64,000 bases of DNA, from the NCBI RefSeq assembly GCF_033971325.1, contig NZ_CP117180.1, positions 812,041 through 876,040 on the forward strand, given 5' to 3'. The stretch's first letter is position 1. Each line of letters begins with the position of its first letter. The notes below the pieces were generated by a model that was given only the letters and a program-made list of their open reading frames with translations, did no database searches and was not told where the DNA came from. The stretch comes from Hydrogenobacter sp. T-2 (lineage in GTDB: Bacteria; Aquificota; Aquificia; Aquificales; Aquificaceae). Both the position numbers and the translations under genes were made by a program. Positions 1-64,000 of the stretch are shown in pieces.

Positions 1-2628
1 TGAGGGCTCAATTCTTAGGTCGCTTCTGAGGGAGCGTATGGCGGAGATAATTTCCTTTAGCCTTTCCACCTTGCTTTCCGCCTCTTCGTAAATCTCTGAG
101 GGATTATGTTGAGGATATTCTGTAAGAGATATGCTTTCTCTGTGGGCTGTGGGAAGCTCAAGCCATAGCTCCTCTGTTATGAAGGGCATAAAGGGATGCA
201 AAAGCCTAAGGGTTTTTTCAAAGACATTAAGTAAGGTTGCCTGAACGGTTATTTTTTCTTTGTTTATGGCTTCTTCTTGTGCCTTTCTCTCTTCTTCTGA
301 CACATTCTCCTCTGGTTTGGCGTATAGCCTGAGCTTTGAGAACTCTATATACCAATCACAAAACTCACTCCATATAAACTCATATAGCTCCCTTGAGGCT
401 TCTGAGAATTCGTATTCTGAAAGGGCTTTGTTTACCATTTCTACGGTTCTGTTTAGCTTTGTGATTATCCATAAGTCTTCACTTCTTGGTGGCGCACAGT
501 AAGGTAGCTTTGTAAGTAGGTCTGGTTCAAGGTTCATAAGTATAAACCTGCCTGCGTTCCACAGCTTGTTGGCAAAGTGCTTATAACCTTCAAAACGCTT
601 TTCAGAGAGCCTTATATCCCTTCCCTGCTGTGTAAGAATAGCCAAGGTAAAACGCAGTGCGTCCGCTCCATACTTCTCCACAATATCAAGAGGGTCTATC
701 ACATTACCCTTGGTCTTGGACATTTTCTGTCCCTTTTCGTCTCTTATAAGAGCATGTATGTATACATCCTTAAAAGGAATATCCTCCATAAAGTAAGTCC
801 CCATCATAACCATACGGGCAACCCAGAAAAAGATAATGTCAAAGCCTGTTACTAATGGGTCTGTGGGGTATAGGGCTTTGAGGTCCTTTGTATCTTCTGG
901 CCAGCCAAAAACTCCAAAGGGCCAAAGGGCAGAGGAAAACCATGTATCAAGCACGTCTGTTTCTTGCCTTAGATTTTCAGAACCGCACTTTTTACAACGC
1001 AAAACAAACCTATAGGTCTTTTTCTTACTTTCATACCTGTATCTGCTCTTCTTTTCTGTGAGAATAGCCATGGGGTTTAGGTCTTGAGTGAAAAAAAGCC
1101 TAAGAGAATTAGCGTCCACTTCTGTAGAGTGATACTTATGAAAGGCAAACTTCTTGTAAAAGTCCAACACAGTTAGCTCTGGATGGACAAAGGAGGGAGA
1201 ATGAAGTATATTGGCTACCTCCTCTGGAGTAAACTCCCCTCTTATTTTGCCATCCGCTATGAGGTTAAAGATGAGCTTGTCATATACTCTATCAAAGTCT
1301 TCATCAGTAAACAGGTTTTCGTGTCCGCAGTCCTCACAATACCAAACAGGTATTCTATGCCCCCACCATATCTGACGAGATATGCACCAGTCTTTGAGGT
1401 TTTCCATCCATTGTAGGTATATCTTTTTCCAGTTCTCTGGTATAAAATTTACAAGACCTTCTTTAACTACCTCTATGGCTTTCTCTCTTATGCGTGGGTC
1501 TGAGACTTTTAGAAACCATTGTTTTGAGACAGTTGGCTCAAGAACAGTCTTACAGCGATAGCATTTACCAACCGCATGCCTATGGTTTTCTACCTTTTCA
1601 AGAAGTCCAAGTTCTTCAAGCTCTTGCACTATCCTTTTCCTCGCACTATACCTGTCAAGTCCTGCAAACCTGCCTGCGTTCTGGTTCATATTGGCAAACT
1701 GGTCCATTACCTGCACGAAGGCAAGACCGTAAGACTTTCCTATTTCAAAGTCCAGAGGGTCATGTGCGGGAGTTATCTTTACCGCTCCCGTTCCAAACTC
1801 AGGCTTTACCCTTTCGTCCGCTATAATGGGGATAAGGTTTTCCACCTCTGAGCCATCCATAGCTATCCTTTTCCAATCCACAAGGGGAAGTCTAACCCTC
1901 TTACCTACAAGGTTCTTATACCTTTCGTCTTGAGGATGGACCGCAACCGCAGTGTCTCCGAGCATGGTTTCTGGTCTTGTGGTAGCAACGGTTATGTAGC
2001 CTGAGCCGTCCTCAAGAGGGTAGCGTATGTAGTAGAGCTTTCCCTCTTCTTCTTCGTGTTCCACCTCAAGGTCAGAAAGGGCGGTAAGGTCTTTTGGACA
2101 CCAGCTTACCATATACTCCGCACGGTATATAAGGCCCTCTTCGTATAGCCTTCTAAAGGCGTGCCTGACCGCCCTTGAAAAGCCTTCGTCAAGGGTAAAC
2201 CTCTCCCTCTTCCAATCTACACTGACACCAAGTTTTTCAAGTTGCTTCCTTATGGCGTTTCTTGATATAGGAACCCATTCCCAGACTCTTTTGAGAAATT
2301 CTTCTCTACCCAAATGTAGCCTGTCTATGTTCTTTTCCTGTAGCTGTTTGTCCACTACATACTGGGTTGCAATACCCGCATGGTCAAAGCCTGGCACCCA
2401 AACCACATCCTTACCAAGCATCCTCTGCCATCTGCAAACTATATCCTGCAAGGTGGCATTTAGAGCATGTCCCATATGCAAAGAACCTGTCACATTAGGT
2501 GGAGGTATAACAACAGAAAACTTGTTTTGAGGAGATGGGTCTTCTACAGAATAAAGAGCCTTCTCTACCCACCTCTTTGAGTGCTCGGACTCTATTGCCT
2601 TATGGTTATACTGCCCTATGTCCTTCAT
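1..2628 (-). CDS. valS: Valyl-tRNA synthetase, C-terminal end beyond window
   Basis: Charges tRNA-Val with valine in the cytoplasm and edits misactivated threonine. 876 codons are visible and the frame is still open at base 1, so the end of the anticodon-binding region and the C-terminal arm are missing. The class I HIGH signature reads PPPNVTGSLHMGHAL near residues 41-55, and the KMSKS loop reads KMSKTKGN. The CP1 editing domain (TTRPETMLGDTAV) and DVLDTWFSS are present. The Zn-ribbon is odd: the first pair (C431, C434) and the second pair (C545, C548) are separated by about 110 residues, where typical bacterial enzymes have roughly ten. The insert is continuous coding sequence without stops and shows no intein motif. 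ATG at 2628 places the HIGH motif at the usual distance from the N-terminus. Confidence 0.97.
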   Translation of the reverse strand, partial: MKDIGQYNHKAIESEHSKRWVEKALYSVEDPSPQNKFSVVIPPPNVTGSLHMGHALNATLQDIVCRWQRMLGKDVVWVPGFDHAGIATQYVVDKQLQEKNIDRLHLGREEFLKRVWEWVPISRNAIRKQLEKLGVSVDWKRERFTLDEGFSRAVRHAFRRLYEEGLIYRAEYMVSWCPKDLTALSDLEVEHEEEEGKLYYIRYPLEDGSGYITVATTRPETMLGDTAVAVHPQDERYKNLVGKRVRLPLVDWKRIAMDGSEVENLIPIIADERVKPEFGTGAVKITPAHDPLDFEIGKSYGLAFVQVMDQFANMNQNAGRFAGLDRYSARKRIVQELEELGLLEKVENHRHAVGKCYRCKTVLEPTVSKQWFLKVSDPRIREKAIEVVKEGLVNFIPENWKKIYLQWMENLKDWCISRQIWWGHRIPVWYCEDCGHENLFTDEDFDRVYDKLIFNLIADGKIRGEFTPEEVANILHSPSFVHPELTVLDFYKKFAFHKYHSTEVDANSLRLFFTQDLNPMAILTEKKSRYRYESKKKTYRFVLRCKKCGSENLRQETDVLDTWFSSALWPFGVFGWPEDTKDLKALYPTDPLVTGFDIIFFWVARMVMMGTYFMEDIPFKDVYIHALIRDEKGQKMSKTKGNVIDPLDIVEKYGADALRFTLAILTQQGRDIRLSEKRFEGYKHFANKLWNAGRFILMNLEPDLLTKLPYCAPPRSEDLWIITKLNRTVEMVNKALSEYEFSEASRELYEFIWSEFCDWYIEFSKLRLYAKPEENVSEEERKAQEEAINKEKITVQATLLNVFEKTLRLLHPFMPFITEELWLELPTAHRESISLTEYPQHNPSEIYEEAESKVERLKEIISAIRSLRSDLRIEPS

Positions 2629-2658
2629 AGAAAAAGGATTATAGCATGGCTTGGGCTT

Positions 2659-3102
2659 TTATGGGATATATAGACTGGGATGGCTACTTACAAACCTACC
2701 CTTTTCGTTAAATATGTAAGTGGACGGCAGAAAGGTAATGGGAAAATAGTCATTGAATTTCACCTCCGTGTCCACGAGAGTGAGAAATTTTGGCTCTATA
2801 TCTAACTCTTGATAGCTTTTTATTACATCCTCAGGCTCCATAGCTACCGCATAGGAGATGATAAGAAAGTCTTTCTTCTTTTCTTGTAGTTTGTTTAGCT
2901 CCTTTAGATGTTCGCTGTGTCCCACACAAGTTCTACTCCACACGTAAATGAGGATTTTTTGCCCTTTGTAGTCCGAAAGATATACCTCCTTACCTTCAAG
3001 AGTCCTTACCTGTATTTTAGGTATAGTCTCCTGAGAACAGGAGGTTAGAAAAAAAGGGAGGAGGAGAAAGAGGATATGGGCAAGGTATTTAAACACGAGC
3101 AA
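2659..3102 (-). CDS. Thioredoxin-fold lipoprotein with a degenerate active site
   Basis: Predicted envelope-anchored member of the TlpA/AhpC-TSA/SCO thioredoxin-like superfamily. A hydrophobic N-terminus ends in a lipobox (FFLTSC). The fold is recognisable from 'LSDYKGQKILIYVWSRTC', a central helix and a late cis-Pro region (ITFLPSTYIFNEKGR). The usual CxxC is replaced by C-V-G-H, so it cannot act as an ordinary dithiol oxidoreductase; one-Cys peroxidatic, metal-binding or scaffold roles are possible. Start: TTG at 3102 has an AAGGAG box seven bases upstream and gives a compact lipoprotein signal. ATG at 3126 and GTG at 3096 are alternatives. It overlaps the 3' end of thrC, so the two are probably co-transcribed. 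Substrate unknown. Confidence 0.8.
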   Translation of the reverse strand: MLVFKYLAHILFLLLPFFLTSCSQETIPKIQVRTLEGKEVYLSDYKGQKILIYVWSRTCVGHSEHLKELNKLQEKKKDFLIISYAVAMEPEDVIKSYQELDIEPKFLTLVDTEVKFNDYFPITFLPSTYIFNEKGRFVSSHPSLYIP

Positions 3103-4318
3103 GTATTTTCTCCTTAAAGTCTGCAAGGCTCGGTTTTATATGTATAGTCTCTTTTAGATGGTTGTCAAGGACTTCCATGGTCTTGTAGCCATTGCCTGTT
3201 ATGTAGGCCACTACCACCTCGTCCCTTCTAAAAGCACCCTTTTGTGCCAGTTTCTTAAGAACCGCTATGGTTGTCCCGCCTGCGGTTTCTGTGAAGATGC
3301 CTTCTGTCTCCGCAAGGAGCTTAATACCTTCTATGATTTCTTCGTCCGTGGCAGTTTCCCAGTCTCCTCTGCTTTCCTTAGTAACCTGCAGGGCGTATAT
3401 GCCGTCCGCCGGATTTCCTATGGCTATAGACTTGGCTATGGTATTAGGTCTTACAGGCTTTATAAAGTCCCTTCCTTCTCTCCACGCTTGAGCTATTGGA
3501 GAACACCCTTCCGCTTGTGCACCGTAAACCCTTGTATTCATCTCCTCTATCAGACCAACCCTTAGGAGCTCCTTTAAACCCTTCCATATTTTAGTTACCA
3601 AAGACCCAGAAGCTGCTGGAGCTACCACTGCGTCTGGAGCTCTCCATCCAAGCTGTTCTACCACCTCAAAGGCAAGGGTCTTTGAACCCTCTGCGTAAAA
3701 GGGTCTTATGTTTATGTTTACAAAAGCCCATTGGAGCTCATTGGCGATTTCAGAGCAAAGTCTGTTTACGTCATCATATGTGCCTTCCACTGCCACCACC
3801 GTGGGAGCAAAAACAAGGCTTCCATATATCTTCTGAGACTCAAGGTTGGCGGGTATAAAAACAAAGCAGTTAAGACCAGCTTGAGCGGAATGGCTTGCCA
3901 CAGAGTTTGCAAGGTTTCCCGTAGAAGCACACGCAACGGTGTCAAAGCCAAACTCTATCGCCTTTGATATGGCAACAGAGACTACCCTGTCTTTGAAAGA
4001 AAGAGTGGGATGGTTCACGGAATCGTCCTTTATATAGAGGTTTTCAAGCCCAAGCAACTTTCCCAGATTCTCCGCCTTTTTAAGAGGCGTAAAGCCTGCA
4101 TTTAGACCAACCCTTGGCTCTTCCACTGGCAAAAGGTCTATGTATCTCCAAAGACTTTTGGGTCCTTCTTGTATCTTTTCCCTGCTGACCTTCTTCTTTA
4201 TCTCATCGTAGTCATAGACAACTTCAAGAGGACCAAAGCAATATTCACATACATGCATGGGTTCTAAGCTATATTCCCTTCCGCATTCTCTACATTTTAG
4301 CCCAAGGGTCCTTGCCAT
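3089..4318 (-). CDS. thrC: Threonine synthase
   Basis: PLP enzyme converting O-phosphohomoserine to threonine, the last step of threonine biosynthesis. 409 residues, usual for the thermophile-type class. An N-terminal Zn-ribbon-like segment (C9, C12, C24, C27) precedes the fold-type II PLP domain. The Schiff-base lysine is K109 in 'LSFKDR', followed by the glycine-rich phosphate-binding loop in 'CASTGNLANSVA'. ATG at 4318 follows a good GGAGG box. It is transcribed away from the heptad-repeat gene at 4372, with about 50 bases of shared promoter region between them. The asd gene of the same amino-acid family lies further right in a separate operon. Confidence 0.97.
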   Translation of the reverse strand: MARTLGLKCRECGREYSLEPMHVCEYCFGPLEVVYDYDEIKKKVSREKIQEGPKSLWRYIDLLPVEEPRVGLNAGFTPLKKAENLGKLLGLENLYIKDDSVNHPTLSFKDRVVSVAISKAIEFGFDTVACASTGNLANSVASHSAQAGLNCFVFIPANLESQKIYGSLVFAPTVVAVEGTYDDVNRLCSEIANELQWAFVNINIRPFYAEGSKTLAFEVVEQLGWRAPDAVVAPAASGSLVTKIWKGLKELLRVGLIEEMNTRVYGAQAEGCSPIAQAWREGRDFIKPVRPNTIAKSIAIGNPADGIYALQVTKESRGDWETATDEEIIEGIKLLAETEGIFTETAGGTTIAVLKKLAQKGAFRRDEVVVAYITGNGYKTMEVLDNHLKETIHIKPSLADFKEKILARV

Positions 4319-4371
4319 CTTTCTACCTCCGCAGGAATCTAAAAGTAAAGATAATATAATATAAGTTTGTT

Positions 4372-5223
4372 ATGGCAAAAAGAGTTTTTGTAGAGAAGGC
4401 AAAAAGGTTTTTGAGGAAGGTTTTGCAAGAACCCGAGCTTAGAGAGTATGTAGTTAAGGAGCTGTCCACTCACTTTGCAGACAAGGAAAAAACAGAAGAT
4501 AACATAGAGAGGCTCTACAGAGAACTGGTAAGGATAGGCGATGAGCTTGTGAGGCTTAGAGAGGAACAGGAAAGAAAGTGGCAGGAGCAAAGCAGTCTCT
4601 GGCAGGAACAAAACAAGAGATGGGAAGAGCAGAATAAAAGATGGGAAGAGCAGAACAAAAGATGGGAAGAACAAGATAGGAGATGGGAGGAACAAAGGAA
4701 ACTATGGGAAGAGCAGAACAAAAGGTGGGAAGAGCAAAATAGAAGGTGGGAAGAGCAGCAAAAAATAAATAGAGAGCTGATGGAAGAGATTAAGAAACTC
4801 CATAGGAAATACGACACGGGCATAGGGGCATTGGGTGCAAGGTGGGGGTTAAGAGCGGAAAGCTCCTTTAGAGAGGCTATAAAAGGCATACTTGAAGAAG
4901 ACTTTCCTGTGAAGGTGGAAAGGTATTTAGCTTACGACCAAGAGGGAGAAGTTTTTGGAAGACCAGACCAAGTGGAGCTTGACCTGATAATAAGGGATGG
5001 TAAAACCCTTATTGCGGAGATAAAGTCTTCAATGAGTAAGTCTGATGTGTTTGTTTTGAAAAGAAAAGTGGAGTTTTACAAAAAGAGAGAAGGCAAAGAG
5101 GTAGATAGGGTCTTGATTATATCCCCTATGGTGGACTCAAAGGCGATGAACCTTGCAAAGGAGTATGGCTTTGAGGTTTATTCCTACCCAGAAGATGTGG
5201 AGGGTCTAAATGAGGAACAGTGA
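4372..5223 (+). CDS. Coiled-coil heptad-repeat protein with PD-(D/E)XK-like domain (DUF3782-type)
   Basis: 283 residues in three parts: an N-terminal helical region (1-60), a long coiled coil (about 60-140) built from near-identical heptads of the form RWEEQNK, and a C-terminal domain that looks like the PD-(D/E)XK superfamily. The nuclease-like core reads 'QVELDLIIRDGKTLIAEIKSS', supplying the D...E-x-K triad. Such DUF3782/DUF3782-like proteins are common in thermophiles and cyanobacteria, with no settled function; DNA binding or cleavage is an inference from the fold. A TATAAT box at 4355-4360 lies 11 bases before the ATG. Its last 14 bases overlap the start of hemL, so the two are co-transcribed. 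The repeats are exact 21-bp DNA units, prone to length change. Confidence 0.85.
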   Translation: MAKRVFVEKAKRFLRKVLQEPELREYVVKELSTHFADKEKTEDNIERLYRELVRIGDELVRLREEQERKWQEQSSLWQEQNKRWEEQNKRWEEQNKRWEEQDRRWEEQRKLWEEQNKRWEEQNRRWEEQQKINRELMEEIKKLHRKYDTGIGALGARWGLRAESSFREAIKGILEEDFPVKVERYLAYDQEGEVFGRPDQVELDLIIRDGKTLIAEIKSSMSKSDVFVLKRKVEFYKKREGKEVDRVLIISPMVDSKAMNLAKEYGFEVYSYPEDVEGLNEEQ

Positions 5224-6484
5224 GCTCTTTGAAAGGGCAAAGGCAATTATGCCGGGAGGTGTTAGCTCTCCCGTTAGGGCTTTCAAGGCTGTAGGTGGAG
5301 AGCCTATAATAGTCTCAAGGGCTCAAGGTTCAAGGCTTTGGGATGTGGAGGGCAAAGAATACATTGACTTTCTCATGTCTTGGGGTCCTCTTATCCTTGG
5401 GCATTCTCATCCTAAAGTGGTGGAGGCGGTGTGTGAACAAGCTAAGAAGGGTCTTTCTTATGGACTAACCAACGAGCATGAGATAACCCTTGCGGAGCTT
5501 GTGGTATCCGCTATGCCTTCGGTGGAGATGGTTAGGTTTGTCTCCTCTGGCACAGAGGCTACCATGTCCGCCATAAGGTTAGCACGAGGATATACGGGAA
5601 AAAAATACGTGGTAAAGTTTGACGGATGCTATCATGGGCATGGGGATAGCCTTTTGGTGAGTGCTGGCTCTGGTGTTGCCACCCTTGGTATACCAGGGAC
5701 ACCGGGAGTTCCAGAAGATATAGCAAGTCTCACTCTCGTAATTCCTTATAACGACCCACAAGCCTTTGAGGAAGTCTTCAAAAAGTATGGAGAGGACGTA
5801 GCCTGTGTTATTGTAGAGCCTGTGGCTGGCAATATGGGAGTGGTTTTACCAAAGCCTGGCTTCTTAGAGAAAATAAGAGAGATAACAAGGGAATACGGTG
5901 CCTTAGTCATATGCGACGAAGTGATAACAAACTTTAGGCTTTCAAAGGGTGGTGCACAGGAGCTCTTTGGTAGAGACCCAGATATTACCTGTATGGGGAA
6001 AATAATAGGGGGCGGTATGCCGTTGGGAGCTTATGGAGGAAGAAGAGAAATAATGCAAAAGGTGGCACCAGAGGGTCCAGTATATCAAGCAGGAACCCTT
6101 TCTGGCAATCCACTTTCTATGGTAGCAGGTATTGCAACCCTCAAGGAGCTCTTCACTCTAAAGCCATACGAAGAGTTAGAAAAGCTTACAAGAAAGCTTA
6201 CTTCTGGCATATCGGAGATTTTGCACAGAAATGGAATACCCCATAGGATAAACCAGATAGCCTCTATGTTTACCGTCTTCTTTACAGAGGAGGAGGTCTA
6301 CGACTACGAGACAGCCAAAAGATCAGATAGAGAGATGTTTGGTAAGTTCTTCAGGTCTCTGCTTAGAGAAGGCGTTCTCATACCTCCTGCTCAGTTTGAG
6401 GCATGGTTTCTTAGCACAGCACACACAGAAGAAGACATACACTTGGCTCTTGAGAAGATAGACAAGGCGGTAGCATCACTTTAA
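5210..6484 (+). CDS. hemL: Glutamate-1-semialdehyde 2,1-aminomutase
   Basis: Converts glutamate-1-semialdehyde to 5-aminolevulinate, the last step of the C5 route to tetrapyrroles, in the cytoplasm. 424 residues, normal for HemL. Class III aminotransferase features are clear: N-terminal 'IMPGGVSSPVRAF', the PLP-contacting 'SSGTEATMSAIRLAR', 'DGCYHGHGD', the DEV motif near 236-238 and the PLP lysine K264 in 'CMGKIIGGGMPLGAYGG'. The ATG lies inside the 3' end of the upstream heptad-repeat gene. It converges on slt, with a 9-base overlap of the two 3' ends. Confidence 0.98.
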   Translation: MRNSELFERAKAIMPGGVSSPVRAFKAVGGEPIIVSRAQGSRLWDVEGKEYIDFLMSWGPLILGHSHPKVVEAVCEQAKKGLSYGLTNEHEITLAELVVSAMPSVEMVRFVSSGTEATMSAIRLARGYTGKKYVVKFDGCYHGHGDSLLVSAGSGVATLGIPGTPGVPEDIASLTLVIPYNDPQAFEEVFKKYGEDVACVIVEPVAGNMGVVLPKPGFLEKIREITREYGALVICDEVITNFRLSKGGAQELFGRDPDITCMGKIIGGGMPLGAYGGRREIMQKVAPEGPVYQAGTLSGNPLSMVAGIATLKELFTLKPYEELEKLTRKLTSGISEILHRNGIPHRINQIASMFTVFFTEEEVYDYETAKRSDREMFGKFFRSLLREGVLIPPAQFEAWFLSTAHTEEDIHLALEKIDKAVASL

Positions 6485-8128
6485 AAGCTCTGAGTATACA
6501 TAGTAGTTATAAAGCACCCTCTTGACGTAGTCTCTGGTTTCTCTAAGAGGTATTGTCTCTATAAAAAGATATTGGTCTTCGTGTTGCACCCAGCTTCTTA
6601 CTCTTCCAGGTCCTGCGTTGTAGCTGGCAAGAGTTCTTACAAGGTCACCTCTCCACTGGTCAGAGAGGTATCTCAAGTAAGCGGTGCCAAGCGTTATATT
6701 GGTCTCTGGATCGTAGATGTTTCTTATTCTTATTCCTTCTCTTCTTGCCACATACTGTGCAGTGCTATCTATAACCTGCATAAGCCCTCTGGCATTTGCC
6801 ACAGAGACAGCGTAAGGGTCAAAAAGGCTTTCCTGCCTCATAACTGCGTATATTAGAGCACTCTCTACGGAATACCTTTCTGAGACTCTTTCTACGATAT
6901 TTCTATAAGGTTTCGGAAAGGCTACCGCATTATATACAAAACTACCATAGCCGTATTTTCTGACCGCAAGCCTTATGGCAAGATGTGGGTCAAGACGCGA
7001 TAAGGCTATTACGTCAGAGGAGCTAATGTCCCTAAGCCTTTTAAAAGCCTCAAGCCTTGCATACTCAGGAAACCCCGCTTCCCATATGGCTCTTATTATC
7101 CTCGCGGTTTTTGGAAAGCTCTCATCTTCCATCACTACCCTCATCGCTCTACTTGCCACTGGAAGACTCAACATGGAACTGGCAACCGCATGATAAAAAC
7201 CTGTGCCGTTGGAAGCCCTTATAAGATGCTCTCCCGCGTCCTCTCTCCCTAAGAGCAGCGCACTCTTATATGCCCAGAAATTGCCAGCGGACATCTCATC
7301 TCTTCTTTGAGTGTTCCTTGTTGAGTTTACAAAGTATTCAAAAGCTCTCGCATAGTCCCCAATGGCGTAATAGGAAAGTCCAAGGTTAAAATCTCTTCTA
7401 TGGGATGGCTCCATACGGATAAGGTAGTTTATGGCTTCGTAGAAATTTCCTCTATGCATGTTTAGTCTTCCAAGCCTAAAAAGGGCATCTGAAAGAAGGT
7501 TCCTATCTTTGATAGATGACAGGGTTTCCTCAACCCCTGCCCTTTGCCCCATTTCATACTGCATTGTAGCCAGTTCAACCCTTGCCCTATCTTCTTCACA
7601 ACTTTGAAATGCTTCAAAAGCCCTTTCACTCTCTCTGAGAGATTTCAGGGACATACCAAGCATATAACAAACTCTCTGGAAGTCCATACCCTCAAGAAGC
7701 AAAACCACTTCTCTGTAATATCTTCTCCTAAAGAGTTCTTCTGACGCAGATAGAGCTTCTTCTGGACTCAGTTTTATGCTAGGAATATATTCCCTAAAGA
7801 GCACGGGAGACTTTAAAAAGCCTACCTTTGGGTCTAAACCCAGCTCCTTCCAAAGCTTTACATATTCTCTCCTCAGGTCCTCCCTGAGGTTTCTTGGGTT
7901 TATATCCATCAAAAGTTTTTGAGCAGATTGAATTTGTCCTACTTTTACCTCATCTTGGGCAAGAAGAAGCATTAAATCATCTTTGAAAACCACGTGTGGG
8001 TAATCTCTCAATATTCTATATCCAATTGATATGTCCCTCCTTTCCATGTAGTTCATAAAAAGTGTGTATTCTATCGGTAGCTGAGCGTAGGCAAGAAAAG
8101 GAAGTATTAAAAACAGTAGTAAAACCAT
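6476..8128 (-). CDS. slt: Soluble-type lytic murein transglycosylase
   Basis: Cleaves the MurNAc-GlcNAc bond of peptidoglycan to form 1,6-anhydro ends, in the periplasm. 550 residues: a short signal peptide (LLLFLILPFLAYA), a long helical superhelix of TPR-like repeats (about 20-400), and the C-terminal SLT domain. The catalytic glutamate is E433 in 'AVMRQESLFDP', followed by 'ARGLMQVIDSTA' and 'TLASYNAGPGRVRSW', the conserved substrate-cleft motifs. It is the last gene of the accA-GH57-pncB-rpoZ-copD operon, starting two bases after the CopD-like gene ends. Slt70 of E. coli is somewhat longer but has the same order of parts. Confidence 0.95.
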   Translation of the reverse strand: MVLLLFLILPFLAYAQLPIEYTLFMNYMERRDISIGYRILRDYPHVVFKDDLMLLLAQDEVKVGQIQSAQKLLMDINPRNLREDLRREYVKLWKELGLDPKVGFLKSPVLFREYIPSIKLSPEEALSASEELFRRRYYREVVLLLEGMDFQRVCYMLGMSLKSLRESERAFEAFQSCEEDRARVELATMQYEMGQRAGVEETLSSIKDRNLLSDALFRLGRLNMHRGNFYEAINYLIRMEPSHRRDFNLGLSYYAIGDYARAFEYFVNSTRNTQRRDEMSAGNFWAYKSALLLGREDAGEHLIRASNGTGFYHAVASSMLSLPVASRAMRVVMEDESFPKTARIIRAIWEAGFPEYARLEAFKRLRDISSSDVIALSRLDPHLAIRLAVRKYGYGSFVYNAVAFPKPYRNIVERVSERYSVESALIYAVMRQESLFDPYAVSVANARGLMQVIDSTAQYVARREGIRIRNIYDPETNITLGTAYLRYLSDQWRGDLVRTLASYNAGPGRVRSWVQHEDQYLFIETIPLRETRDYVKRVLYNYYVYSELLK

Positions 8129-8130
8129 AG

Positions 8131-8538
8131 TTAACTTATGTAGGTGATTATAAGCAGGATGAAGATCCCCAAGATTAGATTTACCCAGATGAGGTTAGGA
8201 ATATGTGAAAGCTTATTTTTTCTGAAGAGAAAAAAGTAGATATATGTAAACACCAGAGCCATAAGGGCAAAGAGGAAAAGCTTTGTATGAAATAGAGGAT
8301 TATCAGAAAAATCCCTTCTATAACCATGCCACAGCCCCATGCCTGTTATAAACAAGACAAGTATGGAGAGCCAGACCGCAGGGAAGAATTTTGAAAACAC
8401 GGAGCGAAGGAGTTTTTGCCTATGGTCTTCATTGGAAAGCTCCTTAAGAGATGGCTTGAGGAAGAGCAGGCTGTATACCATCCCACCTATCCATACAACG
8501 GCAAAGAAAATGTGAAGAAATGCTAAACTCTTAATCAT
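8131..8538 (-). CDS. Four-helix membrane protein, CopD/DUF2269-like
   Basis: 135 residues with four predicted membrane helices (about 5-25, 50-70, 83-105 and 115-134). The first helix carries the pattern 'LHIFFAVVWIGGM' typical of the CopD/DUF2269 family, and 'LFHTKLFLF' adds a conserved histidine. Histidines on the helices could bind copper or heme, but the reaction is unknown. Its start overlaps the 3' end of rpoZ by eight bases, so translation is probably coupled. A role in copper uptake is only one option; many members of this family sit beside respiratory genes. Confidence 0.75.
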   Translation of the reverse strand: MIKSLAFLHIFFAVVWIGGMVYSLLFLKPSLKELSNEDHRQKLLRSVFSKFFPAVWLSILVLFITGMGLWHGYRRDFSDNPLFHTKLFLFALMALVFTYIYFFLFRKNKLSHIPNLIWVNLILGIFILLIITYIS

Positions 8539-8761
8539 TTTCAGAGCTTCTCCTCAACTTTACTACATGAACCTTACCCTGAGCTATGTCCTCTATAGCC
8601 TGGAAGGTTTTCTTTATAAGCTCGCCTCTCGTCTTGTCCCTTATAAAGATATCTTCCCCCTTTTCCAGTAGCTGGCTCGCCCTTTTTGCAACAGCGTGCA
8701 CAAGTTCATACCTTGAAGATACCTTCTTAAGTGCTTCTTCTATGTTAGGTCTTCTACTCAT
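8531..8761 (-). CDS. rpoZ: RNA polymerase omega subunit
   Basis: Small RNA polymerase subunit that binds the beta' C-terminal region and helps assembly. 76 residues with the family pattern 'RYELVHAVAKRASQLL' followed by a basic stretch and a C-terminal helix 'LIKKTFQAIEDIAQGKV'. This is the usual size for Aquificales and somewhat shorter than E. coli omega. It starts two bases after pncB ends and overlaps the CopD-like gene, inside one operon. In most bacteria rpoZ follows gmk; here gmk lies about 4 kb away on the opposite strand, so the classic pair is separated. Confidence 0.9.
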   Translation of the reverse strand: MSRRPNIEEALKKVSSRYELVHAVAKRASQLLEKGEDIFIRDKTRGELIKKTFQAIEDIAQGKVHVVKLRRSSEND

Positions 8762-8763
8762 AT

Positions 8764-10029
8764 CTAAACCTCCTTTAATAAAACATTATAATCCCTTTTC
8801 TTGCTTATGGACTTTAACTCCTCAGGCAATTTGGAAAGCTCATTAAAGAAGGTTTCTCTTATCTCTTCCAAGGTAGGCAGTGGCTTTGTAAGGTTTCCCT
8901 CTTTGAATACAAGCTCCACAAGCCCTCCCTCTCTGTAGGGAATAACCTCATCGTAGCACATAAGACCATTTTCATAGTGCCTTATGACTTGTCTTTTGTA
9001 GGGAAAGGTTTGCTTTCCGGGGCTTAACTTAAACTTTGGCTTTCCTTCATATTCCACCAGCTTGTAGGCTATATCAAGATAGGGAGCGTCCGCAGAGGTC
9101 AAAACCTTAGTGCCAACGCCAAAGATATCCACTGGTGCACCATTTGATACAAGTTTGTGTATGTCCTCTTCATCAAGCCCACCACTTACCACAATCCTTA
9201 TATCCCAAAAGCCTTCCCTCTGGAAAAGCTCCTTGACTTTCACGCATTCCTCAAGTAGGTCTCCACTGTCAACCCTTACTCCCACAACCCTTATACCTTC
9301 TCTGAGGAGTTTTAAAGCCTTTTTTGCCCCCTCGAAGGTATTATAGGTGTCTATGAGAAACACCGTCTTGTCTGGAAAGCTCCTTGCAAAAGCCCTAAAG
9401 GCTTCCTCCTCTTCCTCAAAGACCATAACAAAGGAGTGTGCCATAGTGCCAAAGACGGGAATGGCATACTTCCTTCCTGCGCAGAGGTTTGAGGTTCCTG
9501 TAAAACCTGTTATATAGCAAGCCCTCGCTCCGTATAGACCTGCGTCAAGCCCATGAGCTCTTCTCAAGCCAAAGTCCACAAGAGCTTTACCCTTAGATGC
9601 CAAGTAGCACCTTGCGGATTTTGAGGCAACAAGCGTATTGTAATGCACTATGTTTATAACGAGCGTCTCAAGGATCTGCACCTCCGGCAAAGACCCTTCT
9701 ATCTGAATAAGCGGTTCATTTTGAAGGACTATCATACCCTCCCTTATAGCGTAGAGGTTTCCCCTGAACTGATACTGCTCCAGATAATCCAAAAACCAGT
9801 CCTTAAACATGTTCAAGGACTTCAGATACCTTAACTCCTCACTACCAAACTTGAACTCCCCAAGGGCTTCAATGAGAGGCTCAAGCCCACAGGATACGAG
9901 AAAGTTTCTGTTTTCTGGAAGTTTTCTCACAAAAAGGCTAAAGACCGCCCTGCCCACCTTGTTGTTTTCAAGGTAAGCCTGAGCCATGGTGAGCTCATAC
10001 AGGTCTGTAAAGAGCCCCTTTCCCTGCAT
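8764..10029 (-). CDS. pncB: Nicotinate phosphoribosyltransferase
   Basis: Makes nicotinate mononucleotide from nicotinate and PRPP, the entry to NAD salvage (Preiss-Handler route). 421 residues. 'LFTDLYELTMAQAYLEN' at the N-terminus is the family hallmark; 'DFGLRRAHGLDAG' contributes the catalytic-histidine region, 'GFTGTSNLCAG' and 'GTMAHSFVMVFEEE' are conserved, and 'RVDSGDLLEECV' binds PRPP/phosphate. It belongs to the PncB2-like branch. nadD, the next step of the pathway, is encoded separately at 39079-39672. It sits between the GH57 gene and rpoZ in the operon. Confidence 0.95.
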   Translation of the reverse strand: MQGKGLFTDLYELTMAQAYLENNKVGRAVFSLFVRKLPENRNFLVSCGLEPLIEALGEFKFGSEELRYLKSLNMFKDWFLDYLEQYQFRGNLYAIREGMIVLQNEPLIQIEGSLPEVQILETLVINIVHYNTLVASKSARCYLASKGKALVDFGLRRAHGLDAGLYGARACYITGFTGTSNLCAGRKYAIPVFGTMAHSFVMVFEEEEEAFRAFARSFPDKTVFLIDTYNTFEGAKKALKLLREGIRVVGVRVDSGDLLEECVKVKELFQREGFWDIRIVVSGGLDEEDIHKLVSNGAPVDIFGVGTKVLTSADAPYLDIAYKLVEYEGKPKFKLSPGKQTFPYKRQVIRHYENGLMCYDEVIPYREGGLVELVFKEGNLTKPLPTLEEIRETFFNELSKLPEELKSISKKRDYNVLLKEV

Positions 10030-10038
10030 GGTAGTATT

Positions 10039-12066
10039 TTATTCAAAGCCTAAAAGATTGAGCGTTTTTTGACTTAGCTTCTCTCTGTTTTCCCACGCCC
10101 AGTTTTGAAGCTCCCACAGGTTTACCATAAGTTCATACTTCCCAACCCCTCTGTTGTAATCTTTGATAAAGGTGGCTATCTCCTCTGCTTCCCCTTCTGA
10201 CAATCCCATAAGTATCTTCTTACCTACGTATCTTTCCGTCCAAAACTTGACAGAGACATCTCTTATGTCAAGGTTAAGGCTTTCCGCCTTGTCCAATACC
10301 TTCTTAATCTCATCCACAGGAGCAAGCCTTCTAAGAAGAAGGTAAAGCTTTAGCCTGAGGTATGCTTTTACATTATCTTCTATCAAGTTTCCTGCTTCAA
10401 AATACCTGCCTCTTGCATGAAAAAGCAAACCCTCAAGCAGGAGTTCATAGCTTTCGGTAAAGTTCACATCCTCTTCAAGGTATGTATAAGCCCATTTATC
10501 CAGTAGCCAACTGAGAAAAGGTTGAGGCACATGACTAAGATTAAACTCCCTTAGCTCCTCTAAGGCTTCAAACTCCTCTTCCGTTTCCATATCCTTGATG
10601 TAGACCTTCCAAGGTTCAAAGCCCTCTACCCTATAGTAGAAATTTCCCAACGTTCCTTCCTGAGGTATGACGTCTGACAGCTCAAGGGCGGTTATGGAAG
10701 TGATTAGACGCTCCCTTGAAACCTTCTGAGGCAAGACAAGGCTCTGCCACACCCCAAGACCGTTGCCATAAGATTGAAGGTTGCTGGGAGCTTCAGAAAG
10801 CACCTTGAGAAATCTCTCCTCAAGCCCGCTATCGCCCATAAGGTCTATGGCTTTTTTTGCAAAGAGCAGGTTCTTTACAGCCTCTATACCAGAAATCTCT
10901 GCAAAAAACCAGCCATCGGAAGAAAAGGCATAACTTATGTATTTGTAAGCATATAGATGCTTAAAGAGCTCCGCTCTTTCCTCTTTGCTAAGAGGTCTTT
11001 TTGCCTTTTCCTGCAGATATTCTTCCTTTGAACCTCCAAGCGGTATATCCACAAAGTCAAAAAGGGCACTCTGCGGGTCTTTTGTATATTTTTCCAAGGC
11101 TCTAAAGAGCCTTTCCTTTACCTTTGACCTGACTATTTCAAGGGCTTCCCTCATAGGTCCTCTCCACTTTTGATGCCAACCAGGAAGACCACCAGTGGAG
11201 CAGCCGCAGTCAGACCTCCATCTTTCTATACCGTGAGCACAGCTCCAAGAGGTAAACTCCCATATATCCGTTTCTCCCTCTGGATGCATTATCTTGTGTA
11301 TTTCCTCAAGACCTTTGATGTTTGGATAGTTCTCTATAAGGTAAGCAAGCCCCATCTCACCAAACTTCTTGTGATGACCAAAGGTCTCACCATCCACCGC
11401 AATAAGGGTAAGACCCCTTCTTTCGCCTACTCTTCTTATAACTTCATCCATGTGGTTTATAAGCTCTCCAAAGGCTATACCATGAGAGAGCTCCCCATCG
11501 TAGATAAAGATATCCATATGACCCTCTGGCAGATGCAGTCTAAGGTAGCTTCCCTTTGTTTTGACCTGATGTGGTGCAAGTATGAGGTATTTTATGCCAT
11601 GCTTTAGCAAGAGGGAAAGGGTTTTTCTGTCTACCGCAAGCTCAGGAAGCCAAAAGCCAGAGGGTTTTCTTCCAAAGACCCTTTCAAAGGCTCTTATACC
11701 CCAAACTATCTGGACTTCCCTGTCCTCCTCTGGGTCAAGGGGCAGTATAGTGTGGTTAAAGCCTGAGGCTATAGCCCTTTTGCCTGAGGTCTTAAGCCTT
11801 TGGACAAACCAAGGTTTTTCTCTGAGAAGCCAAGAGAGAAGACTGTAGGTGAAGTTAAAGCTTACGTGCTCGTAGTTGTTTACCACCTTAAGTATCCTGC
11901 CTTCCTTCCTATAGTGTGCGTAAAGGTTTGGAAGATAGGATTCTCTGAATATTCTCTCGTTCCAATTCTCAAAAGGTTGGGCAGATTCCTCTATGGGTAC
12001 AAGACCAAGGTATGGGTTTTCCCTTGGTGGTTGATGAAAATGGCAATGTATACAAAGAAAGTTCAT
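10039..12066 (-). CDS. Glycoside hydrolase family 57 protein with DUF3536 region
   Basis: 675 residues. The N-terminal half is a GH57 catalytic barrel: 'HFHQP' at 9-13 is conserved region 1, 'GFWLPELAVD' and 'SHGIAFGELINH' follow, and 'AVDGETFGHHKKFGEMGL' carries the acidic catalytic region with the conserved GETFGHH run. The C-terminal half matches the DUF3536-type extension found in Aquificales, Deltaproteobacteria and Nitrospirae. GH57 enzymes act on alpha-glucans (amylase, branching or transferase activities). The specific activity cannot be read from sequence; a role in glycogen turnover is inferred. Its ATG overlaps the accA stop by four bases. Confidence 0.9.
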   Translation of the reverse strand: MNFLCIHCHFHQPPRENPYLGLVPIEESAQPFENWNERIFRESYLPNLYAHYRKEGRILKVVNNYEHVSFNFTYSLLSWLLREKPWFVQRLKTSGKRAIASGFNHTILPLDPEEDREVQIVWGIRAFERVFGRKPSGFWLPELAVDRKTLSLLLKHGIKYLILAPHQVKTKGSYLRLHLPEGHMDIFIYDGELSHGIAFGELINHMDEVIRRVGERRGLTLIAVDGETFGHHKKFGEMGLAYLIENYPNIKGLEEIHKIMHPEGETDIWEFTSWSCAHGIERWRSDCGCSTGGLPGWHQKWRGPMREALEIVRSKVKERLFRALEKYTKDPQSALFDFVDIPLGGSKEEYLQEKAKRPLSKEERAELFKHLYAYKYISYAFSSDGWFFAEISGIEAVKNLLFAKKAIDLMGDSGLEERFLKVLSEAPSNLQSYGNGLGVWQSLVLPQKVSRERLITSITALELSDVIPQEGTLGNFYYRVEGFEPWKVYIKDMETEEEFEALEELREFNLSHVPQPFLSWLLDKWAYTYLEEDVNFTESYELLLEGLLFHARGRYFEAGNLIEDNVKAYLRLKLYLLLRRLAPVDEIKKVLDKAESLNLDIRDVSVKFWTERYVGKKILMGLSEGEAEEIATFIKDYNRGVGKYELMVNLWELQNWAWENREKLSQKTLNLLGFE

Positions 12067-13013
12067 AGCTCCACAAAAACCCCCATCCTCTCAAACTTTC
12101 TGACCCTTTCCTGCACTAACTCCTCGGGTTTCATTTGTAAGAGTTCTCTCAGGCATTTTCTTAAGACGTATTTTAGCACCCTTGCACTTCTTTTGTGGTC
12201 CCAATGGGCTGAACCAAGAGGCTCTGGCACTATGGCATCTATAACTCCAAGCCTTAGAAGGTCTTGGGCTGTGAGCTTGAGGGCTTTTGAGGCTTCCTTT
12301 ACCTTGCCTTGGTCTTTCCAAAGTATTGCCGCACAGCCTTCAGGAGATATCACCGAATAGACCGCATTTTCTAACATAAGCACCCTATTGGCAACTCCAA
12401 GAGCAAGGGCACCACCAGAGCCACCCTCTCCTATTATCACCGCAATACTTGGAACTTTCAAGTAGCCAAAGGTATATAGACTTTGGGCTATGGCTTCAGA
12501 CTGTCCCCTCTCTTCCGCACCTATACCCGGATATGCTCCCGGTGTGTCTATAAGTGTTATAACAGGCATACCATACTTTTCCGCCAACTTTGCTATCCTT
12601 ATAGCCTTTCTATATCCTTCGGGATGAGGCATGCCAAAGTTCCTTTCCATCTTCTCCTTTGTTGTCCTACCCTTTTCTTGACCTATCACCGCCACAGGGA
12701 AAGCGTCAAAGTAAGCAAAACCAGCCACTAAGGACTTGTCATCTCCAAAACACCTATCTCCATGAAGCTCTATGAAGTTTTTGAATATGAGGTTTATGTA
12801 GTCAACTGCGTGTGGTCTTTGAGGATGTCTTGCAAGGAGAACCCTCTCCCAAGGGTCAAGTTTTGAATATATCTCTTTGCTCTTTTTTAAGAATTCCCTT
12901 TGAGCTTTTCTGAGCTCCTTTTCCCTCTCTTTGTCTCCAAGACTGTATAGTCTTTTGAGTTGCTCAACCTTTTGGTATATCTCTTGAAGCTCCCTCTCAA
13001 AATCTGGAAACAT
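12063..13013 (-). CDS. accA: Acetyl-CoA carboxylase carboxyltransferase subunit alpha
   Basis: With AccD it transfers carboxyl from carboxybiotin to acetyl-CoA, making malonyl-CoA for fatty acids. 316 residues, the usual length. The N-terminus 'FPDFERELQEIYQKVEQLKRL' and core motifs 'FIELHGDRCFGDDKSLV', 'GRTTKEKMERNFGMPHPEGYRKA', 'DTPGAYPGIGAEERGQ' and 'GEGGSGGALAL' are all characteristic. The open frame continues upstream through the tRNA gene, so the true start is the ATG at 13013, which matches the family N-terminus. It begins 16 bases after the tRNA-Val CCA end and is probably on the same transcript. Confidence 0.97.
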   Translation of the reverse strand: MFPDFERELQEIYQKVEQLKRLYSLGDKEREKELRKAQREFLKKSKEIYSKLDPWERVLLARHPQRPHAVDYINLIFKNFIELHGDRCFGDDKSLVAGFAYFDAFPVAVIGQEKGRTTKEKMERNFGMPHPEGYRKAIRIAKLAEKYGMPVITLIDTPGAYPGIGAEERGQSEAIAQSLYTFGYLKVPSIAVIIGEGGSGGALALGVANRVLMLENAVYSVISPEGCAAILWKDQGKVKEASKALKLTAQDLLRLGVIDAIVPEPLGSAHWDHKRSARVLKYVLRKCLRELLQMKPEELVQERVRKFERMGVFVEL

Positions 13014-13029
13014 CTTGAAGATTATACCA

Positions 13030-13105
13030 TGGTAGGCGCGGGCGGATTTGAACCGCCGACCTCTGGCGTGTCGGGCCAGCGCTCTGCCAGCTGAGCTACG
13101 CGCCT
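13030..13105 (-). tRNA. tRNA-Val(GAC), with C at position 33
   Basis: A full 76-nt cloverleaf with encoded CCA. The acceptor stem AGGCGCG pairs perfectly with CGCGCCT; the D-stem is GCTC/GAGC, the anticodon stem CTGGC/GCCAG and the T-stem GGCGG/CCGCC around TTCAAAT. The seven-base anticodon loop is CCGACAC, which puts GAC (valine) at 34-36, at bases 13072-13070. Position 33, normally U in almost all tRNAs, is C (base 13073 is G on the plus strand). accA follows 16 bases downstream, so the tRNA is likely processed from an accA transcript. Confidence 0.95.
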
Positions 13106-13110
13106 TATAG

Positions 13111-13124
13111 GTTATAATTATAAC
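13111..13124. promoter_or_regulatory. Palindromic divergent -10 element between tRNA-Val and gmk
   Basis: GTTATAATTATAAC is a perfect 14-base palindrome in the 19 bases between the tRNA 5' end (13105) and the gmk ATG (13125). It contains TATAAT on each strand: 13113-13118 reading right and 13122-13117 reading left. Expected start points would be about 13125 for gmk, giving an essentially leaderless mRNA, and about 13110 for the tRNA. No clear -35 box is seen on either side. Confidence 0.65.
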
Positions 13125-13763
13125 ATGCTCTTCGTCCTTTCCGCACCCTCTGGAACAGGTAAAACTACGATAGCGGATAGACTTCTCAAAAGCTGTCCCA
13201 AGGTAAAGAGGATAATAACCGCAACCACAAGACCACAAAGAGAGGGAGAGGTGCACGGTGTGGACTACATCTTCATGGATAGGGAAGAGTTTGAAAGAAA
13301 GATAGAGGAAGGCTATTTTCTTGAATACGCTAAGGTCTACGGAAACTACTACGGCACACCCAAGGACCAAGTCCTAAGGAACGAAGAAGAAGGCATAGAC
13401 TCCCTTCTCGTTATAGACGTGCAGGGTGCAAAGAAGGTAAAGGAGGTCTATCCAGAAAACGTGCTTATCTTTCTTATGCCACCAAGCCTTGAGGAACTAA
13501 GGAGGAGGCTCTTGGGTAGAGGCTACGGCAGGGAAAACTTAGAACAAAGGCTTCAAAAGGCTGAAGAGGAGATAGCCTGTGCAAAACACTTTGACTATAT
13601 AGTGGTAAACGAGTTTATAGACAAGACCGTTGAAGCTCTTCACACAATAATAGTTGCTCACAGATATAGACGGGAAAACTTTCTAAAGAAGCCTAACGTA
13701 AACGATGAGGCCATAAGTCGTATTCTCAGCAAGGTCTCTTGTAAAAGCTTTGAGTCTCTATAA
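13125..13763 (+). CDS. gmk: Guanylate kinase
   Basis: Phosphorylates GMP to GDP with ATP in the cytoplasm. 212 residues. The P-loop 'SAPSGTGKTT' begins at residue 6, followed by the GMP-binding 'TTRPQREGEVHGVDYIFMDREEF' segment and 'GNYYGTP'. The lid and C-terminal helix are normal. No Shine-Dalgarno box precedes the ATG; a TATAAT ends only seven bases upstream, so translation is probably from a leaderless transcript. It is first in a plus-strand operon with asd, a JAMM protease and a Memo-type protein. Confidence 0.97.
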   Translation: MLFVLSAPSGTGKTTIADRLLKSCPKVKRIITATTRPQREGEVHGVDYIFMDREEFERKIEEGYFLEYAKVYGNYYGTPKDQVLRNEEEGIDSLLVIDVQGAKKVKEVYPENVLIFLMPPSLEELRRRLLGRGYGRENLEQRLQKAEEEIACAKHFDYIVVNEFIDKTVEALHTIIVAHRYRRENFLKKPNVNDEAISRILSKVSCKSFESL

Positions 13764-13781
13764 TGGGATATAATTTAACCT

Positions 13782-14798
13782 ATGGGATACAGGGTAGCGG
13801 TAGTTGGTGCAACGGGTGAAGTAGGAAGGGCTTTCCTAAAGGTTCTGGAAGAGAGAAACTTTCCCGTGGACGAGCTGTTCCTTTTTGCCTCAGAGAGGTC
13901 CGAAGGGCTTGAGCTTACCTTCAAGGGTGAAAGGTTAAAAGTTCAGGCACTTAATAAGGTCGCCGACTTTAAAGGCATAGATATAGCACTTTTTTCTGCG
14001 GGCTCTTCCATAAGTAAGGAATATGCACCGAGGTTTGTCTCTGATGGTGCGGTTGTTATAGATAATTCCTCTGCCTGGAGGCTTGACCCAGAAGTGCCTT
14101 TGGTAGTGCCAGAGGTAAATCCAGAAGATGTCAAAGACCACAAGGGTATAATAGCCAACCCTAACTGCTCTACCATACAGATGCTTGTAGCACTAAAGCC
14201 CATATACGATGCGGTTGGGATAGAAGCCATAGTGGTCTCCACCTACCAGTCAGTGTCTGGTGCAGGTGCAAAAGCCATAAGGGAGCTTCAAGAACAAACA
14301 AGGGCATGGTGCGAAGGAAAAGAAATACCACCAGCAAAGGCACTGCCAAAAAGAATAGCCTTCAACGTAGTGCCACAGATAGACGTTTTTACAGAAAACG
14401 GATACACGAAGGAAGAGTTAAAGATGCTAAACGAGACCAGAAAGATACTCCATGACCCCCATATAAGGGTCTCCGCAACCTGCGTAAGAGTGCCGGTCTT
14501 TTATGGACATTCAGAGGCGGTAAGCGTCAAGTTAAAGTCCGAACTTTCTCCAGAGTCCGCAAGGGAGATACTAAGCAAGGCAAAAGGCGTTGTAGTGGTG
14601 GACAACCCCTTAGAGGGTCAATATCCTCTTGCAATAGAGGTGGCAGGAAAAGATGAAGTCTTTGTGGGAAGGATAAGAAAGGATTTGGTCTTTGAGCCGG
14701 GGCTTTCCATGTGGATAGTGGCGGACAACATACGCAAAGGTGCAGCTACCAACGCAGTGCAGATAGCAGAACTTCTAACCCAATACGCTATGGTGTAA
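13782..14798 (+). CDS. asd: Aspartate-semialdehyde dehydrogenase
   Basis: Reduces aspartyl phosphate to aspartate semialdehyde with NADPH, the branch point to lysine/DAP, threonine and methionine. 338 residues. The N-terminal Rossmann motif is 'VVGATGEVGRAFL'; the catalytic cysteine is C129 in 'ANPNCSTIQM'. 'SVSGAGAKA' and 'RVPVFYGHSEAV' contribute to phosphate and substrate binding. A TATAAT at 13769-13774 lies eight bases before the ATG, so it may have its own leaderless transcript. The downstream JAMM gene starts two bases after its stop. Confidence 0.97.
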   Translation: MGYRVAVVGATGEVGRAFLKVLEERNFPVDELFLFASERSEGLELTFKGERLKVQALNKVADFKGIDIALFSAGSSISKEYAPRFVSDGAVVIDNSSAWRLDPEVPLVVPEVNPEDVKDHKGIIANPNCSTIQMLVALKPIYDAVGIEAIVVSTYQSVSGAGAKAIRELQEQTRAWCEGKEIPPAKALPKRIAFNVVPQIDVFTENGYTKEELKMLNETRKILHDPHIRVSATCVRVPVFYGHSEAVSVKLKSELSPESAREILSKAKGVVVVDNPLEGQYPLAIEVAGKDEVFVGRIRKDLVFEPGLSMWIVADNIRKGAATNAVQIAELLTQYAMV

Positions 14799-14800
14799 AG

Positions 14801-15217
14801 ATGCTAAGGATTAAAGGCTCTGCTCTTCAGAAGGCTATAGCACAAGCGGAGAGAGATTACCCTTATGAAACCTGTGGTCTTCTTTTAGGAAAAGTGGAAG
14901 GAAACCTAAGGACTGTCTTTGGAGTATATGAAACACCCAACGCAAACCCCGACAGAAAACATGACCGTTATGAGATAGCACCAGAAGATTACCTAAAGGC
15001 TGAAAAAAAGGCAAAAGAGTTTGGGCTTGAGATAGTGGGCGTATACCATTCCCACCCCGACCATCCAGATAGACCTTCTCAATTTGATGAGGAAAGGGCT
15101 TTTGAAGGCTTTTCTTATCTAATACTTTCTGTAAGCAAAGGCAAGGTGGTCTCCTACAGAAGCTGGGAGCTTGTTGACCAAAAGTTTAGAGAGGAAGAGA
15201 TTTTAATATTTGGATGA
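14801..15217 (+). CDS. JAMM/MPN+ zinc metalloprotease (Mov34 family)
   Basis: 138 residues. Complete JAMM active site: E23 in 'YETCGLLLG', then H83-S-H85 and D96 in 'HSHPDHPDRPSQFD', an exact H-x-H-x(10)-D. Bacterial relatives, such as the Mec+ protease acting on CysO, cut the C-terminal Gly-Gly bond of small ubiquitin-like sulfur carriers to release an amino acid. That role is plausible but no sulfur-carrier gene is adjacent. The frame is open into asd; ATG at 14801 matches the domain start and leaves only two bases after asd. It overlaps the Memo-type gene by four bases. Confidence 0.88.
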   Translation: MLRIKGSALQKAIAQAERDYPYETCGLLLGKVEGNLRTVFGVYETPNANPDRKHDRYEIAPEDYLKAEKKAKEFGLEIVGVYHSHPDHPDRPSQFDEERAFEGFSYLILSVSKGKVVSYRSWELVDQKFREEEILIFG

Positions 15218-16326
15218 AGCCCAAAGTAAGATCCCTTGAAGTGGTTCCCTATGGCGAGTCCTTCTGGCTAAAAGACCCAATGGTTATATCCGAGGGTCTT
15301 ATGGTCTCTTACCATGGTCTTGTTCTCTTGTCCTTTATGGACGGGACGAGGGAGCTTGAGGAGCTAAGGGCCGAGTTTTTCAAAAGGACTGGTATAATCC
15401 TTAAAGAGCAGGAGCTTAGGGAGTTTATTGAGCTTCTTGAAAGGTACCTTCTGTTAGAGGGAGAAAACTTCCAAAGGACCCTCAACTCCCTGCGTCAAGA
15501 GATGCTCCGTAAAGGCGTAAGACCCATGTCCCATGCGGGTGAGGTATATCCTGAGGATGCGGAAAGCTGTAGAGCCTTTCTGATGGGAGAGGAAAAGGAA
15601 AAGAGAGACCTGTTAGGGCTTGTGGTTCCTCATATGGACTTAAGAGTTGCAAGGAAAACTTACTGGGAGGGTTATGGAAGGCTCAAGGCGGACAAAAGGC
15701 TTGTGGTAATATTAGGCGTTTCCCACTATTGGCATGAAATGCCCTTTTCTGTCTTACCCCTACATATGGAAACACCCCTTGGCATACTTGAAACAAGAAA
15801 AGACCTGCTTGAGAAACTGCAATCCTTCTATAACTTTGACATAACCCATGACCTCTTTTCTTACAAACAAGAACATTCCATTGAGTTTGCCTCAATTTAT
15901 GCAAAAATGCTCTTTCCAGAGTCAAAGGCGTTAGCCCTTATAGTTTCCTATGGAGATAGAGACTTCCTAAAAACCCTTGCGGAAAACCTCTTAAGGGTAA
16001 TAGACAGAGAACTTCACCACACCCTTATAATCTCAAGCGTTGACCTAAGCCATGTGGGAAAAAAGTTTGGAGACGAACGAAGTTATGATCCTTCCTTTAT
16101 AGACAGGAAGTATCTTGAGCTTTTGCAAAACCTCAGAGGCGATGATGCCTTCGAACTACTCCAAGAAGGTAGCAACTTCACACGCATAGATGGTCAGTAT
16201 ACAAACCTGGTCTTTTCTCACATGTTAAAGGAGGCAGGTATTCAAAAGGGTGAGCTTTTTGATTACAGCTTCTACTATGAAAACCTCACAGACTCTATAG
16301 TTTCCTACGCAAGCATGGGCTTTTAG
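15214..16326 (+). CDS. Memo-family protein (AmmeMemoRadiSam system protein B type) with N-terminal domain
   Basis: 370 residues. The N-terminal part (about 1-95) resembles the small PqqD-like helical domain often attached to this family ('SFMDGTRELEELRAEF'). The rest is the Memo fold, related to extradiol dioxygenases, with metal-ligand candidates in 'VVPHMDLR', 'LGVSHYWHEM', 'QEHSIEF' and 'ISSVDLSHVGKKFGDE'. Memo proteins in bacteria are linked to an AMMECR1 domain and a radical SAM enzyme; neither partner is in this window. The reaction is unknown. Coupled to the JAMM gene by an ATGA overlap and convergent with DUF503 (four-base 3' overlap). Confidence 0.87.
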   Translation: MKPKVRSLEVVPYGESFWLKDPMVISEGLMVSYHGLVLLSFMDGTRELEELRAEFFKRTGIILKEQELREFIELLERYLLLEGENFQRTLNSLRQEMLRKGVRPMSHAGEVYPEDAESCRAFLMGEEKEKRDLLGLVVPHMDLRVARKTYWEGYGRLKADKRLVVILGVSHYWHEMPFSVLPLHMETPLGILETRKDLLEKLQSFYNFDITHDLFSYKQEHSIEFASIYAKMLFPESKALALIVSYGDRDFLKTLAENLLRVIDRELHHTLIISSVDLSHVGKKFGDERSYDPSFIDRKYLELLQNLRGDDAFELLQEGSNFTRIDGQYTNLVFSHMLKEAGIQKGELFDYSFYYENLTDSIVSYASMGF

Positions 16327-16610
16327 AGGAATAGGTATTCACTCTTAAGCTCAAGTATAAACTCTGGGTAGTGCCTTTCAAGTAGCTTTTTCACACCGCT
16401 TAGGGTGTTCTCCGCTATTGACTTTTCATGAGAAACACATACAAAGGCAAGGCTTGACCTCTGCCACAGGTCGTGGTAGTCTACTTCCGCCACAGAAACA
16501 TTAAAGGAAGACCTCACCTTGTCCTTTATAGACCTTAGGTAGTGCCTTTTTTCCTTCAGAGAACCATTCTCTGAAAAGAAGAGCTCTACCCTTAGTAGAC
16601 CTAACACCAT
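16323..16610 (-). CDS. DUF503 / YlxP-like protein
   Basis: 95 residues matching the DUF503 (YlxP) family: 'VELFFSENGSLKEKRHYLRSIKDKVRSSFNVSVAEVDYHDLWQ' is the conserved pattern, with a later helix and strand. YlxP lies in the nusA-infB operon of many bacteria and may act in ribosome or RNA biology, but no activity is established. Here it stands alone, convergent with the Memo-type gene and divergent from the exported protein at 16642. A TATAAT box is present in the short shared upstream region. Confidence 0.85.
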   Translation of the reverse strand: MVLGLLRVELFFSENGSLKEKRHYLRSIKDKVRSSFNVSVAEVDYHDLWQRSSLAFVCVSHEKSIAENTLSGVKKLLERHYPEFILELKSEYLFL

Positions 16611-16641
16611 AGCACGAGTAGATTATTATAATAACTCTATT

Positions 16642-17088
16642 GTGCTGTGGTTGCTTATTCTTCTCTTCCTATTGCACGCACATGCCCAAGATTGTCCACT
16701 CCTTAGAGTGAGATACCTTGCCTTAAAGGAAGATATGATATACGAAGACTTGATGCGAGAAGCGGAGATATTTATAGACATAGCGTGTGAAAAGGGAGAT
16801 AAAAAAGCAGGTAGGTCCGCAGACAGCATACTGCAGGCTCTTGAAAACATAAAGTTTCCAGAAAGCTTTGGAAAGGACAGAGTAGTTGCCAGCAAAAGAC
16901 TAAGAAGGGCTTCCCTTCTTCTAAACGAAACCACAAAATACTCAAGGAAGTATCCTCAGATATACGCATACCAGCTTCTTTTTTACCAAGTTGCAAGAGA
17001 AAACTACAGGGTTGGAGACTACGAATATGCTCTAAAATACTCTATTGCATCCTATAATCTTGGAAGGGCTATACTGGAGCTAAGATGA
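16642..17088 (+). CDS. Exported helical protein, function unknown
   Basis: 148 residues, not recognised. It begins with a short hydrophobic signal peptide (LWLLILLFLLHAHAQ), with likely cleavage after AHA, so the mature protein should be periplasmic. The rest is mostly helical with two cysteines early in the mature part (QDCPLL, DIACEKGD) that could form a disulfide. The start is GTG at 16642, ten bases after a TATAAT at 16627-16632, with no Shine-Dalgarno box. It overlaps trmI by four bases, which argues that it is a real translated gene. The helical, repeated look could suit a binding or scaffold protein. Confidence 0.75.
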   Translation: MLWLLILLFLLHAHAQDCPLLRVRYLALKEDMIYEDLMREAEIFIDIACEKGDKKAGRSADSILQALENIKFPESFGKDRVVASKRLRRASLLLNETTKYSRKYPQIYAYQLLFYQVARENYRVGDYEYALKYSIASYNLGRAILELR

Positions 17089-17825
17089 ACTTTAGGGAAG
17101 GAGATTATATATTGTTGGTTTGCGAAGATAGAAGGTATCTCAAGGCACTAACAAAAGACTTTAGCCTAAACTACAAGGAAAGGGTAATAAGATTTGAAGA
17201 CATAATAGGAAAAGAGCCCGGACATTCTGTTAACGGCTTTTATGTCCTTAATCCCACCCTTGAAGAAATGATCTTGCTCGGCTTTCAAAGAAAAACTCAG
17301 ATAGTATACCCAAAGGACAGCTTCTATATAGCCTATAAACTTGGACTTTCAAAGGATAAAAGGCTCCTTGAGTTCGGTGTAGGAAGTGGTGCATCCACTG
17401 CGGTTTTTTCCCAGTTGGCAGGTGAAGTATGGGCTTATGAGATAAGAGAAGATTTTTATAGACTTGCAAAAAAGAACTGGGAAAAGTTTGATCTATGTAA
17501 GAATGTGAGGCTTGAAAACCTTGACTTTATGTTTGCGGATGTTGAAGAAAACTTCTTTGACGCGGTTTTCGTGGATGTTAAAGAACCAACCTTATACATA
17601 CAAAAGGTTTGGAGAGTCTTAAAGTTTGGTGCACCCTTTGCCACCATCCTTCCTACAGCCAACCAAGTGAGCAACCTCCTTAAGTCAATGGAAAACCTAT
17701 TTTGCAATGTGGAAGTTTTGGAGATACTTCACAGACCCTACAAGCCTAACCCAGACCGCCTTAGACCTCAGGACACTATGACCGCCCATACAGGTTATCT
17801 TGTTTTTGCAAGGAAAAGGATATAG
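17085..17825 (+). CDS. trmI: tRNA (adenine-N1-)-methyltransferase, TrmI family
   Basis: Methylates A58 in the T-loop of tRNAs using SAM, a modification important for tRNA stability at high temperature. 246 residues. An N-terminal beta domain is followed by a class I methyltransferase with 'LLEFGVGSGASTAVF' as the SAM-binding motif and 'VFVDVKEP' as motif IV. The C-terminal signature 'RPQDTMTAHTGYLVFARK' is diagnostic of TrmI/Gcd14. Overlaps the preceding exported-protein gene by four bases and converges on rsmG, with 31 bases shared at the 3' ends. Confidence 0.92.
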   Translation: MNFREGDYILLVCEDRRYLKALTKDFSLNYKERVIRFEDIIGKEPGHSVNGFYVLNPTLEEMILLGFQRKTQIVYPKDSFYIAYKLGLSKDKRLLEFGVGSGASTAVFSQLAGEVWAYEIREDFYRLAKKNWEKFDLCKNVRLENLDFMFADVEENFFDAVFVDVKEPTLYIQKVWRVLKFGAPFATILPTANQVSNLLKSMENLFCNVEVLEILHRPYKPNPDRLRPQDTMTAHTGYLVFARKRI

Positions 17826-18328
17826 CTCTTGATATCTGTAAGCTCTATCCTGCAGTGGTCGTATCCTTCAAGAGGTTCCGCTCCCCTCATAATCATTATG
17901 TATCTATTGGAAAGCCTTTGGAGCAGAGGTAGTATCTTTTCAGTTTTTCCAAGGGCTCTGCAAACCACAAGGTCAAAGTTTTCTTGAACTTTTTGAGCTT
18001 CCCTACATAGCACTCTATATTCAATTCCAAGTTTTACCTTAAGATATTCCAAAAAGGAACACTTTTTTGCTACCGCTTCTATCAAAGTCAAGTCTATCCT
18101 GTCCCCGTAGTATATCTTAAGAGGCACTCCTGGAAAACCAGCTCCGCTCCCCACATCACACACAGAAAGACCATCTATCTGTATAGCTTTTTCTCTTAAA
18201 CAAAAGCTAACGGTTAGCGAATCCACAAAATGTCTTAGGATTATTTCTCTTTCGTCCTCTATAGCGGTAAGGTTGTGCACCTCGTTCCATCTTTTTAGCT
18301 CCTGCAAGTAGATTTTAAAGTTTTCCAT
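17795..18328 (-). CDS. rsmG: 16S rRNA (guanine-527-N7)-methyltransferase
   Basis: SAM-dependent enzyme that modifies G527 of 16S rRNA; loss gives low-level streptomycin resistance in other bacteria. 177 residues, shorter than the roughly 205-240 of most RsmG. The motifs are intact: 'WNEVHNLTAIEDEREIILRHFVDSL', 'VCDVGSGAGFPGVPLKI', 'LTLIEAVAKKCSFLEYL' and 'VVCRALG'. The C-terminus is trimmed and overlaps trmI. It is the last gene of the eleven-gene minus-strand operon and lies 44 bases after the SCO1 gene, the largest gap in it. Confidence 0.93.
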   Translation of the reverse strand: MENFKIYLQELKRWNEVHNLTAIEDEREIILRHFVDSLTVSFCLREKAIQIDGLSVCDVGSGAGFPGVPLKIYYGDRIDLTLIEAVAKKCSFLEYLKVKLGIEYRVLCREAQKVQENFDLVVCRALGKTEKILPLLQRLSNRYIMIMRGAEPLEGYDHCRIELTDIKSYILFLAKTR

Positions 18329-18372
18329 CTGTTTCTCGGAAAGTTCAAAACCGTTTCTGGAAAAAAGCTCCC

Positions 18373-18960
18373 CTATGAGTTTTTCAGCAGGAATTTTATA
18401 TCCTCCGCCATCTTCTCTGGCTCTTGTTTTGCAAAGGTATAAAGGAGTTTAATCTTCATATCGGGAGTGACCAGATATATGGTTGCGGTATGGTCTATAA
18501 GGTATCCACCAGCGGACTCACCTTCTATCCTTTTATAGTAAGCCTTGTATTCTCTTGCAGTCTTCTCTATCTCCTTTTCAGTTCCAGTCAGGCCTATGAA
18601 GGTGGGATTAAAGTAAGGAACATAACCCTTCAGCACCTCTGGTGTATCCCTTTCTGGGTCCACACTTATAAAAAGCACCTGGACTCTTTTTGCTTCTTCA
18701 GGTGTGAGATTTTTCATAACCTTTGCCATGGTTTCAAGTGCCATAGGGCAGACATCAGGGCAGTGGGTGTATCCGAAGAAGAGTAACACTATATTTTTCT
18801 GGTTTGTAAAATCAGAAAGCCTTACCCTTTTTCCCTCGTGGTCTGTAAGCTCAAAGTTGTAGGCTGGCTGGTCGTATAGATGACCATAAAACTCATGCTG
18901 TCTTTTGCATGATACTACAAACAATAGCACCAAGACTATAAGAGTTGTTAATTTTCTCAT
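18373..18960 (-). CDS. SCO1/SenC copper-chaperone lipoprotein
   Basis: 195-residue thioredoxin-fold protein that in other organisms delivers copper to the CuA site of cytochrome c oxidase. The N-terminus has a lipobox (LFVVSC18), so it is membrane-anchored on the outside of the inner membrane. The copper site is complete: C67 and C71 in 'THCPDVCPMALETM' and the conserved histidine in 'LIDHTATIYLV'. It overlaps the histidine kinase start by four bases, so it is co-expressed with the two-component system. This suggests, but does not prove, a link between sensing and copper or respiratory supply. Confidence 0.92.
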   Translation of the reverse strand: MRKLTTLIVLVLLFVVSCKRQHEFYGHLYDQPAYNFELTDHEGKRVRLSDFTNQKNIVLLFFGYTHCPDVCPMALETMAKVMKNLTPEEAKRVQVLFISVDPERDTPEVLKGYVPYFNPTFIGLTGTEKEIEKTAREYKAYYKRIEGESAGGYLIDHTATIYLVTPDMKIKLLYTFAKQEPEKMAEDIKFLLKNS

Positions 18961-20270
18961 AATTTAAAATTATAGCACAAACTTACCTTTGTGCCAACCC
19001 CCTTTTGGCTTTCCACTTTCATACTCATACCACTTCTCTGGGCTATGAGTTTAACTATATAGAGTCCAAGACCTGAGCCTTCCTTGTCTGCCGCTTCTCT
19101 ATAGAAGAGCTCTCCTGCCCTTTCTGGATGCTCCATACCAATACCTCTATCTTCAACCACCACACAGTGCTCTTTAAAATAAAGCCTTATCTCTTGTCCC
19201 TCCTCTGTGTATTTGTATGCGTTTTCTATCAGATTTCTAATAGCCATCTTAAAGTATTCCTTGTCCACATAGAGAACCACATCTTCGTCAAGATACTCTA
19301 CGGTAAATCTTCTGCCTCCTCTGATGAACTCATACTCCTCCTCAAGCTCCGCAAAGATTTGGTTTAAGCTGACTTCTTCCACTTTGAGAGGAACTTGAGA
19401 CTCAAGCCTCATTATAGTAGTTAACTGATTTATTAACTTTCCCATCTTTTCCGCCTGAAGTTGTATATTCCGATAAATTTCTTTTAGTTCCTCTTCTGTG
19501 TATTTGCCCCTTTGCAAGAGATCCGCCTGCCCTTTTATGTAAGCAAGAGGAGTTTTTAGTGCATGAGCTACGTTCCTTATAAACTCCCTTTGCCAGAGGA
19601 TTATGCTTTTAAGCCTTTCTACCATACTTGCATATGCTTCCTCAAGAAGACCAAACTCATCCTTCCTACCACTCTTTCTAATCTCTAAATTGAGATCTCC
19701 CTTTGAGATGCGTCTTGAAGCCTCCGTAAGATAGTCTAAGGGTTTTAGAAGTTGATTTATAGAATAAAAGGCAAGAAATGAGGCAGGTAAGGAAATGAGA
19801 AATAATATGAAGGTGGTAAAGAGTATTATATGTTTTTCCACGTTTCGTATACTGTCTAGTTTTCCAAGAAGTATAAGATGGTGATCACCTACCCTTTTGA
19901 CTATAAAAGCATAGCTTCCCTTAATTCCTCTAATTTTTTCTAACATAGTCCTTATATCTTGAAGCTCTATCTCTGGCATTTCACCCTCGAGAAAACTCTC
20001 CTTTTTTACTATTTGACCTTCTTCGTCAATAAGAATACTGGCTATCTCCCTCGAGACCACATCCTCTGCCAGTAATTTTGCGTAATAATCAGGGTTTTGA
20101 TAGTAGTTCTTGTAAAAATCTAAAAGTGGGTTTACCTGGTATTCCATATATTGGAGGGTGTAATTATAAAGCGTGGACCTTACAACCATTAAACTGAATA
20201 AAGAAAGCAGAAGCAACCCACCTAAGTATAGGCTGAAAAAAAGCAGTATAGCTTTAACCCTTACTGACAT
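18957..20270 (-). CDS. Membrane sensor histidine kinase
   Basis: 437 residues. Transmembrane helices at about 7-30 and 148-170 flank a roughly 115-residue periplasmic sensor domain with no recognised ligand pocket. A HAMP domain follows (172-225, 'PLDYLTEASRRISKGDLNLEI'), then HisKA with the phospho-acceptor H236 in 'NVAHALKTPLAYIKG', and HATPase_c with an N box 'NLIENAYKYTEEG' and G boxes 'DRGIGM' and 'GSGLGLYIVK'. It overlaps the response-regulator gene by 17 bases and is clearly its partner. The signal is unknown; the neighbouring SCO1 gene and envelope genes suggest an envelope or metal cue (inference). Confidence 0.93.
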   Translation of the reverse strand: MSVRVKAILLFFSLYLGGLLLLSLFSLMVVRSTLYNYTLQYMEYQVNPLLDFYKNYYQNPDYYAKLLAEDVVSREIASILIDEEGQIVKKESFLEGEMPEIELQDIRTMLEKIRGIKGSYAFIVKRVGDHHLILLGKLDSIRNVEKHIILFTTFILFLISLPASFLAFYSINQLLKPLDYLTEASRRISKGDLNLEIRKSGRKDEFGLLEEAYASMVERLKSIILWQREFIRNVAHALKTPLAYIKGQADLLQRGKYTEEELKEIYRNIQLQAEKMGKLINQLTTIMRLESQVPLKVEEVSLNQIFAELEEEYEFIRGGRRFTVEYLDEDVVLYVDKEYFKMAIRNLIENAYKYTEEGQEIRLYFKEHCVVVEDRGIGMEHPERAGELFYREAADKEGSGLGLYIVKLIAQRSGMSMKVESQKGVGTKVSLCYNFKL

Positions 20271-20934
20271 CCTCTTCTACCATCATATAGCCATATCCCC
20301 TAACTGTCCTTATTAGCCTGTGGTCCTTATCCTCCAACTTTGTCCTTATGTTTTTTATATACACATCCACCACGTTTGAGCCCTCTCCATAAGAGTAGCC
20401 CCACACCTTTGAGTATATCTCTTCCCTGCTTACTGCGATGTTTACCCTTTCCGCAAGGAGCCTTAGGAGTTTGAACTCTCTGTGAGTCATAGGTATCTTT
20501 TTGCCCCTGTAATATACCTCAAAGGACCTTAATCTAAGCTCCAACCTGCCAACCCTCAAAGTGTCGGGTCCTTCCCTTTTATATCTTCTAAGGACAGCAC
20601 CAATTCTCGCCAAAAGCTCCTTAAAGGAAAAGGGTTTTGTTATATAGTCGTCCGCCCCCGCAGAAAGCCCCTCCACCTTGTCCTCAATCTGCCCCTTGGC
20701 AGTTAGCATAATTATGGGTATATCCTTTACTTCCCTTATCCTTTTACAGACCTTTATTCCATCCATCTTAGGAAGCATAATATCAAGAAGCACAAGGTCA
20801 TAGTCCTCTTCTAATAAGCGATTTACTGCGGAATAGCCATCTCTTACCCAATCAACCTCGTACCCTTCATGGCTTAACCCATCTAGGAGAAGCTTGCCAA
20901 GGTGTTGGTCATCCTCAACAATCAAAACCTTCAT
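20254..20934 (-). CDS. OmpR-family response regulator
   Basis: 226 residues: a receiver domain (1-120) with acidic pocket 'VEDD' at 7-9 and the phospho-acceptor D51 in 'LVLLDIMLPKMDG', then a winged-helix DNA-binding domain (125-222) with 'LTHREFKLLRLLAE'-type features ('MTHREFKLLRLLAERVN') and the recognition region 'NVVDVYIKNIRTKLED'. The domain ends in the usual 'IRTVRGYGYMM'. Partner of the kinase downstream. Its start overlaps the PATAN-like gene by four bases. Targets cannot be read from this window. Confidence 0.95.
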   Translation of the reverse strand: MKVLIVEDDQHLGKLLLDGLSHEGYEVDWVRDGYSAVNRLLEEDYDLVLLDIMLPKMDGIKVCKRIREVKDIPIIMLTAKGQIEDKVEGLSAGADDYITKPFSFKELLARIGAVLRRYKREGPDTLRVGRLELRLRSFEVYYRGKKIPMTHREFKLLRLLAERVNIAVSREEIYSKVWGYSYGEGSNVVDVYIKNIRTKLEDKDHRLIRTVRGYGYMMVEEDVSKG

Positions 20935-22334
20935 ACTTCAGGAAGCATAAGATACTCTTCTACATTTAGAATTTTTAATATATCCCTGTAAGGCTGTAGG
21001 GATATTTCTAATTCCCTTTCTAATTTTTCATTCCCCAATACACTGTAGCTAAGGTCAAGAAGAAATTGAAGAAAGCCAAACACACCCTCCTCACCTTTGG
21101 GCTTTCTTCTATAAACTATAACTCCCTCGTTATACTTCAGAACATCTGAAGATGCAAGCTGAGAAAGTATTATATGGTTAAGGTGTCCCGCATGCTTAAG
21201 AAGTATACTGTATATTGCATTTAGTAAGAATTGATGTATAACATCCCGTATGTTTTCCATGGGCTGGTACAGGGCAATATCCACCCACGCCACTTTCTCA
21301 ACCGGCAGACTCTTTACAAACTTTAAGCCCTCCATACCATCTTCTATGATGCCAAGAAGTAGCCCTTCCCTGTATATTATGTAAGTTTTTGAACCCTCCG
21401 AGTAAATTGTTATCATACCCGACCTTCCCTCAGTACTCATACCTATGAGCATTTTCCCTACTTCCAAAAAGGACCCAGATAAGCCACTCACTGCCTTTTC
21501 TTCAGAATGCTTCAGCATTAACAAATCAATAATCCCCCCGCCTATATCTATTACATTTAACACAGAATTATTCTTGGCTGTGAGGAAAAAGTCAAAGATT
21601 TCAGAATTGTAAGGGTAGACTGCAGACAATCTACCCTTTTTGTAATAGAGGTCAAACTCAAAATCTCCACCGATTATTTGAATAATGCCGCTAAACTTAC
21701 TAAAATGAAAGCTATCTAGAAGTGTTATAAGGTTTACTCTTTCTGCTTCGACACCTTTCATAAGATATTCTATCTTTATTTCCTCTTTCAAGAGTTCAGG
21801 ATTATAGAACTGATTTATATCTAAATATCCACTGGAAAAAAGAGACTTGAGCTTTCTTATCTCTTCAACAAGGCTATTATTTGAGCTGACAAGTATTTGA
21901 TATATGCTTTTACTGTTATAAAATTCTGCTTCCTCAAAATTTTTTATAACTTTAACCACAGCCATAGGGGTTATAACCCTTTCCATAAGGGATTTCAGTT
22001 CACTATGAACTAACTGAAGCTGAAGCACAAGCTCCTCTACTGAGACAGACTCCTCAAGTTCAAAGATTTTCTCTCTTTGACCTTCTCTGAAGGTGAAAAA
22101 GGCTTTTGGGTTTTCCATAAACTCAGAAAGGTGGTAAAGAAGTATAGACCTTTTGTTTTGGCTATTTACTTCCTCACTATCACTGAGCTTGAAACCTCTT
22201 ATTAACCCTTTATCTGTGTATAAGGATACCACCTTTACACCAAGAAAAAGGTCAAGAGTGCCTACTCTATTAAAAAGACATCCATTGAGAAGGTCTACCA
22301 GGTCCTGCTTTGAACTTAAGTATCCGGAGATCAT
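20931..22334 (-). CDS. PATAN/DUF4388-like repeat protein next to MglA-type GTPase
   Basis: 467 residues without a confidently recognised family. Three segments (about 22-100, 205-270 and 305-390) share the pattern G-x-[IL]-x-[IL]...-[FY]-x-x-G-x-[LI] with helices after it, e.g. 'GTLDLFLGVKVVSLYTDKG', 'SGIIQIIGGDFEFDLYYKKG' and 'SGMITIYSEGSKTYIIYREG'. This resembles the PATAN/DUF4388 domain, often found near small Ras-like GTPases and in response regulators. It overlaps both the MglA-like gene and the response regulator by four bases. A role as GTPase regulator or effector is inferred from position only. Base composition is slightly more A+T rich than its neighbours. Confidence 0.7.
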   Translation of the reverse strand: MISGYLSSKQDLVDLLNGCLFNRVGTLDLFLGVKVVSLYTDKGLIRGFKLSDSEEVNSQNKRSILLYHLSEFMENPKAFFTFREGQREKIFELEESVSVEELVLQLQLVHSELKSLMERVITPMAVVKVIKNFEEAEFYNSKSIYQILVSSNNSLVEEIRKLKSLFSSGYLDINQFYNPELLKEEIKIEYLMKGVEAERVNLITLLDSFHFSKFSGIIQIIGGDFEFDLYYKKGRLSAVYPYNSEIFDFFLTAKNNSVLNVIDIGGGIIDLLMLKHSEEKAVSGLSGSFLEVGKMLIGMSTEGRSGMITIYSEGSKTYIIYREGLLLGIIEDGMEGLKFVKSLPVEKVAWVDIALYQPMENIRDVIHQFLLNAIYSILLKHAGHLNHIILSQLASSDVLKYNEGVIVYRRKPKGEEGVFGFLQFLLDLSYSVLGNEKLERELEISLQPYRDILKILNVEEYLMLPEV

Positions 22335-22903
22335 AATAGCATCCTTTCTACCCTTGATATAAGATAGTCTTCCAAAACCTTAAAGGTTTCCAACACGCCC
22401 TCACCCTTTATGGCACTTGCACAAACAGAAGGGTAGTTCTCAAGGTTTATAACCTTCTCCATCTCTCTGTAATCCATGGCGTTTGGTAAGTCAAGCTTGT
22501 TATACTGGACTACCATTGGGACGCTTGAAGGGTCTTTACCAATGCGAAGCAGGTCTGCCTTGAGAAGACTGTAAAAGTTTATGTTTTCCTTTAGCCTTTC
22601 CTTTTGAGAGTCCACAACAAACACCACTCCATCAACACCTCTAAGCACGGTAAGCCTTATATCTTTGTATATGTCTTGACCAGGCACTGTGTACAGTGCA
22701 AAAGAAAGGGTAAGGTCTCCAACCTTTACCTTCTTTGTAGCAAAGTCAAAGACAAGGGTTTTCTCCTCTTGTGTATCCAGCTTCATTAGACTAAGACCTT
22801 CCATTTCTGAGAGCTTTTCAAGGTTTGTTGTTTTGCCAGATTGGCCTATACCATAATAAACCACCTTTAGCCTTATGATCTTTCTCTCAAGGTCTACCAG
22901 CAT
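22331..22903 (-). CDS. MglA-like small Ras-superfamily GTPase
   Basis: 190 residues. The P-loop 'YYGIGQSGKTTNLEKL' (K24), switch region 'TVPGQDIYKDIRLTVLRG' (residues 72-89, with the TVPGQ form typical of MglA instead of the Ras DTAGQ) and 'NKLD' at 135-138 for guanine recognition are all present. MglA controls cell polarity and gliding or pilus motility in Myxococcus, and relatives occur widely in thermophiles. No MglB (roadblock) gene is visible here; the PATAN-like protein may take its regulatory place (inference). It overlaps the LapA-LapB fusion gene by 17 bases. Confidence 0.92.
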   Translation of the reverse strand: MLVDLERKIIRLKVVYYGIGQSGKTTNLEKLSEMEGLSLMKLDTQEEKTLVFDFATKKVKVGDLTLSFALYTVPGQDIYKDIRLTVLRGVDGVVFVVDSQKERLKENINFYSLLKADLLRIGKDPSSVPMVVQYNKLDLPNAMDYREMEKVINLENYPSVCASAIKGEGVLETFKVLEDYLISRVERMLL

Positions 22904-24026
22904 ATATGTCCCTCCTAAGCTTTATTTCTCCCCATCTTATGCACTCTACGCACAAGGGCTTATATGTATTATAAGCCTTACCACAAGAACAGACAAAGGG
23001 TTTGAGGAGTTCCTTTATTCCAAGCAGACAATACTTGTCCTGCTCTTTGTGGGATTGAGAACTGTAAAGAAGAGCCTTAAAGGGAATTGTGAGCTTTTCC
23101 TCTAAGTTCTTCGCTTTACTGATTAAGTTAAGGTTAAGGTATACCACGCAGAGGACATTCGGGTCTATAGATTCAGCTTTTGCCTCTATGTCATCAAGCA
23201 GTTTGGTAAGGGCCTTTTCATCTTCCAGAAGGTTCCAAAGCACTTCTTCCTGATATCCCATAGATACAGCCTTTTCCCAAACTTTTCTGGCATCTTTTAT
23301 CCTATCTTGAGAAAGAAGGTGTTTTATGTAAACTGAGTAAACAAAAGGCGACGGGTTTAAGTCAAAGGCTTTTTCTATAAGCCTTTCCTCTCCCTTTTTA
23401 AGGTAGACCATAGCCATTATCTCCGCCTTAATGCCCTTTTGCTTTTCCCTTTCCCATTTTTCACATAGCTGAAGGACTTTTTCTTGATACTCTAAGGCTC
23501 TTTCCCAGTTTTCTGAAAGAGCATAAAGATTTCTAAGTCCCTTGATAGCCCTTAGATTTTCCCCATCTTGTAAGAGTGCCTGGTCGAACTTTCTCTCTGC
23601 TTCCTGCAGGTTTCCTTCCCTTAGCATTATCTCACCAACGGTGGCTGCGGCTGTGCTGTTGAAATTCTTAAGCTCCTCAAGTTTTCCTTGTTTGTGGACT
23701 ACCTCTGCCACAAGGGACCTCGCTGGCTCAACAAACTTCCCTGCGGAAAAAAGCAATCGCTCCGCTCTGCTCAAATAGCCCCTTGAAAGCTCCCTTAGAC
23801 CCTCTTCCAGTCCATGAAGCCGTCTTTTTAGCATAGTTACCCTCAAAAGAAGGTAAAAGGAAGGCAACAAAAAGCCAAAAGCAAAGGTGAAAAGCAGAAG
23901 CACAAACAGGGGTATGTTGTAGACTATATGAAAAAAACGTATTTCCACATATCCGGCGTTCTGTGCTATAAAAAGGAGGAAAGCTGTAAGAAAGGCTATA
24001 AGGACTAGAAGCTTTATTATACTCAT
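22887..24026 (-). CDS. LapA-LapB fusion: membrane anchor, TPRs and rubredoxin-like zinc site
   Basis: 379 residues. The first 62 form a two-helix LapA-type domain ('LFIAQNAGYVEIRFF' and a second helix ending in FYLLL). A TPR superhelix (about 85-330) follows, and the last 36 residues carry C346-x-C348...C359-x-x-C362, a rubredoxin-like knuckle as in LapB (YciM). In E. coli lapA and lapB are separate adjacent genes whose products control LpxC turnover and hence LPS amounts. A single fused chain suggests the same job here. It sits in an operon with bamD, another outer-membrane biogenesis gene. Confidence 0.82.
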   Translation of the reverse strand: MSIIKLLVLIAFLTAFLLFIAQNAGYVEIRFFHIVYNIPLFVLLLFTFAFGFLLPSFYLLLRVTMLKRRLHGLEEGLRELSRGYLSRAERLLFSAGKFVEPARSLVAEVVHKQGKLEELKNFNSTAAATVGEIMLREGNLQEAERKFDQALLQDGENLRAIKGLRNLYALSENWERALEYQEKVLQLCEKWEREKQKGIKAEIMAMVYLKKGEERLIEKAFDLNPSPFVYSVYIKHLLSQDRIKDARKVWEKAVSMGYQEEVLWNLLEDEKALTKLLDDIEAKAESIDPNVLCVVYLNLNLISKAKNLEEKLTIPFKALLYSSQSHKEQDKYCLLGIKELLKPFVCSCGKAYNTYKPLCVECIRWGEIKLRRDIYAGRP

Positions 24027-24364
24027 AAACTTACCCTCTCTGCGTTAGAGTAGAGCCACTCAAGGTCATAGTATTCTCTCCACTCTTTCTGAAATATATG
24101 AACTATTATATCAATAAGGTCAATAAGTATCCAATTAGCTTCTTCAACTCCCTCCACATGATCTGGTTTTATGCCAGTCTTTTCAAGCTCTTCCTCAAGA
24201 TGCTTTAGAAGGGACCTTGCATGCACCGCAGAGTTAGCTGTCGCTATTATAAAGTAATCGGATATGTTTGTTTGTTTTGAAACATCCAAAACCACCACAT
24301 CTTCCGCCTTCTTTCCCTCTAATAGATTTTTAATAGTTTTTAATAGTTCCCTACTGTCCTGCAT
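24023..24364 (-). CDS. rsfS: Ribosomal silencing factor RsfS
   Basis: Binds L14 on the 50S subunit and blocks subunit joining under starvation. About 113 residues from the chosen ATG at 24364, matching family length. 'EDVVVLDVSKQTNISDYFIIATANSAVHARSLLKHLEEEL' and 'EEANWILIDLIDIIVHIFQKEWREYYDLEWLY' are the conserved blocks. The frame is open to 24421, but the extra residues are not family-like; the chosen start gives a 14-base overlap with bamD. It overlaps the LapA-LapB gene by four bases. Confidence 0.93.
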   Translation of the reverse strand: MQDSRELLKTIKNLLEGKKAEDVVVLDVSKQTNISDYFIIATANSAVHARSLLKHLEEELEKTGIKPDHVEGVEEANWILIDLIDIIVHIFQKEWREYYDLEWLYSNAERVSL

Positions 24365-25244
24365 ACCTTTTAAGTTCTCTATAGTAAGGATTTTCTCCAT
24401 ACACTTGCGCGTATGTCTCAAGCAGTCTTAAGCCTTCTTGCCTGCTTAACTCCGCAATATCTTTCCATCTCTTTATCTCTCTATTCAAGAAATCAATTCT
24501 GTTTTGGATGGCTTTTCTGTCTTCTTCAGATTTGGCAGACCTTAGCTCCCTCTCCGCAGATTCTATCCATCTTTTGTATTTTGCTTCCTGTCTCTTTGCT
24601 TGTTCTTTTACAAGTAGCAAGGATTTTATATACCTGTATAAAACCTCTACCTCTGAAACCTGCTCTGGGAAGTTTATGAGAAGGTTTCTGTATCTAAGTG
24701 ATGCGGAATAGTAATAACCAAAATCCTCATAAAACCTGCCTATTAGGTATTCATGCTTTGCGATCTTTCTCTGAGCATTATCTATAAGCTCCATGACTCT
24801 ATCGGTGTAAGGACTGTTGGGATATCTACCAAGAAACTCCTTTGCCTTGTCTATAGCTTTTAGGGTGTAGCTTTGGTCTCTGTAGGCATCGGGTGCCACC
24901 TTCATGTAGCTGTCTACTACCATGAAGTAAACCCTCTCCGCCTCTGGGCTTTCTGGATAGTAAAAGAGATAGTCTTCAAGGTAAACTATGGCGTTTATGT
25001 AATCCTTTCTCAGATAATAGCTTTCACCTATGGTATACTTAGCGGACTTTATCTGCTCTGGCGTAAGGTTTTCCAAGTATTTTAGAGCCTCAGAAAGCTT
25101 GCTTATGGCTTCCTTGTAGTCTTTTCTGGCATAAGCGGACATGCCCTGAGAATAGTTTTCTGTTGCAAGCCTTGCCCTTTTTTCTTCTGTCATCTTTGCA
25201 CAGCTCACCAAAAATATGAGTAAAAGCACTAAGAGTCTACGCAT
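24351..25244 (-). CDS. bamD: Outer-membrane assembly lipoprotein BamD
   Basis: Component of the BAM complex, which inserts beta-barrel proteins in the outer membrane. 297 residues with a lipoprotein signal ending 'FLVSC' and TPR repeats beginning 'ENYSQGMSAYARKDYKEAISKLSEAL' and 'AKYTIGESYYLRKDYINAIVYLEDYLFYYPESPEAERVYF'. 'FLGRYPNSPYTDRVMELID' is the BamD-specific block. The C-terminal part is long and charged. It overlaps rng by eight bases and rsfS by 14, inside the long minus-strand operon. Confidence 0.9.
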   Translation of the reverse strand: MRRLLVLLLIFLVSCAKMTEEKRARLATENYSQGMSAYARKDYKEAISKLSEALKYLENLTPEQIKSAKYTIGESYYLRKDYINAIVYLEDYLFYYPESPEAERVYFMVVDSYMKVAPDAYRDQSYTLKAIDKAKEFLGRYPNSPYTDRVMELIDNAQRKIAKHEYLIGRFYEDFGYYYSASLRYRNLLINFPEQVSEVEVLYRYIKSLLLVKEQAKRQEAKYKRWIESAERELRSAKSEEDRKAIQNRIDFLNREIKRWKDIAELSRQEGLRLLETYAQVYGENPYYRELKRYAGQ

Positions 25245-26595
25245 GGCTTAAACTATAGCTGTTTATATTAATGTCCTCACTGGTGTTTACTCGCACATTG
25301 AGAAAACCCTTTGCTTGCAGTCTCTTGCTTACACACTCATATCTTAGAGGGTGCACTTGTAGTTCAAGACTACCCTGAAGGTATAAGGGGATCTCCTTCT
25401 CAAGCTCAAGCATAAAAAGAGACGAGCTTTTTATATAGCCTTTGCCAGAGCATACAGGGCATAGTTCTGATAGCATCTTGGTTACGCTTCTGCCAGTTTT
25501 TCTCCTTGACATCTCCAAAATACCTAGCTTAGTAAAACCATATATGGTAACGCCGCAGGCTTCCTCACCAAAGGCTGAGAACATACTGTTTATTATAAGG
25601 TTTCTGTTTTCCTGTTTTTTCATGTCTATAAAGTCTATAAGAATTATACCACCTATGTCTCTTAGTATTATCTGTCTGACTATTTCTCTCACCGCCTCAA
25701 GGTTTGTCTTGAGCGCGTTCTCCTCATGGCAAGAACCTAAGGGGTCTCCACTGTTTACATCTATTATGGTAAAGGCTTCCGTCTCCTCTATGACTATGTA
25801 TCCTCCGCTTTTTAACCACAATACCTTGTTGAAGATGCCTTTGAGAACTTCGTGAAGCCGGTATCTATGTACATAACTGGATGGGTCTTTGAGATAGAGG
25901 TTCTTTCTGAGAATACTCGGTTCAAACTCCTCAAGAAAAGAAGCTATGTTGTTCCATATTATAGTATTGTCAGAGACAATCTCTTCTATTTCCTGCCAAT
26001 AGTCTCTTATGAGCCTTATGTAGCTTGGGTATTCTTCAAGGATAATTTGAGGTTTCCTTAGGGCTTTTGTCCTTTTTTGGATCCATTGCCATTGGTCTCT
26101 GAGCTTTTGCAGTTCCTTTTTTATATCCTCTGGGTCCGCATGGACTGCAGAGCTCCTAATTATTACACCCTCTTCTTCTATATCTCCCTCTAAGAGTTTG
26201 CATAGGCTTTCTCTATTTTCCAAGTGCACTTTGCTGGAGCACTTTATATCCTTCCCTTTGGGTAAATATACCAGATATTTACCCACTAACTTTATGTTAG
26301 TGGTGAGTTTTGCCCCCTTTTCGTCCTCTGGCTCTCTTACCACTTGCACTATAACACTATCCCCCACCCTATAATTTTCACCCTTTAAAGGCAAAAAGGC
26401 GTCCTTACCAATACCTATATCCACGAATACACCATCCATACCCCTTGCGAGCCTTTTGACCCTACCCTTGAATATGCTATCCAAAAGTCTTTGTCCTACT
26501 TTTGGTTCCGCACTTATTCTATAAGTTGTATCACCGTCTATAAGAAAGGAAAGTATCAACTCATCTGAAGACAGAACTATTAACCTCTTTGCCAT
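25237..26595 (-). CDS. rng: Ribonuclease E/G family endoribonuclease
   Basis: Endonuclease for rRNA maturation and mRNA turnover. 452 residues, the size of RNase G without the long C-terminal scaffold of RNase E. The N-terminal S1 domain reads 'GMDGVFVDIGIGKDAFLPL'; the metal-binding active site is in 'FTIIDVNSGDP' and 'GGIILIDFIDMKKQENR'. The zinc-link is 'ELCPVCSGKGYIKS' and 'GITIYGFTKLGILEMSRRK'-like sequence ('VTIYGFTKLGILEMSRRKTG') precedes it. Eight bases separate it from the upstream AAA+ gene and it overlaps bamD. Confidence 0.95.
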   Translation of the reverse strand: MAKRLIVLSSDELILSFLIDGDTTYRISAEPKVGQRLLDSIFKGRVKRLARGMDGVFVDIGIGKDAFLPLKGENYRVGDSVIVQVVREPEDEKGAKLTTNIKLVGKYLVYLPKGKDIKCSSKVHLENRESLCKLLEGDIEEEGVIIRSSAVHADPEDIKKELQKLRDQWQWIQKRTKALRKPQIILEEYPSYIRLIRDYWQEIEEIVSDNTIIWNNIASFLEEFEPSILRKNLYLKDPSSYVHRYRLHEVLKGIFNKVLWLKSGGYIVIEETEAFTIIDVNSGDPLGSCHEENALKTNLEAVREIVRQIILRDIGGIILIDFIDMKKQENRNLIINSMFSAFGEEACGVTIYGFTKLGILEMSRRKTGRSVTKMLSELCPVCSGKGYIKSSSLFMLELEKEIPLYLQGSLELQVHPLRYECVSKRLQAKGFLNVRVNTSEDININSYSLSHA

Positions 26596-26603
26596 TAATT
26601 CTA

Positions 26604-29411
26604 TTATACCCTCTCCACTATACTCTTTATTATTTCTCTCTCAAGGGGAGAACCCACCTTTGGAAGTATGGTATCTAACACTAATTCCTTGACGTTTGGG
26701 TATCTGTCAAGCCTTCTGGCACATCTTATTGTGTCCCTTATGGAAAAAACAAAATCTACAGGCTCTTCAGATTGCTGAGTCTGATATGCTCTGTAAGCCT
26801 TTCTTATGCTGTTGGCGATTTTGAGAAGTTCAAAAATCTTCCATACACTTCCTTCAAGCTTCTCTTGGTCTCTAATAGACGTAGTCTTAAGAGCATTTAC
26901 AACCGAATGCCAAAGGTAGATAAACTCCTCAAGGGTAAGGTACGAAAGCTCTCGAACGTGGTCTTTGAGTATTATTGCCTCGTCGGGGTGGTATATGCCC
27001 TTATCGTCTTCGAAGGGAGGGTAATCTATAAAAATAATGTCCGCCCTTGACTTGATATCCTGCGGAAGCTCTGAAACTCCCAAGTAGTTCTGAGGGTTCA
27101 TACCACCTACAAGAACGACCTCTCTGTGTGCCCTTATGACCTCACCCGTGGGTAGGGTGAGATATCTTCTGTAGTCAAAGAGTGGGTTAAAGAGCTTCAC
27201 CATTCCTGCAGGTAGGGTGTTTATCTCGTCAAAGTATATGACCGCACCTGGGGTTTGGAGTGCCTTTACAAGGTCTGAATATACTCTCCTTGTGCCTCTT
27301 CTTGGGTCAAATTCGTATACAAAGGTAATATCTTCCTTCTCCATTTTTGAGTTGCAGGGTATTATGTATAGAGGTCTGTTGGTGAGGGCTGAGAAAACTT
27401 CCACCAAGAAGTTTTTTCCTACACCTGCATCACCCTCAAGTATAAGAATGCCTTCAGAGTACATGAGCTGTTCTTTTATCAAAGATGCAAACTTTTCTAA
27501 ATTTTTTACAAACCACGGAGTCTCTTCGTAAGATACAAAAAGAGGAAGTCGCGAAAGTTCAGAAGAAAACATACCATTCAGGTGTCTTAAGTATCTCCTA
27601 ACCCATAAGGGCAGTACCTTTAATTCTTCCTCAGGGATAAGGTTTGGGTATCTTTTGGGCTCTATTAGAACACCATCTTCTCTCTCAAAGGCTATTCTGG
27701 CAAATATCCTATCCTTTAAAGGCAGTCTTTCCTCTACCTTTATCCTCCACTTTAGTCTTCTCACATCTCCAGAAAACTTGGGAAAGTCTTCAGAACCAAA
27801 GATAACCCTTGAATCCTCAAACCTTATCCTGTATCTGCTTAGCCTGTCTTGAAGTAACTTTTCATGAAAGACCTTGAGAAGCTGACCTTGTGCCTGTTGA
27901 CTTAGGGAGCTGGGAAGTTTGTTTATAAACTCTCTTGCCCTTTTCACTTCTTCAAGGGCTTCAAAGTCCCTCAAGTCTCCGCTTTCAACTTCACTTATAG
28001 CCTTTCTTACTTTTTCTAAGTGCTCCCGCAGAGCTGTTTGAAAGTAGTTTTCAAGGCTTTCCTTTAGCTCCCTTAGCCTCTGAGCCCTCTCTCCTTCTTC
28101 TAACTTGAGCTTTGACTCTAAGTCTCTTAGGTCTTCCGCATCTGCCTTACCTTCTCTTATCTTGTCCTCTAAATTTTTTAAGAAGGCGTTAAACTTAGCT
28201 TCCTCTATGTGGAGCTGTGCCTCAAATATTATCTCTCTGAGCTTTCTTATGGGTAAGTCCATAGAGAGTAGCCTTCTGTATTCTTCAATTTCCTGATGCT
28301 CTAAAAAGTTGCTTGTCCTTTTAAGTTTGTTTTTTAGAGCCTTTAGCTCCTCTTCCGCTCTCTTAACGATTTGAGCCTGCCTGTCCTTGTCGTATACAAA
28401 GTCCGTCAAGTTCGTGGTTATAGCTCTAAGGCTATAAAGTCTCTTGTCATCCTCATCTTTATAGGTGCAGGTGTATATAGTTCCGTCGGGAGATACCCTT
28501 ACCACGGAGTAGCCAAAACCCTCAAAGCTCTGAATAAACTCAAGGTTAGGAAGATACACAAGCCCCATTCTGTTTTCTTCCGCATCCGCAAGAAACAGAA
28601 AATCACCATCCGGCGATAGGTCAATTTGAGATATGTTTATGGGTGTTGTGATACTATGAAGGAGTCCTTCAAGCTGTAGGTCGTAGACATAGAGGTGGTT
28701 TCCTTCCCCAAGAATTAGCCTATCCCTTAGTGGTAGGACCGCCTTGCCTGATGCATGGTCTAACCTTCTAAGGAGCTTTCCGCCAAGGTCATAGAGGGCT
28801 ACACCCCTTGTGCCAGACAAAAGTAGTTTCCCATTTCCTATAAACTTCAAAGACCTTAGCTCTCCTATCTGGGCTTCTGAGTAAGAGAAAGTGCTTCTAA
28901 AGTCTAAACCCTCTGAGCCAAAACCTCCAGAGATATCTATCACATACACCCTTTCTCCCACAACACCATAGGCAAGAAGATTTCCATGAAGGTCAAGACC
29001 CACAGATGCCCTTATGCCTTCTTGTGTAGTCCTAAAACTTTTCCATGTCTGAGGGTTTCTTGCATCTTCAAGAAGGTAAACTACCAAGTAGGGTGGTGTT
29101 ATAAGTGCAAGGTATCTTCCCCTAAAGAGAGCGTCGGTGATTACCTGTGCGGGTGGTCTTGAGGGTAGCCTATGGATCTTACCCTTCCAGTCGTAAAGCT
29201 GTAAAAGCCCATGCCTTCTACCTACAAGAAGCCAATATCCATCTTCGGATACATCCATAGCATCTACCCAGAACTCCTCTATGCGTGCATCTGGGTCCTT
29301 TTCAAGAAAATCCTCAGGATTTAGCGTGAGCTTTCCTTTAGATGTTATAAGACTAAAAGCCCTGTCCTCTTCCTTCTCTCTTTTACCCAAGAACTTTTGT
29401 ATGAAACGCAT
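26604..29411 (-). CDS. Large beta-propeller / coiled-coil / MoxR-type AAA+ ATPase
   Basis: 935 residues in four parts. Residues 40-330 look like WD40-type blades (repeats such as 'DVSEDGYWLLVGR' and 'DLSPDGDFLFLADA'). 340-540 is a long charged coiled coil. 540-640 is a linker domain. 650-935 is an AAA+ module with Walker A GDAGVGKN (about 660-667), Walker B 'VIYFDEIN' (724-731), sensor-1 'GGMNPQNY' and an arginine in 'DIKSRADIIF'. The AAA part is closest to MoxR/GvpN-type chaperone ATPases, which usually work with von Willebrand A-domain partners; none is encoded nearby. First gene of the eleven-gene operon and divergent from the lipoate-ligase-like gene. Function unknown. Confidence 0.82.
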   Translation of the reverse strand: MRFIQKFLGKREKEEDRAFSLITSKGKLTLNPEDFLEKDPDARIEEFWVDAMDVSEDGYWLLVGRRHGLLQLYDWKGKIHRLPSRPPAQVITDALFRGRYLALITPPYLVVYLLEDARNPQTWKSFRTTQEGIRASVGLDLHGNLLAYGVVGERVYVIDISGGFGSEGLDFRSTFSYSEAQIGELRSLKFIGNGKLLLSGTRGVALYDLGGKLLRRLDHASGKAVLPLRDRLILGEGNHLYVYDLQLEGLLHSITTPINISQIDLSPDGDFLFLADAEENRMGLVYLPNLEFIQSFEGFGYSVVRVSPDGTIYTCTYKDEDDKRLYSLRAITTNLTDFVYDKDRQAQIVKRAEEELKALKNKLKRTSNFLEHQEIEEYRRLLSMDLPIRKLREIIFEAQLHIEEAKFNAFLKNLEDKIREGKADAEDLRDLESKLKLEEGERAQRLRELKESLENYFQTALREHLEKVRKAISEVESGDLRDFEALEEVKRAREFINKLPSSLSQQAQGQLLKVFHEKLLQDRLSRYRIRFEDSRVIFGSEDFPKFSGDVRRLKWRIKVEERLPLKDRIFARIAFEREDGVLIEPKRYPNLIPEEELKVLPLWVRRYLRHLNGMFSSELSRLPLFVSYEETPWFVKNLEKFASLIKEQLMYSEGILILEGDAGVGKNFLVEVFSALTNRPLYIIPCNSKMEKEDITFVYEFDPRRGTRRVYSDLVKALQTPGAVIYFDEINTLPAGMVKLFNPLFDYRRYLTLPTGEVIRAHREVVLVGGMNPQNYLGVSELPQDIKSRADIIFIDYPPFEDDKGIYHPDEAIILKDHVRELSYLTLEEFIYLWHSVVNALKTTSIRDQEKLEGSVWKIFELLKIANSIRKAYRAYQTQQSEEPVDFVFSIRDTIRCARRLDRYPNVKELVLDTILPKVGSPLEREIIKSIVERV

Positions 29412-29429
29412 AACTTTAAAATATTAACC

Positions 29430-30080
29430 ATGGAAGTCGCAAAAAGCTATGATTTATCTTATGTTGAAACCCTCAAGGGTGTAGAAAACATGCAAAAGGA
29501 CTGGGAAAACCTTCTACTTGTGGAAAACACTGGAAAACCTGTTTTTAGACTTTACCAGTGGCAAGAGCCAACCATAAGCATAGGGTATTCACAGGAAGAG
29601 CCTAACATATCTCTTCCGGTGGTAAAGAGACCTACAGGAGGTGGTGCTCTTCTTCATGGCTGGGACTTGTCCTTTTCCTATGCAGGGCTTAGAAAGGATT
29701 GGGGTTGGAGCTTTACAAAGGTCTATAAAAACTTTATGGGTCTTATCTTGGAAAGCCTTAGGAACTTAGACCCAAAGTTTGAAATGAGCAGATACAGAGG
29801 AGGCTACGAAGACTATTTTTGCTACTTTTATCCGACCCTTGGAGAGATAACCTATAAGGGTAAAAAGGTATTAGCTTGTGCCATGAGGCTCTTAAAATCC
29901 GCTTTTCTTATACATGGAAGTCTTTTTATTGAACTCGATTACGAAGAATTTGAAAGGCTTACAGGCATACATGCAAGCATAATAAGGGAAAGGGTAATAA
30001 CTTTCAGAGAAATAAACATACCATCTCATACCCTGGTTTCTCTTATGAGAGAACGAGGCATAAAACTTTCCCTGTTGTAA
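29430..30080 (+). CDS. Lipoate-protein ligase A / octanoyltransferase-like protein
   Basis: About 216 residues of the biotin/lipoate ligase (BPL-LplA-LipB) fold. 'KRPTGGGALLHGWDLSFS' is the substrate-binding signature and the lysine in 'GKKVLACAMRLLKSAFLIHGSLF' corresponds to the catalytic or lipoyl-AMP-binding lysine of LplA. There is no C-terminal accessory domain, so it may be an octanoyltransferase (LipM-like) or a ligase with a separate partner. Two starts are possible, ATG at 29397 and ATG at 29430; the second avoids overlapping the divergent AAA+ gene and has a TAAAAT upstream. pgsA follows closely. Confidence 0.82.
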   Translation: MEVAKSYDLSYVETLKGVENMQKDWENLLLVENTGKPVFRLYQWQEPTISIGYSQEEPNISLPVVKRPTGGGALLHGWDLSFSYAGLRKDWGWSFTKVYKNFMGLILESLRNLDPKFEMSRYRGGYEDYFCYFYPTLGEITYKGKKVLACAMRLLKSAFLIHGSLFIELDYEEFERLTGIHASIIRERVITFREINIPSHTLVSLMRERGIKLSLL

Positions 30081-30089
30081 AATAGATAT

Positions 30090-30590
30090 ATGCCAATCGC
30101 TATTACCCTTTTTAGGTTTTTTCTACTCATTCCAACTCTCTATCTTCTTCAAGAAGGACAAAGAAACTTTGCAGGAGTTCTTGTGATAGTTGCGGGCATT
30201 TCTGATTGGTTGGATGGTGGGATAGCAAGAAGAAACAATCAGGTAAGTAGATTGGGCATCCTCCTTGACCCCCTCGTGGACAAGGTTTTTGTCCTTGGTA
30301 TACTATCTTACTTTCTATACGCCCATGAAATAGGACTTTTACCCTTTATATTACTTCTCATAAGGGAGCTTTCTGTATCTTTTCTTAGGAGTATCTCTGT
30401 AGAAAAGGGTTATAGCATGCCTGCATCCTACCTTGGAAAAGCAAAGGCCTTTTTTGAGTTTATAACCCTTATAGCTCTGTGCTTTGGTCAAGACTATGCT
30501 AACATCCTTTTATGGGTCTCTGTTTTGTTGGCATACATTTCTATGTATGACTATGTGATCAAATATTTGGTCTTTGAAAGGGAGAATTAG
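30090..30590 (+). CDS. pgsA: CDP-diacylglycerol-glycerol-3-phosphate 3-phosphatidyltransferase family
   Basis: Integral-membrane CDP-alcohol phosphatidyltransferase, probably making phosphatidylglycerol phosphate. 166 residues with several membrane helices. The catalytic motif D-G-x2-A-R-x8-G-x3-D-x3-D is complete in the stretch from 'SDWLDGGIARR' to 'GILLDPLVDK' (about residues 49-75). Substrate (glycerol-3-phosphate versus another alcohol) is inferred from similarity to PgsA length and motif spacing. The TAAAAT at 30078-30083 lies six bases before the ATG, so the mRNA from it would be leaderless; read-through from the lipoate-ligase-like gene is also likely. Confidence 0.88.
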   Translation: MPIAITLFRFFLLIPTLYLLQEGQRNFAGVLVIVAGISDWLDGGIARRNNQVSRLGILLDPLVDKVFVLGILSYFLYAHEIGLLPFILLLIRELSVSFLRSISVEKGYSMPASYLGKAKAFFEFITLIALCFGQDYANILLWVSVLLAYISMYDYVIKYLVFEREN

Positions 30591-30602
30591 CCTTAATAGT
30601 TT

Positions 30603-30797
30603 CTAAGTGGTCTGAGGTTCCTCTTTTAGTTCTTCAAGAGGTCTTGCGGACTCTATAAGAAGGATAGGAATATCTTCCTCTACGGGATAGTAAATCTTAC
30701 AGTTGAAGCATATAAGCACGTTTCTTTTTTCATCATAGGTTAGGTCTCCCTTACACTTTGGACATGCAAGTATCTCAAGAAGCTCCTTGCTTAGCAC
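30603..30797 (-). CDS. Trm112-family zinc-ribbon protein
   Basis: 64 residues. 'LLEILACPKCKGDLTYDEKRNVLICFNCKIYYPVEEDIPILL' is the Trm112 (UPF0434/YcaR) pattern, with the zinc site C-x-x-C...C-x-x-C. Eukaryotic and archaeal Trm112 activates several tRNA/rRNA methyltransferases; bacterial homologues may do the same, but the partner is unknown. It starts one base from the end of the 137-residue gene upstream and is last in the moaE-moaA operon. Convergent with pgsA. Confidence 0.9.
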   Translation of the reverse strand: MLSKELLEILACPKCKGDLTYDEKRNVLICFNCKIYYPVEEDIPILLIESARPLEELKEEPQTT

Positions 30798-30798
30798 C

Positions 30799-31212
30799 TC
30801 ATTCCTCCTTCACATATTCCCATAGCTCTGACATAAACCTTTTAAACTCCTCTAACCTTTCCTTGTTTAACTTTTTGAAAAGATTCTCCTCGTCAAAAAT
30901 TAGCTCACTTGATAGGGGTGATACGCCAATATATTCAAGATGAGCGGTTTCATAACCGGAGATGCACATATACTGTTGAGCCTGTTCCTTAAACTTTACA
31001 AACTCTTCTTCATAAGGCTGGGATTCTTTTATGGTCAAATGGTAAGCACCTCCAAAAGAGTTAAGCCAGTATTGTTCCTTGGTTTCAATACAAAAGCTCG
31101 CCCTTTTTACAGACATTATGTCCGTTAAAGGCTCTCCGTCCGGCATACTTACAGCCCATACCCTATTTTTTAGAGGGTTTATAAGAAACTCAACCCGCCT
31201 ATACTCTACCAT
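30799..31212 (-). CDS. Conserved-looking hypothetical protein downstream of moaA
   Basis: 137 residues, not recognised. No signal peptide, no membrane helix and no obvious metal motif; there are two cysteines (SFCIET, QYMCISGYE). The first half is beta-rich ('VEFLINPLKNRVWAVSMPDGEPL'), the end is a charged helix ('FKKLNKERLEEFKRFMSELWEYV'). It fits tightly between moaA (2-base gap) and the Trm112-like gene (1-base gap), so it is a translated operon member. A molybdenum-cofactor or RNA-modification link is only positional. Confidence 0.75.
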   Translation of the reverse strand: MVEYRRVEFLINPLKNRVWAVSMPDGEPLTDIMSVKRASFCIETKEQYWLNSFGGAYHLTIKESQPYEEEFVKFKEQAQQYMCISGYETAHLEYIGVSPLSSELIFDEENLFKKLNKERLEEFKRFMSELWEYVKEE

Positions 31213-31214
31213 CC

Positions 31215-32216
31215 TCAGCCTCCTACCCTAAACATCTCAACCTTTCTTGGCATTATACCATTTTCTAAGAATTCAAGCCTTTGCTCTGAGTATCTGTCAG
31301 ACCTCCAAGCCCAAATCTTACTGATAAACTCCCTTATCTCTTCATCACTTGCACTACCTCTTATAAGACCTTTAACATCGTAGCAGTCTTGAGCAAATAG
31401 GCATGTAAGCACTTTTCCATCTGCGGTAAGCCTGAGTCTGTTGCAGTCTCCACAAAAGGGTTGGGTTATAGAGGATATAAAGCCCACCTCTACACCGTCA
31501 TCCTTATACCTGTATCTGTCCGCTACCTCTCCTCTATAGGACTTTTCCACAGGTTCAAGCTCAAAGCGTTTGCTAAGAAGTTCCAACATTTCTCTCGCGG
31601 AATACACCTTTTCTAAAGACCAGCCATTTATATTTCCCACATCCATAAACTCTATAAACCTTACCACCACACCCATTGACTTGAAAAAACGTGCTATGTC
31701 TACTATTTCAGTATGGTTAATACCCCTTATGACACATACATTTACCTTTACTGGCGTTAATCCTACTTTTAGGGATTCTTCTATACCCTCAATTATTTGG
31801 TAAACCTTTACCTTTCTTCCTACAAGCCTTGAGAAAACTTCATCCTTGAGAGAATGAAGACTCACTGTTACTCTTTTAAGTCCTGCTTCTTTTAGAAGCT
31901 TTGCCTTCTCTTTTAAAAGAAAGCCGTTAGTGGTAAGGCTTAGGTCTTCCAGAGGCAGTTCAGATAGGTAAGCTATAAGCCTTTCAAGGTTTCTCCTCAA
32001 GAGTGGCTCACCGCCTGTAAGCCTGACCTTCTTTACACCAAGAGGAATTATAGCCATTACGAACTTGGTAATCTCTTCAAAGGAAAGAATCTCTTCACGC
32101 CTAAAGAATTCATACTCTTCTCCTTCTGGCATACAGAAACTACACCGAAAGTTGCACCTGTCTGTTACAGATATTCTAAGGTCATGAAGCTCCCTTCCAA
32201 GGGTGTCCTTTATCAT
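31215..32216 (-). CDS. moaA: GTP 3',8-cyclase (molybdenum cofactor biosynthesis protein A)
   Basis: Radical SAM enzyme that starts molybdopterin synthesis from GTP. 333 residues from the ATG at 32216, which overlaps the moaE stop as ATGA; a GTG 15 bases upstream is the alternative. The N-terminal cluster is C21-x3-C25-x2-C28 ('[12 protein letters not shown]'); the second, substrate-binding cluster is in '[23 protein letters not shown]'. The protein ends in Gly-Gly ('RVGG'), the conserved GG tail required by MoaA. Only moaE of the other pathway genes is in the window. Confidence 0.96.
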
Positions 32217-32635
32217 GCTCCAAGCACCCACTCACCCCTGCCATTTTTGAAAACTTCCTTTTTCCATATGGGCACTCTCCTTTTAACCTCGTCCACCGCA
32301 TACCTGCAGGCTCTAAAAGTTTCGTCTCTGTGTCCACCAAAGACCACTACCATAAAGGATGGCTCTCCCACCTTTACCACACCGAGCCTATGGTGAATAA
32401 AAACCTCCCTGACAGGAAAGTTTTTTAGTGTCTCCTCTCTTATCTCTTCCATGACCCTTATAGCCATTTCGGGAAAGGCTTCGTAATGAAGCTCCACAAC
32501 ATCTCCATCCTCTGGTGCGGACCTGGCTATACCTAAGAAAACAAGTCCCGCACCACAATCCTCTGGCACTTTATATTGGGACAAGATTCTGTCTGCACCT
32601 ATCCACTCTACACCTAAATAAACCCTTGGAATCAT
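32213..32635 (-). CDS. moaE: Molybdopterin synthase catalytic subunit MoaE
   Basis: Forms the heterotetramer with sulfur carrier MoaD and inserts dithiolene sulfur into precursor Z. 140 residues. '[32 protein letters not shown]' is the conserved N-terminal block; '[46 protein letters not shown]' carries the conserved residues near the MoaD tail and the active-site lysine of 'WKKE'. No MoaD gene is adjacent. It is first in the operon moaE-moaA-unknown-Trm112 and divergent from fliG. Confidence 0.95.
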
Positions 32636-32703
32636 ACCTATAAATTATATGCTCTATACTGTGGATTTGATGACTTATCTCAAAAAGTCTTAAACTATTA
32701 TAC

Positions 32704-33708
32704 ATGCCTGAAGCCAGGAGTAAACTAAGCAAGGCACAAAAGGCTGCCATACTCCTCATGGCTATGCCTCCACAGGTCGCAGTAGAGGTAATGAAAGAGC
32801 TTTCCGACGATGAAATTCAGGAGGTGCTTCTTCATGCTACAAACCTTGAAGGTATAACACTTAAGGACATAGAGGAGGTGGCAAAAGAATTCATAGAGGA
32901 ATACAAGGCAACTTCCTTCATAACTCCTGATATAGATGCCCTTCTTGAGTTCGCAAGGAAAGCTCTCCCGCCAGACAAGTTTGCGAAGATATACGAGTTT
33001 CTTAGCAGTTCAACCCTTATAAAGAGTTTTCAAGAGCTTGAAAGAGTTGACGGTAAAATACTGGCTAATATACTTATGAGTGAACATCCCCAGACCATAG
33101 CGGTTGTTCTCTCTCAGTTAAACCCCAATAAGTCCGCAGAAATACTTAAACTTCTTCCAGACACTCTAAGCATAGAGGTTGTAAAAAGGCTCGCAACCCT
33201 TGAAAATATATCTCCTGAGTTCTTTGGCGAGCTCATAGAAGTCCTTGCGGAGGAGATAAAAGGCATGGGTATAAGCGGTATTATGCAGAAGATGGAGGGT
33301 ATAACCCTTACCGCAGAACTTTTAAACATGCTTGACAGGGACACCACAAACAAGATATTGGCAAAGTTGGACGAAGAAGACCCATATCTCTCGGAGAAGA
33401 TAAAGGAAAAAATGTTTACCTTTGAAGATATAAGAAAACTTGACAACAGGGCGATTGTGGAGATACTCAAGGCTGTAGAAAAAAGCACGCTCATAGTGGC
33501 TCTAAAGGGAGCACCCGAAGATATAAGGGAAAAGTTCTTTTCCAACATGTCCAAGAAGGCTGCGGACATAATGAGGGAGGACATGGAATCCCTTGGACCT
33601 GTGAGAGCCTCTGAAGTAGAAAAGGCCCAAAAGCAAGTCATACAGGTCATAAAGAATCTTGCAGACCAGGGCATAATAGATTTGACAGGCGGGGAGACCT
33701 ATGTCTAA
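32704..33708 (+). CDS. fliG: Flagellar motor switch protein FliG
   Basis: Rotor protein joining the MS ring (FliF) to FliM and contacting the stator. 334 residues, full length. The N-terminal domain starts 'LSKAQKAAILLMAMPPQ', the middle contains the EHPQ motif ('MSEHPQTIAVVLSQL'), and the C-terminal charged-ridge helix is 'FTFEDIRKLDNRAIVEILKAVE'. FliF is not upstream, which is unusual because fliF-fliG order is widespread; here moaE lies divergent. A weak TTGATG-N18-TAAACT promoter (32667-32696) would start transcripts at the ATG. Eight-base overlap with fliH. Confidence 0.96.
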   Translation: MPEARSKLSKAQKAAILLMAMPPQVAVEVMKELSDDEIQEVLLHATNLEGITLKDIEEVAKEFIEEYKATSFITPDIDALLEFARKALPPDKFAKIYEFLSSSTLIKSFQELERVDGKILANILMSEHPQTIAVVLSQLNPNKSAEILKLLPDTLSIEVVKRLATLENISPEFFGELIEVLAEEIKGMGISGIMQKMEGITLTAELLNMLDRDTTNKILAKLDEEDPYLSEKIKEKMFTFEDIRKLDNRAIVEILKAVEKSTLIVALKGAPEDIREKFFSNMSKKAADIMREDMESLGPVRASEVEKAQKQVIQVIKNLADQGIIDLTGGETYV

Positions 33709-34387
33709 GGAGGAATTCAAGCCTCTTCACTACCTTCATAACATGCAAACCGAGAGCGAGCAGGAAACCACACAGCATAGAGAAACTGAAAAGGATATGA
33801 AAGACCCTTGTGAGGAACTTCAATCAAAGTGCCAAGAGGAAAGAGAAAAACTGGAAGAGGAGATTAAAAGCCTGAGGTCTCAGTTAGAAAGCCTTGATAG
33901 GGAAAGGGCTAAACTCTTGGAGGAGAGAGAGACTCTTTTAAGAGACCTTGATGAGAAAAGGGCTGTAGAAAAACTAATTGAAACCTTATCAGAGAGGCTC
34001 ATGGAAACTTTCAAGGAGGTAAAGACCGATATACGAGAGGAAGTGATCGAACTTACCCTTGGGCTTGTCAAAAGGCTTATCCTCACAGACCTTATGCCAA
34101 AGGAAGACCTTGTGCTTAGGGTCTTGTCAAAGGTGCTTGAATCTGGTGTTGAGCTTAAAGGTCAAGTGGTTATATACCTTAGCCCTAAGGATTTTCAAAG
34201 GATATCTCCTTATTTAGAAGATTTAAAGCAAAGGTTGGGTGATGGAGTGCAATTAAGCCTTACAGTAAAGGAAGAACTAAAGGAAGGAGAGCTTCTTATA
34301 GAAACACCAAAGCTTTGGCTAGAGAGACGCTACGAGGACATAATAGCAGACCTTTTAGAGGATTTAAAAAATGGAGGGACTATTTAG
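33701..34387 (+). CDS. fliH: Flagellar assembly protein FliH
   Basis: Regulator of the FliI export ATPase. 228 residues. A variable acidic N-terminus is followed by a long coiled coil (about 30-95, 'EEKLKSLRSQLE'-like charged heptads) and a C-terminal domain with 'LTLGLVKRLIL' and 'LSPKDFQRISPYL' resembling the FliH/V-ATPase E-subunit fold. Sequence conservation in FliH is low, so identification leans on position between fliG and fliI. It overlaps fliG by eight bases and fliI by 17. Confidence 0.88.
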   Translation: MSKEEFKPLHYLHNMQTESEQETTQHRETEKDMKDPCEELQSKCQEEREKLEEEIKSLRSQLESLDRERAKLLEERETLLRDLDEKRAVEKLIETLSERLMETFKEVKTDIREEVIELTLGLVKRLILTDLMPKEDLVLRVLSKVLESGVELKGQVVIYLSPKDFQRISPYLEDLKQRLGDGVQLSLTVKEELKEGELLIETPKLWLERRYEDIIADLLEDLKNGGTI

Positions 34388-35648
34388 GTTATACCATAAG
34401 GTATACAAAGCAAGCGGTGTCTACCTTGAAGCCTACAACACGGAAGGAGCGGTAGGAGACCATGTGGTCATATACCCTCAGAGAAACAAGCCTATAGAGG
34501 GGGAAATAATTGGCTTTAGTGAAGATAGATGCATCATAATGCCCTTTAGCTTAGCCCACGGTGTAAAGGCAGGCGATAAGGCGTGGATAAGAAAAGAGCA
34601 TGTTTCTACAGTGGTGGGGGAAGGTCTTCTTGGAGAGCTCCTTGACCCCTTTGGGAGACGTCTCGTGGATGGTTCCTTACCCAAAGGCGAGAAAAAACCT
34701 ATACTGTTAGAGGACATAAACCCTTTAGAGAGAGAAAAAATAGGCGATGTTTTTGACTGTGGTATAAGGTCTATAAATGCACTTCTTACCTTAGGTAAAG
34801 GACAAAAGGTGGGTATATTTGCAGGAGCTGGGGTAGGCAAGAGCACCCTTTTGGGTATGATAGTAAAAAATAGCAAAGTAGACGCGGTTGTCCTTGCCCT
34901 CATAGGAGAGCGTGGAAGGGAGGTCAGGGAGTTTGTGGAGGACGTGCTTGGAGAGGAAGGGAGAAAAAAGAGCATAATAGTGGTTACCACCTCAGACCAG
35001 ACACCTATACTAAAGGTAAAGGGTGCTATAAGTTCTCTTGTGCATGCGAGGTATCTTGCAAGCAAGGGCATGCATGTTTTGTTGGTTATGGACTCTATAA
35101 CGAGGTTGGCAATGGCTCAAAGGGAAGTGGGGCTCTCTGCGGGTGAGCCACCAACTATGAAGGGCTACACACCATCAGTCTTTTATCTACTTTCAAAGGT
35201 GGTAGAAAACTGTGGCAATTTCAAAAAGGGTAGTATAACTGGAATTTTTAGCGTTCTTGTAGAGGGCGATGATATTAGTCTTGACCCTGTGGCGGACTCT
35301 CTTATGGGTGTCCTTGACGGGCATATAATACTTTCAAGAAAGAGGGCAAACGCAGGCATATACCCAGCTATAGACCCAGTCAGGAGCTTAAGTAGGTTAA
35401 TGCCTCAGGTGGTAAGCAAAGAACACATGCAAAGGGCTATGTATATAAGAGAGGTGCTAAGTGCCTACGAATCCTTAGAGGATATGGTGTATCTTGGTCT
35501 ATATACTCAAGGTAGTAATCCTCTTGTGGATAAGGTGGTAAAAAACCAAGAGGGCATAAGAGAGTTTTTCAGACAAGGTGTGGAACAAAAGGTGAGCTAC
35601 GAGGAAAGTTTGCAAGCTCTTAAAGCTCTTTATGAGAAACTGTTATAA
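34371..35648 (+). CDS. fliI: Flagellum-specific ATP synthase FliI
   Basis: Hexameric ATPase that energises export of flagellar subunits. 425 residues. Walker A is AGAGVGKST at about 151-159, with 'ALIGERGREVREFVEDVLG' and Walker B in 'GMHVLLVMDSITRLAMAQREVGL'. 'GEPPTMKGYTPSVFYLL' is the FliI/YscN signature. The last codons run into the proA promoter region. Together with fliG and fliH it shows that the organism has, or had, a flagellum; the rest of the apparatus must lie elsewhere. Confidence 0.97.
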   Translation: MEGLFRLYHKVYKASGVYLEAYNTEGAVGDHVVIYPQRNKPIEGEIIGFSEDRCIIMPFSLAHGVKAGDKAWIRKEHVSTVVGEGLLGELLDPFGRRLVDGSLPKGEKKPILLEDINPLEREKIGDVFDCGIRSINALLTLGKGQKVGIFAGAGVGKSTLLGMIVKNSKVDAVVLALIGERGREVREFVEDVLGEEGRKKSIIVVTTSDQTPILKVKGAISSLVHARYLASKGMHVLLVMDSITRLAMAQREVGLSAGEPPTMKGYTPSVFYLLSKVVENCGNFKKGSITGIFSVLVEGDDISLDPVADSLMGVLDGHIILSRKRANAGIYPAIDPVRSLSRLMPQVVSKEHMQRAMYIREVLSAYESLEDMVYLGLYTQGSNPLVDKVVKNQEGIREFFRQGVEQKVSYEESLQALKALYEKLL

Positions 35649-35656
35649 TTTAAATT

Positions 35657-36970
35657 ATGGAGGAGCTAAGAAAATACGCAGAGGAGAAGGTAAACCTTGC
35701 TCGTTCTACCTTAAGAAGTTTAATGTCCTTGACAACGGATATAAAAAACCATACCCTCTTGAGGGCTGCGGAGCTACTGCAGGAAAGGAAGGACTATATA
35801 AAGGAAGAAAATCAAAAGGACATAGAATACGCAAAATCTCAAGGGCTTTCACCTGCTTTAATAGATAGGCTTTTGCTTAACGACAAACGAATAGAGGGTA
35901 TGGTTAAGGTTCTTAGGGATGTGGCTTCTTTGCCAGACCCTGTGGGAGAGATAACGCGCATGTGGACGCGTCCTAATGGTCTTCAGGTGGGTAAAATGCG
36001 TGTTCCTCTTGGAGTTATCTTTATTGTCTACGAGGCAAGACCTAACGTCACTATAGAAGCTGCCTCTCTGTGTATGAAGTCTTCAAACGCTGTAATCCTA
36101 AGGGGTGGAAAGGAGGCCATAAACTCCAACAGGGCTCTTGTGGAAATCTTGCGTCAGGCATGCAGGGAAACGGGCTTTCCAGAGGAAGCGGTTCAATTTA
36201 TAGATAGACCAGAGAGGGAGATAGTGTGGGAGATACTGGGTATGGAGGGCAAGGTGGACGTGGCAATTCCAAGGGGCGGTGAGAGTCTCATAAGGGCGGT
36301 TGCGGAAAAGGCAAAGGTGCCAGTTATAAAGCATTACAAGGGAGTTTGCAACATATACGTGGATGAGGAGGCGGACCTTACAAAGGCTTACCATATTGTC
36401 TACAACGCAAAGGTTCAAAGACCCTCTGTCTGTAATGCGGTGGAAAACCTTATAATCCACAAAAGTCTTTTAAATACCTTCTGGGTAAAGATGGCGGATA
36501 TCTTAGGAAAGGCAGGAGTGGAGCTAAGGTGCGACCCAGAAAGCCTTGAAGTGATAAAGTCCAGACCTGAGCTTTCTCATGTAAAGGCTGTCCCCGCTAC
36601 AGAGGAGGATTACTATGAGGAGTTTCTTGACCTCATACTGGCGGTTAAAACGGTAGAAAGCCTTGAGGAAGCCATAGAGTTTATAGAAAAATATGGCTCA
36701 AAGCACTCTGATGCCATAATAACGGAAAACTATACAAAAGCCATGAAGTTCATAAAGGAGGTAGACTCCGCAGCGGTTTATGTGAACGCTTCCACACGCT
36801 TTACTGATGGCAACGAGTTTGGTCTTGGTGCGGAGATGGGTATATCTACCGACAAAATTCACGCAAGAGGTCCGATGGCTCTTGAGGAGCTAACCATTGA
36901 GAAGTTTATAGTTTTTGGCAATGGACAGTTAAGAGACAACGTGGGAGTTCCTCCCGAATGGATGCAATAG
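35657..36970 (+). CDS. proA: Gamma-glutamyl phosphate reductase
   Basis: Reduces gamma-glutamyl phosphate to glutamate semialdehyde with NADPH, second step of proline synthesis. 437 residues. Catalytic cysteine C259 in 'VQRPSVCNAVENL'; other family blocks are 'VPLGVIFIVYEARPNVTIEAA', 'ILRGGKEAINSN', 'DVAIPRGGESLIRAV' and 'FTDGNEFGLGAEMGISTDKIHARGP'. TATAAT at 35644-35649 overlaps the fliI stop and lies seven bases before the ATG, suggesting its own leaderless transcript. It overlaps the degenerate PIN-domain gene by 13 bases. Confidence 0.97.
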   Translation: MEELRKYAEEKVNLARSTLRSLMSLTTDIKNHTLLRAAELLQERKDYIKEENQKDIEYAKSQGLSPALIDRLLLNDKRIEGMVKVLRDVASLPDPVGEITRMWTRPNGLQVGKMRVPLGVIFIVYEARPNVTIEAASLCMKSSNAVILRGGKEAINSNRALVEILRQACRETGFPEEAVQFIDRPEREIVWEILGMEGKVDVAIPRGGESLIRAVAEKAKVPVIKHYKGVCNIYVDEEADLTKAYHIVYNAKVQRPSVCNAVENLIIHKSLLNTFWVKMADILGKAGVELRCDPESLEVIKSRPELSHVKAVPATEEDYYEEFLDLILAVKTVESLEEAIEFIEKYGSKHSDAIITENYTKAMKFIKEVDSAAVYVNASTRFTDGNEFGLGAEMGISTDKIHARGPMALEELTIEKFIVFGNGQLRDNVGVPPEWMQ

Positions 36971-37302
36971 ACACACAGGAGCTTATAGATTTTCTAACTA
37001 AGGGAGAAGCCTCAGAGGCTTTGGAGAGATACTTTAAAGAGGTAGAAAGAAAAAAGGGTAAGATTTTCCTCTCCAACTACACTATTCTTGAGCTGGCGTA
37101 TATTCTTGAATACAACTTCGGAGTAAGCAGGGAGCTTGTGGCTAAGAGTTTAAGGACTATAATTGAGGACAGGCTCTTCAAAGTAGAGGGTAAAAGGGAG
37201 CTGGAAGAGGCTCTCAAGCTATACGCAGAGGGGATGGACTTGCTTAGTGCTTTAAAAGAGGTTCAGCTAATGAAAGCTAACGCGAAAAGGGTAAAGCTAT
37301 GA
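36958..37302 (+). CDS. Degenerate PIN-domain (VapC-like) protein
   Basis: 114 residues with the layout of a VapC-type PIN ribonuclease. D5 in 'AIDTQELIDFL' and E45 in 'YTILELAYILEYNFGVSRE' match the first two acidic residues. In the third motif (normally G-x-D-F-x-D-A-L) the sequence is 'GMDLLSAL', so the second aspartate is S97, and the chain ends before the usual last acidic residue. Cleavage activity is therefore doubtful. No antitoxin gene is next to it; it is wedged between proA (13-base overlap) and sulP (4-base overlap), so it is translated with them. A domesticated or decaying toxin is the simplest reading. Confidence 0.72.
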   Translation: MDAIDTQELIDFLTKGEASEALERYFKEVERKKGKIFLSNYTILELAYILEYNFGVSRELVAKSLRTIIEDRLFKVEGKRELEEALKLYAEGMDLLSALKEVQLMKANAKRVKL

Positions 37303-39077
37303 AAATAAACATAACCTTTGACCTCGCACCCTTCCTCCCATGGCTAAGGGATTATGACAAGGATAAGTTTACCAGAGACCTTATAGCTGGACTTACGGTA
37401 GCTGCGGTGCTTGTGCCTCAATCTATGGCTTATGCCCTTTTGGCAGGCATGCCACCCATATACGGACTGTATGCCTCATTTCTTCCTGTTATTGTAGCTG
37501 CACTCTTTGGAAGCTCAAGGTTTCTGGCTACAGGTCCAGTCGCCATGACCGCCCTGCTTACCGCATCCGCCTTGTATGGTTTGGCAGAGCCAGGAAGCGA
37601 AAGGTGGATTGCCCTTGCAGGAGTTCTTGCCTTGATGGTAGGCTTTATAAGACTTATAGTGGGAATACTAAGGCTCGCCTTTGTGGTAGAGCTTATTTCC
37701 ACGAGCGTTATAGTAGGCTTTACCAGTGCAGGTGCTCTCGTTATAGCCTTAAGTCAAGTAGGGCATCTTCTTGGCTTTAAGATAACTCAGAGCACGCACA
37801 TATACGAGGTGTTGGTAGATATATTTAGCAAGGTATCTCTAACAAACCCTTACACTCTAATAATAGGTGTTGTAGCCTATGCCATAATATGGATTTCAAG
37901 AAGGATAAGCCCCCTCCTGCCTGGTGCTCTTTTGGCGGTGTTTATAACCTCTTTAGCTTCTTACTTTCTTGGTCTTCAGAACTTTGGTGTTTCCATAGTA
38001 GGAAACGTGCCGAGTGGTCTACCCTCCTTTGAAATTCCCTCTGTGGACTACAGGACTTTTTCTCAGCTGTGGGTGGGTGCTCTTGTTATATCCGCCTTTG
38101 GACTTATGGAGGCAGTAGCTATAGCCAAACAACTCGCCATAAAGGCAGGAGACAAGTGGGACCCTAACCAGGAACTTATAGGTCAAGGACTTGCTAATGT
38201 GGTGGCTGGGTTTTTTAAAGGCTTTCCTGTGGGTGGCTCTTTTTCAAGGTCTGCCCTCAACTTCCAGCTGGGAGCAAAAACACCCATAGCCAGCGTAATA
38301 ACTGGCTTGTCAGTGGGATTGACCCTGCTTTTCTTTGCTCCACTCTTTTACTATCTTCCCAAGGCTACCCTCTCAGCCATAGTGCTTTCTGCGGTCATAA
38401 ACCTTATAAAACCTCAGGAAATTCTAAAGCTCTATAGGATAAACCCAGTAGACGGCATTGTGGCTGGTGTGACCTTTGCCACCGTCTTTTTCATGGACCT
38501 GTGGGTTGCCATAACCCTTGGAACGCTCATAGCCTTTGGAAGTTTTGTATACAAGACCATGTATCCAAGAATAGTCCTGCTTACAAGGAACCCTCAGTCT
38601 TCCACCTTTGTAAACGCAGAAAGAGAGAAGTTGCCGGAATGTCCTCAAATACTCTACATAAGACCCAACATGTCCATATACTTTGGCAATGCGGAGTATG
38701 TTTATGAGCATGTGCTTCAAAAGGTGGAAGAGAGGAAAAAATCTCTCAAGTTTGTCCTTCTTGACCTTGAGGCAGTTAACTACATGGATGCACCAGGCAG
38801 TTTAACGCTGGTAAGACTTTTGGACAGGATAAGGGCTATGGGTGTAGAGCCAGCCATGGCAAACATAGGATGCACCCTATACCCACTTCTTGAGAAGGTG
38901 GATTTGGACAAACACATAAACATAGACCACATCTTTGACTCAAAGGGTCGGTCCATAGTGGAGCTTTTCAAAAGGCTTGACCACGAGTATTGTAGGAAAA
39001 AGTGCCCCTATGCGGTTTTTAAAGAGTGTTGGACTGTAAAAGAGCAGAACTTTAAGCCTACCGAAAGGGTGGCATAG
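37299..39077 (+). CDS. SulP-family anion transporter with STAS domain
   Basis: 592 residues. Inner-membrane SLC26/SulP permease: the N-terminal cytoplasmic part and 'DLIAGLTVAAVLVPQSMAYALLAGMPPIYGLYASF' signature, 10-14 membrane helices to about 430, then a cytoplasmic STAS domain (about 440-560, 'VLLDLEAVNYMDAPGSLTLVRLLDR'). Substrate could be sulfate, bicarbonate or another anion; not decidable from sequence. The last 30 residues have a cysteine group, 'EYCRKKCPYAVFKECW', absent from typical SulP tails. Overlaps the PIN-like gene by four bases and nearly abuts nadD on the other strand. Confidence 0.92.
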   Translation: MKINITFDLAPFLPWLRDYDKDKFTRDLIAGLTVAAVLVPQSMAYALLAGMPPIYGLYASFLPVIVAALFGSSRFLATGPVAMTALLTASALYGLAEPGSERWIALAGVLALMVGFIRLIVGILRLAFVVELISTSVIVGFTSAGALVIALSQVGHLLGFKITQSTHIYEVLVDIFSKVSLTNPYTLIIGVVAYAIIWISRRISPLLPGALLAVFITSLASYFLGLQNFGVSIVGNVPSGLPSFEIPSVDYRTFSQLWVGALVISAFGLMEAVAIAKQLAIKAGDKWDPNQELIGQGLANVVAGFFKGFPVGGSFSRSALNFQLGAKTPIASVITGLSVGLTLLFFAPLFYYLPKATLSAIVLSAVINLIKPQEILKLYRINPVDGIVAGVTFATVFFMDLWVAITLGTLIAFGSFVYKTMYPRIVLLTRNPQSSTFVNAEREKLPECPQILYIRPNMSIYFGNAEYVYEHVLQKVEERKKSLKFVLLDLEAVNYMDAPGSLTLVRLLDRIRAMGVEPAMANIGCTLYPLLEKVDLDKHINIDHIFDSKGRSIVELFKRLDHEYCRKKCPYAVFKECWTVKEQNFKPTERVA

Positions 39078-39078
39078 C

Positions 39079-39672
39079 TTATCTATAAAGACCCCTTGAA
39101 AGTATATACTCCTCCACCTTTTCTGGCACAAGCCATTTTACGCTCTTGCCTTCTTTTAGCCTTTGCCTTATCTCTGTTGAGGATACATCTACCCGTCTAA
39201 CTAAAACAAGGTGGAAATCCCTTCCTTCTTTAAGCTCTGGAAAATGCTCCCTTATGTAGCCTTTAACCTCCTGCCACCTGCCCTCTCTGTCTACTATCAC
39301 AAAACCTGCAAGGGAAATAAGCTCCTTAGGCTTTTTCCACAGGTGAAGGCTCAAAAAACTGTCCGCTCCTACAAGAAAATAAGGCTTTTGTCCAAAAATT
39401 TTGTGTAATTCCCTTGCGGTATCCACTGTATAAGAAACTCCACCTCTTTCTATTTCTATCCTGCTAACCTCAAAGCCTTGAAAACCTTCTATTGCAAGGC
39501 TCACCATGTTATACCTATCCTCTGCACTTGCCCTGTGTGGCTCCTTTAGAGGTGCTTGATAAGCTGGTAAAAAGACTACCCTTTCAAAGCCCAAAAGCTC
39601 AAGGGTGTCCCTTGCTACTAAGAGATGACCTATATGTATTGGGTCAAAGCTACCACCAAAGAAGAGTTTCAT
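39079..39672 (-). CDS. nadD: Nicotinate-nucleotide adenylyltransferase
   Basis: Adenylates nicotinate mononucleotide to deamido-NAD. 197 residues. 'LFFGGSFDPIHIGHLL' is the nucleotidyltransferase (T/H)xGH-type motif; 'PLKEPHRASAEDRYNMV' and the C-terminal 'VDVSSTEIRQRLKEGKSVKWLVP' are specific for NadD. Convergent with sulP, one base apart. Together with pncB it gives two consecutive steps of NAD synthesis in this window, although the genes are unlinked. Confidence 0.95.
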   Translation of the reverse strand: MKLFFGGSFDPIHIGHLLVARDTLELLGFERVVFLPAYQAPLKEPHRASAEDRYNMVSLAIEGFQGFEVSRIEIERGGVSYTVDTARELHKIFGQKPYFLVGADSFLSLHLWKKPKELISLAGFVIVDREGRWQEVKGYIREHFPELKEGRDFHLVLVRRVDVSSTEIRQRLKEGKSVKWLVPEKVEEYILSRGLYR

Positions 39673-39804
39673 AGCTTAGCGTAAAATTATAGCGGTATCT
39701 AAGTTTGCTTTAGGTCAGATAGTCAGTCAAAATATAGCATTCAACCATACAAATTCACGCTTTCTTTGACCTTCTCTTGAGGCTATTCTTTAAGCATCAA
39801 ACCA

Positions 39805-39814
39805 AAAGGAGGTG
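39805..39814 (+). promoter_or_regulatory. Strong Shine-Dalgarno site of the fasciclin gene
   Basis: AAAGGAGGTG ends five bases before the ATG at 39820. It is close to the perfect anti-SD complement and stands out in a window where many starts have no SD box, suggesting high expression of the exported fasciclin protein. The 130 bases upstream hold no clear canonical promoter that I can place with confidence. Confidence 0.75.
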
Positions 39815-39819
39815 TAGTC

Positions 39820-40335
39820 ATGTTTAAGAGCATTCTTTTCAAAAAGGCACTTCTTGGCACTGCAGTTTTTTCCTTTGCCCTTGGTCTTGCAGTCGCTGGC
39901 ATGCATGAAAAGGATCGCAAAAAGGCAGACGCAAAGCCTAACATAGTCCAAACCGCTCAGCAGGCAGGTCAGTTTAAGACCCTTCTTACCGCAGTTAAAG
40001 AGGCAGGTCTTGAAGAAACCCTTGCCACAAAGTGTTGTTTTACGGTCTTTGCTCCCACTGACGAAGCCTTTGCAAAAGTCCCAAAAGACAAGCTGGATGC
40101 TCTTCTAAAGGACAAGGAAGCACTTAAGAAGGTTCTTCTATACCACGTAGTGGAAGGCAAGGTTTATTCAAAGGACCTAAAGGACGGTCAAAAGGTTAAG
40201 ACCCTTCAAGGTCAACAAGCTACCATAAGCCTAAAAGGCGGTGCTAAGATAGACAATGCCAACATAGTAAAAACAGACATAGAAGCCTCCAACGGTGTTA
40301 TACATGTAATAGACACTGTGATAATGCCTAAGTAA
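39820..40335 (+). CDS. Exported fasciclin (FAS1) domain protein
   Basis: 171 residues. A signal peptide (about 1-28, '[18 protein letters not shown]') precedes one FAS1 domain covering most of the protein: '[17 protein letters not shown]', the H1 box '[15 protein letters not shown]', '[15 protein letters not shown]' with the YH motif, and H2 '[13 protein letters not shown]'. FAS1 domains mediate adhesion or cell-surface interactions; in lithotrophic bacteria they are common periplasmic proteins without a proven role. Two adjacent cysteines (KCC) lie just before the H1 box. It has a strong SD site and its own terminator. Confidence 0.93.
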
Positions 40336-40341
40336 AGCCTT

Positions 40342-40361
40342 GCCCCCTTTGGGGGCTTTTT
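40342..40361 (+). terminator. Rho-independent terminator after the fasciclin gene
   Basis: GCCCCC-TTT-GGGGGC followed by five T residues: a six-pair G+C stem with a tight loop, seven bases after the fasciclin stop. The ATG of the next gene (40367) lies five bases past the T tract. Confidence 0.92.
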
Positions 40362-40366
40362 GTAAA

Positions 40367-41317
40367 ATGCTTTATGTGAGGCAGTTCCCAAAGCCAAGAG
40401 TAGTAGTCAGTGCCTGTTTAAATCTAAAACCTGTTCGCTACAATGGTCAGGAGGTGAGGGATGAATTTGTCCTTAAACTTCTTCCTTACTGTGAAGTTAT
40501 AGAAGTCTGTCCAGAGATAGCTATAGGTCTTGGCGTTCCAAGAGAGAAGATAATAGTCTATAGAAGAGATAATGCCTTTGGTCTTTCTCAACCTGCAACG
40601 GGTCTTGAGCTAACAGAAAAGATGGAGAGCTTCTCGGAGAAGTTTTTAAAGGGACTTTCGGAGGTGGACGGCTTTATACTAAAGAGCAAGTCGCCCTCCT
40701 GTGGGGTTTCCAATACAAAGGTATACAAAGACCCAGAGGGTAGAGAGTTTCATTCAAAGGGAAAGGGGCTTTTTGCCATGAGGGTTTTGGAAAGATTTGA
40801 AGACCTACCGGTAGAGGACGAGGGAAGGTTAAGGGATGAACAACTACGCACGCATTTTCTCACAAGGCTTTTTTCTATTGCAGACCTCAGAGAAAGTTTC
40901 AAGAGAATAGAAAAAGTAAAAGACCTTATGGACTTTCACCAAAGGTATAAGTATCTTTTAATGGCATACTCTCAGGTAAAGTTAAAGGCACTTGGAAGGC
41001 TTACCGCACAGGCAAGAGAAGAAAACTTAAGAGAAACTCTTGCAGAATATAGAAGGCTTTTCTTAGAGGCTCTTAAGAGGAAGCCCTCCATAGGTCAACA
41101 TGCCAACGTCATACTCCATATCTTCGGACATCTTTCAAGAAACTTCAAACCCTCGGAGAAGGCACACTTTCTAAAGCTGGTGGAGGACTACAAGAGGAGA
41201 GTAGTAGACAGAAGGCTTCTTGTGGAGTTTCTAAAAAGCTACGCCTACAGATTTGAAAACCAGTATCTCCTCACACAAGCCTATCTCCAACCTTATCCAG
41301 AGGAGCTTGAGCTTTAG
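40367..41317 (+). CDS. DUF523-DUF1722 protein (YbgA-like C-terminal domain)
   Basis: 316 residues from the ATG at 40367. The N-terminal DUF523 domain starts '[18 protein letters not shown]' and includes '[17 protein letters not shown]' and '[18 protein letters not shown]', with cysteines that could form a metal or cluster site. The C-terminal DUF1722 domain (from about 190, '[29 protein letters not shown]') is the YbgA-like helical region. The biochemical role is not settled. A TTG in the terminator hairpin would extend the protein nine residues; the ATG fits the family start better. Convergent with carB, overlapping by four bases. Confidence 0.9.
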
Positions 41318-42987
41318 TCTTCATCAAGGATTTCCATACCCTCAAGGGTGTAATAGGGTCTTTCGTAGCTTGAGTAATAGTAAGGCGTGTATGCGGTAAA
41401 CTCTCCAGCACAGGTATCCACGCCCTTGAAGGCTGGGACTATGTTCCACTGATACCTAAGACTTCTTATCTCATGCTCCTCCATACCTTTGAGTTTTGCT
41501 ATCTCCAAGTCCGAATAGCCCATCTCTTTGGCAAGCCTTAGGGTCTGTGGGTCCAAGTCCTTTTCCTTTATAACCTTTTCAAATTCCACTATCTGCTTTA
41601 TATTTTCCAGAAACCAGGGGTCTATCTTTGAAAGTTCGTAGACTTCTTGCACGCTATAGCCCTTTCTGAAAGCTCCAGAAATATACCAAAGTCTGTTCGG
41701 GTTAGGTATTCTTAGACCTCTCTTTATCTCCTCATCCTCCAGCATGGAGTAGTCTGGAAAGGCAAGACCATACACATCTTGTTCAAGACTCCTTATGGCT
41801 TTACCAAGGGCTTCCTTGAAGGTTCTTCCAATTGCCATAACCTCTCCCACAGACTTCATCATCGTTCCCAGTGTTCTGTCTGTTCTTGGAAACTTGGCAA
41901 AGTCAAAGCGCGGGATTTTTACTACCACATAGTCTATAGAGGGTTCAAAGGATGCAGGAGTAAAACGTGTTATGTCATTCTTTAACTCATCAAGGGTATA
42001 TCCTACTGCCAACTTGGCAGCGACCTTTGCTATGGGAAAGCCAGTAGCCTTAGAAGCCAAAGCGGAAGACCTTGAAACCCTTGGGTTCATCTCTATTACG
42101 TAAAAATCTCCTGTCTCTGGGTTTACCGCAAACTGTATGTTAGAGCCTCCCGTGTCCACGCCTATCTCTCTCATTATCTCAATGCAGGCATCCCTGAGTA
42201 TTTGGTATTCCTTGTCTGTAAGGGTCTGGGCTGGTGCTACCGTAATGGAATCTCCTGTATGCACACCCATAGGGTCAAAGTTTTCAATGCTACAGACAAT
42301 TATCACATTGTCCTTTGAGTCTCTTATTACCTCAAACTCAAACTCCTTCCAACCTATAAGGGACTTGTCTATAAGCACTTGGTGTATGGGAGAGGTTTTG
42401 AGGGCTATTTCTACCTTTTCTTTGAACTCTTCCATGTTGTAGGCTATAGAGCCTCCGGTGCCACCAAGGGTAAAGGCGGGTCTAAGTATGGCAGGAAAGC
42501 CTACCTCTTTGACCTTTTCTATGGCTTCTTGCAAAGAAGAGACTACCACGCTTGGTGGGACTTTTAGTCCTATTCTCTCCATAGACTTTCTAAAGAGGTC
42601 TCTGTCTTCACCCTTTTTAATTGCAGAATAGTTGGCACCTATGAGCCTAACACCGTATTTTTCCAATATACCCTCCTCATAGAGCCTTACCGCAAGGTTA
42701 AGAGCAGTTTGACCTCCCAGTGTGGGAAGTAGTGCGTCGGGTCTTTCTACACTTATTATCTCCTCCAGCACCTCCACAGTAAGTGGTTCTATATAAGTCC
42801 TGTGAGCAAACTGGGGGTCTGTCATTATGGTGGCTGGGTTGGAGTTAACCAAAACTATCTCATATCCCTCTTGCAAAAGTGCTTTACATGCCTGAGTGCC
42901 AGAGTAGTCAAACTCCGCTGCTTGACCAATCACTATGGGTCCCGAGCCTATGATGAGTATCTTTTTTATGTTTGTTCCTCTTGGCAT
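41314..42987 (-). CDS. carB: Carbamoyl-phosphate synthase large subunit, N-terminal half
   Basis: Makes carboxyphosphate and carbamate from bicarbonate and ammonia as the first half-reactions toward carbamoyl phosphate. 557 residues against about 1,070 for a full CarB: it contains the first ATP-grasp domain ('[21 protein letters not shown]', '[22 protein letters not shown]', '[20 protein letters not shown]') and the oligomerisation region, then stops at a proper TAA-type stop codon. The second ATP-grasp half and allosteric domain must be encoded elsewhere, as known for Aquifex and some archaea with split carB. TATAAT on the minus strand (43003-42998) starts transcription only a few bases before the ATG. 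Confidence 0.94.
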
Positions 42988-43020
42988 TAAAAGTTATATT
43001 ATACTTTAAAACTTACAGCT

Positions 43021-44451
43021 ATGGAAAACGTCCTCTACTACGGAGATAACCTTGAAGTCCTAAGGAACTACATACCAGATGAGTCTGTAGACCTTATTTA
43101 TCTTGACCCTCCCTTTAATTCAAAAGCGGACTACAATGTGCTTTTTCGTGAGCCCACAGGAGGGCTATCTAAGGCACAAATAACCGCCTTTGAGGACACA
43201 TGGCACTGGACAGAGGAGACAGAAAAAACTTTTCATGAGATAGTCCAGACCGGACCAGGTCAAGTTGTGGATATGCTTCAGGCTTTTAGAAACTTTATAA
43301 AACGCAACGATATGATGGCTTACCTTACTATGATGTGTGCGAGGCTTTTGGAGTTAAAGAGAGTGCTTAAACCCACAGGAAGTATATACTTGCACTGCGA
43401 CCCAAATGCGAGCCACTATCTTAAGGTGCTTATGGATACTATTTTTGGACACAAAAACTTTAGGAATGAGATAGTTTGGTGTTATAAGGACCCCTCTGGG
43501 AAGACAGAAAGATACTTCAGAAAGAAGCACGACGTGATACTCTTCTACTCAAAGAGTGATGAATATAGGTTCTATGCTGATGCAGTGAGGATACAGTATT
43601 CTGAAAGAACACGCAAGCAAATAGAAAGAGGAACCATATCCTTTGGAAGGAAAGCTAAGGGAAATCCCTTGGATAAAGTGCCAGAAGATTGGTGGGAGAT
43701 TCCCATAATCAACTCCCAAGCAAAAGAAAGACTTGGTTATCCCACACAAAAGCCAGAGAAACTGCTTGAAAGAATAATCCTTGCCAGTTCAAAGGAAGGG
43801 GATGTGGTGCTTGACCCTTTTTGTGGATGTGGGACTACCATAGCGGTAGCCCAGAGGCTAAATAGACATTGGATTGGCATAGATATAACGCATCTTGCCA
43901 TAAACCTCATAAAGTGGAGATTAAAGAACACCTTTGGACTTGATGCAGGTAAGGATTACAAGGTTATTGGAGAGCCAAAGGACTTGAGTGGTGCAAGAGC
44001 CTTGGCAGAGCAAGACAGGTTTCAATTCCAATACTGGGCTATGTCTCTTGTATCCGCAAGACCTTATATAGACAAGAAAAGGGGTGCGGACAAGGGTATT
44101 GACGGGGTTATCTATTTTTATATGGACAAGGATAAGATAGGTAAGGCAATAGTGCAGGTAAAAAGTGGAAAGGTTTCGGTAAAGGACATAAGGGAGCTAA
44201 AGGCTGTGGTAGAAAGGGAAAAGGCACAGATGGGTATTTTTATAACTCTTGAAGAACCTACTAAACCTATGCAAGAAGAGGCACTGCAAGGAGGATACTA
44301 CACCTGCCCTATCACAAAAAGAAACTTCCCTAAACTCCAAATAATCACACTTAAGGAACTTCTTGAAGGCAAAAGCCCTCTTGTGCCTTTTCAAATATCA
44401 CCCTACAAAGAAGGACAAAAAACCCTCCCAAATACACTGCCACTGCTATGA
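43021..44451 (+). CDS. DNA methyltransferase fused to Mrr-like nuclease domain
   Basis: 476 residues. Residues 1-310 are a beta-class N6-adenine/N4-cytosine methyltransferase: catalytic D29-P-P-F32 near the N-terminus, variable target-recognition region, and SAM motif '[18 protein letters not shown]' (264-281). Residues about 335-460 form a PD-(D/E)XK domain of the Mrr type: '[12 protein letters not shown]' gives D361, and 'AIVQVKSG' gives Q379-V-K381. One chain may therefore both modify and cut DNA; cutting is inferred. It overlaps uvrA by four bases (ATGA), so both are translated together. The target sequence cannot be read from the protein. Confidence 0.88.
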
Positions 44452-47246
44452 AATTTGACAAGATTGTTATAAGAGGAGCACGCCAGCACAATCTAAAAAA
44501 TATAAACCTTGACATACCTAAAAACAAGTTAGTGGTTATAACTGGACCCTCTGGCTCTGGCAAGTCCACTCTGGCTTTTGACACCATTTACGCAGAGGGT
44601 CAAAGAAGGTATGTGGAGTCCCTTTCCTCTTACGCCAGACAGTTTCTTGGCATAATGGAAAAGCCTGAAGTGGACATAATAGAGGGGCTTTCGCCTGCAA
44701 TAGCCATAGACCAAAAGACCACCTCCAAAAACCCACGGTCTACTGTGGGAACTGTCACGGAGATATACGACTATATGCGTGTGCTCTGGGCAAACATAGG
44801 AAAGCCTCACTGTCCTGAGTGTGGAAGGCTCTTAGAGGGGCTATCCGCTCATGAGATATTGGAAAAGGTCTGGGAAAAATACCAAAACAGAAGGATAGCA
44901 GTCCTTTCTCCTCTCGTAAGAGGCAAAAAGGGTGAGTTCAGAGAGCTTTTCAAGGAGCTTGACAGGATGGGCTTTTCAAGGGTTAAGGTGGACGGAGAAT
45001 ACATGAGGATTTTGGAAGTGCCACCCCTTGACAAAAACAAAAAGCACCACATAGACCTCGTAGTGGACAGGCTAACCTTGGAAGAGGAAGAGAGGGCAAG
45101 GCTGTTGACAGCCATGGAAAAATCCCTTGAGCTATCAAAGGGGCTCTTAAAGGTTGAGGATGTGGAGAGCCAAAGAGAAGAGCTTTTCAGCGAACACCTT
45201 ACCTGCCCAGACCATGGCTTTTCTATCCCTGAGCTTTCTCCAAGACTTTTCTCCTTTAATTCTCCCTACGGTGCTTGTCCTGCCTGTAAGGGTCTGGGTG
45301 TGAAATGGGAAGTGAATGTGAAACTTCTTGTGGATGAGAGAGAGCCTGCGGTGGATGCCTTTCGCATAACGGATTCCGCCTATTTTGACTATCTAAGATA
45401 TCCTGTTATGAACCTGCTTAGAAAACTGGGATACGACCCAAGAACACCCTTTGGAGACCTGCCCCAAAGTGTAAGAAGTTTGCTCCTATACGGTGGGTCT
45501 ATTGAGGGTGGAAACTTTGAGGGTATTGTAAGGCACCTTGAGAGGAGGTTTTTGGAAGAAGAGTCAGAAAAACTAAGAGAGGAAATATCGGAGTTTATAA
45601 GAGAAAAACCCTGTCCAGAGTGTAAGGGTACAAGGTTAAGACCAGAAGCCCTTGCGGTTTTGGTGGATGGTAAAAGCATCTGGGACGTTGCACGCATGCC
45701 CATAAGGCAAGCCAAAGAGTTTTTTGACAACCTACCTAAAAAACTCAGTGGCAAAGACCTGCTTGTGGCGGAAAGGCTTATAAAGGAAATATCAGACAGG
45801 CTTGGCTTTCTCCTAAATGTGGGTTTGGATTATCTTGACTTGGCACGAAGTGCGGTCACCCTCTCTGGTGGAGAGATGCAACGCATAAGGCTTGCAACAC
45901 AAATAGGCTCAAAGCTCACGGGTGTGCTGTATGTCTTGGATGAGCCCTCCATAGGACTTCACCCGAGGGACACAGACAAGCTCATAAAGACCCTGAAAGA
46001 CCTAAGGGACTTGGGCAACACAGTTATAGTGGTAGAACACGACCCAGAGACTATCCTAAGTGCGGACTGGGTAATAGATATGGGTCCAGGGGCTGGTAAG
46101 GAAGGTGGTCAGGTGGTCTTTTGTGGCACTGTGGAGGAAATGCTCTCTCACGAGAAGTCTTTGACGGGTGCTTACCTCTCTAAAAGGCTCTCCATAGAAG
46201 TCCCTGCCATAAGGAGAAAACCAGAGGGTAGATGGCTAAGGATAGTGGGTGCAAGAAAGCACAACCTAAAGAATATAACAGTGGAAATTCCGGTGGGCTT
46301 ATTTGTGTGTATAACAGGAGTGTCTGGCAGTGGAAAGTCTACCCTCATATACGACATCCTCTGGGAGTATGCAAGGGCGGTCTTTTACGGTGGCACTGCA
46401 GAGGTAGAGGGCTTTGATAGGATAGAAGGGCTTGAATACTTTGACAGGGTTATTAACATAGACCAATCTCCCATAGGAAGGACTCCCAGGTCAAACCCAG
46501 CTACCTACACAAAGGTCTTTGACCATATAAGGGAACTTTTTGCACAAACGCCAGAAGCCAGGGCGAGAGGCTACAACGCAGGCAGGTTTTCCTTTAACGT
46601 AAAGGGAGGCAGATGTGAAGCCTGTCAAGGAGAGGGGGTGATAAAAGTGGAAATGCACTTCTTACCACCTGTTTATGTGCCATGTGATGTATGTAAGGGT
46701 AAAAGGTATAACAGGGAGACTTTGGATATTCTCTATAAGGGCAAAAACATCGCTGACGTGCTTGATATGACCGTGGACGAAGCCTATGAGTTTTTTGAAA
46801 ATGTGCCAGTGATAAAAAGAAAGCTACAGCTCCTAAGGGATATAGGTCTTGGCTACATAAAGCTGGGACAGCCTGCCACAACCCTTTCTGGAGGCGAAGC
46901 CCAAAGGATAAAGCTTGCCAGAGAGCTCTCTAAAAAGGAAAGCGGAAAAACCCTATACCTCTTAGATGAACCTACCACAGGTTTACATATGGACGATGTG
47001 AAAAAGCTAATAGACATACTCCAAAGGCTCGTGGAGAGAGGAAACACGGTGGTGGTTATAGAACATAACCTTGACGTGATAAAGTGTGCGGATTGGGTTA
47101 TAGACCTTGGTCCAGAGGGAGGAGAAAGGGGAGGCTATGTGGTGGCGGTGGGAACTCCAGAGGCCATAGCACAAAACCCAAATTCTTACACAGGACAGTA
47201 TCTGAAGGGGCTCTTAGAGGCAAAAGGTGTAAAGGTGTATAATTAA
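44448..47246 (+). CDS. uvrA: Excinuclease ABC subunit A
   Basis: Damage-recognition ATPase of nucleotide excision repair. 932 residues, full length. Two ABC modules with Walker A '[10 protein letters not shown]' and '[10 protein letters not shown]', signature motifs '[12 protein letters not shown]' and '[12 protein letters not shown]', and zinc modules 'CPECGRLL', 'CPACKGLGV' and 'CEACQGEGV...CDVCKGKRY'. Its start overlaps the stop of the methyltransferase-nuclease gene, an unusual partner for uvrA. The stop is followed directly by a broken coiled-coil gene in the same frame. Confidence 0.98.
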
Positions 47247-47533
47247 AAGCAAAAGGAATTAGGCAAGGAAAAGGCAGACAAGGTGGCAAAGATTTTAGGA
47301 GAAAGCTTATTCTCAAGGCGGAGATAAAGAAGGAATTGACTAAGGAGCTGGTTAAAAAGGCGGAGCTGCAGATGGTAAAGTTGGAGTTGGAAAATAAAAT
47401 TGACGAAATTGAAGCAAGAATTGATAGGCTTGAGGTATATCTTAAAGTCCTCATAGGTCTTGTTTTACTAGGTTTGACACTTCTAAATCCTACCTTTGTG
47501 GATTTGATAAAATCCATATTTAGCTCAAAATGA
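47247..47533 (+). pseudogene. Broken coiled-coil/membrane-tail gene after uvrA
   Basis: The frame directly after the uvrA stop reads 'KELGKEKADKVAKILGES' without any start codon and ends at TAA; one base out of frame the sequence continues as 'LKAEIKKELTKELVKKAELQ' to 47533. Adding one base near 47307 joins both parts into one helical protein with a coiled coil and a C-terminal membrane helix ('VYLKVLIGLVLLGLTLLNPTF'). This looks like the small coiled-coil plus membrane-anchor proteins (DUF1640-like) common in Aquificales. A 65-residue piece from TTG at 47336 could still be made; its stop overlaps the LOG-family ATG by four bases. Confidence 0.6.
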
Positions 47534-47985
47534 AGAAGCAAGTGGCAGTCATTGGTTCTTCTTCCGCAAAGCCAGAGGAGGAAGAATACCTTTTTGCATA
47601 CAGGCTTGGAAAGGAAATAGCCAAGATGGGTCTTGTGGTGGTTTGTGGAGGGCGTGGTGGTGTTATGGAGGCGGTGTGTAAAGGTGCTAAGGAAGAGGGA
47701 GGTCTTACAGTGGGAATTTTACCCTCTTACGAAGGAGAGGAGGCAAACCCTTACGTGGATATAAGGATAAGAACGGGCATGGGTTGGAATAGAAACCCTT
47801 TGGTGGTGGCAAGTGGTGATGTGGTGGTTGCAATAGGTGGAAACTGGGGAACATTTTCTGAGATTGCCTACGCCCTTATTCTCAAAAAACCCATAATAGG
47901 TTACAAAACCCACAAGATTGAGGGGCTAACGCAGGCAAACAGCCTTGAGGAAATTCTCCTATTTCTTCACAAAAATCTCAGTTGA
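47530..47985 (+). CDS. LOG-family / TIGR00725-type nucleotide-binding Rossmann protein
   Basis: 151 residues. 'VVVCGGRGGVMEAVCKGAKEEGGLTVGILPS' and 'VVVAIGGNWGTFSEIAYALILKKPIIGY' are the conserved GG-R-G-G-V-M-E-A and G-G-x-W-G-T-x-S-E blocks of the lysine-decarboxylase-like/LOG superfamily. Cytokinin-type phosphoribohydrolases of this group cleave nucleoside monophosphates; this short branch (TIGR00725) is uncharacterised. ATG overlaps the end of the broken upstream gene. Confidence 0.88.
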   Translation: MKKQVAVIGSSSAKPEEEEYLFAYRLGKEIAKMGLVVVCGGRGGVMEAVCKGAKEEGGLTVGILPSYEGEEANPYVDIRIRTGMGWNRNPLVVASGDVVVAIGGNWGTFSEIAYALILKKPIIGYKTHKIEGLTQANSLEEILLFLHKNLS

Positions 47986-48028
47986 AATTTCCTCTCAATA
48001 GACCATATTTATACAGGAGGGTCTAAGG

Positions 48029-48382
48029 ATGGAGAAGGAAGTTTTCTTCTTGGAAAACCTGCTCTTCAAAAGCACCGCTCAGGAGATAGAGGAGAGATAC
48101 CAAGAGGTATTACAGCTATATGCCCATGACCCAGAGATACTCAATATAGCCAAGAGTATAAAGGGCATGTGTGATTACATAATGAAAACTTACAAGGAGA
48201 TACCAAACCCAGAAAAGAAGTTGGACGAAAGCCTATACACGACCCTCTACCAAGTGCTAAAGGACCTTAGCATAACCCTTTATGACCTCTCTATAGCAGA
48301 GGGCGAACAGATATACTACGTTTTGTCCTCCGCTTACCAGAAGCTCAACGGTGCTAACAACCTACTGGAGAGGCTCGTCTAA
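48029..48382 (+). CDS. Small helical protein, function unknown
   Basis: 117 residues, not recognised. All-helical and acidic, without cysteine clusters apart from 'KGMCDY', no signal peptide and no membrane segment. A CAGGAGGG box ends about eight bases before the ATG, which supports translation. The pattern 'LDESLYTTLYQVLKDLSITLYDLS' suggests a helical bundle. It converges on the YihY gene with a 21-base overlap. No function can be proposed. Confidence 0.7.
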   Translation: MEKEVFFLENLLFKSTAQEIEERYQEVLQLYAHDPEILNIAKSIKGMCDYIMKTYKEIPNPEKKLDESLYTTLYQVLKDLSITLYDLSIAEGEQIYYVLSSAYQKLNGANNLLERLV

Positions 48383-49126
48383 TCTCCTTAGAAAACAAAT
48401 ACCAAGAAGAAGGCAGAAAAAGGAGTAATATAGCCAAACAAGAAACAAAAGGGGTGAGCCAATTACACTATAAAGTGGGCTTGCACTTATTAGCTTTACA
48501 ACCACTATGGAAAAGACCTTGTTGAGTATAAAAAGTAAAAAAGAAGTAAAGGCGGAAGACAAAAGGGTAAAGCCTCTTGGGCGAAAGTATAGGGAATACA
48601 GCATGCTAACCAGAAGAAAGAGAAGTAGGAAGTTGGCAAGCTCTGTTAATCTTTGGTATATACCCTCAAGAAAGGACTTGGCTATGGCTAAAAGGGCTAA
48701 GCCAAAAGACAAGGCGGTTGCATAAAGTATGAGAACAAGTGGCATAAAGACCCAAAAGGCTAACTCACTTTCCAAAGGCTTTTTCTTGTAGACCATAGAG
48801 AAGGAAAAGTTTAGGGTTTTTGCAAAGGAAAGTGCAAAGTAATAGGCAAGGGCAACAGACAAGAGAGACCCAGAAGCCCTTTTATCATACACGGGAAGAA
48901 GTTTGTCAAAGATTAGCTCCGCGTAAGAAGGAAGAAAGTCCTTTACATACTCATAAACCCTTGAAGGCTCAAGAAAAGGCAAATACATGGACATAAACCC
49001 AAGAAGCATTATCACAGAGCCTATGACAGTAAGAAACTGATAGGTAAGGGATGCACTGTGATATCCGAGGTTTTCTCTAAAGGCATCTAAGAAAGAAAGC
49101 GCGAGGCTTTTAATATACTTCCGCAT
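48362..49126 (-). CDS. YihY/BrkB family membrane protein
   Basis: 254 residues with about six membrane helices. The N-terminal 'FLDAFRENLGYHSASLTYQFLTVIGSVIML' and the later 'SVALAYYFALSFAKTLNFSFSMVYKKK' correspond to the conserved YihY/BrkB blocks (RNase BN-like by old misannotation). It is probably an inner-membrane protein of unknown transport or envelope role. Its 5' end overlaps the radical SAM gene by 17 bases, so they are co-transcribed. Confidence 0.87.
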   Translation of the reverse strand: MRKYIKSLALSFLDAFRENLGYHSASLTYQFLTVIGSVIMLLGFMSMYLPFLEPSRVYEYVKDFLPSYAELIFDKLLPVYDKRASGSLLSVALAYYFALSFAKTLNFSFSMVYKKKPLESELAFWVFMPLVLILYATALSFGLALLAIAKSFLEGIYQRLTELANFLLLFLLVSMLYSLYFRPRGFTLLSSAFTSFLLFILNKVFSIVVVKLISASPLYSVIGSPLLFLVWLYYSFFCLLLGICFLRRLDEPLQ

Positions 49127-50222
49127 CCCTTATGGTATACTCCACAATGCCCTCTAAGGGGCTTTTGAAGGTGTAGGTGTCTCCAGCCACGCTCAGTATG
49201 TAGTTGGGGCTTATGGGAACTTTACCCCTTCCTCCCGGAAGGTCCACTGCGTAGGTGGGTATACCCATTCCAGAAATTCTGCCTCTGAGATACTCCATTA
49301 TCTCAAGACCTTTCTCGAGGCTTGTCCTAAAGTGCACTGCACCCTTTATTGGGTCGCAGTGAAAAAGATAAACAGGTCTTACTTTTATTCTGAGAAGACT
49401 TCTCATAAGCTCTAACATTACCTGCGGATTGTCGTTTACACCCTTTAGCAGAACTGTTTGGTTATTGACGGGCACTCCGTGCCTAAGAAGCCTTTCCACA
49501 GCCTCTGCGGACTCTTCGGTTATCTCCTTAGGGTGGTTAAAGTGGGTATTTACCCATATGGGTGAGTATTTTTCAAGGATACGCAAAAGCTCCTCATCAA
49601 AGAACCTCTGAGGTGCAAGAACGGGAAGCCTCGTGCCAATTCTGAGAATCTCCACGTGTGGAATTCTTCGTAGGTTAGAAAGCACATACTCTAACTTCTC
49701 ATTACTTACAGAAAGGGGCTCTCCACCAGATATCAGCACATCCCTTATTTCTTCGTGTCTTCTCACATACTCTAAAAACCTATCTATCTCCTCCTTTGTC
49801 CTTGACCTTTCTCCTTCCTGAAAAATCCTTTTCCTCATACAGTGCCTGCAATAGACCGCACAGAAGGTAGTCAAGGTAAAAAGCACCCTGTCGGGATACC
49901 TATGAGTAAGACCTGGGATATGTCCCTCCTCTCTAAAGGGGTCTGGCTCTCCCATAGACTGCACCCTTTCCTCCACCTCCACCGCCCTTGGAATAGCCTG
50001 AAGCCTAATGGGGTCTTGTGGGTCCTCAGGGTCTATAAGAGAAAGGTAGTAGGGTGTTATAGCCATAGGATACAAGTCTATGGTCTGGTATATGCCCTTT
50101 TCTTCCTCTGGCGTAAGCCTTATGTATCTTTTTAGCTCTTCCTTAGTTTTTATCCTGTTTTGTATCTGCCAATGATAGCTCCGCCACATCTCCTGTGGAA
50201 TGTCCACGAAAAATCTACGCAT
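49110..50222 (-). CDS. KamA-family lysine 2,3-aminomutase-like radical SAM enzyme
   Basis: 370 residues. The [4Fe-4S] motif is in 'FCAVYCRHCMRKRIF' (C-x3-C-x2-C); 'ISGGEPL' is the SAM-binding GGEP; the PLP lysine lies in 'VDLPGGRGKVPISP'. It is shorter than catabolic lysine 2,3-aminomutase (about 416) and longer than EpmB, so either free lysine or the EF-P lysine pathway could be the target. No EF-P or EpmA gene is nearby. beta-lysine is also used for compatible solutes in some thermophiles. First gene of a two-gene operon with yihY. Confidence 0.9.
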   Translation of the reverse strand: MRRFFVDIPQEMWRSYHWQIQNRIKTKEELKRYIRLTPEEEKGIYQTIDLYPMAITPYYLSLIDPEDPQDPIRLQAIPRAVEVEERVQSMGEPDPFREEGHIPGLTHRYPDRVLFTLTTFCAVYCRHCMRKRIFQEGERSRTKEEIDRFLEYVRRHEEIRDVLISGGEPLSVSNEKLEYVLSNLRRIPHVEILRIGTRLPVLAPQRFFDEELLRILEKYSPIWVNTHFNHPKEITEESAEAVERLLRHGVPVNNQTVLLKGVNDNPQVMLELMRSLLRIKVRPVYLFHCDPIKGAVHFRTSLEKGLEIMEYLRGRISGMGIPTYAVDLPGGRGKVPISPNYILSVAGDTYTFKSPLEGIVEYTIRDAEVY

Positions 50223-50271
50223 TATACAAGAAAATTTTACAAGAGTTATAATTCATTGAGGGAGGTTAAAA

Positions 50272-50937
50272 ATGAGTCTGACAGAAGTTAACTTAGTAAT
50301 AGATGAGTTATTTCCTTATGCTGAGGCGTCTTTCAAACAACTGTTGGCTCAGAGGTCCCAGATGGTAAGTGTAAAAAGGGGCGATATTCTCTTATATCCT
50401 GGCGATACGTGTGGAATTTGCCCGGTTGTATTAAGTGGTGGGTTAAAGGTATATCTTAGTTTGGAAAACGGTAGAGAAATATTGCTATACACTATAGATA
50501 AGGGTGAGGCTTGTATGTTTGTTACCGTGTCTCTACTAAAAAAGATGCCTTATCCAGCCTTTGCGGAGGCTGACAAGGACTCGCTTCTTTTGGTTGTTGA
50601 TGATAAAACCTTTAGAGAACTTTTTGATAGATACACATATTGGCGAGAGTTTTTTCTTAATATGATAGCAAAGAATATATATCAGACTTTTTTGATGCTT
50701 AACGAAGTTATATCAAAACGCGTTGATAAACGCCTTTTAAGATATTTATACGAGACAGGTAAGGACAAAAGAATAGTGGAAGAAACACACGAAGAAATAG
50801 CCAGAAAAATAGGCACTGCAAGAGAGGTAGTAACCAGACTCCTAAAGAGGCTGGAGGTAGAGGGGCTTGTAGAAATAAGCAGGGGACAAATAAGGATCAA
50901 CAACCTTGAAGCCTTGAAAAAAGAAATATCTTTGTGA
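50272..50937 (+). CDS. Crp/Fnr-family transcriptional regulator
   Basis: 221 residues: cyclic-nucleotide-binding-like beta-roll (about 25-120), a dimerisation helix (125-150) and a C-terminal winged HTH ('THEEIARKIGTAREVVTRLLKRLEVEGLVEI'). Cysteines are C47, C50 and C81 only, so a four-Cys FNR-type cluster in the usual arrangement is not supported; heme, thiol or other redox sensing remains possible. A GAGGG SD box precedes the ATG. A perfect GTGAC/GTCAC palindrome overlaps its stop codon and lies in front of the hemoglobin gene, its most likely target. Confidence 0.93.
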   Translation: MSLTEVNLVIDELFPYAEASFKQLLAQRSQMVSVKRGDILLYPGDTCGICPVVLSGGLKVYLSLENGREILLYTIDKGEACMFVTVSLLKKMPYPAFAEADKDSLLLVVDDKTFRELFDRYTYWREFFLNMIAKNIYQTFLMLNEVISKRVDKRLLRYLYETGKDKRIVEETHEEIARKIGTAREVVTRLLKRLEVEGLVEISRGQIRINNLEALKKEISL

Positions 50938-50946
50938 CTTAGTCAC
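50934..50946. promoter_or_regulatory. Candidate Crp/Fnr operator upstream of the truncated hemoglobin gene
   Basis: GTGAC-TTA-GTCAC is a perfect inverted repeat with a three-base centre, starting inside the last codon of the regulator gene and 62 bases before the hemoglobin ATG. The half-site TGTGAC resembles the CRP half-site TGTGA but the spacing is one base shorter than in E. coli CRP sites. It fits a dimeric Crp/Fnr-type protein; binding by the adjacent regulator is inferred. Confidence 0.6.
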
Positions 50947-51007
50947 TGAAAGTCTAAAAACATAACGCTATGCTTATCTATATCAATAAACCTTAGGAGG
51001 TGCTATC

Positions 51008-51502
51008 ATGCGTAAGGGATTGCTCTTTGCATCATTGCTTACATTTATTGGGTCAGCTATGCCATTACAAGCAAAGCCAGTGTGCACACAAGAAACAATG
51101 GCAGTAGCCACAGCTCAAGGTAGAGAAAAGAAGTCCAAAAGCCTTTACGAGCGTCTGGGCGGCTATGATGCCATATCTGCAGTGGTCAAAGACCTCGCAG
51201 TAGCTCTCGTAACAGACAAACAGTTAGGTATATACTTCAAAGGTTTAAGCAACGACAGTAAAAACAAACTTATAGCCCACCTTACTGATTTTGTTTGCAG
51301 TGCTGCTGGTGGTCCCTGTATATACACGGGTAGAGATATGAAAACTTCACATGAGGGGCTTGGTATAAGTGAGTCAGATTGGAATAGGTTTGTGGAGATA
51401 ACTAAGGGAGTCCTTGATAAGTATAAAGTTCCTGCGAGAGAACAGCAAGAGTTTTTGCAAGCAGTTGCACCCCTGAAAAGCGTTATAGTGGAGAGGAGAT
51501 AA
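51008..51502 (+). CDS. Exported group 1 truncated hemoglobin
   Basis: 164 residues. A clear signal peptide (MRKGLLFASLLTFIGSAMPLQA, cleavage about after A22) is followed by a 2-on-2 globin: 'LYERLGGYDAISAVVKDL', the E-helix 'AHLTDFVCSAAGGPCIYTGRDM' and the proximal histidine H115 in 'MKTSHEGLGI'. Truncated hemoglobins bind O2, NO or CO; export to the periplasm is not the usual case. Cysteines C97 and C104 may form a disulfide. SD box TAGGAGG lies before the ATG. A Crp/Fnr regulator and a matching palindrome precede it, so redox- or NO-dependent expression is likely (inference). Confidence 0.92.
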   Translation: MRKGLLFASLLTFIGSAMPLQAKPVCTQETMAVATAQGREKKSKSLYERLGGYDAISAVVKDLAVALVTDKQLGIYFKGLSNDSKNKLIAHLTDFVCSAAGGPCIYTGRDMKTSHEGLGISESDWNRFVEITKGVLDKYKVPAREQQEFLQAVAPLKSVIVERR

Positions 51503-51525
51503 GATAGCCCTTACAGACATTATTA

Positions 51526-51549
51526 TGCCGGCTCTTAGCCGGCACTCTT
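51526..51549 (+). terminator. Hairpin terminator after the hemoglobin gene
   Basis: TGCCGGC-TCTTA-GCCGGCA is a perfect seven-pair stem with a five-base loop, followed by CTCTTT. It begins 24 bases after the hemoglobin stop. The T tract is interrupted by one C. Confidence 0.8.
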
Positions 51550-51652
51550 TAAAATGCTCTATACGAATAGAATTTTCTCCTGAAGGCGTATGCTTATATG
51601 TTATATTTCTATTGTTTCAGTGATTAGTTTCTAATACTAACATTCATCTAAT

Positions 51653-51669
51653 CTGGGTTAAAAACCCAG
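51653..51669. repeat. Perfect inverted repeat between hemoglobin and RHH remnant
   Basis: CTGGGTT-AAA-AACCCAG: seven-pair stem, three-base loop. It lies 56 bases downstream of the RHH remnant's stop on the minus strand and could have been its terminator, but no T tract follows on either strand. Confidence 0.5.
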
Positions 51670-51724
51670 TGGCATTTTGGCAACTGAATAGGGCTTTTGG
51701 TCTTTGAAAGCAAGGGGGTAGTAT

Positions 51725-51919
51725 TCACTCAATAGGCTTGAGAAGTCCATCATCGTCAACTTCCATTATGGTAGTCTTTTCTCTGAGTTTTTTTAACTCT
51801 TTTAGCTTATTTGATATCAGCTCCCCCATTGAGGTGTTTTTCTTTATGCTCTCTATCCGTAGGCTTTCCCAGAGGTCATAGGGTAAAATAACAGTGGTTT
51901 TCTTATACCTTTGCCTTTT
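51725..51919 (-). pseudogene. Ribbon-helix-helix antitoxin-like remnant without a start codon
   Basis: A 64-codon open stretch translates as a typical RHH DNA-binding protein: beta strand 'KKTTVILPYDLWESL', two helices ('RIESIKKNTSMGELISNKL') and a short acidic tail 'EVDDDGLLKPIE' as in VapB-type antitoxins. There is no ATG, GTG or TTG between the in-frame TAG at 51920-51922 and the conserved strand. Reading through TAG, an ATG at 51970 would lie in the same frame 16 codons upstream. No toxin gene follows on this strand. Most likely a decayed antitoxin gene; amber read-through or a sequencing error would make it intact. Confidence 0.62.
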
Positions 51920-51958
51920 CTAAGCCTTGTGTTTCGTGGCTTCTATTATGCCATATGA

Positions 51959-52013
51959 CCGTATGACCATAACGCCGTAAAAACATAAATACGGTTTTAC
52001 GGCAATACGGCGT
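51959..52013. repeat. Array of five TACGG/CCGTA half-sites with nested inverted repeats
   Basis: CCGTA occurs at 51959-51963 and 51975-51979, and its complement TACGG at 51990-51994, 51998-52002 and 52006-52010. Within this, GCCGTAAAA (51974-51982) and TTTTACGGC (51995-52003) form a nine-pair inverted repeat, and ACGCCGTA (51972-51979) and TACGGCGT (52006-52013) an alternative eight-pair one. It lies just upstream of the RHH remnant, where an RHH antitoxin would bind its own operator. Confidence 0.6.
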
Positions 52014-52121
52014 ATAGCTCAAAGCCCTGTCTCTCAATGGTTTAAATTTGGCAATACCACACTCAATCTTGCATGACCTGACACTTCTGGCAAACCACCT
52101 TCACTTGAGAGGGGTGCCCCC

Positions 52122-52150
52122 TTGACAAAAAGCTTGATATGTCTTATTAT
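52122..52150 (+). promoter_or_regulatory. Near-consensus sigma-70 promoter in front of the CRISPR-like repeat
   Basis: TTGACA at 52122-52127 and TATTAT at 52145-52150 with exactly 17 bases between them. Transcription should begin near 52157, 14 bases before the repeat at 52171, and run rightward. There is no open reading frame downstream on this strand, so the product would be a non-coding RNA, antisense to nothing until it reaches the 3' end of the AbiEii gene at 52310. Confidence 0.75.
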
Positions 52151-52170
52151 TCTTTATGTAGCAAGTTGAG

Positions 52171-52199
52171 GTTGCTAATCTACCGTGTGGAGTTGAAAC
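52171..52199 (+). CRISPR. Solitary 29-nt CRISPR-like repeat
   Basis: A 29-base unit beginning GTTGCTAATC and ending GTGTGGAGTTGAAAC. The 3' end GTTGAAAC is the hallmark of many type I and III CRISPR repeats, and the whole unit resembles repeats I associate with Aquificales (from memory, not checked). It is preceded by a strong promoter and an A+T-rich leader-like stretch, as the first repeat of an array would be, but no second copy follows. No cas gene is in this window. It could be an eroded array, a leader with all spacers lost, or a repeat-bearing small RNA. Confidence 0.6.
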
Positions 52200-52309
52200 T
52201 TCATAGAGAATTAGAAAGAAAAAGTCAAGAGGCTTCCTTAAGTCAAAGGCTATTAGAATAGCACACTTACAAAGGACATGCCACTTTGTTAAGGCTTTTT
52301 ATAGGCTTT

Positions 52310-52936
52310 TTAGGGAGAGGCGTTATGGTTATATTCAGAACGAATTAGAAGGGTTATATATTCTTTGATTTCTTCCCAAAAGCGGTCTATTTGTGGGTTG
52401 ACTTCCTTCTCCGCATCTTCAAAGCAGGTCAAAGCCTTGAGAAAAATTCCAGGATTGTAGTTCTTATATTTATGCTTTAAGTCTTCAACTATACTGCTAA
52501 TGCTCACTTCGTTTTTGTTTATGAGAAACCAAAGGTCAAAGAAATCCTTCTTACTACCTCTTTGTGCTATGGCTATAGCCTTCATAGACAGGATATCTCT
52601 GTCCTTTGCCAAGTATACACCTAAATCCTCTAAAAACTCTGGCTCTTCCAATAGTGGGTAAGGGTAGCTGAAAAAGGAAAACTTAACTCCTTCCATCAAG
52701 AATATAAGAGTTCCCTCACTTATAGACACTATCTCTGTTGGCATGTTTGTAAGTTTCTCCGCAAGCAAACCAACATTGAACCTATAAAAAGGGAATGTAA
52801 AAAAGTCAAAATCTTCTGAATGTCTATGTCCATATCTAATAGCCAAAGCTGTTCCTCCTGCCAAGTAAAAACCCTCAGTAAGGGATAAGGATGCTACCTT
52901 CTCTAAAGTTCTTTTCTGAATATCTCTTAAGCTCAT
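52310..52936 (-). CDS. AbiEii-type nucleotidyltransferase (toxin candidate)
   Basis: 208 residues of the nucleotidyltransferase AbiEii/AbiGii fold. 'FYLAGGTALAIRYGHRHSEDFDFF' gives the GGTAL motif and the catalytic aspartates D42 and D44; 'RGSKKDFFDLWFLI' is the second conserved block of this family. AbiEii and MenT toxins add nucleotides to tRNA or other targets and are neutralised by a partner. The partner here is probably the overlapping 90-residue gene upstream; it is not a classical AbiEi. The two genes overlap by 62 bases. The locus lies beside the RHH remnant and the CRISPR-like repeat. Confidence 0.88.
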   Translation of the reverse strand: MSLRDIQKRTLEKVASLSLTEGFYLAGGTALAIRYGHRHSEDFDFFTFPFYRFNVGLLAEKLTNMPTEIVSISEGTLIFLMEGVKFSFFSYPYPLLEEPEFLEDLGVYLAKDRDILSMKAIAIAQRGSKKDFFDLWFLINKNEVSISSIVEDLKHKYKNYNPGIFLKALTCFEDAEKEVNPQIDRFWEEIKEYITLLIRSEYNHNASP

Positions 52937-53147
52937 CCTCAGAAACCTCTAAAACCACCTTCCAAAAACTCCTATCCTTGCAGTGAAACCTATGGAGATT
53001 GTTTAGAAATATCCCTTTTAACTCCTCTTTGCTAAAAAGTGGTGCAATCTCAAGAGGATTGGCATATAGCATAGCTCTTATCAAAAGCTCCTCCCTGCTC
53101 CTTTCTCCATCCCAAGAATATTTCTTAAGAAACTCTTCTTGAGTCAT
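52875..53147 (-). CDS. Small protein preceding AbiEii gene (candidate antitoxin)
   Basis: 90 residues, family not recognised. Charged and helical: 'EFLKKYSWDGERSREELLIRAMLYANPLEIAPLF' then 'LHRFHCKDRSFWKVVLEVSEDELKRY'. It starts 211 bases before the AbiEii-type start and overlaps it by 62 bases, the order antitoxin-toxin typical of type II and IV systems. No HTH is evident, so unlike AbiEi it may not bind DNA. Function as antitoxin is inferred only from size, order and overlap. The 72 bases upstream to zwf contain no clear promoter. Confidence 0.7.
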   Translation of the reverse strand: MTQEEFLKKYSWDGERSREELLIRAMLYANPLEIAPLFSKEELKGIFLNNLHRFHCKDRSFWKVVLEVSEDELKRYSEKNFREGSILIPY

Positions 53148-53219
53148 CTCTAATTAATATCTCCCTCCTTGACTCATTTGCAAGTTCAAAGTCTGTTCTT
53201 CAATTCACTGCATAGGCGA

Positions 53220-54530
53220 TTAAGGTAAAAACTCCTCTGCCTCCTTTGGCAGTTTTACACCTTTTGGATAGACAAAGGGTTCGTCCTCCATGTTTAAGTA
53301 TGGCTCAACCACTTCCCAGAGGGTTTCTATCTCATCTCCTCTTATGAAAAGAGATTGGTCTCCTTCTACAATATCAAGGAGCAAGACCTCGTATGCGTCC
53401 TCAAACTCTGAGGGAAACCTATACTCCATGAAGGTCTCCACTGGGCAAGCCATAAACCTGCCAGTGGGCGGTCTTAGTTCAAAGACTATCTGGAGCTTGC
53501 TCTCTGGTGCGGTCTGAAAGACTATTCTATTTTGGTGTGGCTTGCAGTCAAGGAGCTTGGTAAAGCTCTGTGGAACTTCCCTAAAGACTATCTCTATCTG
53601 GGTTAGCTTTTCAGAAAGGGCTTTTCCTGTCATTAGATAAAAGGGCACTCCGTGCCAGCGGAAGTTTTCCACCAAAACCTTGGCAAGCACAAAGGTCTCT
53701 GTTTTGGAGTTTTCCACTCCTATCTCCTGCCTGTAGCCTTCGTATTGACCTCTTATGAGCCTTTCAATGCGTGTGTTTTTTAAGACCTTTACCTTTTCGT
53801 CCCTTATAAACTTCTCTGACATATAGGCGGGTGGCTCCATGGCGGTAAAGGCAAGCATTTGGAGCATGTGGTTTTGTAGCATATCCCTTATGGCACCCAC
53901 CTTGTCATAAAACTCTCCCCTTCCTTCCACTCCCACCTTCTCAAGGGCGTATATTTTCACATGCTCAATAAAATTCCTGTTCCATATGCCTTCAAAGATG
54001 GTATTGGAAAACCTCAAAGAAAAGATGTTTTGTATGGTATCCTTGCCAAGAAAGTGGTCTATGCGGTATATCTCCTCTTCTATGAAATACCTATGCAGGA
54101 TATCGTTTAACCTCTTTGCGGACTTTAGGTCAAAACCAAAGGGCTTTTCTATAACTATCTTTCTTGGGTTTGTGTAGTTTCTTAAGAGCTTTCCAAGATT
54201 TCTAATAGTATCCTCAAAAAGATATGGACTAAGTGCAAGGAAGAAGATAAGCTCTTGACCCTTTAGGTTTTCTATGAGCTTTCCAAGCTCTGCGTATGAG
54301 TTCCAATCTCGTGCATCAAAGGGTAAAAAGTTGCATAGCTTTCCAAAGCCAGCGTCCAGTCTACAAACCACCTGCTCCCAATCTTCCCGCTTACTTCTTG
54401 CCAAGGAATACACCCTGTCAAGTCCATTTAGATAACCCTTCGTGTAAAGCCTTGAGAGTGCAGGAAAGAGTTTCTTTTTTGCAAGGTCTCCCGTCCCACC
54501 AAGAATAAAAAGAGAGAAACTTCTATTCAT
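53220..54530 (-). CDS. zwf: Glucose-6-phosphate 1-dehydrogenase
   Basis: Oxidises glucose-6-phosphate to the lactone, making NADPH. 436 residues, slightly short. 'LGGTGDLAKKKLFPAL' is the coenzyme fold; 'IYRIDHFLGKDTIQNI' contains the catalytic R-I-D-H-[YF]-L-G-K signature; 'GVPFYLMTGKALSEK' is also conserved. It overlaps gnd by eight bases. The pair gives the oxidative pentose-phosphate steps; no lactonase gene (pgl) is visible between them. Confidence 0.97.
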   Translation of the reverse strand: MNRSFSLFILGGTGDLAKKKLFPALSRLYTKGYLNGLDRVYSLARSKREDWEQVVCRLDAGFGKLCNFLPFDARDWNSYAELGKLIENLKGQELIFFLALSPYLFEDTIRNLGKLLRNYTNPRKIVIEKPFGFDLKSAKRLNDILHRYFIEEEIYRIDHFLGKDTIQNIFSLRFSNTIFEGIWNRNFIEHVKIYALEKVGVEGRGEFYDKVGAIRDMLQNHMLQMLAFTAMEPPAYMSEKFIRDEKVKVLKNTRIERLIRGQYEGYRQEIGVENSKTETFVLAKVLVENFRWHGVPFYLMTGKALSEKLTQIEIVFREVPQSFTKLLDCKPHQNRIVFQTAPESKLQIVFELRPPTGRFMACPVETFMEYRFPSEFEDAYEVLLLDIVEGDQSLFIRGDEIETLWEVVEPYLNMEDEPFVYPKGVKLPKEAEEFLP

Positions 54531-55410
54531 CCTTTTTCTTTACCTGATGTCTTCCAAACTCAAACCTAAGACCTGCCAAAAGGCGGTCTCTAAAGGAGTT
54601 ATCTTGCCTTGAGCGAAAGCGAGCAAAGAGAGCCTCCGCAATAGTTGGCACTGGCACAGCCCTTTTTATGGCTTCCTCTACCGTCCAACGACCCTCTCCC
54701 GTGTCTTCCACATAAGGCTTAAGCTCTTGTAGGTCTCCAAAGTCTTCAAAGACCTTTTGAGTGAGTTCCATAAGCCAGCTACGGATAACACTACCCGTAT
54801 TGTATATGCGTGCAACCTCCCTCAAGTCATATTCAAAGCCACTTTCTTTGAGGAGCTCAAAGCCCTCACCAATAGCCTGCATAAAGGCATACTCTATGCC
54901 ATTGTGAACCATCTTGGCAAAATGCCCCGCACCAGAAGAACCAAGATAGGCATAGCCCCTACCCTCATAGGATAGGTCTCTCAAAATTGGCTCAATTCTC
55001 TCAAAGGCAGACCTGTCCCCACCCACCATAAGACAATATCCAAGCTCCTCACCATAAACACCACCACTAACACCCACATCCAAAAAGTAAACACCCATAT
55101 CCTTCAAAGCCTCCGCCCTTCTTTGAGAGTCTTTGTAAAAGCTGTTTCCACCGTCCACCACTATGTCTCCCTCTTGCAGATAAGGCTTTATGTCTTCAAG
55201 AACCTTGTCCACCACCTCGTGAGGAACCATAAGCCATACTAACTTCTGCCCCCTAAGACCCTCAAGGCTCTCCAAAACTTCCATATAAGCCCTTGCCCTC
55301 TCCCTTGCCTCCGGGTTTGCATCATAGCCCGCTACTTTGTGCCCCTTTGAAAGTAGCCTTCTTGACATACCAAGCCCCATCCTCCCCAAGCCTATCATAA
55401 AAATGTTCAT
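54523..55410 (-). CDS. gnd: 6-phosphogluconate dehydrogenase (decarboxylating), short GndA/YqeC type
   Basis: Oxidative decarboxylation of 6-phosphogluconate to ribulose-5-phosphate. 295 residues: the short, usually NAD-linked form rather than the 470-residue type. 'MIGLGRMGLGMSRRLLSKGH' is the Rossmann loop, 'VDVGVSGGVYGEELGYCLMVGG' and 'GSSGAGHFAKMVHNGIEYAFMQAIGEGFELL' hold the substrate and catalytic residues (lysine and asparagine). The C-terminal helical part is intact. It lies between the 86-residue unknown gene and zwf. Confidence 0.95.
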   Translation of the reverse strand: MNIFMIGLGRMGLGMSRRLLSKGHKVAGYDANPEARERARAYMEVLESLEGLRGQKLVWLMVPHEVVDKVLEDIKPYLQEGDIVVDGGNSFYKDSQRRAEALKDMGVYFLDVGVSGGVYGEELGYCLMVGGDRSAFERIEPILRDLSYEGRGYAYLGSSGAGHFAKMVHNGIEYAFMQAIGEGFELLKESGFEYDLREVARIYNTGSVIRSWLMELTQKVFEDFGDLQELKPYVEDTGEGRWTVEEAIKRAVPVPTIAEALFARFRSRQDNSFRDRLLAGLRFEFGRHQVKKKDE

Positions 55411-55420
55411 AGGCTAAATT

Positions 55421-55681
55421 TTATCCATACCCAAACATAAGGTCAAGTATGCCCGCCTCTATTTGTATCTCCCATTCCCTGTAGTCCTCATCCTTGTTTA
55501 ACACCACCAGATAGCCCTCTCTTTCAAAGTAGAGGATGAGCTTGGCAAGGTTGGCAAGACCGCATACCTTACCGCTTTTTAGACTGGTTATCTTTATAGT
55601 TGGCTGTGGCATATCTGCCTCTTTGTAGATATTCAACAGTTCGTCTTTGAGGTTATAGTGGAGCGTTTCAAAATCACACAC
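55421..55681 (-). CDS. Small protein between murE and gnd, unknown function
   Basis: 86 residues, not recognised. Mixed alpha/beta with two cysteines (MCDFE, KVCGLANLAKLILYFEREGYLVVLN). Its start overlaps murE by eight bases and it ends ten bases before gnd, so it is translated in the operon. No membrane or signal segment. The pattern 'FEREGYLVVLNKDEDYREWEIQ' suggests a small binding domain; nothing more can be said. Confidence 0.68.
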   Translation of the reverse strand: MCDFETLHYNLKDELLNIYKEADMPQPTIKITSLKSGKVCGLANLAKLILYFEREGYLVVLNKDEDYREWEIQIEAGILDLMFGYG

Positions 55682-57065
55682 CGAGGACCTCCTTGACCAC
55701 TTCAGAGTCTTTAAAGGGATATTTTACACCCTTTATTTCTTGGTAGTCTTCGTGTCCTTTGCCCGCTATTAGGATAACATCCCCCTCCTGTGCCATGCTT
55801 ATGGCAAGCTCTATTGCCTTTCTTCTGTCCTGTTCCACCAAGACCTTTCCTTTGTTTTCTATTCCACTCAAGATATCCTCAATTATAGCCATCGGCTCTT
55901 CAAACCTTGGGTTGTCCGAGGTCAGGACTATAAGGTCTGCAATAGCCTCTGCGGTCTTTCCCATAAGAGGTCTCTTTGTTCTATCCCTGTTTCCCCCAGC
56001 ACCAAAGACCACTATAAGCCTGTTTTTGCAAAGAGCCCTTGCGGTCCTCAAGACCTTTTCCAAAGCATCAGGCGTATGAGCATAGTCTATTATCACCACA
56101 AAGCCCTTTCCCTTGTAGGTTTCAAACCTACCGGGGACTTGCACCTGCCTTATGCCTTCTTGTATAGCTTGGCTTTCAAGCCCCCACAGAAAGCCCACAA
56201 GTATACCAAGAGAGAGGTTATACGCCTGAAAGTTCCCTCGCAGGTTGGAGAAAAAGTCATACACCTTTCCTTCGTATGCCACTCTTAGCCTTGAGCCCTC
56301 AAAGTCTGTTTGAAAGTCAAGAATTTTAAAGTCTCCTTCCCTTCCGTAGGTTCTTGGGTTTTTTGCAATAGCCTTTAGCCTTTTGCCATATGGGTCATCC
56401 TCATTTATCACCGCATAGGTATATGCATACTCCTCAAAGAGCCTTGCCTTTGCAAGGAAGTAGTCTTCCATAGTGCCATGATAGTCAAGATGGTCTTGGC
56501 TGAGGTTGGTAAAGCCCACCATATAAAAGTCCGTGCCCCATATCCTCTTTTGGTCAAGTGCATGAGAGGAAACCTCGCAAACCACCGCACTTGCACCCTC
56601 TTCCCACATGGCTTTTAGTGTGGAGTGCCACTTTATAGGGTCTGGAGTGGTCCTCCCTTCGTATTCGTATATCTTCTCTCCAAGCCTGTAGTAAATCGTC
56701 CCCATAAGACCAGTTTTTATACCCGCCTTGTTGAGGATAGACTCTATTATGTGCGTTGTGGTAGTCTTGCCATTTGTCCCCGTTATGCCCACTATCTTAA
56801 GCCTCTTTGAAACCTCACCATAAAAAAGACTTGCCAGCTCACCAAGAGCCTTTCTTGTATCTTCCACCTTTATAATGCGTGGGTCTTTTATGCCTACTTC
56901 CCTCTCCACAAACACGTAGAGAGCACCCCTTTGCAAAGCCTCTTCCACAAAGTCATGCCCATCCACCTGCGTTCCTTTAATGGCTACAAAAACATAACCC
57001 TCGCGGACTTCCTTGGAGTTAGAACTTATACCTTTTGCATAAGAGAGGATTTCTTTTAGGTTCAT
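55674..57065 (-). CDS. murE: UDP-N-acetylmuramoyl-tripeptide synthetase (MurE)
   Basis: Adds the third amino acid to UDP-MurNAc-L-Ala-D-Glu in the cytoplasm. 463 residues with the ATP-binding 'GITGTNGKTTTTHII', central 'GFTNLSQDHLDYHG' and C-terminal 'GAGGNRDRTKRPLMG'. The specificity loop reads DNPR ('LTSDNPRFEEP'), which in known MurE enzymes selects meso-diaminopimelate. First gene of a minus-strand operon with the 86-residue gene, gnd and zwf. It marks the right end of the housekeeping DNA; A+T content rises just upstream. Confidence 0.97.
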   Translation of the reverse strand: MNLKEILSYAKGISSNSKEVREGYVFVAIKGTQVDGHDFVEEALQRGALYVFVEREVGIKDPRIIKVEDTRKALGELASLFYGEVSKRLKIVGITGTNGKTTTTHIIESILNKAGIKTGLMGTIYYRLGEKIYEYEGRTTPDPIKWHSTLKAMWEEGASAVVCEVSSHALDQKRIWGTDFYMVGFTNLSQDHLDYHGTMEDYFLAKARLFEEYAYTYAVINEDDPYGKRLKAIAKNPRTYGREGDFKILDFQTDFEGSRLRVAYEGKVYDFFSNLRGNFQAYNLSLGILVGFLWGLESQAIQEGIRQVQVPGRFETYKGKGFVVIIDYAHTPDALEKVLRTARALCKNRLIVVFGAGGNRDRTKRPLMGKTAEAIADLIVLTSDNPRFEEPMAIIEDILSGIENKGKVLVEQDRRKAIELAISMAQEGDVILIAGKGHEDYQEIKGVKYPFKDSEVVKEVLGV

Positions 57066-57213
57066 CTTATCAACTTCTATTATATCTCAACCACTATAGG
57101 CTCACACGACTAAATAACTACCCATCTCCTAACTACTTCTTTGTTATAGTCCCTGTCTTTCATTTCTGTCCCACCAATAAATTCTTTCTTATTTTGACTT
57201 TTTATCCAAACTT

Positions 57214-57885
57214 TTATAACCTCAAAAGATGCCCATTTCGCTTTAACCAATCTGCGTATTTTTCAAAATTTGGCATTAATACTTTAACTTTAATCCAAAA
57301 GTTTTTTGAATGATTCTTTTCTTCGGTATGGACAAGCTCATGAATTACAACATAATCTATTACAGAAAGTGGTGCCATCACAAGTCTCCACGAAAAATTT
57401 AGTATCCCATTTGGAGAACATGACCCCCATCTTTTGTTTGCATTAGTAATATTAATTTTTTTGTACTTAAACCCTCCATCTTTGGCATACTTTTCTACCC
57501 TTTCTGAAATTTTTTCGTAAGCTTTTTCTTTATACCATTCAATAAAAACTTCCCTTGCCTTTGGTAGAGCATCTCTTAAGAGATAAAATCCTCTATCAAA
57601 TTTCAAAGGCACATCTTGATTATCTACTATAGTTAGCTTATAACTTCTCCCAAGATATAAAAATCCTTCTCCATTAACAAATTCCTTAGGTGTAAATTTA
57701 GGATTCCTTGCCTCAACTTCCATTTTCTTTTTTATAATCCAATTTTTATGTTTAGAAATAACATGCATTATGGTTTCATCACTAATATTATATGGTGCTC
57801 TAATAATAAGAGTAGCATCATCTGTTATTTGTAATGCTACTGTTTTCCTGTTTGATCTTATAATTTTTTCTATTGTTATTTCCAT
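57214..57885 (-). CDS. YgjP-like (DUF45) metallopeptidase next to type I RM genes
   Basis: 223 residues. 'VVIHELVHTEEKNHSKNFW' provides H-E-x-x-H and a third downstream histidine, as in the SprT/WLM-like YgjP (DUF45) family. The N-terminal half is a beta-rich domain ('KIIRSNRKTVALQITDDATLIIRAP'). Such genes commonly travel with type I restriction systems; protease activity on HsdR or another RM component is a guess. It lies five bases after hsdR ends and is last in the operon. Codon use is much more A+T-rich than in murE. Confidence 0.88.
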   Translation of the reverse strand: MEITIEKIIRSNRKTVALQITDDATLIIRAPYNISDETIMHVISKHKNWIIKKKMEVEARNPKFTPKEFVNGEGFLYLGRSYKLTIVDNQDVPLKFDRGFYLLRDALPKAREVFIEWYKEKAYEKISERVEKYAKDGGFKYKKINITNANKRWGSCSPNGILNFSWRLVMAPLSVIDYVVIHELVHTEEKNHSKNFWIKVKVLMPNFEKYADWLKRNGHLLRL

Positions 57886-57889
57886 AAAA

Positions 57890-60800
57890 CTACCTCTTTA
57901 CATAAATATGATACGCAAGCTCAAGTAGCCTCTGAGGTATTTCATTTATTTTTTTTAAAATTTTCTCACGGGTCAAATTAGAACCAGACTTAGTGTGTTT
58001 TAATAAGTGAGATAGTATAAAAGACTTTAATCTTTTTTGCTTAGGATAACTTTCCCAAAAATCTACAAGACTACTTTCTCTTTTAATAATTTCTGTTACA
58101 TCTTTAGTTAAATTAACGAGAAACTTTATCTCTTCATTCGTAAGTTCTTCATCTTCCTTTCTCCCAAGTATCATATACTTTAATAATCCAAAAAATGGTT
58201 TTTCCATCTTTGGATCTAAACCAAAGTTTTTTTCCACACTTCTACCTTTTTTCATTTCCTCTCTAAGAATCTCAAGCTCCTTGAAAAGCATTTCCCAATT
58301 TTCTCTGTATTCCTCAAGAATCTTTTTCAACTTATCTGAAAATCTCTCGTAGAATTCCGGGTCTTCCTCATAATGTCTTTCAATATATTCCTTAATAGCA
58401 TACTCAAGTTCTTGAGCTTTTGCTTTGTCTGTTTTTCCCTTTAATTTTTCAAGAAATACATCATCAAAAAGTGGAGTGGGCGGGATTTTGGGATCAACAC
58501 CCTTTGACTTAAGATACTCATCAACAATCTCTCTTATCTTTCTAGTGGCATCCTTTATAGATAACTTTTCATCTCTATACCTATTTCTTGCTGTTTCTTT
58601 TATAAAACTCAAAAGTTTTAAATCTTTAACATATTTTAATGCCTCAGGGTCTGGTAAAACAGCGTCTATTGCTTTATTAAATTTTCTTACTAAGAAAATA
58701 AATTCATTTCTTATTTCTTCGTCAGCTAAAAGATCTATACATTCATTTATGTTATCCCTCCAGTTTTCAATGCTATATTTTTCAAAAAATTCCTCTATTA
58801 GATTATGATTGAATTTAAGCTCATCAATGCTTTTAGATTTATTTATAACAACTTGTGTGATTTCTTCTATATCTTCGTCTGCATAAATAGCAAGAGCTTC
58901 TTTTAAATGCTTAAAAACTCCAACATAATCTACAACAAAACCACAACTTTTATTTTTATAAACTCTGTTGACCCTTGCAATTGCTTGAAGTAAATTGTGA
59001 CCGTTTATAACATTATCCAAATACATAACTTGCTCAAGTGGTGCATCAAATCCAGTAATAAGCATATTTTGAACAACAATTATACCAACATCACCAGATA
59101 ATTCTCCATCAGTTTTATTAAAAGGTAGTTTAAATTTTTTTATTATTTCTTCATGTTTATTTTCGTCAGTATATGGCTTATATTCCTCTGGATCGTTTGG
59201 GGCACCTGAGATGACTACTTCAATCTTCAATTTTTCAAGTTGAGATAAATCTATATTATGAGGATTCTCCTTTTTTAGCTCTTCTATTTTTTCTTTTAAA
59301 GCTTTTTCCAACGCATGTTTATATCTAATTGCTGCAAGCCTTGAAACAGTTACAACTTGGGCTTTAAATCCATTAGGAAAAACATGAGTGACATAATGGT
59401 TTATCATATCTCTTGCTTTATCTCTTATAACTTCCTCAGCCTCGAGATATGCTCGCCAGGTATACCTTTCCAAAATTTTTGCCCTTTCTTCTGTGTCTAG
59501 CGCATGAAATACATCCTCAAACCTTGCATTAGCCTTTTCTTCCTCAGTTAACTCTGCACTGTGAACCCTTCCCTCATATACGATTGGTACAGTGACCCCA
59601 TCGTCTACCGCCTGTTTAATGCTATATTTGTCTATATATTCACCAAAAGTCATTTCGGTTTTCTCAATTGGTGTTCCTGTAAAGGCAATTTTTATAGAGT
59701 TAGGTAATGCTTTTCTCAAATTAGCACCAAGTAATTTATATTGAGATCTATGAGCTTCATCAATCATAACAAGTATGTTTGGGGAGGTATTAAGCACTGG
59801 AAATTCACTCTTAAGTTCTCTTTCCTGATACTTATGAATCATACACATAACTAAATCAGGAGTGTTAGTTCTCAATAATTCTTTTAATTCGTGTATACTT
59901 CTTGCAAGTTTTACGGTAAAGCCTACACTGCTTGAAGTTGCGTATAATTGCTTTTCTAAATCTCTTCTATCTGTCACAAAGACAATCTTAAAGTTACTAA
60001 GCTCAGGATCATGATAGATTTCTCTCACTGCATACATCATAGTTAAAGACTTTCCAGAACCCTGAGTATGCCAAATAATTCCACCTTTCTCCTCAGGAGT
60101 TTTACCTTCCTTTATTCTCTTAACCATCTTTTTGACTGCTCTAAATTGCTGATATCTTGGGACAATCTTAGCAATTCCGCCCTTTGAATCCTCCTTAAAA
60201 ATTGTAAAATTGTGAAGAATATCAAGAAGATTCCTATTTGAAAGCATTCCATAAATTAAGAGTTCTTGACTTGTTATGTTTTCTTCTGAACTTATATCTG
60301 AAAGAGTATAAGGATATGGATCTTTCCATTCTACAAAATCCTCATAATCTGAAGTTATTGTACCATACTTGGCTACTTGTCTTGATGTAGCCACCGAAAA
60401 AAGATTATACCAAAATAACTTCTCATTTCCTTCATTTGCCCCCCGTCTATTTGAATATCTTTTTATCTGCTCTATTCCTTCTCCAATAGGGTCAGAAATA
60501 GTTGGCGATTTACATTCCACTACTACTAAAGGTAAACCATTTACAAAAAGGACAATGTCAGGGATTATGTGCTTTTCTGTTCCTGTAATGTTTACTTTAA
60601 ATTGTGATATGGCAATAAATGAATTGTTATCAAGATTATGGAAATCTATAAACTTTACTGTTGGGCTTCTTTCTCCTGTTTGTCTATTTTCTGATACAGA
60701 TGTGTTTTCAAGGAGTAAGTCATGTATTTCTCTATTTATTTCTAAAAGTGAATTTTTATAGGGCGTTGTTATTCTTCTTACAACTTCATTTATTTGGTCT

Positions 60801-61051
60801 TCTTCAATCCATGGATTTATTCTCTTAATAGACTCCTTTAATACATCTTTAAGTATAACTTCCCTAAAACTTTCTCTAAATTTAGTGCTTTTGCCATAAA
60901 TAGGTTCAAAACCTTGATTAAATGAAGTTATTTCTTTAACATCCTCGGGGTTGTCTTTGTTTTGCCTATAAATCTTCCAACCTAACTTTTGAAGATGGTA
61001 AAGGAAAGGATTTTCTACATAATGCTCTTCGTCAAGTTTTCTATACATCAT
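57890..61051 (-). CDS. hsdR: Type I restriction enzyme R (motor/nuclease) subunit
   Basis: 1053 residues. The N-terminal nuclease domain has the PD-(D/E)XK core 'IPDIVLF' then 'LVVVECKSP' (about 160-185). The SF2 translocase follows with Walker A 'IIWHTQGSGKSLTMMY', 'IDEAHRSQY' (DEAH motif), 'AFTGTPI' and the motif VI region 'AIARVNRVYKNKSCGFVVDYVG'. The C-terminal helical part (about 800-1053) binds the methylase core. It overlaps hsdS by 11 bases. No frameshift or stop is seen, so the nuclease should be functional. Confidence 0.95.
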   Translation of the reverse strand: MMYRKLDEEHYVENPFLYHLQKLGWKIYRQNKDNPEDVKEITSFNQGFEPIYGKSTKFRESFREVILKDVLKESIKRINPWIEEDQINEVVRRITTPYKNSLLEINREIHDLLLENTSVSENRQTGERSPTVKFIDFHNLDNNSFIAISQFKVNITGTEKHIIPDIVLFVNGLPLVVVECKSPTISDPIGEGIEQIKRYSNRRGANEGNEKLFWYNLFSVATSRQVAKYGTITSDYEDFVEWKDPYPYTLSDISSEENITSQELLIYGMLSNRNLLDILHNFTIFKEDSKGGIAKIVPRYQQFRAVKKMVKRIKEGKTPEEKGGIIWHTQGSGKSLTMMYAVREIYHDPELSNFKIVFVTDRRDLEKQLYATSSSVGFTVKLARSIHELKELLRTNTPDLVMCMIHKYQERELKSEFPVLNTSPNILVMIDEAHRSQYKLLGANLRKALPNSIKIAFTGTPIEKTEMTFGEYIDKYSIKQAVDDGVTVPIVYEGRVHSAELTEEEKANARFEDVFHALDTEERAKILERYTWRAYLEAEEVIRDKARDMINHYVTHVFPNGFKAQVVTVSRLAAIRYKHALEKALKEKIEELKKENPHNIDLSQLEKLKIEVVISGAPNDPEEYKPYTDENKHEEIIKKFKLPFNKTDGELSGDVGIIVVQNMLITGFDAPLEQVMYLDNVINGHNLLQAIARVNRVYKNKSCGFVVDYVGVFKHLKEALAIYADEDIEEITQVVINKSKSIDELKFNHNLIEEFFEKYSIENWRDNINECIDLLADEEIRNEFIFLVRKFNKAIDAVLPDPEALKYVKDLKLLSFIKETARNRYRDEKLSIKDATRKIREIVDEYLKSKGVDPKIPPTPLFDDVFLEKLKGKTDKAKAQELEYAIKEYIERHYEEDPEFYERFSDKLKKILEEYRENWEMLFKELEILREEMKKGRSVEKNFGLDPKMEKPFFGLLKYMILGRKEDEELTNEEIKFLVNLTKDVTEIIKRESSLVDFWESYPKQKRLKSFILSHLLKHTKSGSNLTREKILKKINEIPQRLLELAYHIYVKR

Positions 61052-62252
61052 TTTTACCCACCTCTATTAAATTATTAACTCTGACCTTACCAGTAAGCAA
61101 GTCCTCCATAAGCCCCTGCTTTAACCTCCTAAGTTTTTCTTTATAATTTTGTTCCTTTTCTATAGCCTTGTCAACTTGTGAAAGAATTTCAGCAATGCGT
61201 TGCTGTTCGGGAAAAGGGGGGAAAGGAATATCAATTTTTGAATATTCCGAAATCCAAAATCTTTTATGCTCGCTCCCGGGTTTTAATGTTATAGTTTGTA
61301 ATAAATTGAATACGAAAAATAAATTTATATTGTTGTTAGCAGGCTTTAAAATTTTTAGGGCTGAAGACTTTACTTTAAAAGGAAAATTCACAAACCTACT
61401 CTCTGTAGTAAAATCGTCAAAAATTATTGCAGGAACATTTTCATAGATCCCCGTAGTTTCATCAGTATAACCTAAAATAAAGGTTTTACCTGCTGTCAAT
61501 ACAGGAACACCATGTTTGGGATCATATTTTTCATTTCTTACTATATATTTCCATGGTTGTTCATATTTAATTACCTCTCCCAACTTTACTACTTCCCACT
61601 CAACTGGTATTCTTCCCACTGGTGAATCCTTAAACTTGTGAGTTTTTTCGCTTCTTATATTTCCCTCTTCATCAATACCCTTAGTAAGTAATTCCTGCAT
61701 CAAGCCCTGCTTTATTCTTTTGTATTTTTCTATAATCTTGTCTGTCTTTTCTATGGCATTGTCAACTGTCTCAAGAATTTCAGCTATTTTTTGCTGTTCG
61801 GGAAGTGGGGGAAGTAAAAAATCAAAAGTCATTAAAGCTGAATAATTTAAAACCTCTCTAACACTCCCTGCTGTATTGCTAATAACCTGATTGTTAAATC
61901 GCTTTGTTTGTGTATAATATTTAAAGAATTTTGGAATTAATTTATCTTTATGAGTTTTAAAAACAATATACATTGGACTTATAATTCCCGTTAAAGAAGT
62001 TTCGTTTAATGCTATTGAACCAACATTAATTCTTGCAGGATTATAAGCAAAATGTAGGTATCTTACTATCTTATAATTTCGAGTGTTTTTACTTGCTAAT
62101 AATCGTCCAAAAAATTCATCTTGCAAGATAAGTCCCGAATTATTTGAAATAGTAAAAACATTAAAATATAGATTTCTATGATTTCTTTCTTTTGTTTCTT
62201 CCAAAACCTCCCCCAACTTAACCCTTTTCCACCCATCTGGCAACTTTTCCAT
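61041..62252 (-). CDS. hsdS: Type I restriction system specificity subunit
   Basis: 403 residues. Two target-recognition domains (about 1-150 and 205-350) each followed by a conserved helix: 'PPLPEQQKIAEILETVDNAIEKTDKIIEKY' and 'PFPEQQRIAEILSQVDKAIEKEQNYKEKL'. Each helix ends in a similar 'RLKQGLMEDLLTGK'-type tail, forming the internal repeat of HsdS. The two TRDs read a split DNA site whose sequence cannot be derived here. Starts five bases after hsdM ends. Confidence 0.95.
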   Translation of the reverse strand: MEKLPDGWKRVKLGEVLEETKERNHRNLYFNVFTISNNSGLILQDEFFGRLLASKNTRNYKIVRYLHFAYNPARINVGSIALNETSLTGIISPMYIVFKTHKDKLIPKFFKYYTQTKRFNNQVISNTAGSVREVLNYSALMTFDFLLPPLPEQQKIAEILETVDNAIEKTDKIIEKYKRIKQGLMQELLTKGIDEEGNIRSEKTHKFKDSPVGRIPVEWEVVKLGEVIKYEQPWKYIVRNEKYDPKHGVPVLTAGKTFILGYTDETTGIYENVPAIIFDDFTTESRFVNFPFKVKSSALKILKPANNNINLFFVFNLLQTITLKPGSEHKRFWISEYSKIDIPFPPFPEQQRIAEILSQVDKAIEKEQNYKEKLRRLKQGLMEDLLTGKVRVNNLIEVGKNDV

Positions 62253-62257
62253 ATTTT

Positions 62258-64000
62258 TTAACCCCCATAATATCCTAACTTTTTCAAAAATTTCTCTAAT
62301 TCCTTAACCTCTTTATCTCTCTCCTCCCTTAATTCCACAAGAGAAACTTTATATTTATCCCAAAGATTTTCAAAAATTTTTACAAGCTCCTTTTTCTCTG
62401 CATTTAGGTATTTCTCAAGGTAGTTCTCAATGGTTAAATAAAACTTTTCTAAAATTAATTCCCTTGCTTCATCTTCGGTCAATTCTTCCCTTTTTTGGGC
62501 TATAAGTTCCTCAAGTTCCTTTTCTTTATTTTTAAGTTCTCTTTTAACTTTATTCAATTCTTTATTTTTTTCTTCAATTCTTTGATGTCGTTGCCATAGC
62601 TCTTTGATAGCTTCTCTTGCTGTATTAGATAATGGCTCATTGTTAAACTTGTATAGCCTCGTAACTAAATTATTGTTCCACTTTTCATTTTTGGGTAAAA
62701 GTAGAATATCTCTTATCTGTTCTTTTATGTAGTCCATTACTCTTTTTGCTGTTTTTTCTCCATATTCTTCTTCATCCCAATCCTCAACTTCTTCTAAAAT
62801 ATCACTAAGTTCTGCCTCAATCTGTGTAATCTTTTCTTCTATTTCTTCAATCTCTTGTAATTCAGATTTAAAAAACTTTTCTTTTATAATCTCATCCGTA
62901 ATTAGGTTTTTACTCCAGCCAACAGATATTATTGTTTTAAAATCATATTTCAAATCTTCCCACCAATTTACAAACACCCCAGCAATTTTAAACTCATCAA
63001 GCACACCAAGGGGAATAAGTTTTTCTTTTAGTCTCTTAATGCCTATATTTCTGAACCTCCATAAGTTATTATTTCCCTTGAGACTTTCTATTTCCTCCTT
63101 TATTTCCTCCCACCATTCCTTTAATTTTTTCATATGTTCAGATAATATTGACTTTAAATTTTCATTGTTTTCAATTATTTCCCTTATTTTGCTTTTGTCG
63201 TCTATAGTATATTCCAAATATTCGTCACTCTTTTCTCTTAGGAATGTATAAGGAGAAACGCCAAATTTCTTGAATGTTTCTCCATAAAGTTCTAATTCTT
63301 TTTTGGGCACACCACCGAAGAGATGGGCTCTTATGTCTTCTATTTCTGGGTCTGGAGAGTTATCTACATATCTACGAATATTTAAATTAAAATCATTTTC
63401 CTCTATTTCCTTAATATCTACAAGCCTTGAATATTTTGGAATTTCCCTTTTTTCATGAAAGACTGTGACAATCTTCTCAATATCCTCTGGTCTTAGATAG
63501 TTTTGATTTCTTCCCTCTCCATATTCTTTATCCGCATTTATAAAAAAGATTTTATTTTTTAAATGTTCTGGCTTGTTTTTATTAATAACAATTATGCAGG
63601 CTGGAATTCCCACATTATAAAAGAGTTTTGGTGGCAAGCCAATAATTGCTTCAATTAGGTCATCTTTTACTATTCCCTCTCTTATAATTTTTTCCTGTCC
63701 ACCTCTAAATAAAACTCCATGTGGCATGACTGTTGCCAAAATTCCATTATTTTTCAAACTTGCAATCATATGCTGCAAAAACATTAAATCTGCCTTTTTT
63801 CCTGTCTCAGGTGTAAATCCATATTTAAATCTTTGAGGAAATTGCATATTTGCACGAGAATAATTCTGTGAAAAAGGTGGATTTGCCAGTATTCTATCAA
63901 ATTGTTTTATGTATCCATTCTCTATAAATTGAGGGTTAGTTAAGGTGTCTTCGTTTTCAATGTGGGCATCTGGAATATCGTGAAGAATCATATTCATTTT
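62258..64000 (-). CDS. hsdM: Type I restriction system methylase subunit, N-terminus outside window
   Basis: The visible 580 residues begin in the middle of the methylase domain: 'MNMILHDIPDAHIENEDTL' and the catalytic N-P-P-F in 'ILANPPFSQNY' (N6-adenine type), then 'RFKYGFTPETGKKADLMFLQHMIASLKNNG' and 'IIGLPPKLFYNVGIPACIIVINK'. The SAM-binding region and N-terminal helical domain lie past base 64000; the ATG at 63997 is internal. The C-terminal 300 residues are an unusually long charged coiled coil compared with classical HsdM. Confidence 0.93.
   Translation of the reverse strand, partial: KMNMILHDIPDAHIENEDTLTNPQFIENGYIKQFDRILANPPFSQNYSRANMQFPQRFKYGFTPETGKKADLMFLQHMIASLKNNGILATVMPHGVLFRGGQEKIIREGIVKDDLIEAIIGLPPKLFYNVGIPACIIVINKNKPEHLKNKIFFINADKEYGEGRNQNYLRPEDIEKIVTVFHEKREIPKYSRLVDIKEIEENDFNLNIRRYVDNSPDPEIEDIRAHLFGGVPKKELELYGETFKKFGVSPYTFLREKSDEYLEYTIDDKSKIREIIENNENLKSILSEHMKKLKEWWEEIKEEIESLKGNNNLWRFRNIGIKRLKEKLIPLGVLDEFKIAGVFVNWWEDLKYDFKTIISVGWSKNLITDEIIKEKFFKSELQEIEEIEEKITQIEAELSDILEEVEDWDEEEYGEKTAKRVMDYIKEQIRDILLLPKNEKWNNNLVTRLYKFNNEPLSNTAREAIKELWQRHQRIEEKNKELNKVKRELKNKEKELEELIAQKREELTEDEARELILEKFYLTIENYLEKYLNAEKKELVKIFENLWDKYKVSLVELREERDKEVKELEKFLKKLGYYGG

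Follow-up and report, generated by a model that had tools for sequence, protein, structure and literature searches.

A single CRISPR repeat in the chromosome of Hydrogenobacter sp. T-2 as a probable array remnant at a recombination joint

Leader, repeat and trailer at the locus

We analysed a stretch of 64,000 nucleotides (hereafter, the window) from Hydrogenobacter sp. T-2, corresponding to positions 812041–876040 of the host genome, which consists of one contig of 1,692,950 bases. The features of interest were the following (window positions, strand, description):

51653–51694, plus: module start, a small hairpin CTGGGTTAAAAACCCAG followed by TTGGCAACTGAATAGGG, at the left end of homology; putatively boxA-like
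51725–51919, minus: decayed RHH gene linked to the leader; without its start codon, with a TAG in frame just upstream and 64 codons still open
51952–52015, no strand: tandem CCGTA/TACGG element, proposed RHH binding site; its type co-varies with RHH strand residues across 28 loci
52021–52170, plus: CRISPR leader with promoter; −35 TTGACA at 52122–52127, −10 TATTAT at 52145–52150, predicted start near 52157
52171–52199, plus: single CRISPR repeat GTTGCTAATCTACCGTGTGGAGTTGAAAC of the CTACC subtype, marking a recombination joint; copies in the host genome and in the related genome G036
52200–52319, plus: array trailer, not spacer; ~86% identity to what follows the final repeat of the array beside the cas operon at 1179k in G036
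52310–52936, minus: AbiEii-type nucleotidyltransferase toxin gene, a neighbour outside the CRISPR unit; Pfam AbiEii (E = 6e-17), PADLOC AbiEii
52875–53147, minus: small AbiEii partner gene, 90 aa, without a family match

A sequence-only reading of the window had described a promoter and one CRISPR-like repeat beside toxin–antitoxin genes, and had offered three interpretations: a collapsed array, a trans-acting RNA resembling a crRNA, or a toxin-guarding RNA of the CreTA kind. Its description of the letters was accurate. The promoter hexamers, separated by 17 bp, and the 29-nt unit were found at the positions that it gave, and the unit is single in the window, where no second copy was detected at up to 9 of 29 mismatches. 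Open reading frames were listed for 46000–58000 of the window and inspected by eye, and none was a cas gene.

The repeat recurs in the host genome, with 11 copies at up to three mismatches (none for a reversed control pattern). An exact copy lies at 95800, and the repeat of a five-repeat array at 1654k differs by one mismatch. This array (1654330–1654622) contains four spacers of 36–38 nt and, beyond a gap of 10 nt, closes with a degenerate repeat (span 1654291–1654622). Other sites of the repeat family carry one or two repeats each, for example two at 1306k. The leader of the window was 91–95% identical to those at 1654594, 1306600 and 1434078, and the 100 bases 5′ of the window repeat were 93–95% identical to the corresponding bases at 1654k, 1306k and 1434k, each ending in the repeat. 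Because leader and repeat recur together in the host genome, the unit is a genuine CRISPR leader plus repeat. The earlier suspicion that it was a CRISPR repeat is also borne out by G036, in which a cas-linked array was found. The −35 hexamer is located 49 bp before the first repeat in the window, with identical spacing in the leaders of three genera. As the promoter is common to leaders generally, its presence needs no special function.

Window positions 52164–52319 aligned at ~86% with the end of the three-repeat array at 1179k in G036, where the terminal repeat passes into the trailer. The alignment identifies the sequence after the repeat as trailer and leaves no lost spacer there. This sequence had no other match in the host genome, the 131 bases 3′ of the repeat had no match in phage records, and a search of window 51300–52600 against Rfam found nothing. 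The locus consists of one repeat and then the trailer; two repeats split by a spacer are absent, so it is a remnant rather than a working array.

The leader is part of a module of ~530 bp, in the order 70-aa minus-strand RHH-type gene, tandem element, leader. Homology among module copies begins at window 51665–51670 and ends with the repeat.

Several further observations were made on arrays and leaders. In another genome of the same genus (G042), RHH gene, leader and a single repeat are present, the RHH gene is intact and an array is absent. The host arrays at 704k, 503k and 628k have unrelated repeats (GTTTTAAGCCCACTGTGAGGGATGGAGAC; GTTCATTTTCCACATTCTATACAGATTAT), yet their leaders are related and parts of the RHH region remain there; the leader module thus serves several repeat families. 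A spacer at host 703988–704026, from an array of another repeat family, matches leaders of the CRISPR family of the window, with no mismatch to the 75k leader of G036, one to the host leaders at 1654k and 1306k, and four to the window leader. Such self-targeting of leaders could introduce breaks that drive rearrangements. In the 1654k array, spacers 2 and 4 are one base apart; in G036, a two-spacer block is repeated at 75k and one spacer is repeated at 736k. We regard these duplications as signs of repeat–repeat recombination within arrays. Searches of viral contigs for the repeat core and for the leader pattern found nothing, and an origin from a viral mini-array is therefore not indicated.

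Flank permutation relative to a related genome and loss of the cas operon

We compared the flanks of nine module loci in the host genome (G000) with those of nine in G036. Five module loci were collinear between the genomes; three single-repeat loci were not. At the locus in the window (host 864k), the left flank of the 1614k locus of G036 is joined to the right flank of its 1179k locus. Host 1434k combines the left flank of 1179k with the right flank of 736k, and host 176k the left flank of 736k with the right flank of 1614k. In the resulting three-by-three matrices, every left flank had one G036 partner (745–6161 aligned bases, 88–89% identity), as did every right flank (4364–8642 bases, 88–98%), and the remaining cells contained 0 aligned bases, bar one with 81. 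The trailers behind the three host single repeats are those found after the last repeats of the G036 arrays. The flank alignments establish that the three single-repeat loci of the host are joints at which three arrays, each found in G036, swapped flanks in a cycle. The simplest account of the flank permutation is recombination between arrays, with one repeat left per joint.

The repeat subtypes add to this picture. The window repeat shares its CTACC subtype with two arrays of G036, at 445k and 736k; the 1179k array, which owns the trailer, has the CCACC subtype. The repeat subtype goes with the leader side and the trailer with another array, a pattern that would also fit a crossover in the long homologous leader followed by shrinkage. 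The window module (RHH gene and leader) is closer to G036 445k (91%) and 736k (88%) than to 1614k, whose left flank the window shares, so an extra gene conversion must be assumed. For the solo repeat at host 95k, where the leader is deleted, no matching flank was found among the G036 loci examined. Between the two genomes, we estimated ~25 breakpoints at 45-kb sampling, using 40 G036 markers, of which ~30 could be placed. With this number, CRISPR loci account for only some of the reshuffling.

The cognate cas genes were recognised in G036. Its 1179k locus has the order array, RHH, cas2, cas1, cas4, cas3, an ORF in the place of cas8, cas5 and cas7, with cas6 in the opposite direction, and is a type I-B cas operon, in which cas7 and cas8 were named by operon place and sequence rather than by profile search. 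At host 1434k, the left flank stops within cas7: this gene has a broken frame, is cut off near residue 189 and abuts the leader directly. The cas6 gene there is intact, with 94% identity to its G036 counterpart. Comparison with G036 demonstrates that the cognate cas operon was deleted at this joint; the loss begins inside cas7 and extends as far as the RHH gene, cas2 included. The host genome contained a single match to Cas1, at 532k, outside the window, in another type I-B operon with a different array repeat. As the sole Cas1 belongs to this other family and cas7 is a remnant, the repeat family of the window has lost its adaptation genes and effector, except cas6. This loss explains the orphan unit in the window.

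The locus can be compared with type I-B loci of other Aquificaceae (1179k in G036; MAG contigs JALWEG010000059.1 and DQTK01000112.1), which have the same repeat type or a close variant and the order array, RHH, cas2, cas1, as in the family of the window; close leader identity to the window was demonstrated for the G036 locus. The window locus differs from these in that its repeat is single, its RHH gene is broken and no cas genes adjoin it. CRISPR loci at rearrangement joints are already known from Thermotogales. As far as the two papers that cite the original work describe it (DeBoy et al. 2006, cited in PMC5637354 and PMC5052741), CRISPR loci in these bacteria occur at sites of chromosomal rearrangement or inversion. 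The likeness lies in thermophile CRISPR loci at breakpoints between related genomes; the host joints differ from what is described there in consisting of exactly one repeat, in forming a closed cycle of three loci and in the loss of a cas operon at one joint.

Origin of the single repeat and alternative readings

Of the three interpretations offered earlier, we favour the collapsed array, given the repeats in host arrays and the trailer and cas-linked array in G036. The window unit is very probably a collapsed, orphaned remnant of a type I-B CRISPR array at a recombination joint, whose cognate cas operon has been deleted. Two dispersed arrays of one repeat family would have undergone a crossover, presumably by repeat–repeat recombination, so that one array contributed the leader side and another the terminal repeat with its trailer. 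Judging by the comparison with G036, all spacers were lost in the process and one repeat remained. The promoter probably still yields a short leader–repeat–trailer RNA that Cas6 could cleave, and this RNA, with neither spacer nor effector, would confer no immunity. The intact promoter and leader could retain a residual function. A leader with one repeat would in principle be a landing site for new spacers, and the matching Cas1–Cas2 is missing. In Escherichia coli, naive spacer integration is reported to need no more than one repeat once Cas1 and Cas2 have been induced (PMC10011333). A matching Cas1–Cas2, were it to return, could therefore in principle reseed the scar. With both sides of every joint identified, the three loci illustrate how CRISPR arrays scattered over a chromosome reshuffle it, leaving behind single-repeat scars that resemble orphan small-RNA genes.

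We weighed three other explanations. Loss of repeats and spacers by recombination between repeats of one array is an ordinary process, and short arrays occur elsewhere, such as that with two repeats at 1306k; in G042, too, RHH gene and leader are accompanied by one repeat. The window locus might have shrunk in this way without any exchange between arrays, in which case the flank permutation would stem from unrelated rearrangements. We consider this improbable, as all three single-repeat joints sit exactly where the flanks swap partner, each of the two partners is, in G036, a CRISPR locus belonging to the same family, and the subtype of the repeat differs from that of the array owning the trailer. 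More doubtful still is a functional small RNA transcribed from the leader promoter, with the repeat as a handle for Cas6 or another protein, and retained because it regulates or acts as an anti-Cas decoy. In its favour, neither promoter nor repeat is damaged, and cas6 is intact as well, with its high identity to the G036 gene. However, the downstream part is plain trailer with ~86% identity to G036 and no target in the host or in phages, Rfam gave no match, and the promoter is one that leaders generally have. The conserved trailer, the lack of a host or phage match and the disappearance of the effector operon likewise speak against the trans-acting crRNA-like RNA of the sequence-only reading.

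The third explanation concerns the neighbouring AbiEii genes. In a CreTA/CrePA-like element (reviewed in PMC12737573), a repeat-derived RNA together with Cas would repress the AbiEii toxin and so punish the loss of Cas. The window resembles such systems in having a repeat-like element, here a transcribable one, next to a toxin gene, and an AbiEii-like region also lies beyond the 311k array of G036. It differs from them in lacking paired degenerate repeats, a seed match in the region searched before the toxin pair and the Cas effector of its family. The search of the window at up to 9 of 29 mismatches yielded no second, degenerate repeat, and the first eight bases after the repeat had no match on either strand at 52940–53250, upstream of the toxin pair. 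Moreover, the effector operon of the repeat family has been lost while the toxin gene is still there, and beside the 1179k array of G036 most of the toxin gene is missing, yet array and cas genes persist. A guard of the CreTA type is therefore a suggestion to which we give next to no credence. The homologue of the AbiEii region (52310–53147) in G036 is inverted, lies just past a second CRISPR array, at 311k, and is 78% identical.

The leader-linked RHH gene and its tandem element

The decayed gene at 51725–51919 had been described as an RHH antitoxin remnant. The RHH fold is supported; an antitoxin role is not, and the gene belongs to the CRISPR module rather than to the AbiEii pair. Intact copies of ~70 aa were found at host 1306k and 1654k, with five in G036, and pairwise dN/dS among intact copies was 0.11–0.26 wherever dS was computable. 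A structural model built from three family members (pLDDT 78.5) comprised an extended segment and two helices (residues 17–30 and 34–53). The leading PDB matches of the model included MatP, Arc, AmrZ, CopG and MazE, with TM-scores to the query of ~0.5–0.7 and a best E-value of only 0.24. At the sequence level, the protein had no Pfam match at E up to 0.1, only a weak MatP match below the cut-off in NCBIfam and weak, Arc-like matches in PHROGs, and PADLOC did not recognise it. The predicted extended strand and two helices liken it to RHH proteins of the Arc, CopG and MatP type. The Aquificaceae gene is unlike these in having neither a Pfam match nor a recognised toxin partner, and in recurring between CRISPR leader and cas2. 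No toxin partner was recognised among the neighbours examined, which in many genomes are the CRISPR leader, cas2 or cas6.

Matches to the RHH gene were detected in 26 of the 64 Aquificaceae genomes. A phylum-wide search of 136 genomes added one match beyond the Aquificaceae, in another family of the same order, and a scan of a contig collection with the RHH protein returned only two loci, both from Aquificaceae. In 22 of the 29 loci with at least 400 bp of upstream sequence, a CRISPR repeat lies within 520 bp of the RHH gene, in divergent orientation; three further loci have repeats that are degenerate or carry an indel, as judged by eye. In many cas loci, the gene is placed between leader and cas2 and convergent with cas2, and in others it lies beside cas6. 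A search for a leader-linked RHH family found none listed with a CRISPR name in NCBIfam, PADLOC or Pfam, and none in the searchable papers. Within these sources, the gene appears to be without a description.

We then related the RHH proteins to the tandem element located between gene and leader. All nine loci with a K-T-T-x-[I/L] strand had an ACGG-type element, and in all 19 loci with an R-T-T-x-S strand the element was not of the ACGG type, most being of the GATG type (Fisher's exact test, p = 1.4e-7, with loci taken as independent of descent). Both classes occur within one genus, and one comparison approaches a minimal pair: VVKTTILLP with CCGTAA repeats in G052 versus MVRTTISLP with ATGATGC repeats in G053. 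In known RHH proteins, strand positions i, i+2 and i+4 contact DNA, and RHH genes typically have tandem sites close to their own promoters. These contact positions match the co-varying residues, which fits direct binding.

The RHH protein is probably a leader-linked regulator. From the co-variation, its most likely binding site was the tandem element that separates the start of its gene from the leader; bound there, it would repress itself and perhaps tune leader activity. Tentatively, and with somewhat more doubt than confidence, we propose that the gene is an undescribed CRISPR accessory regulator at Aquificaceae leaders, which would bind the tandem element and either control leader transcription or, like IHF in E. 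coli, give the leader a shape suited to spacer integration. Under this proposal, its specificity would have switched more than once, GATG versus ACGG, together with two contact residues, and RHH–leader–repeat modules would have multiplied in the chromosome and become recombination hotspots. A small, conserved, cas-linked DNA-binding gene whose predicted site can be read from co-variation makes leader regulation beyond E. coli directly testable.

At the other end of the module, the hairpin and TTGGCAACTGAATAGG at 51653–51694 look like a boxA-like antitermination element, by comparison with known boxA elements (PMC7862264). In other genera, TTGGCAACTGAATAGG is again found close to CRISPR leaders, there between RHH gene and leader. 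Just before it in the window lies a 32-bp dispersed repeat (51606–51637), with an exact copy at host 1465264 and near copies in G036 at 512446, 1605809 and 426126.
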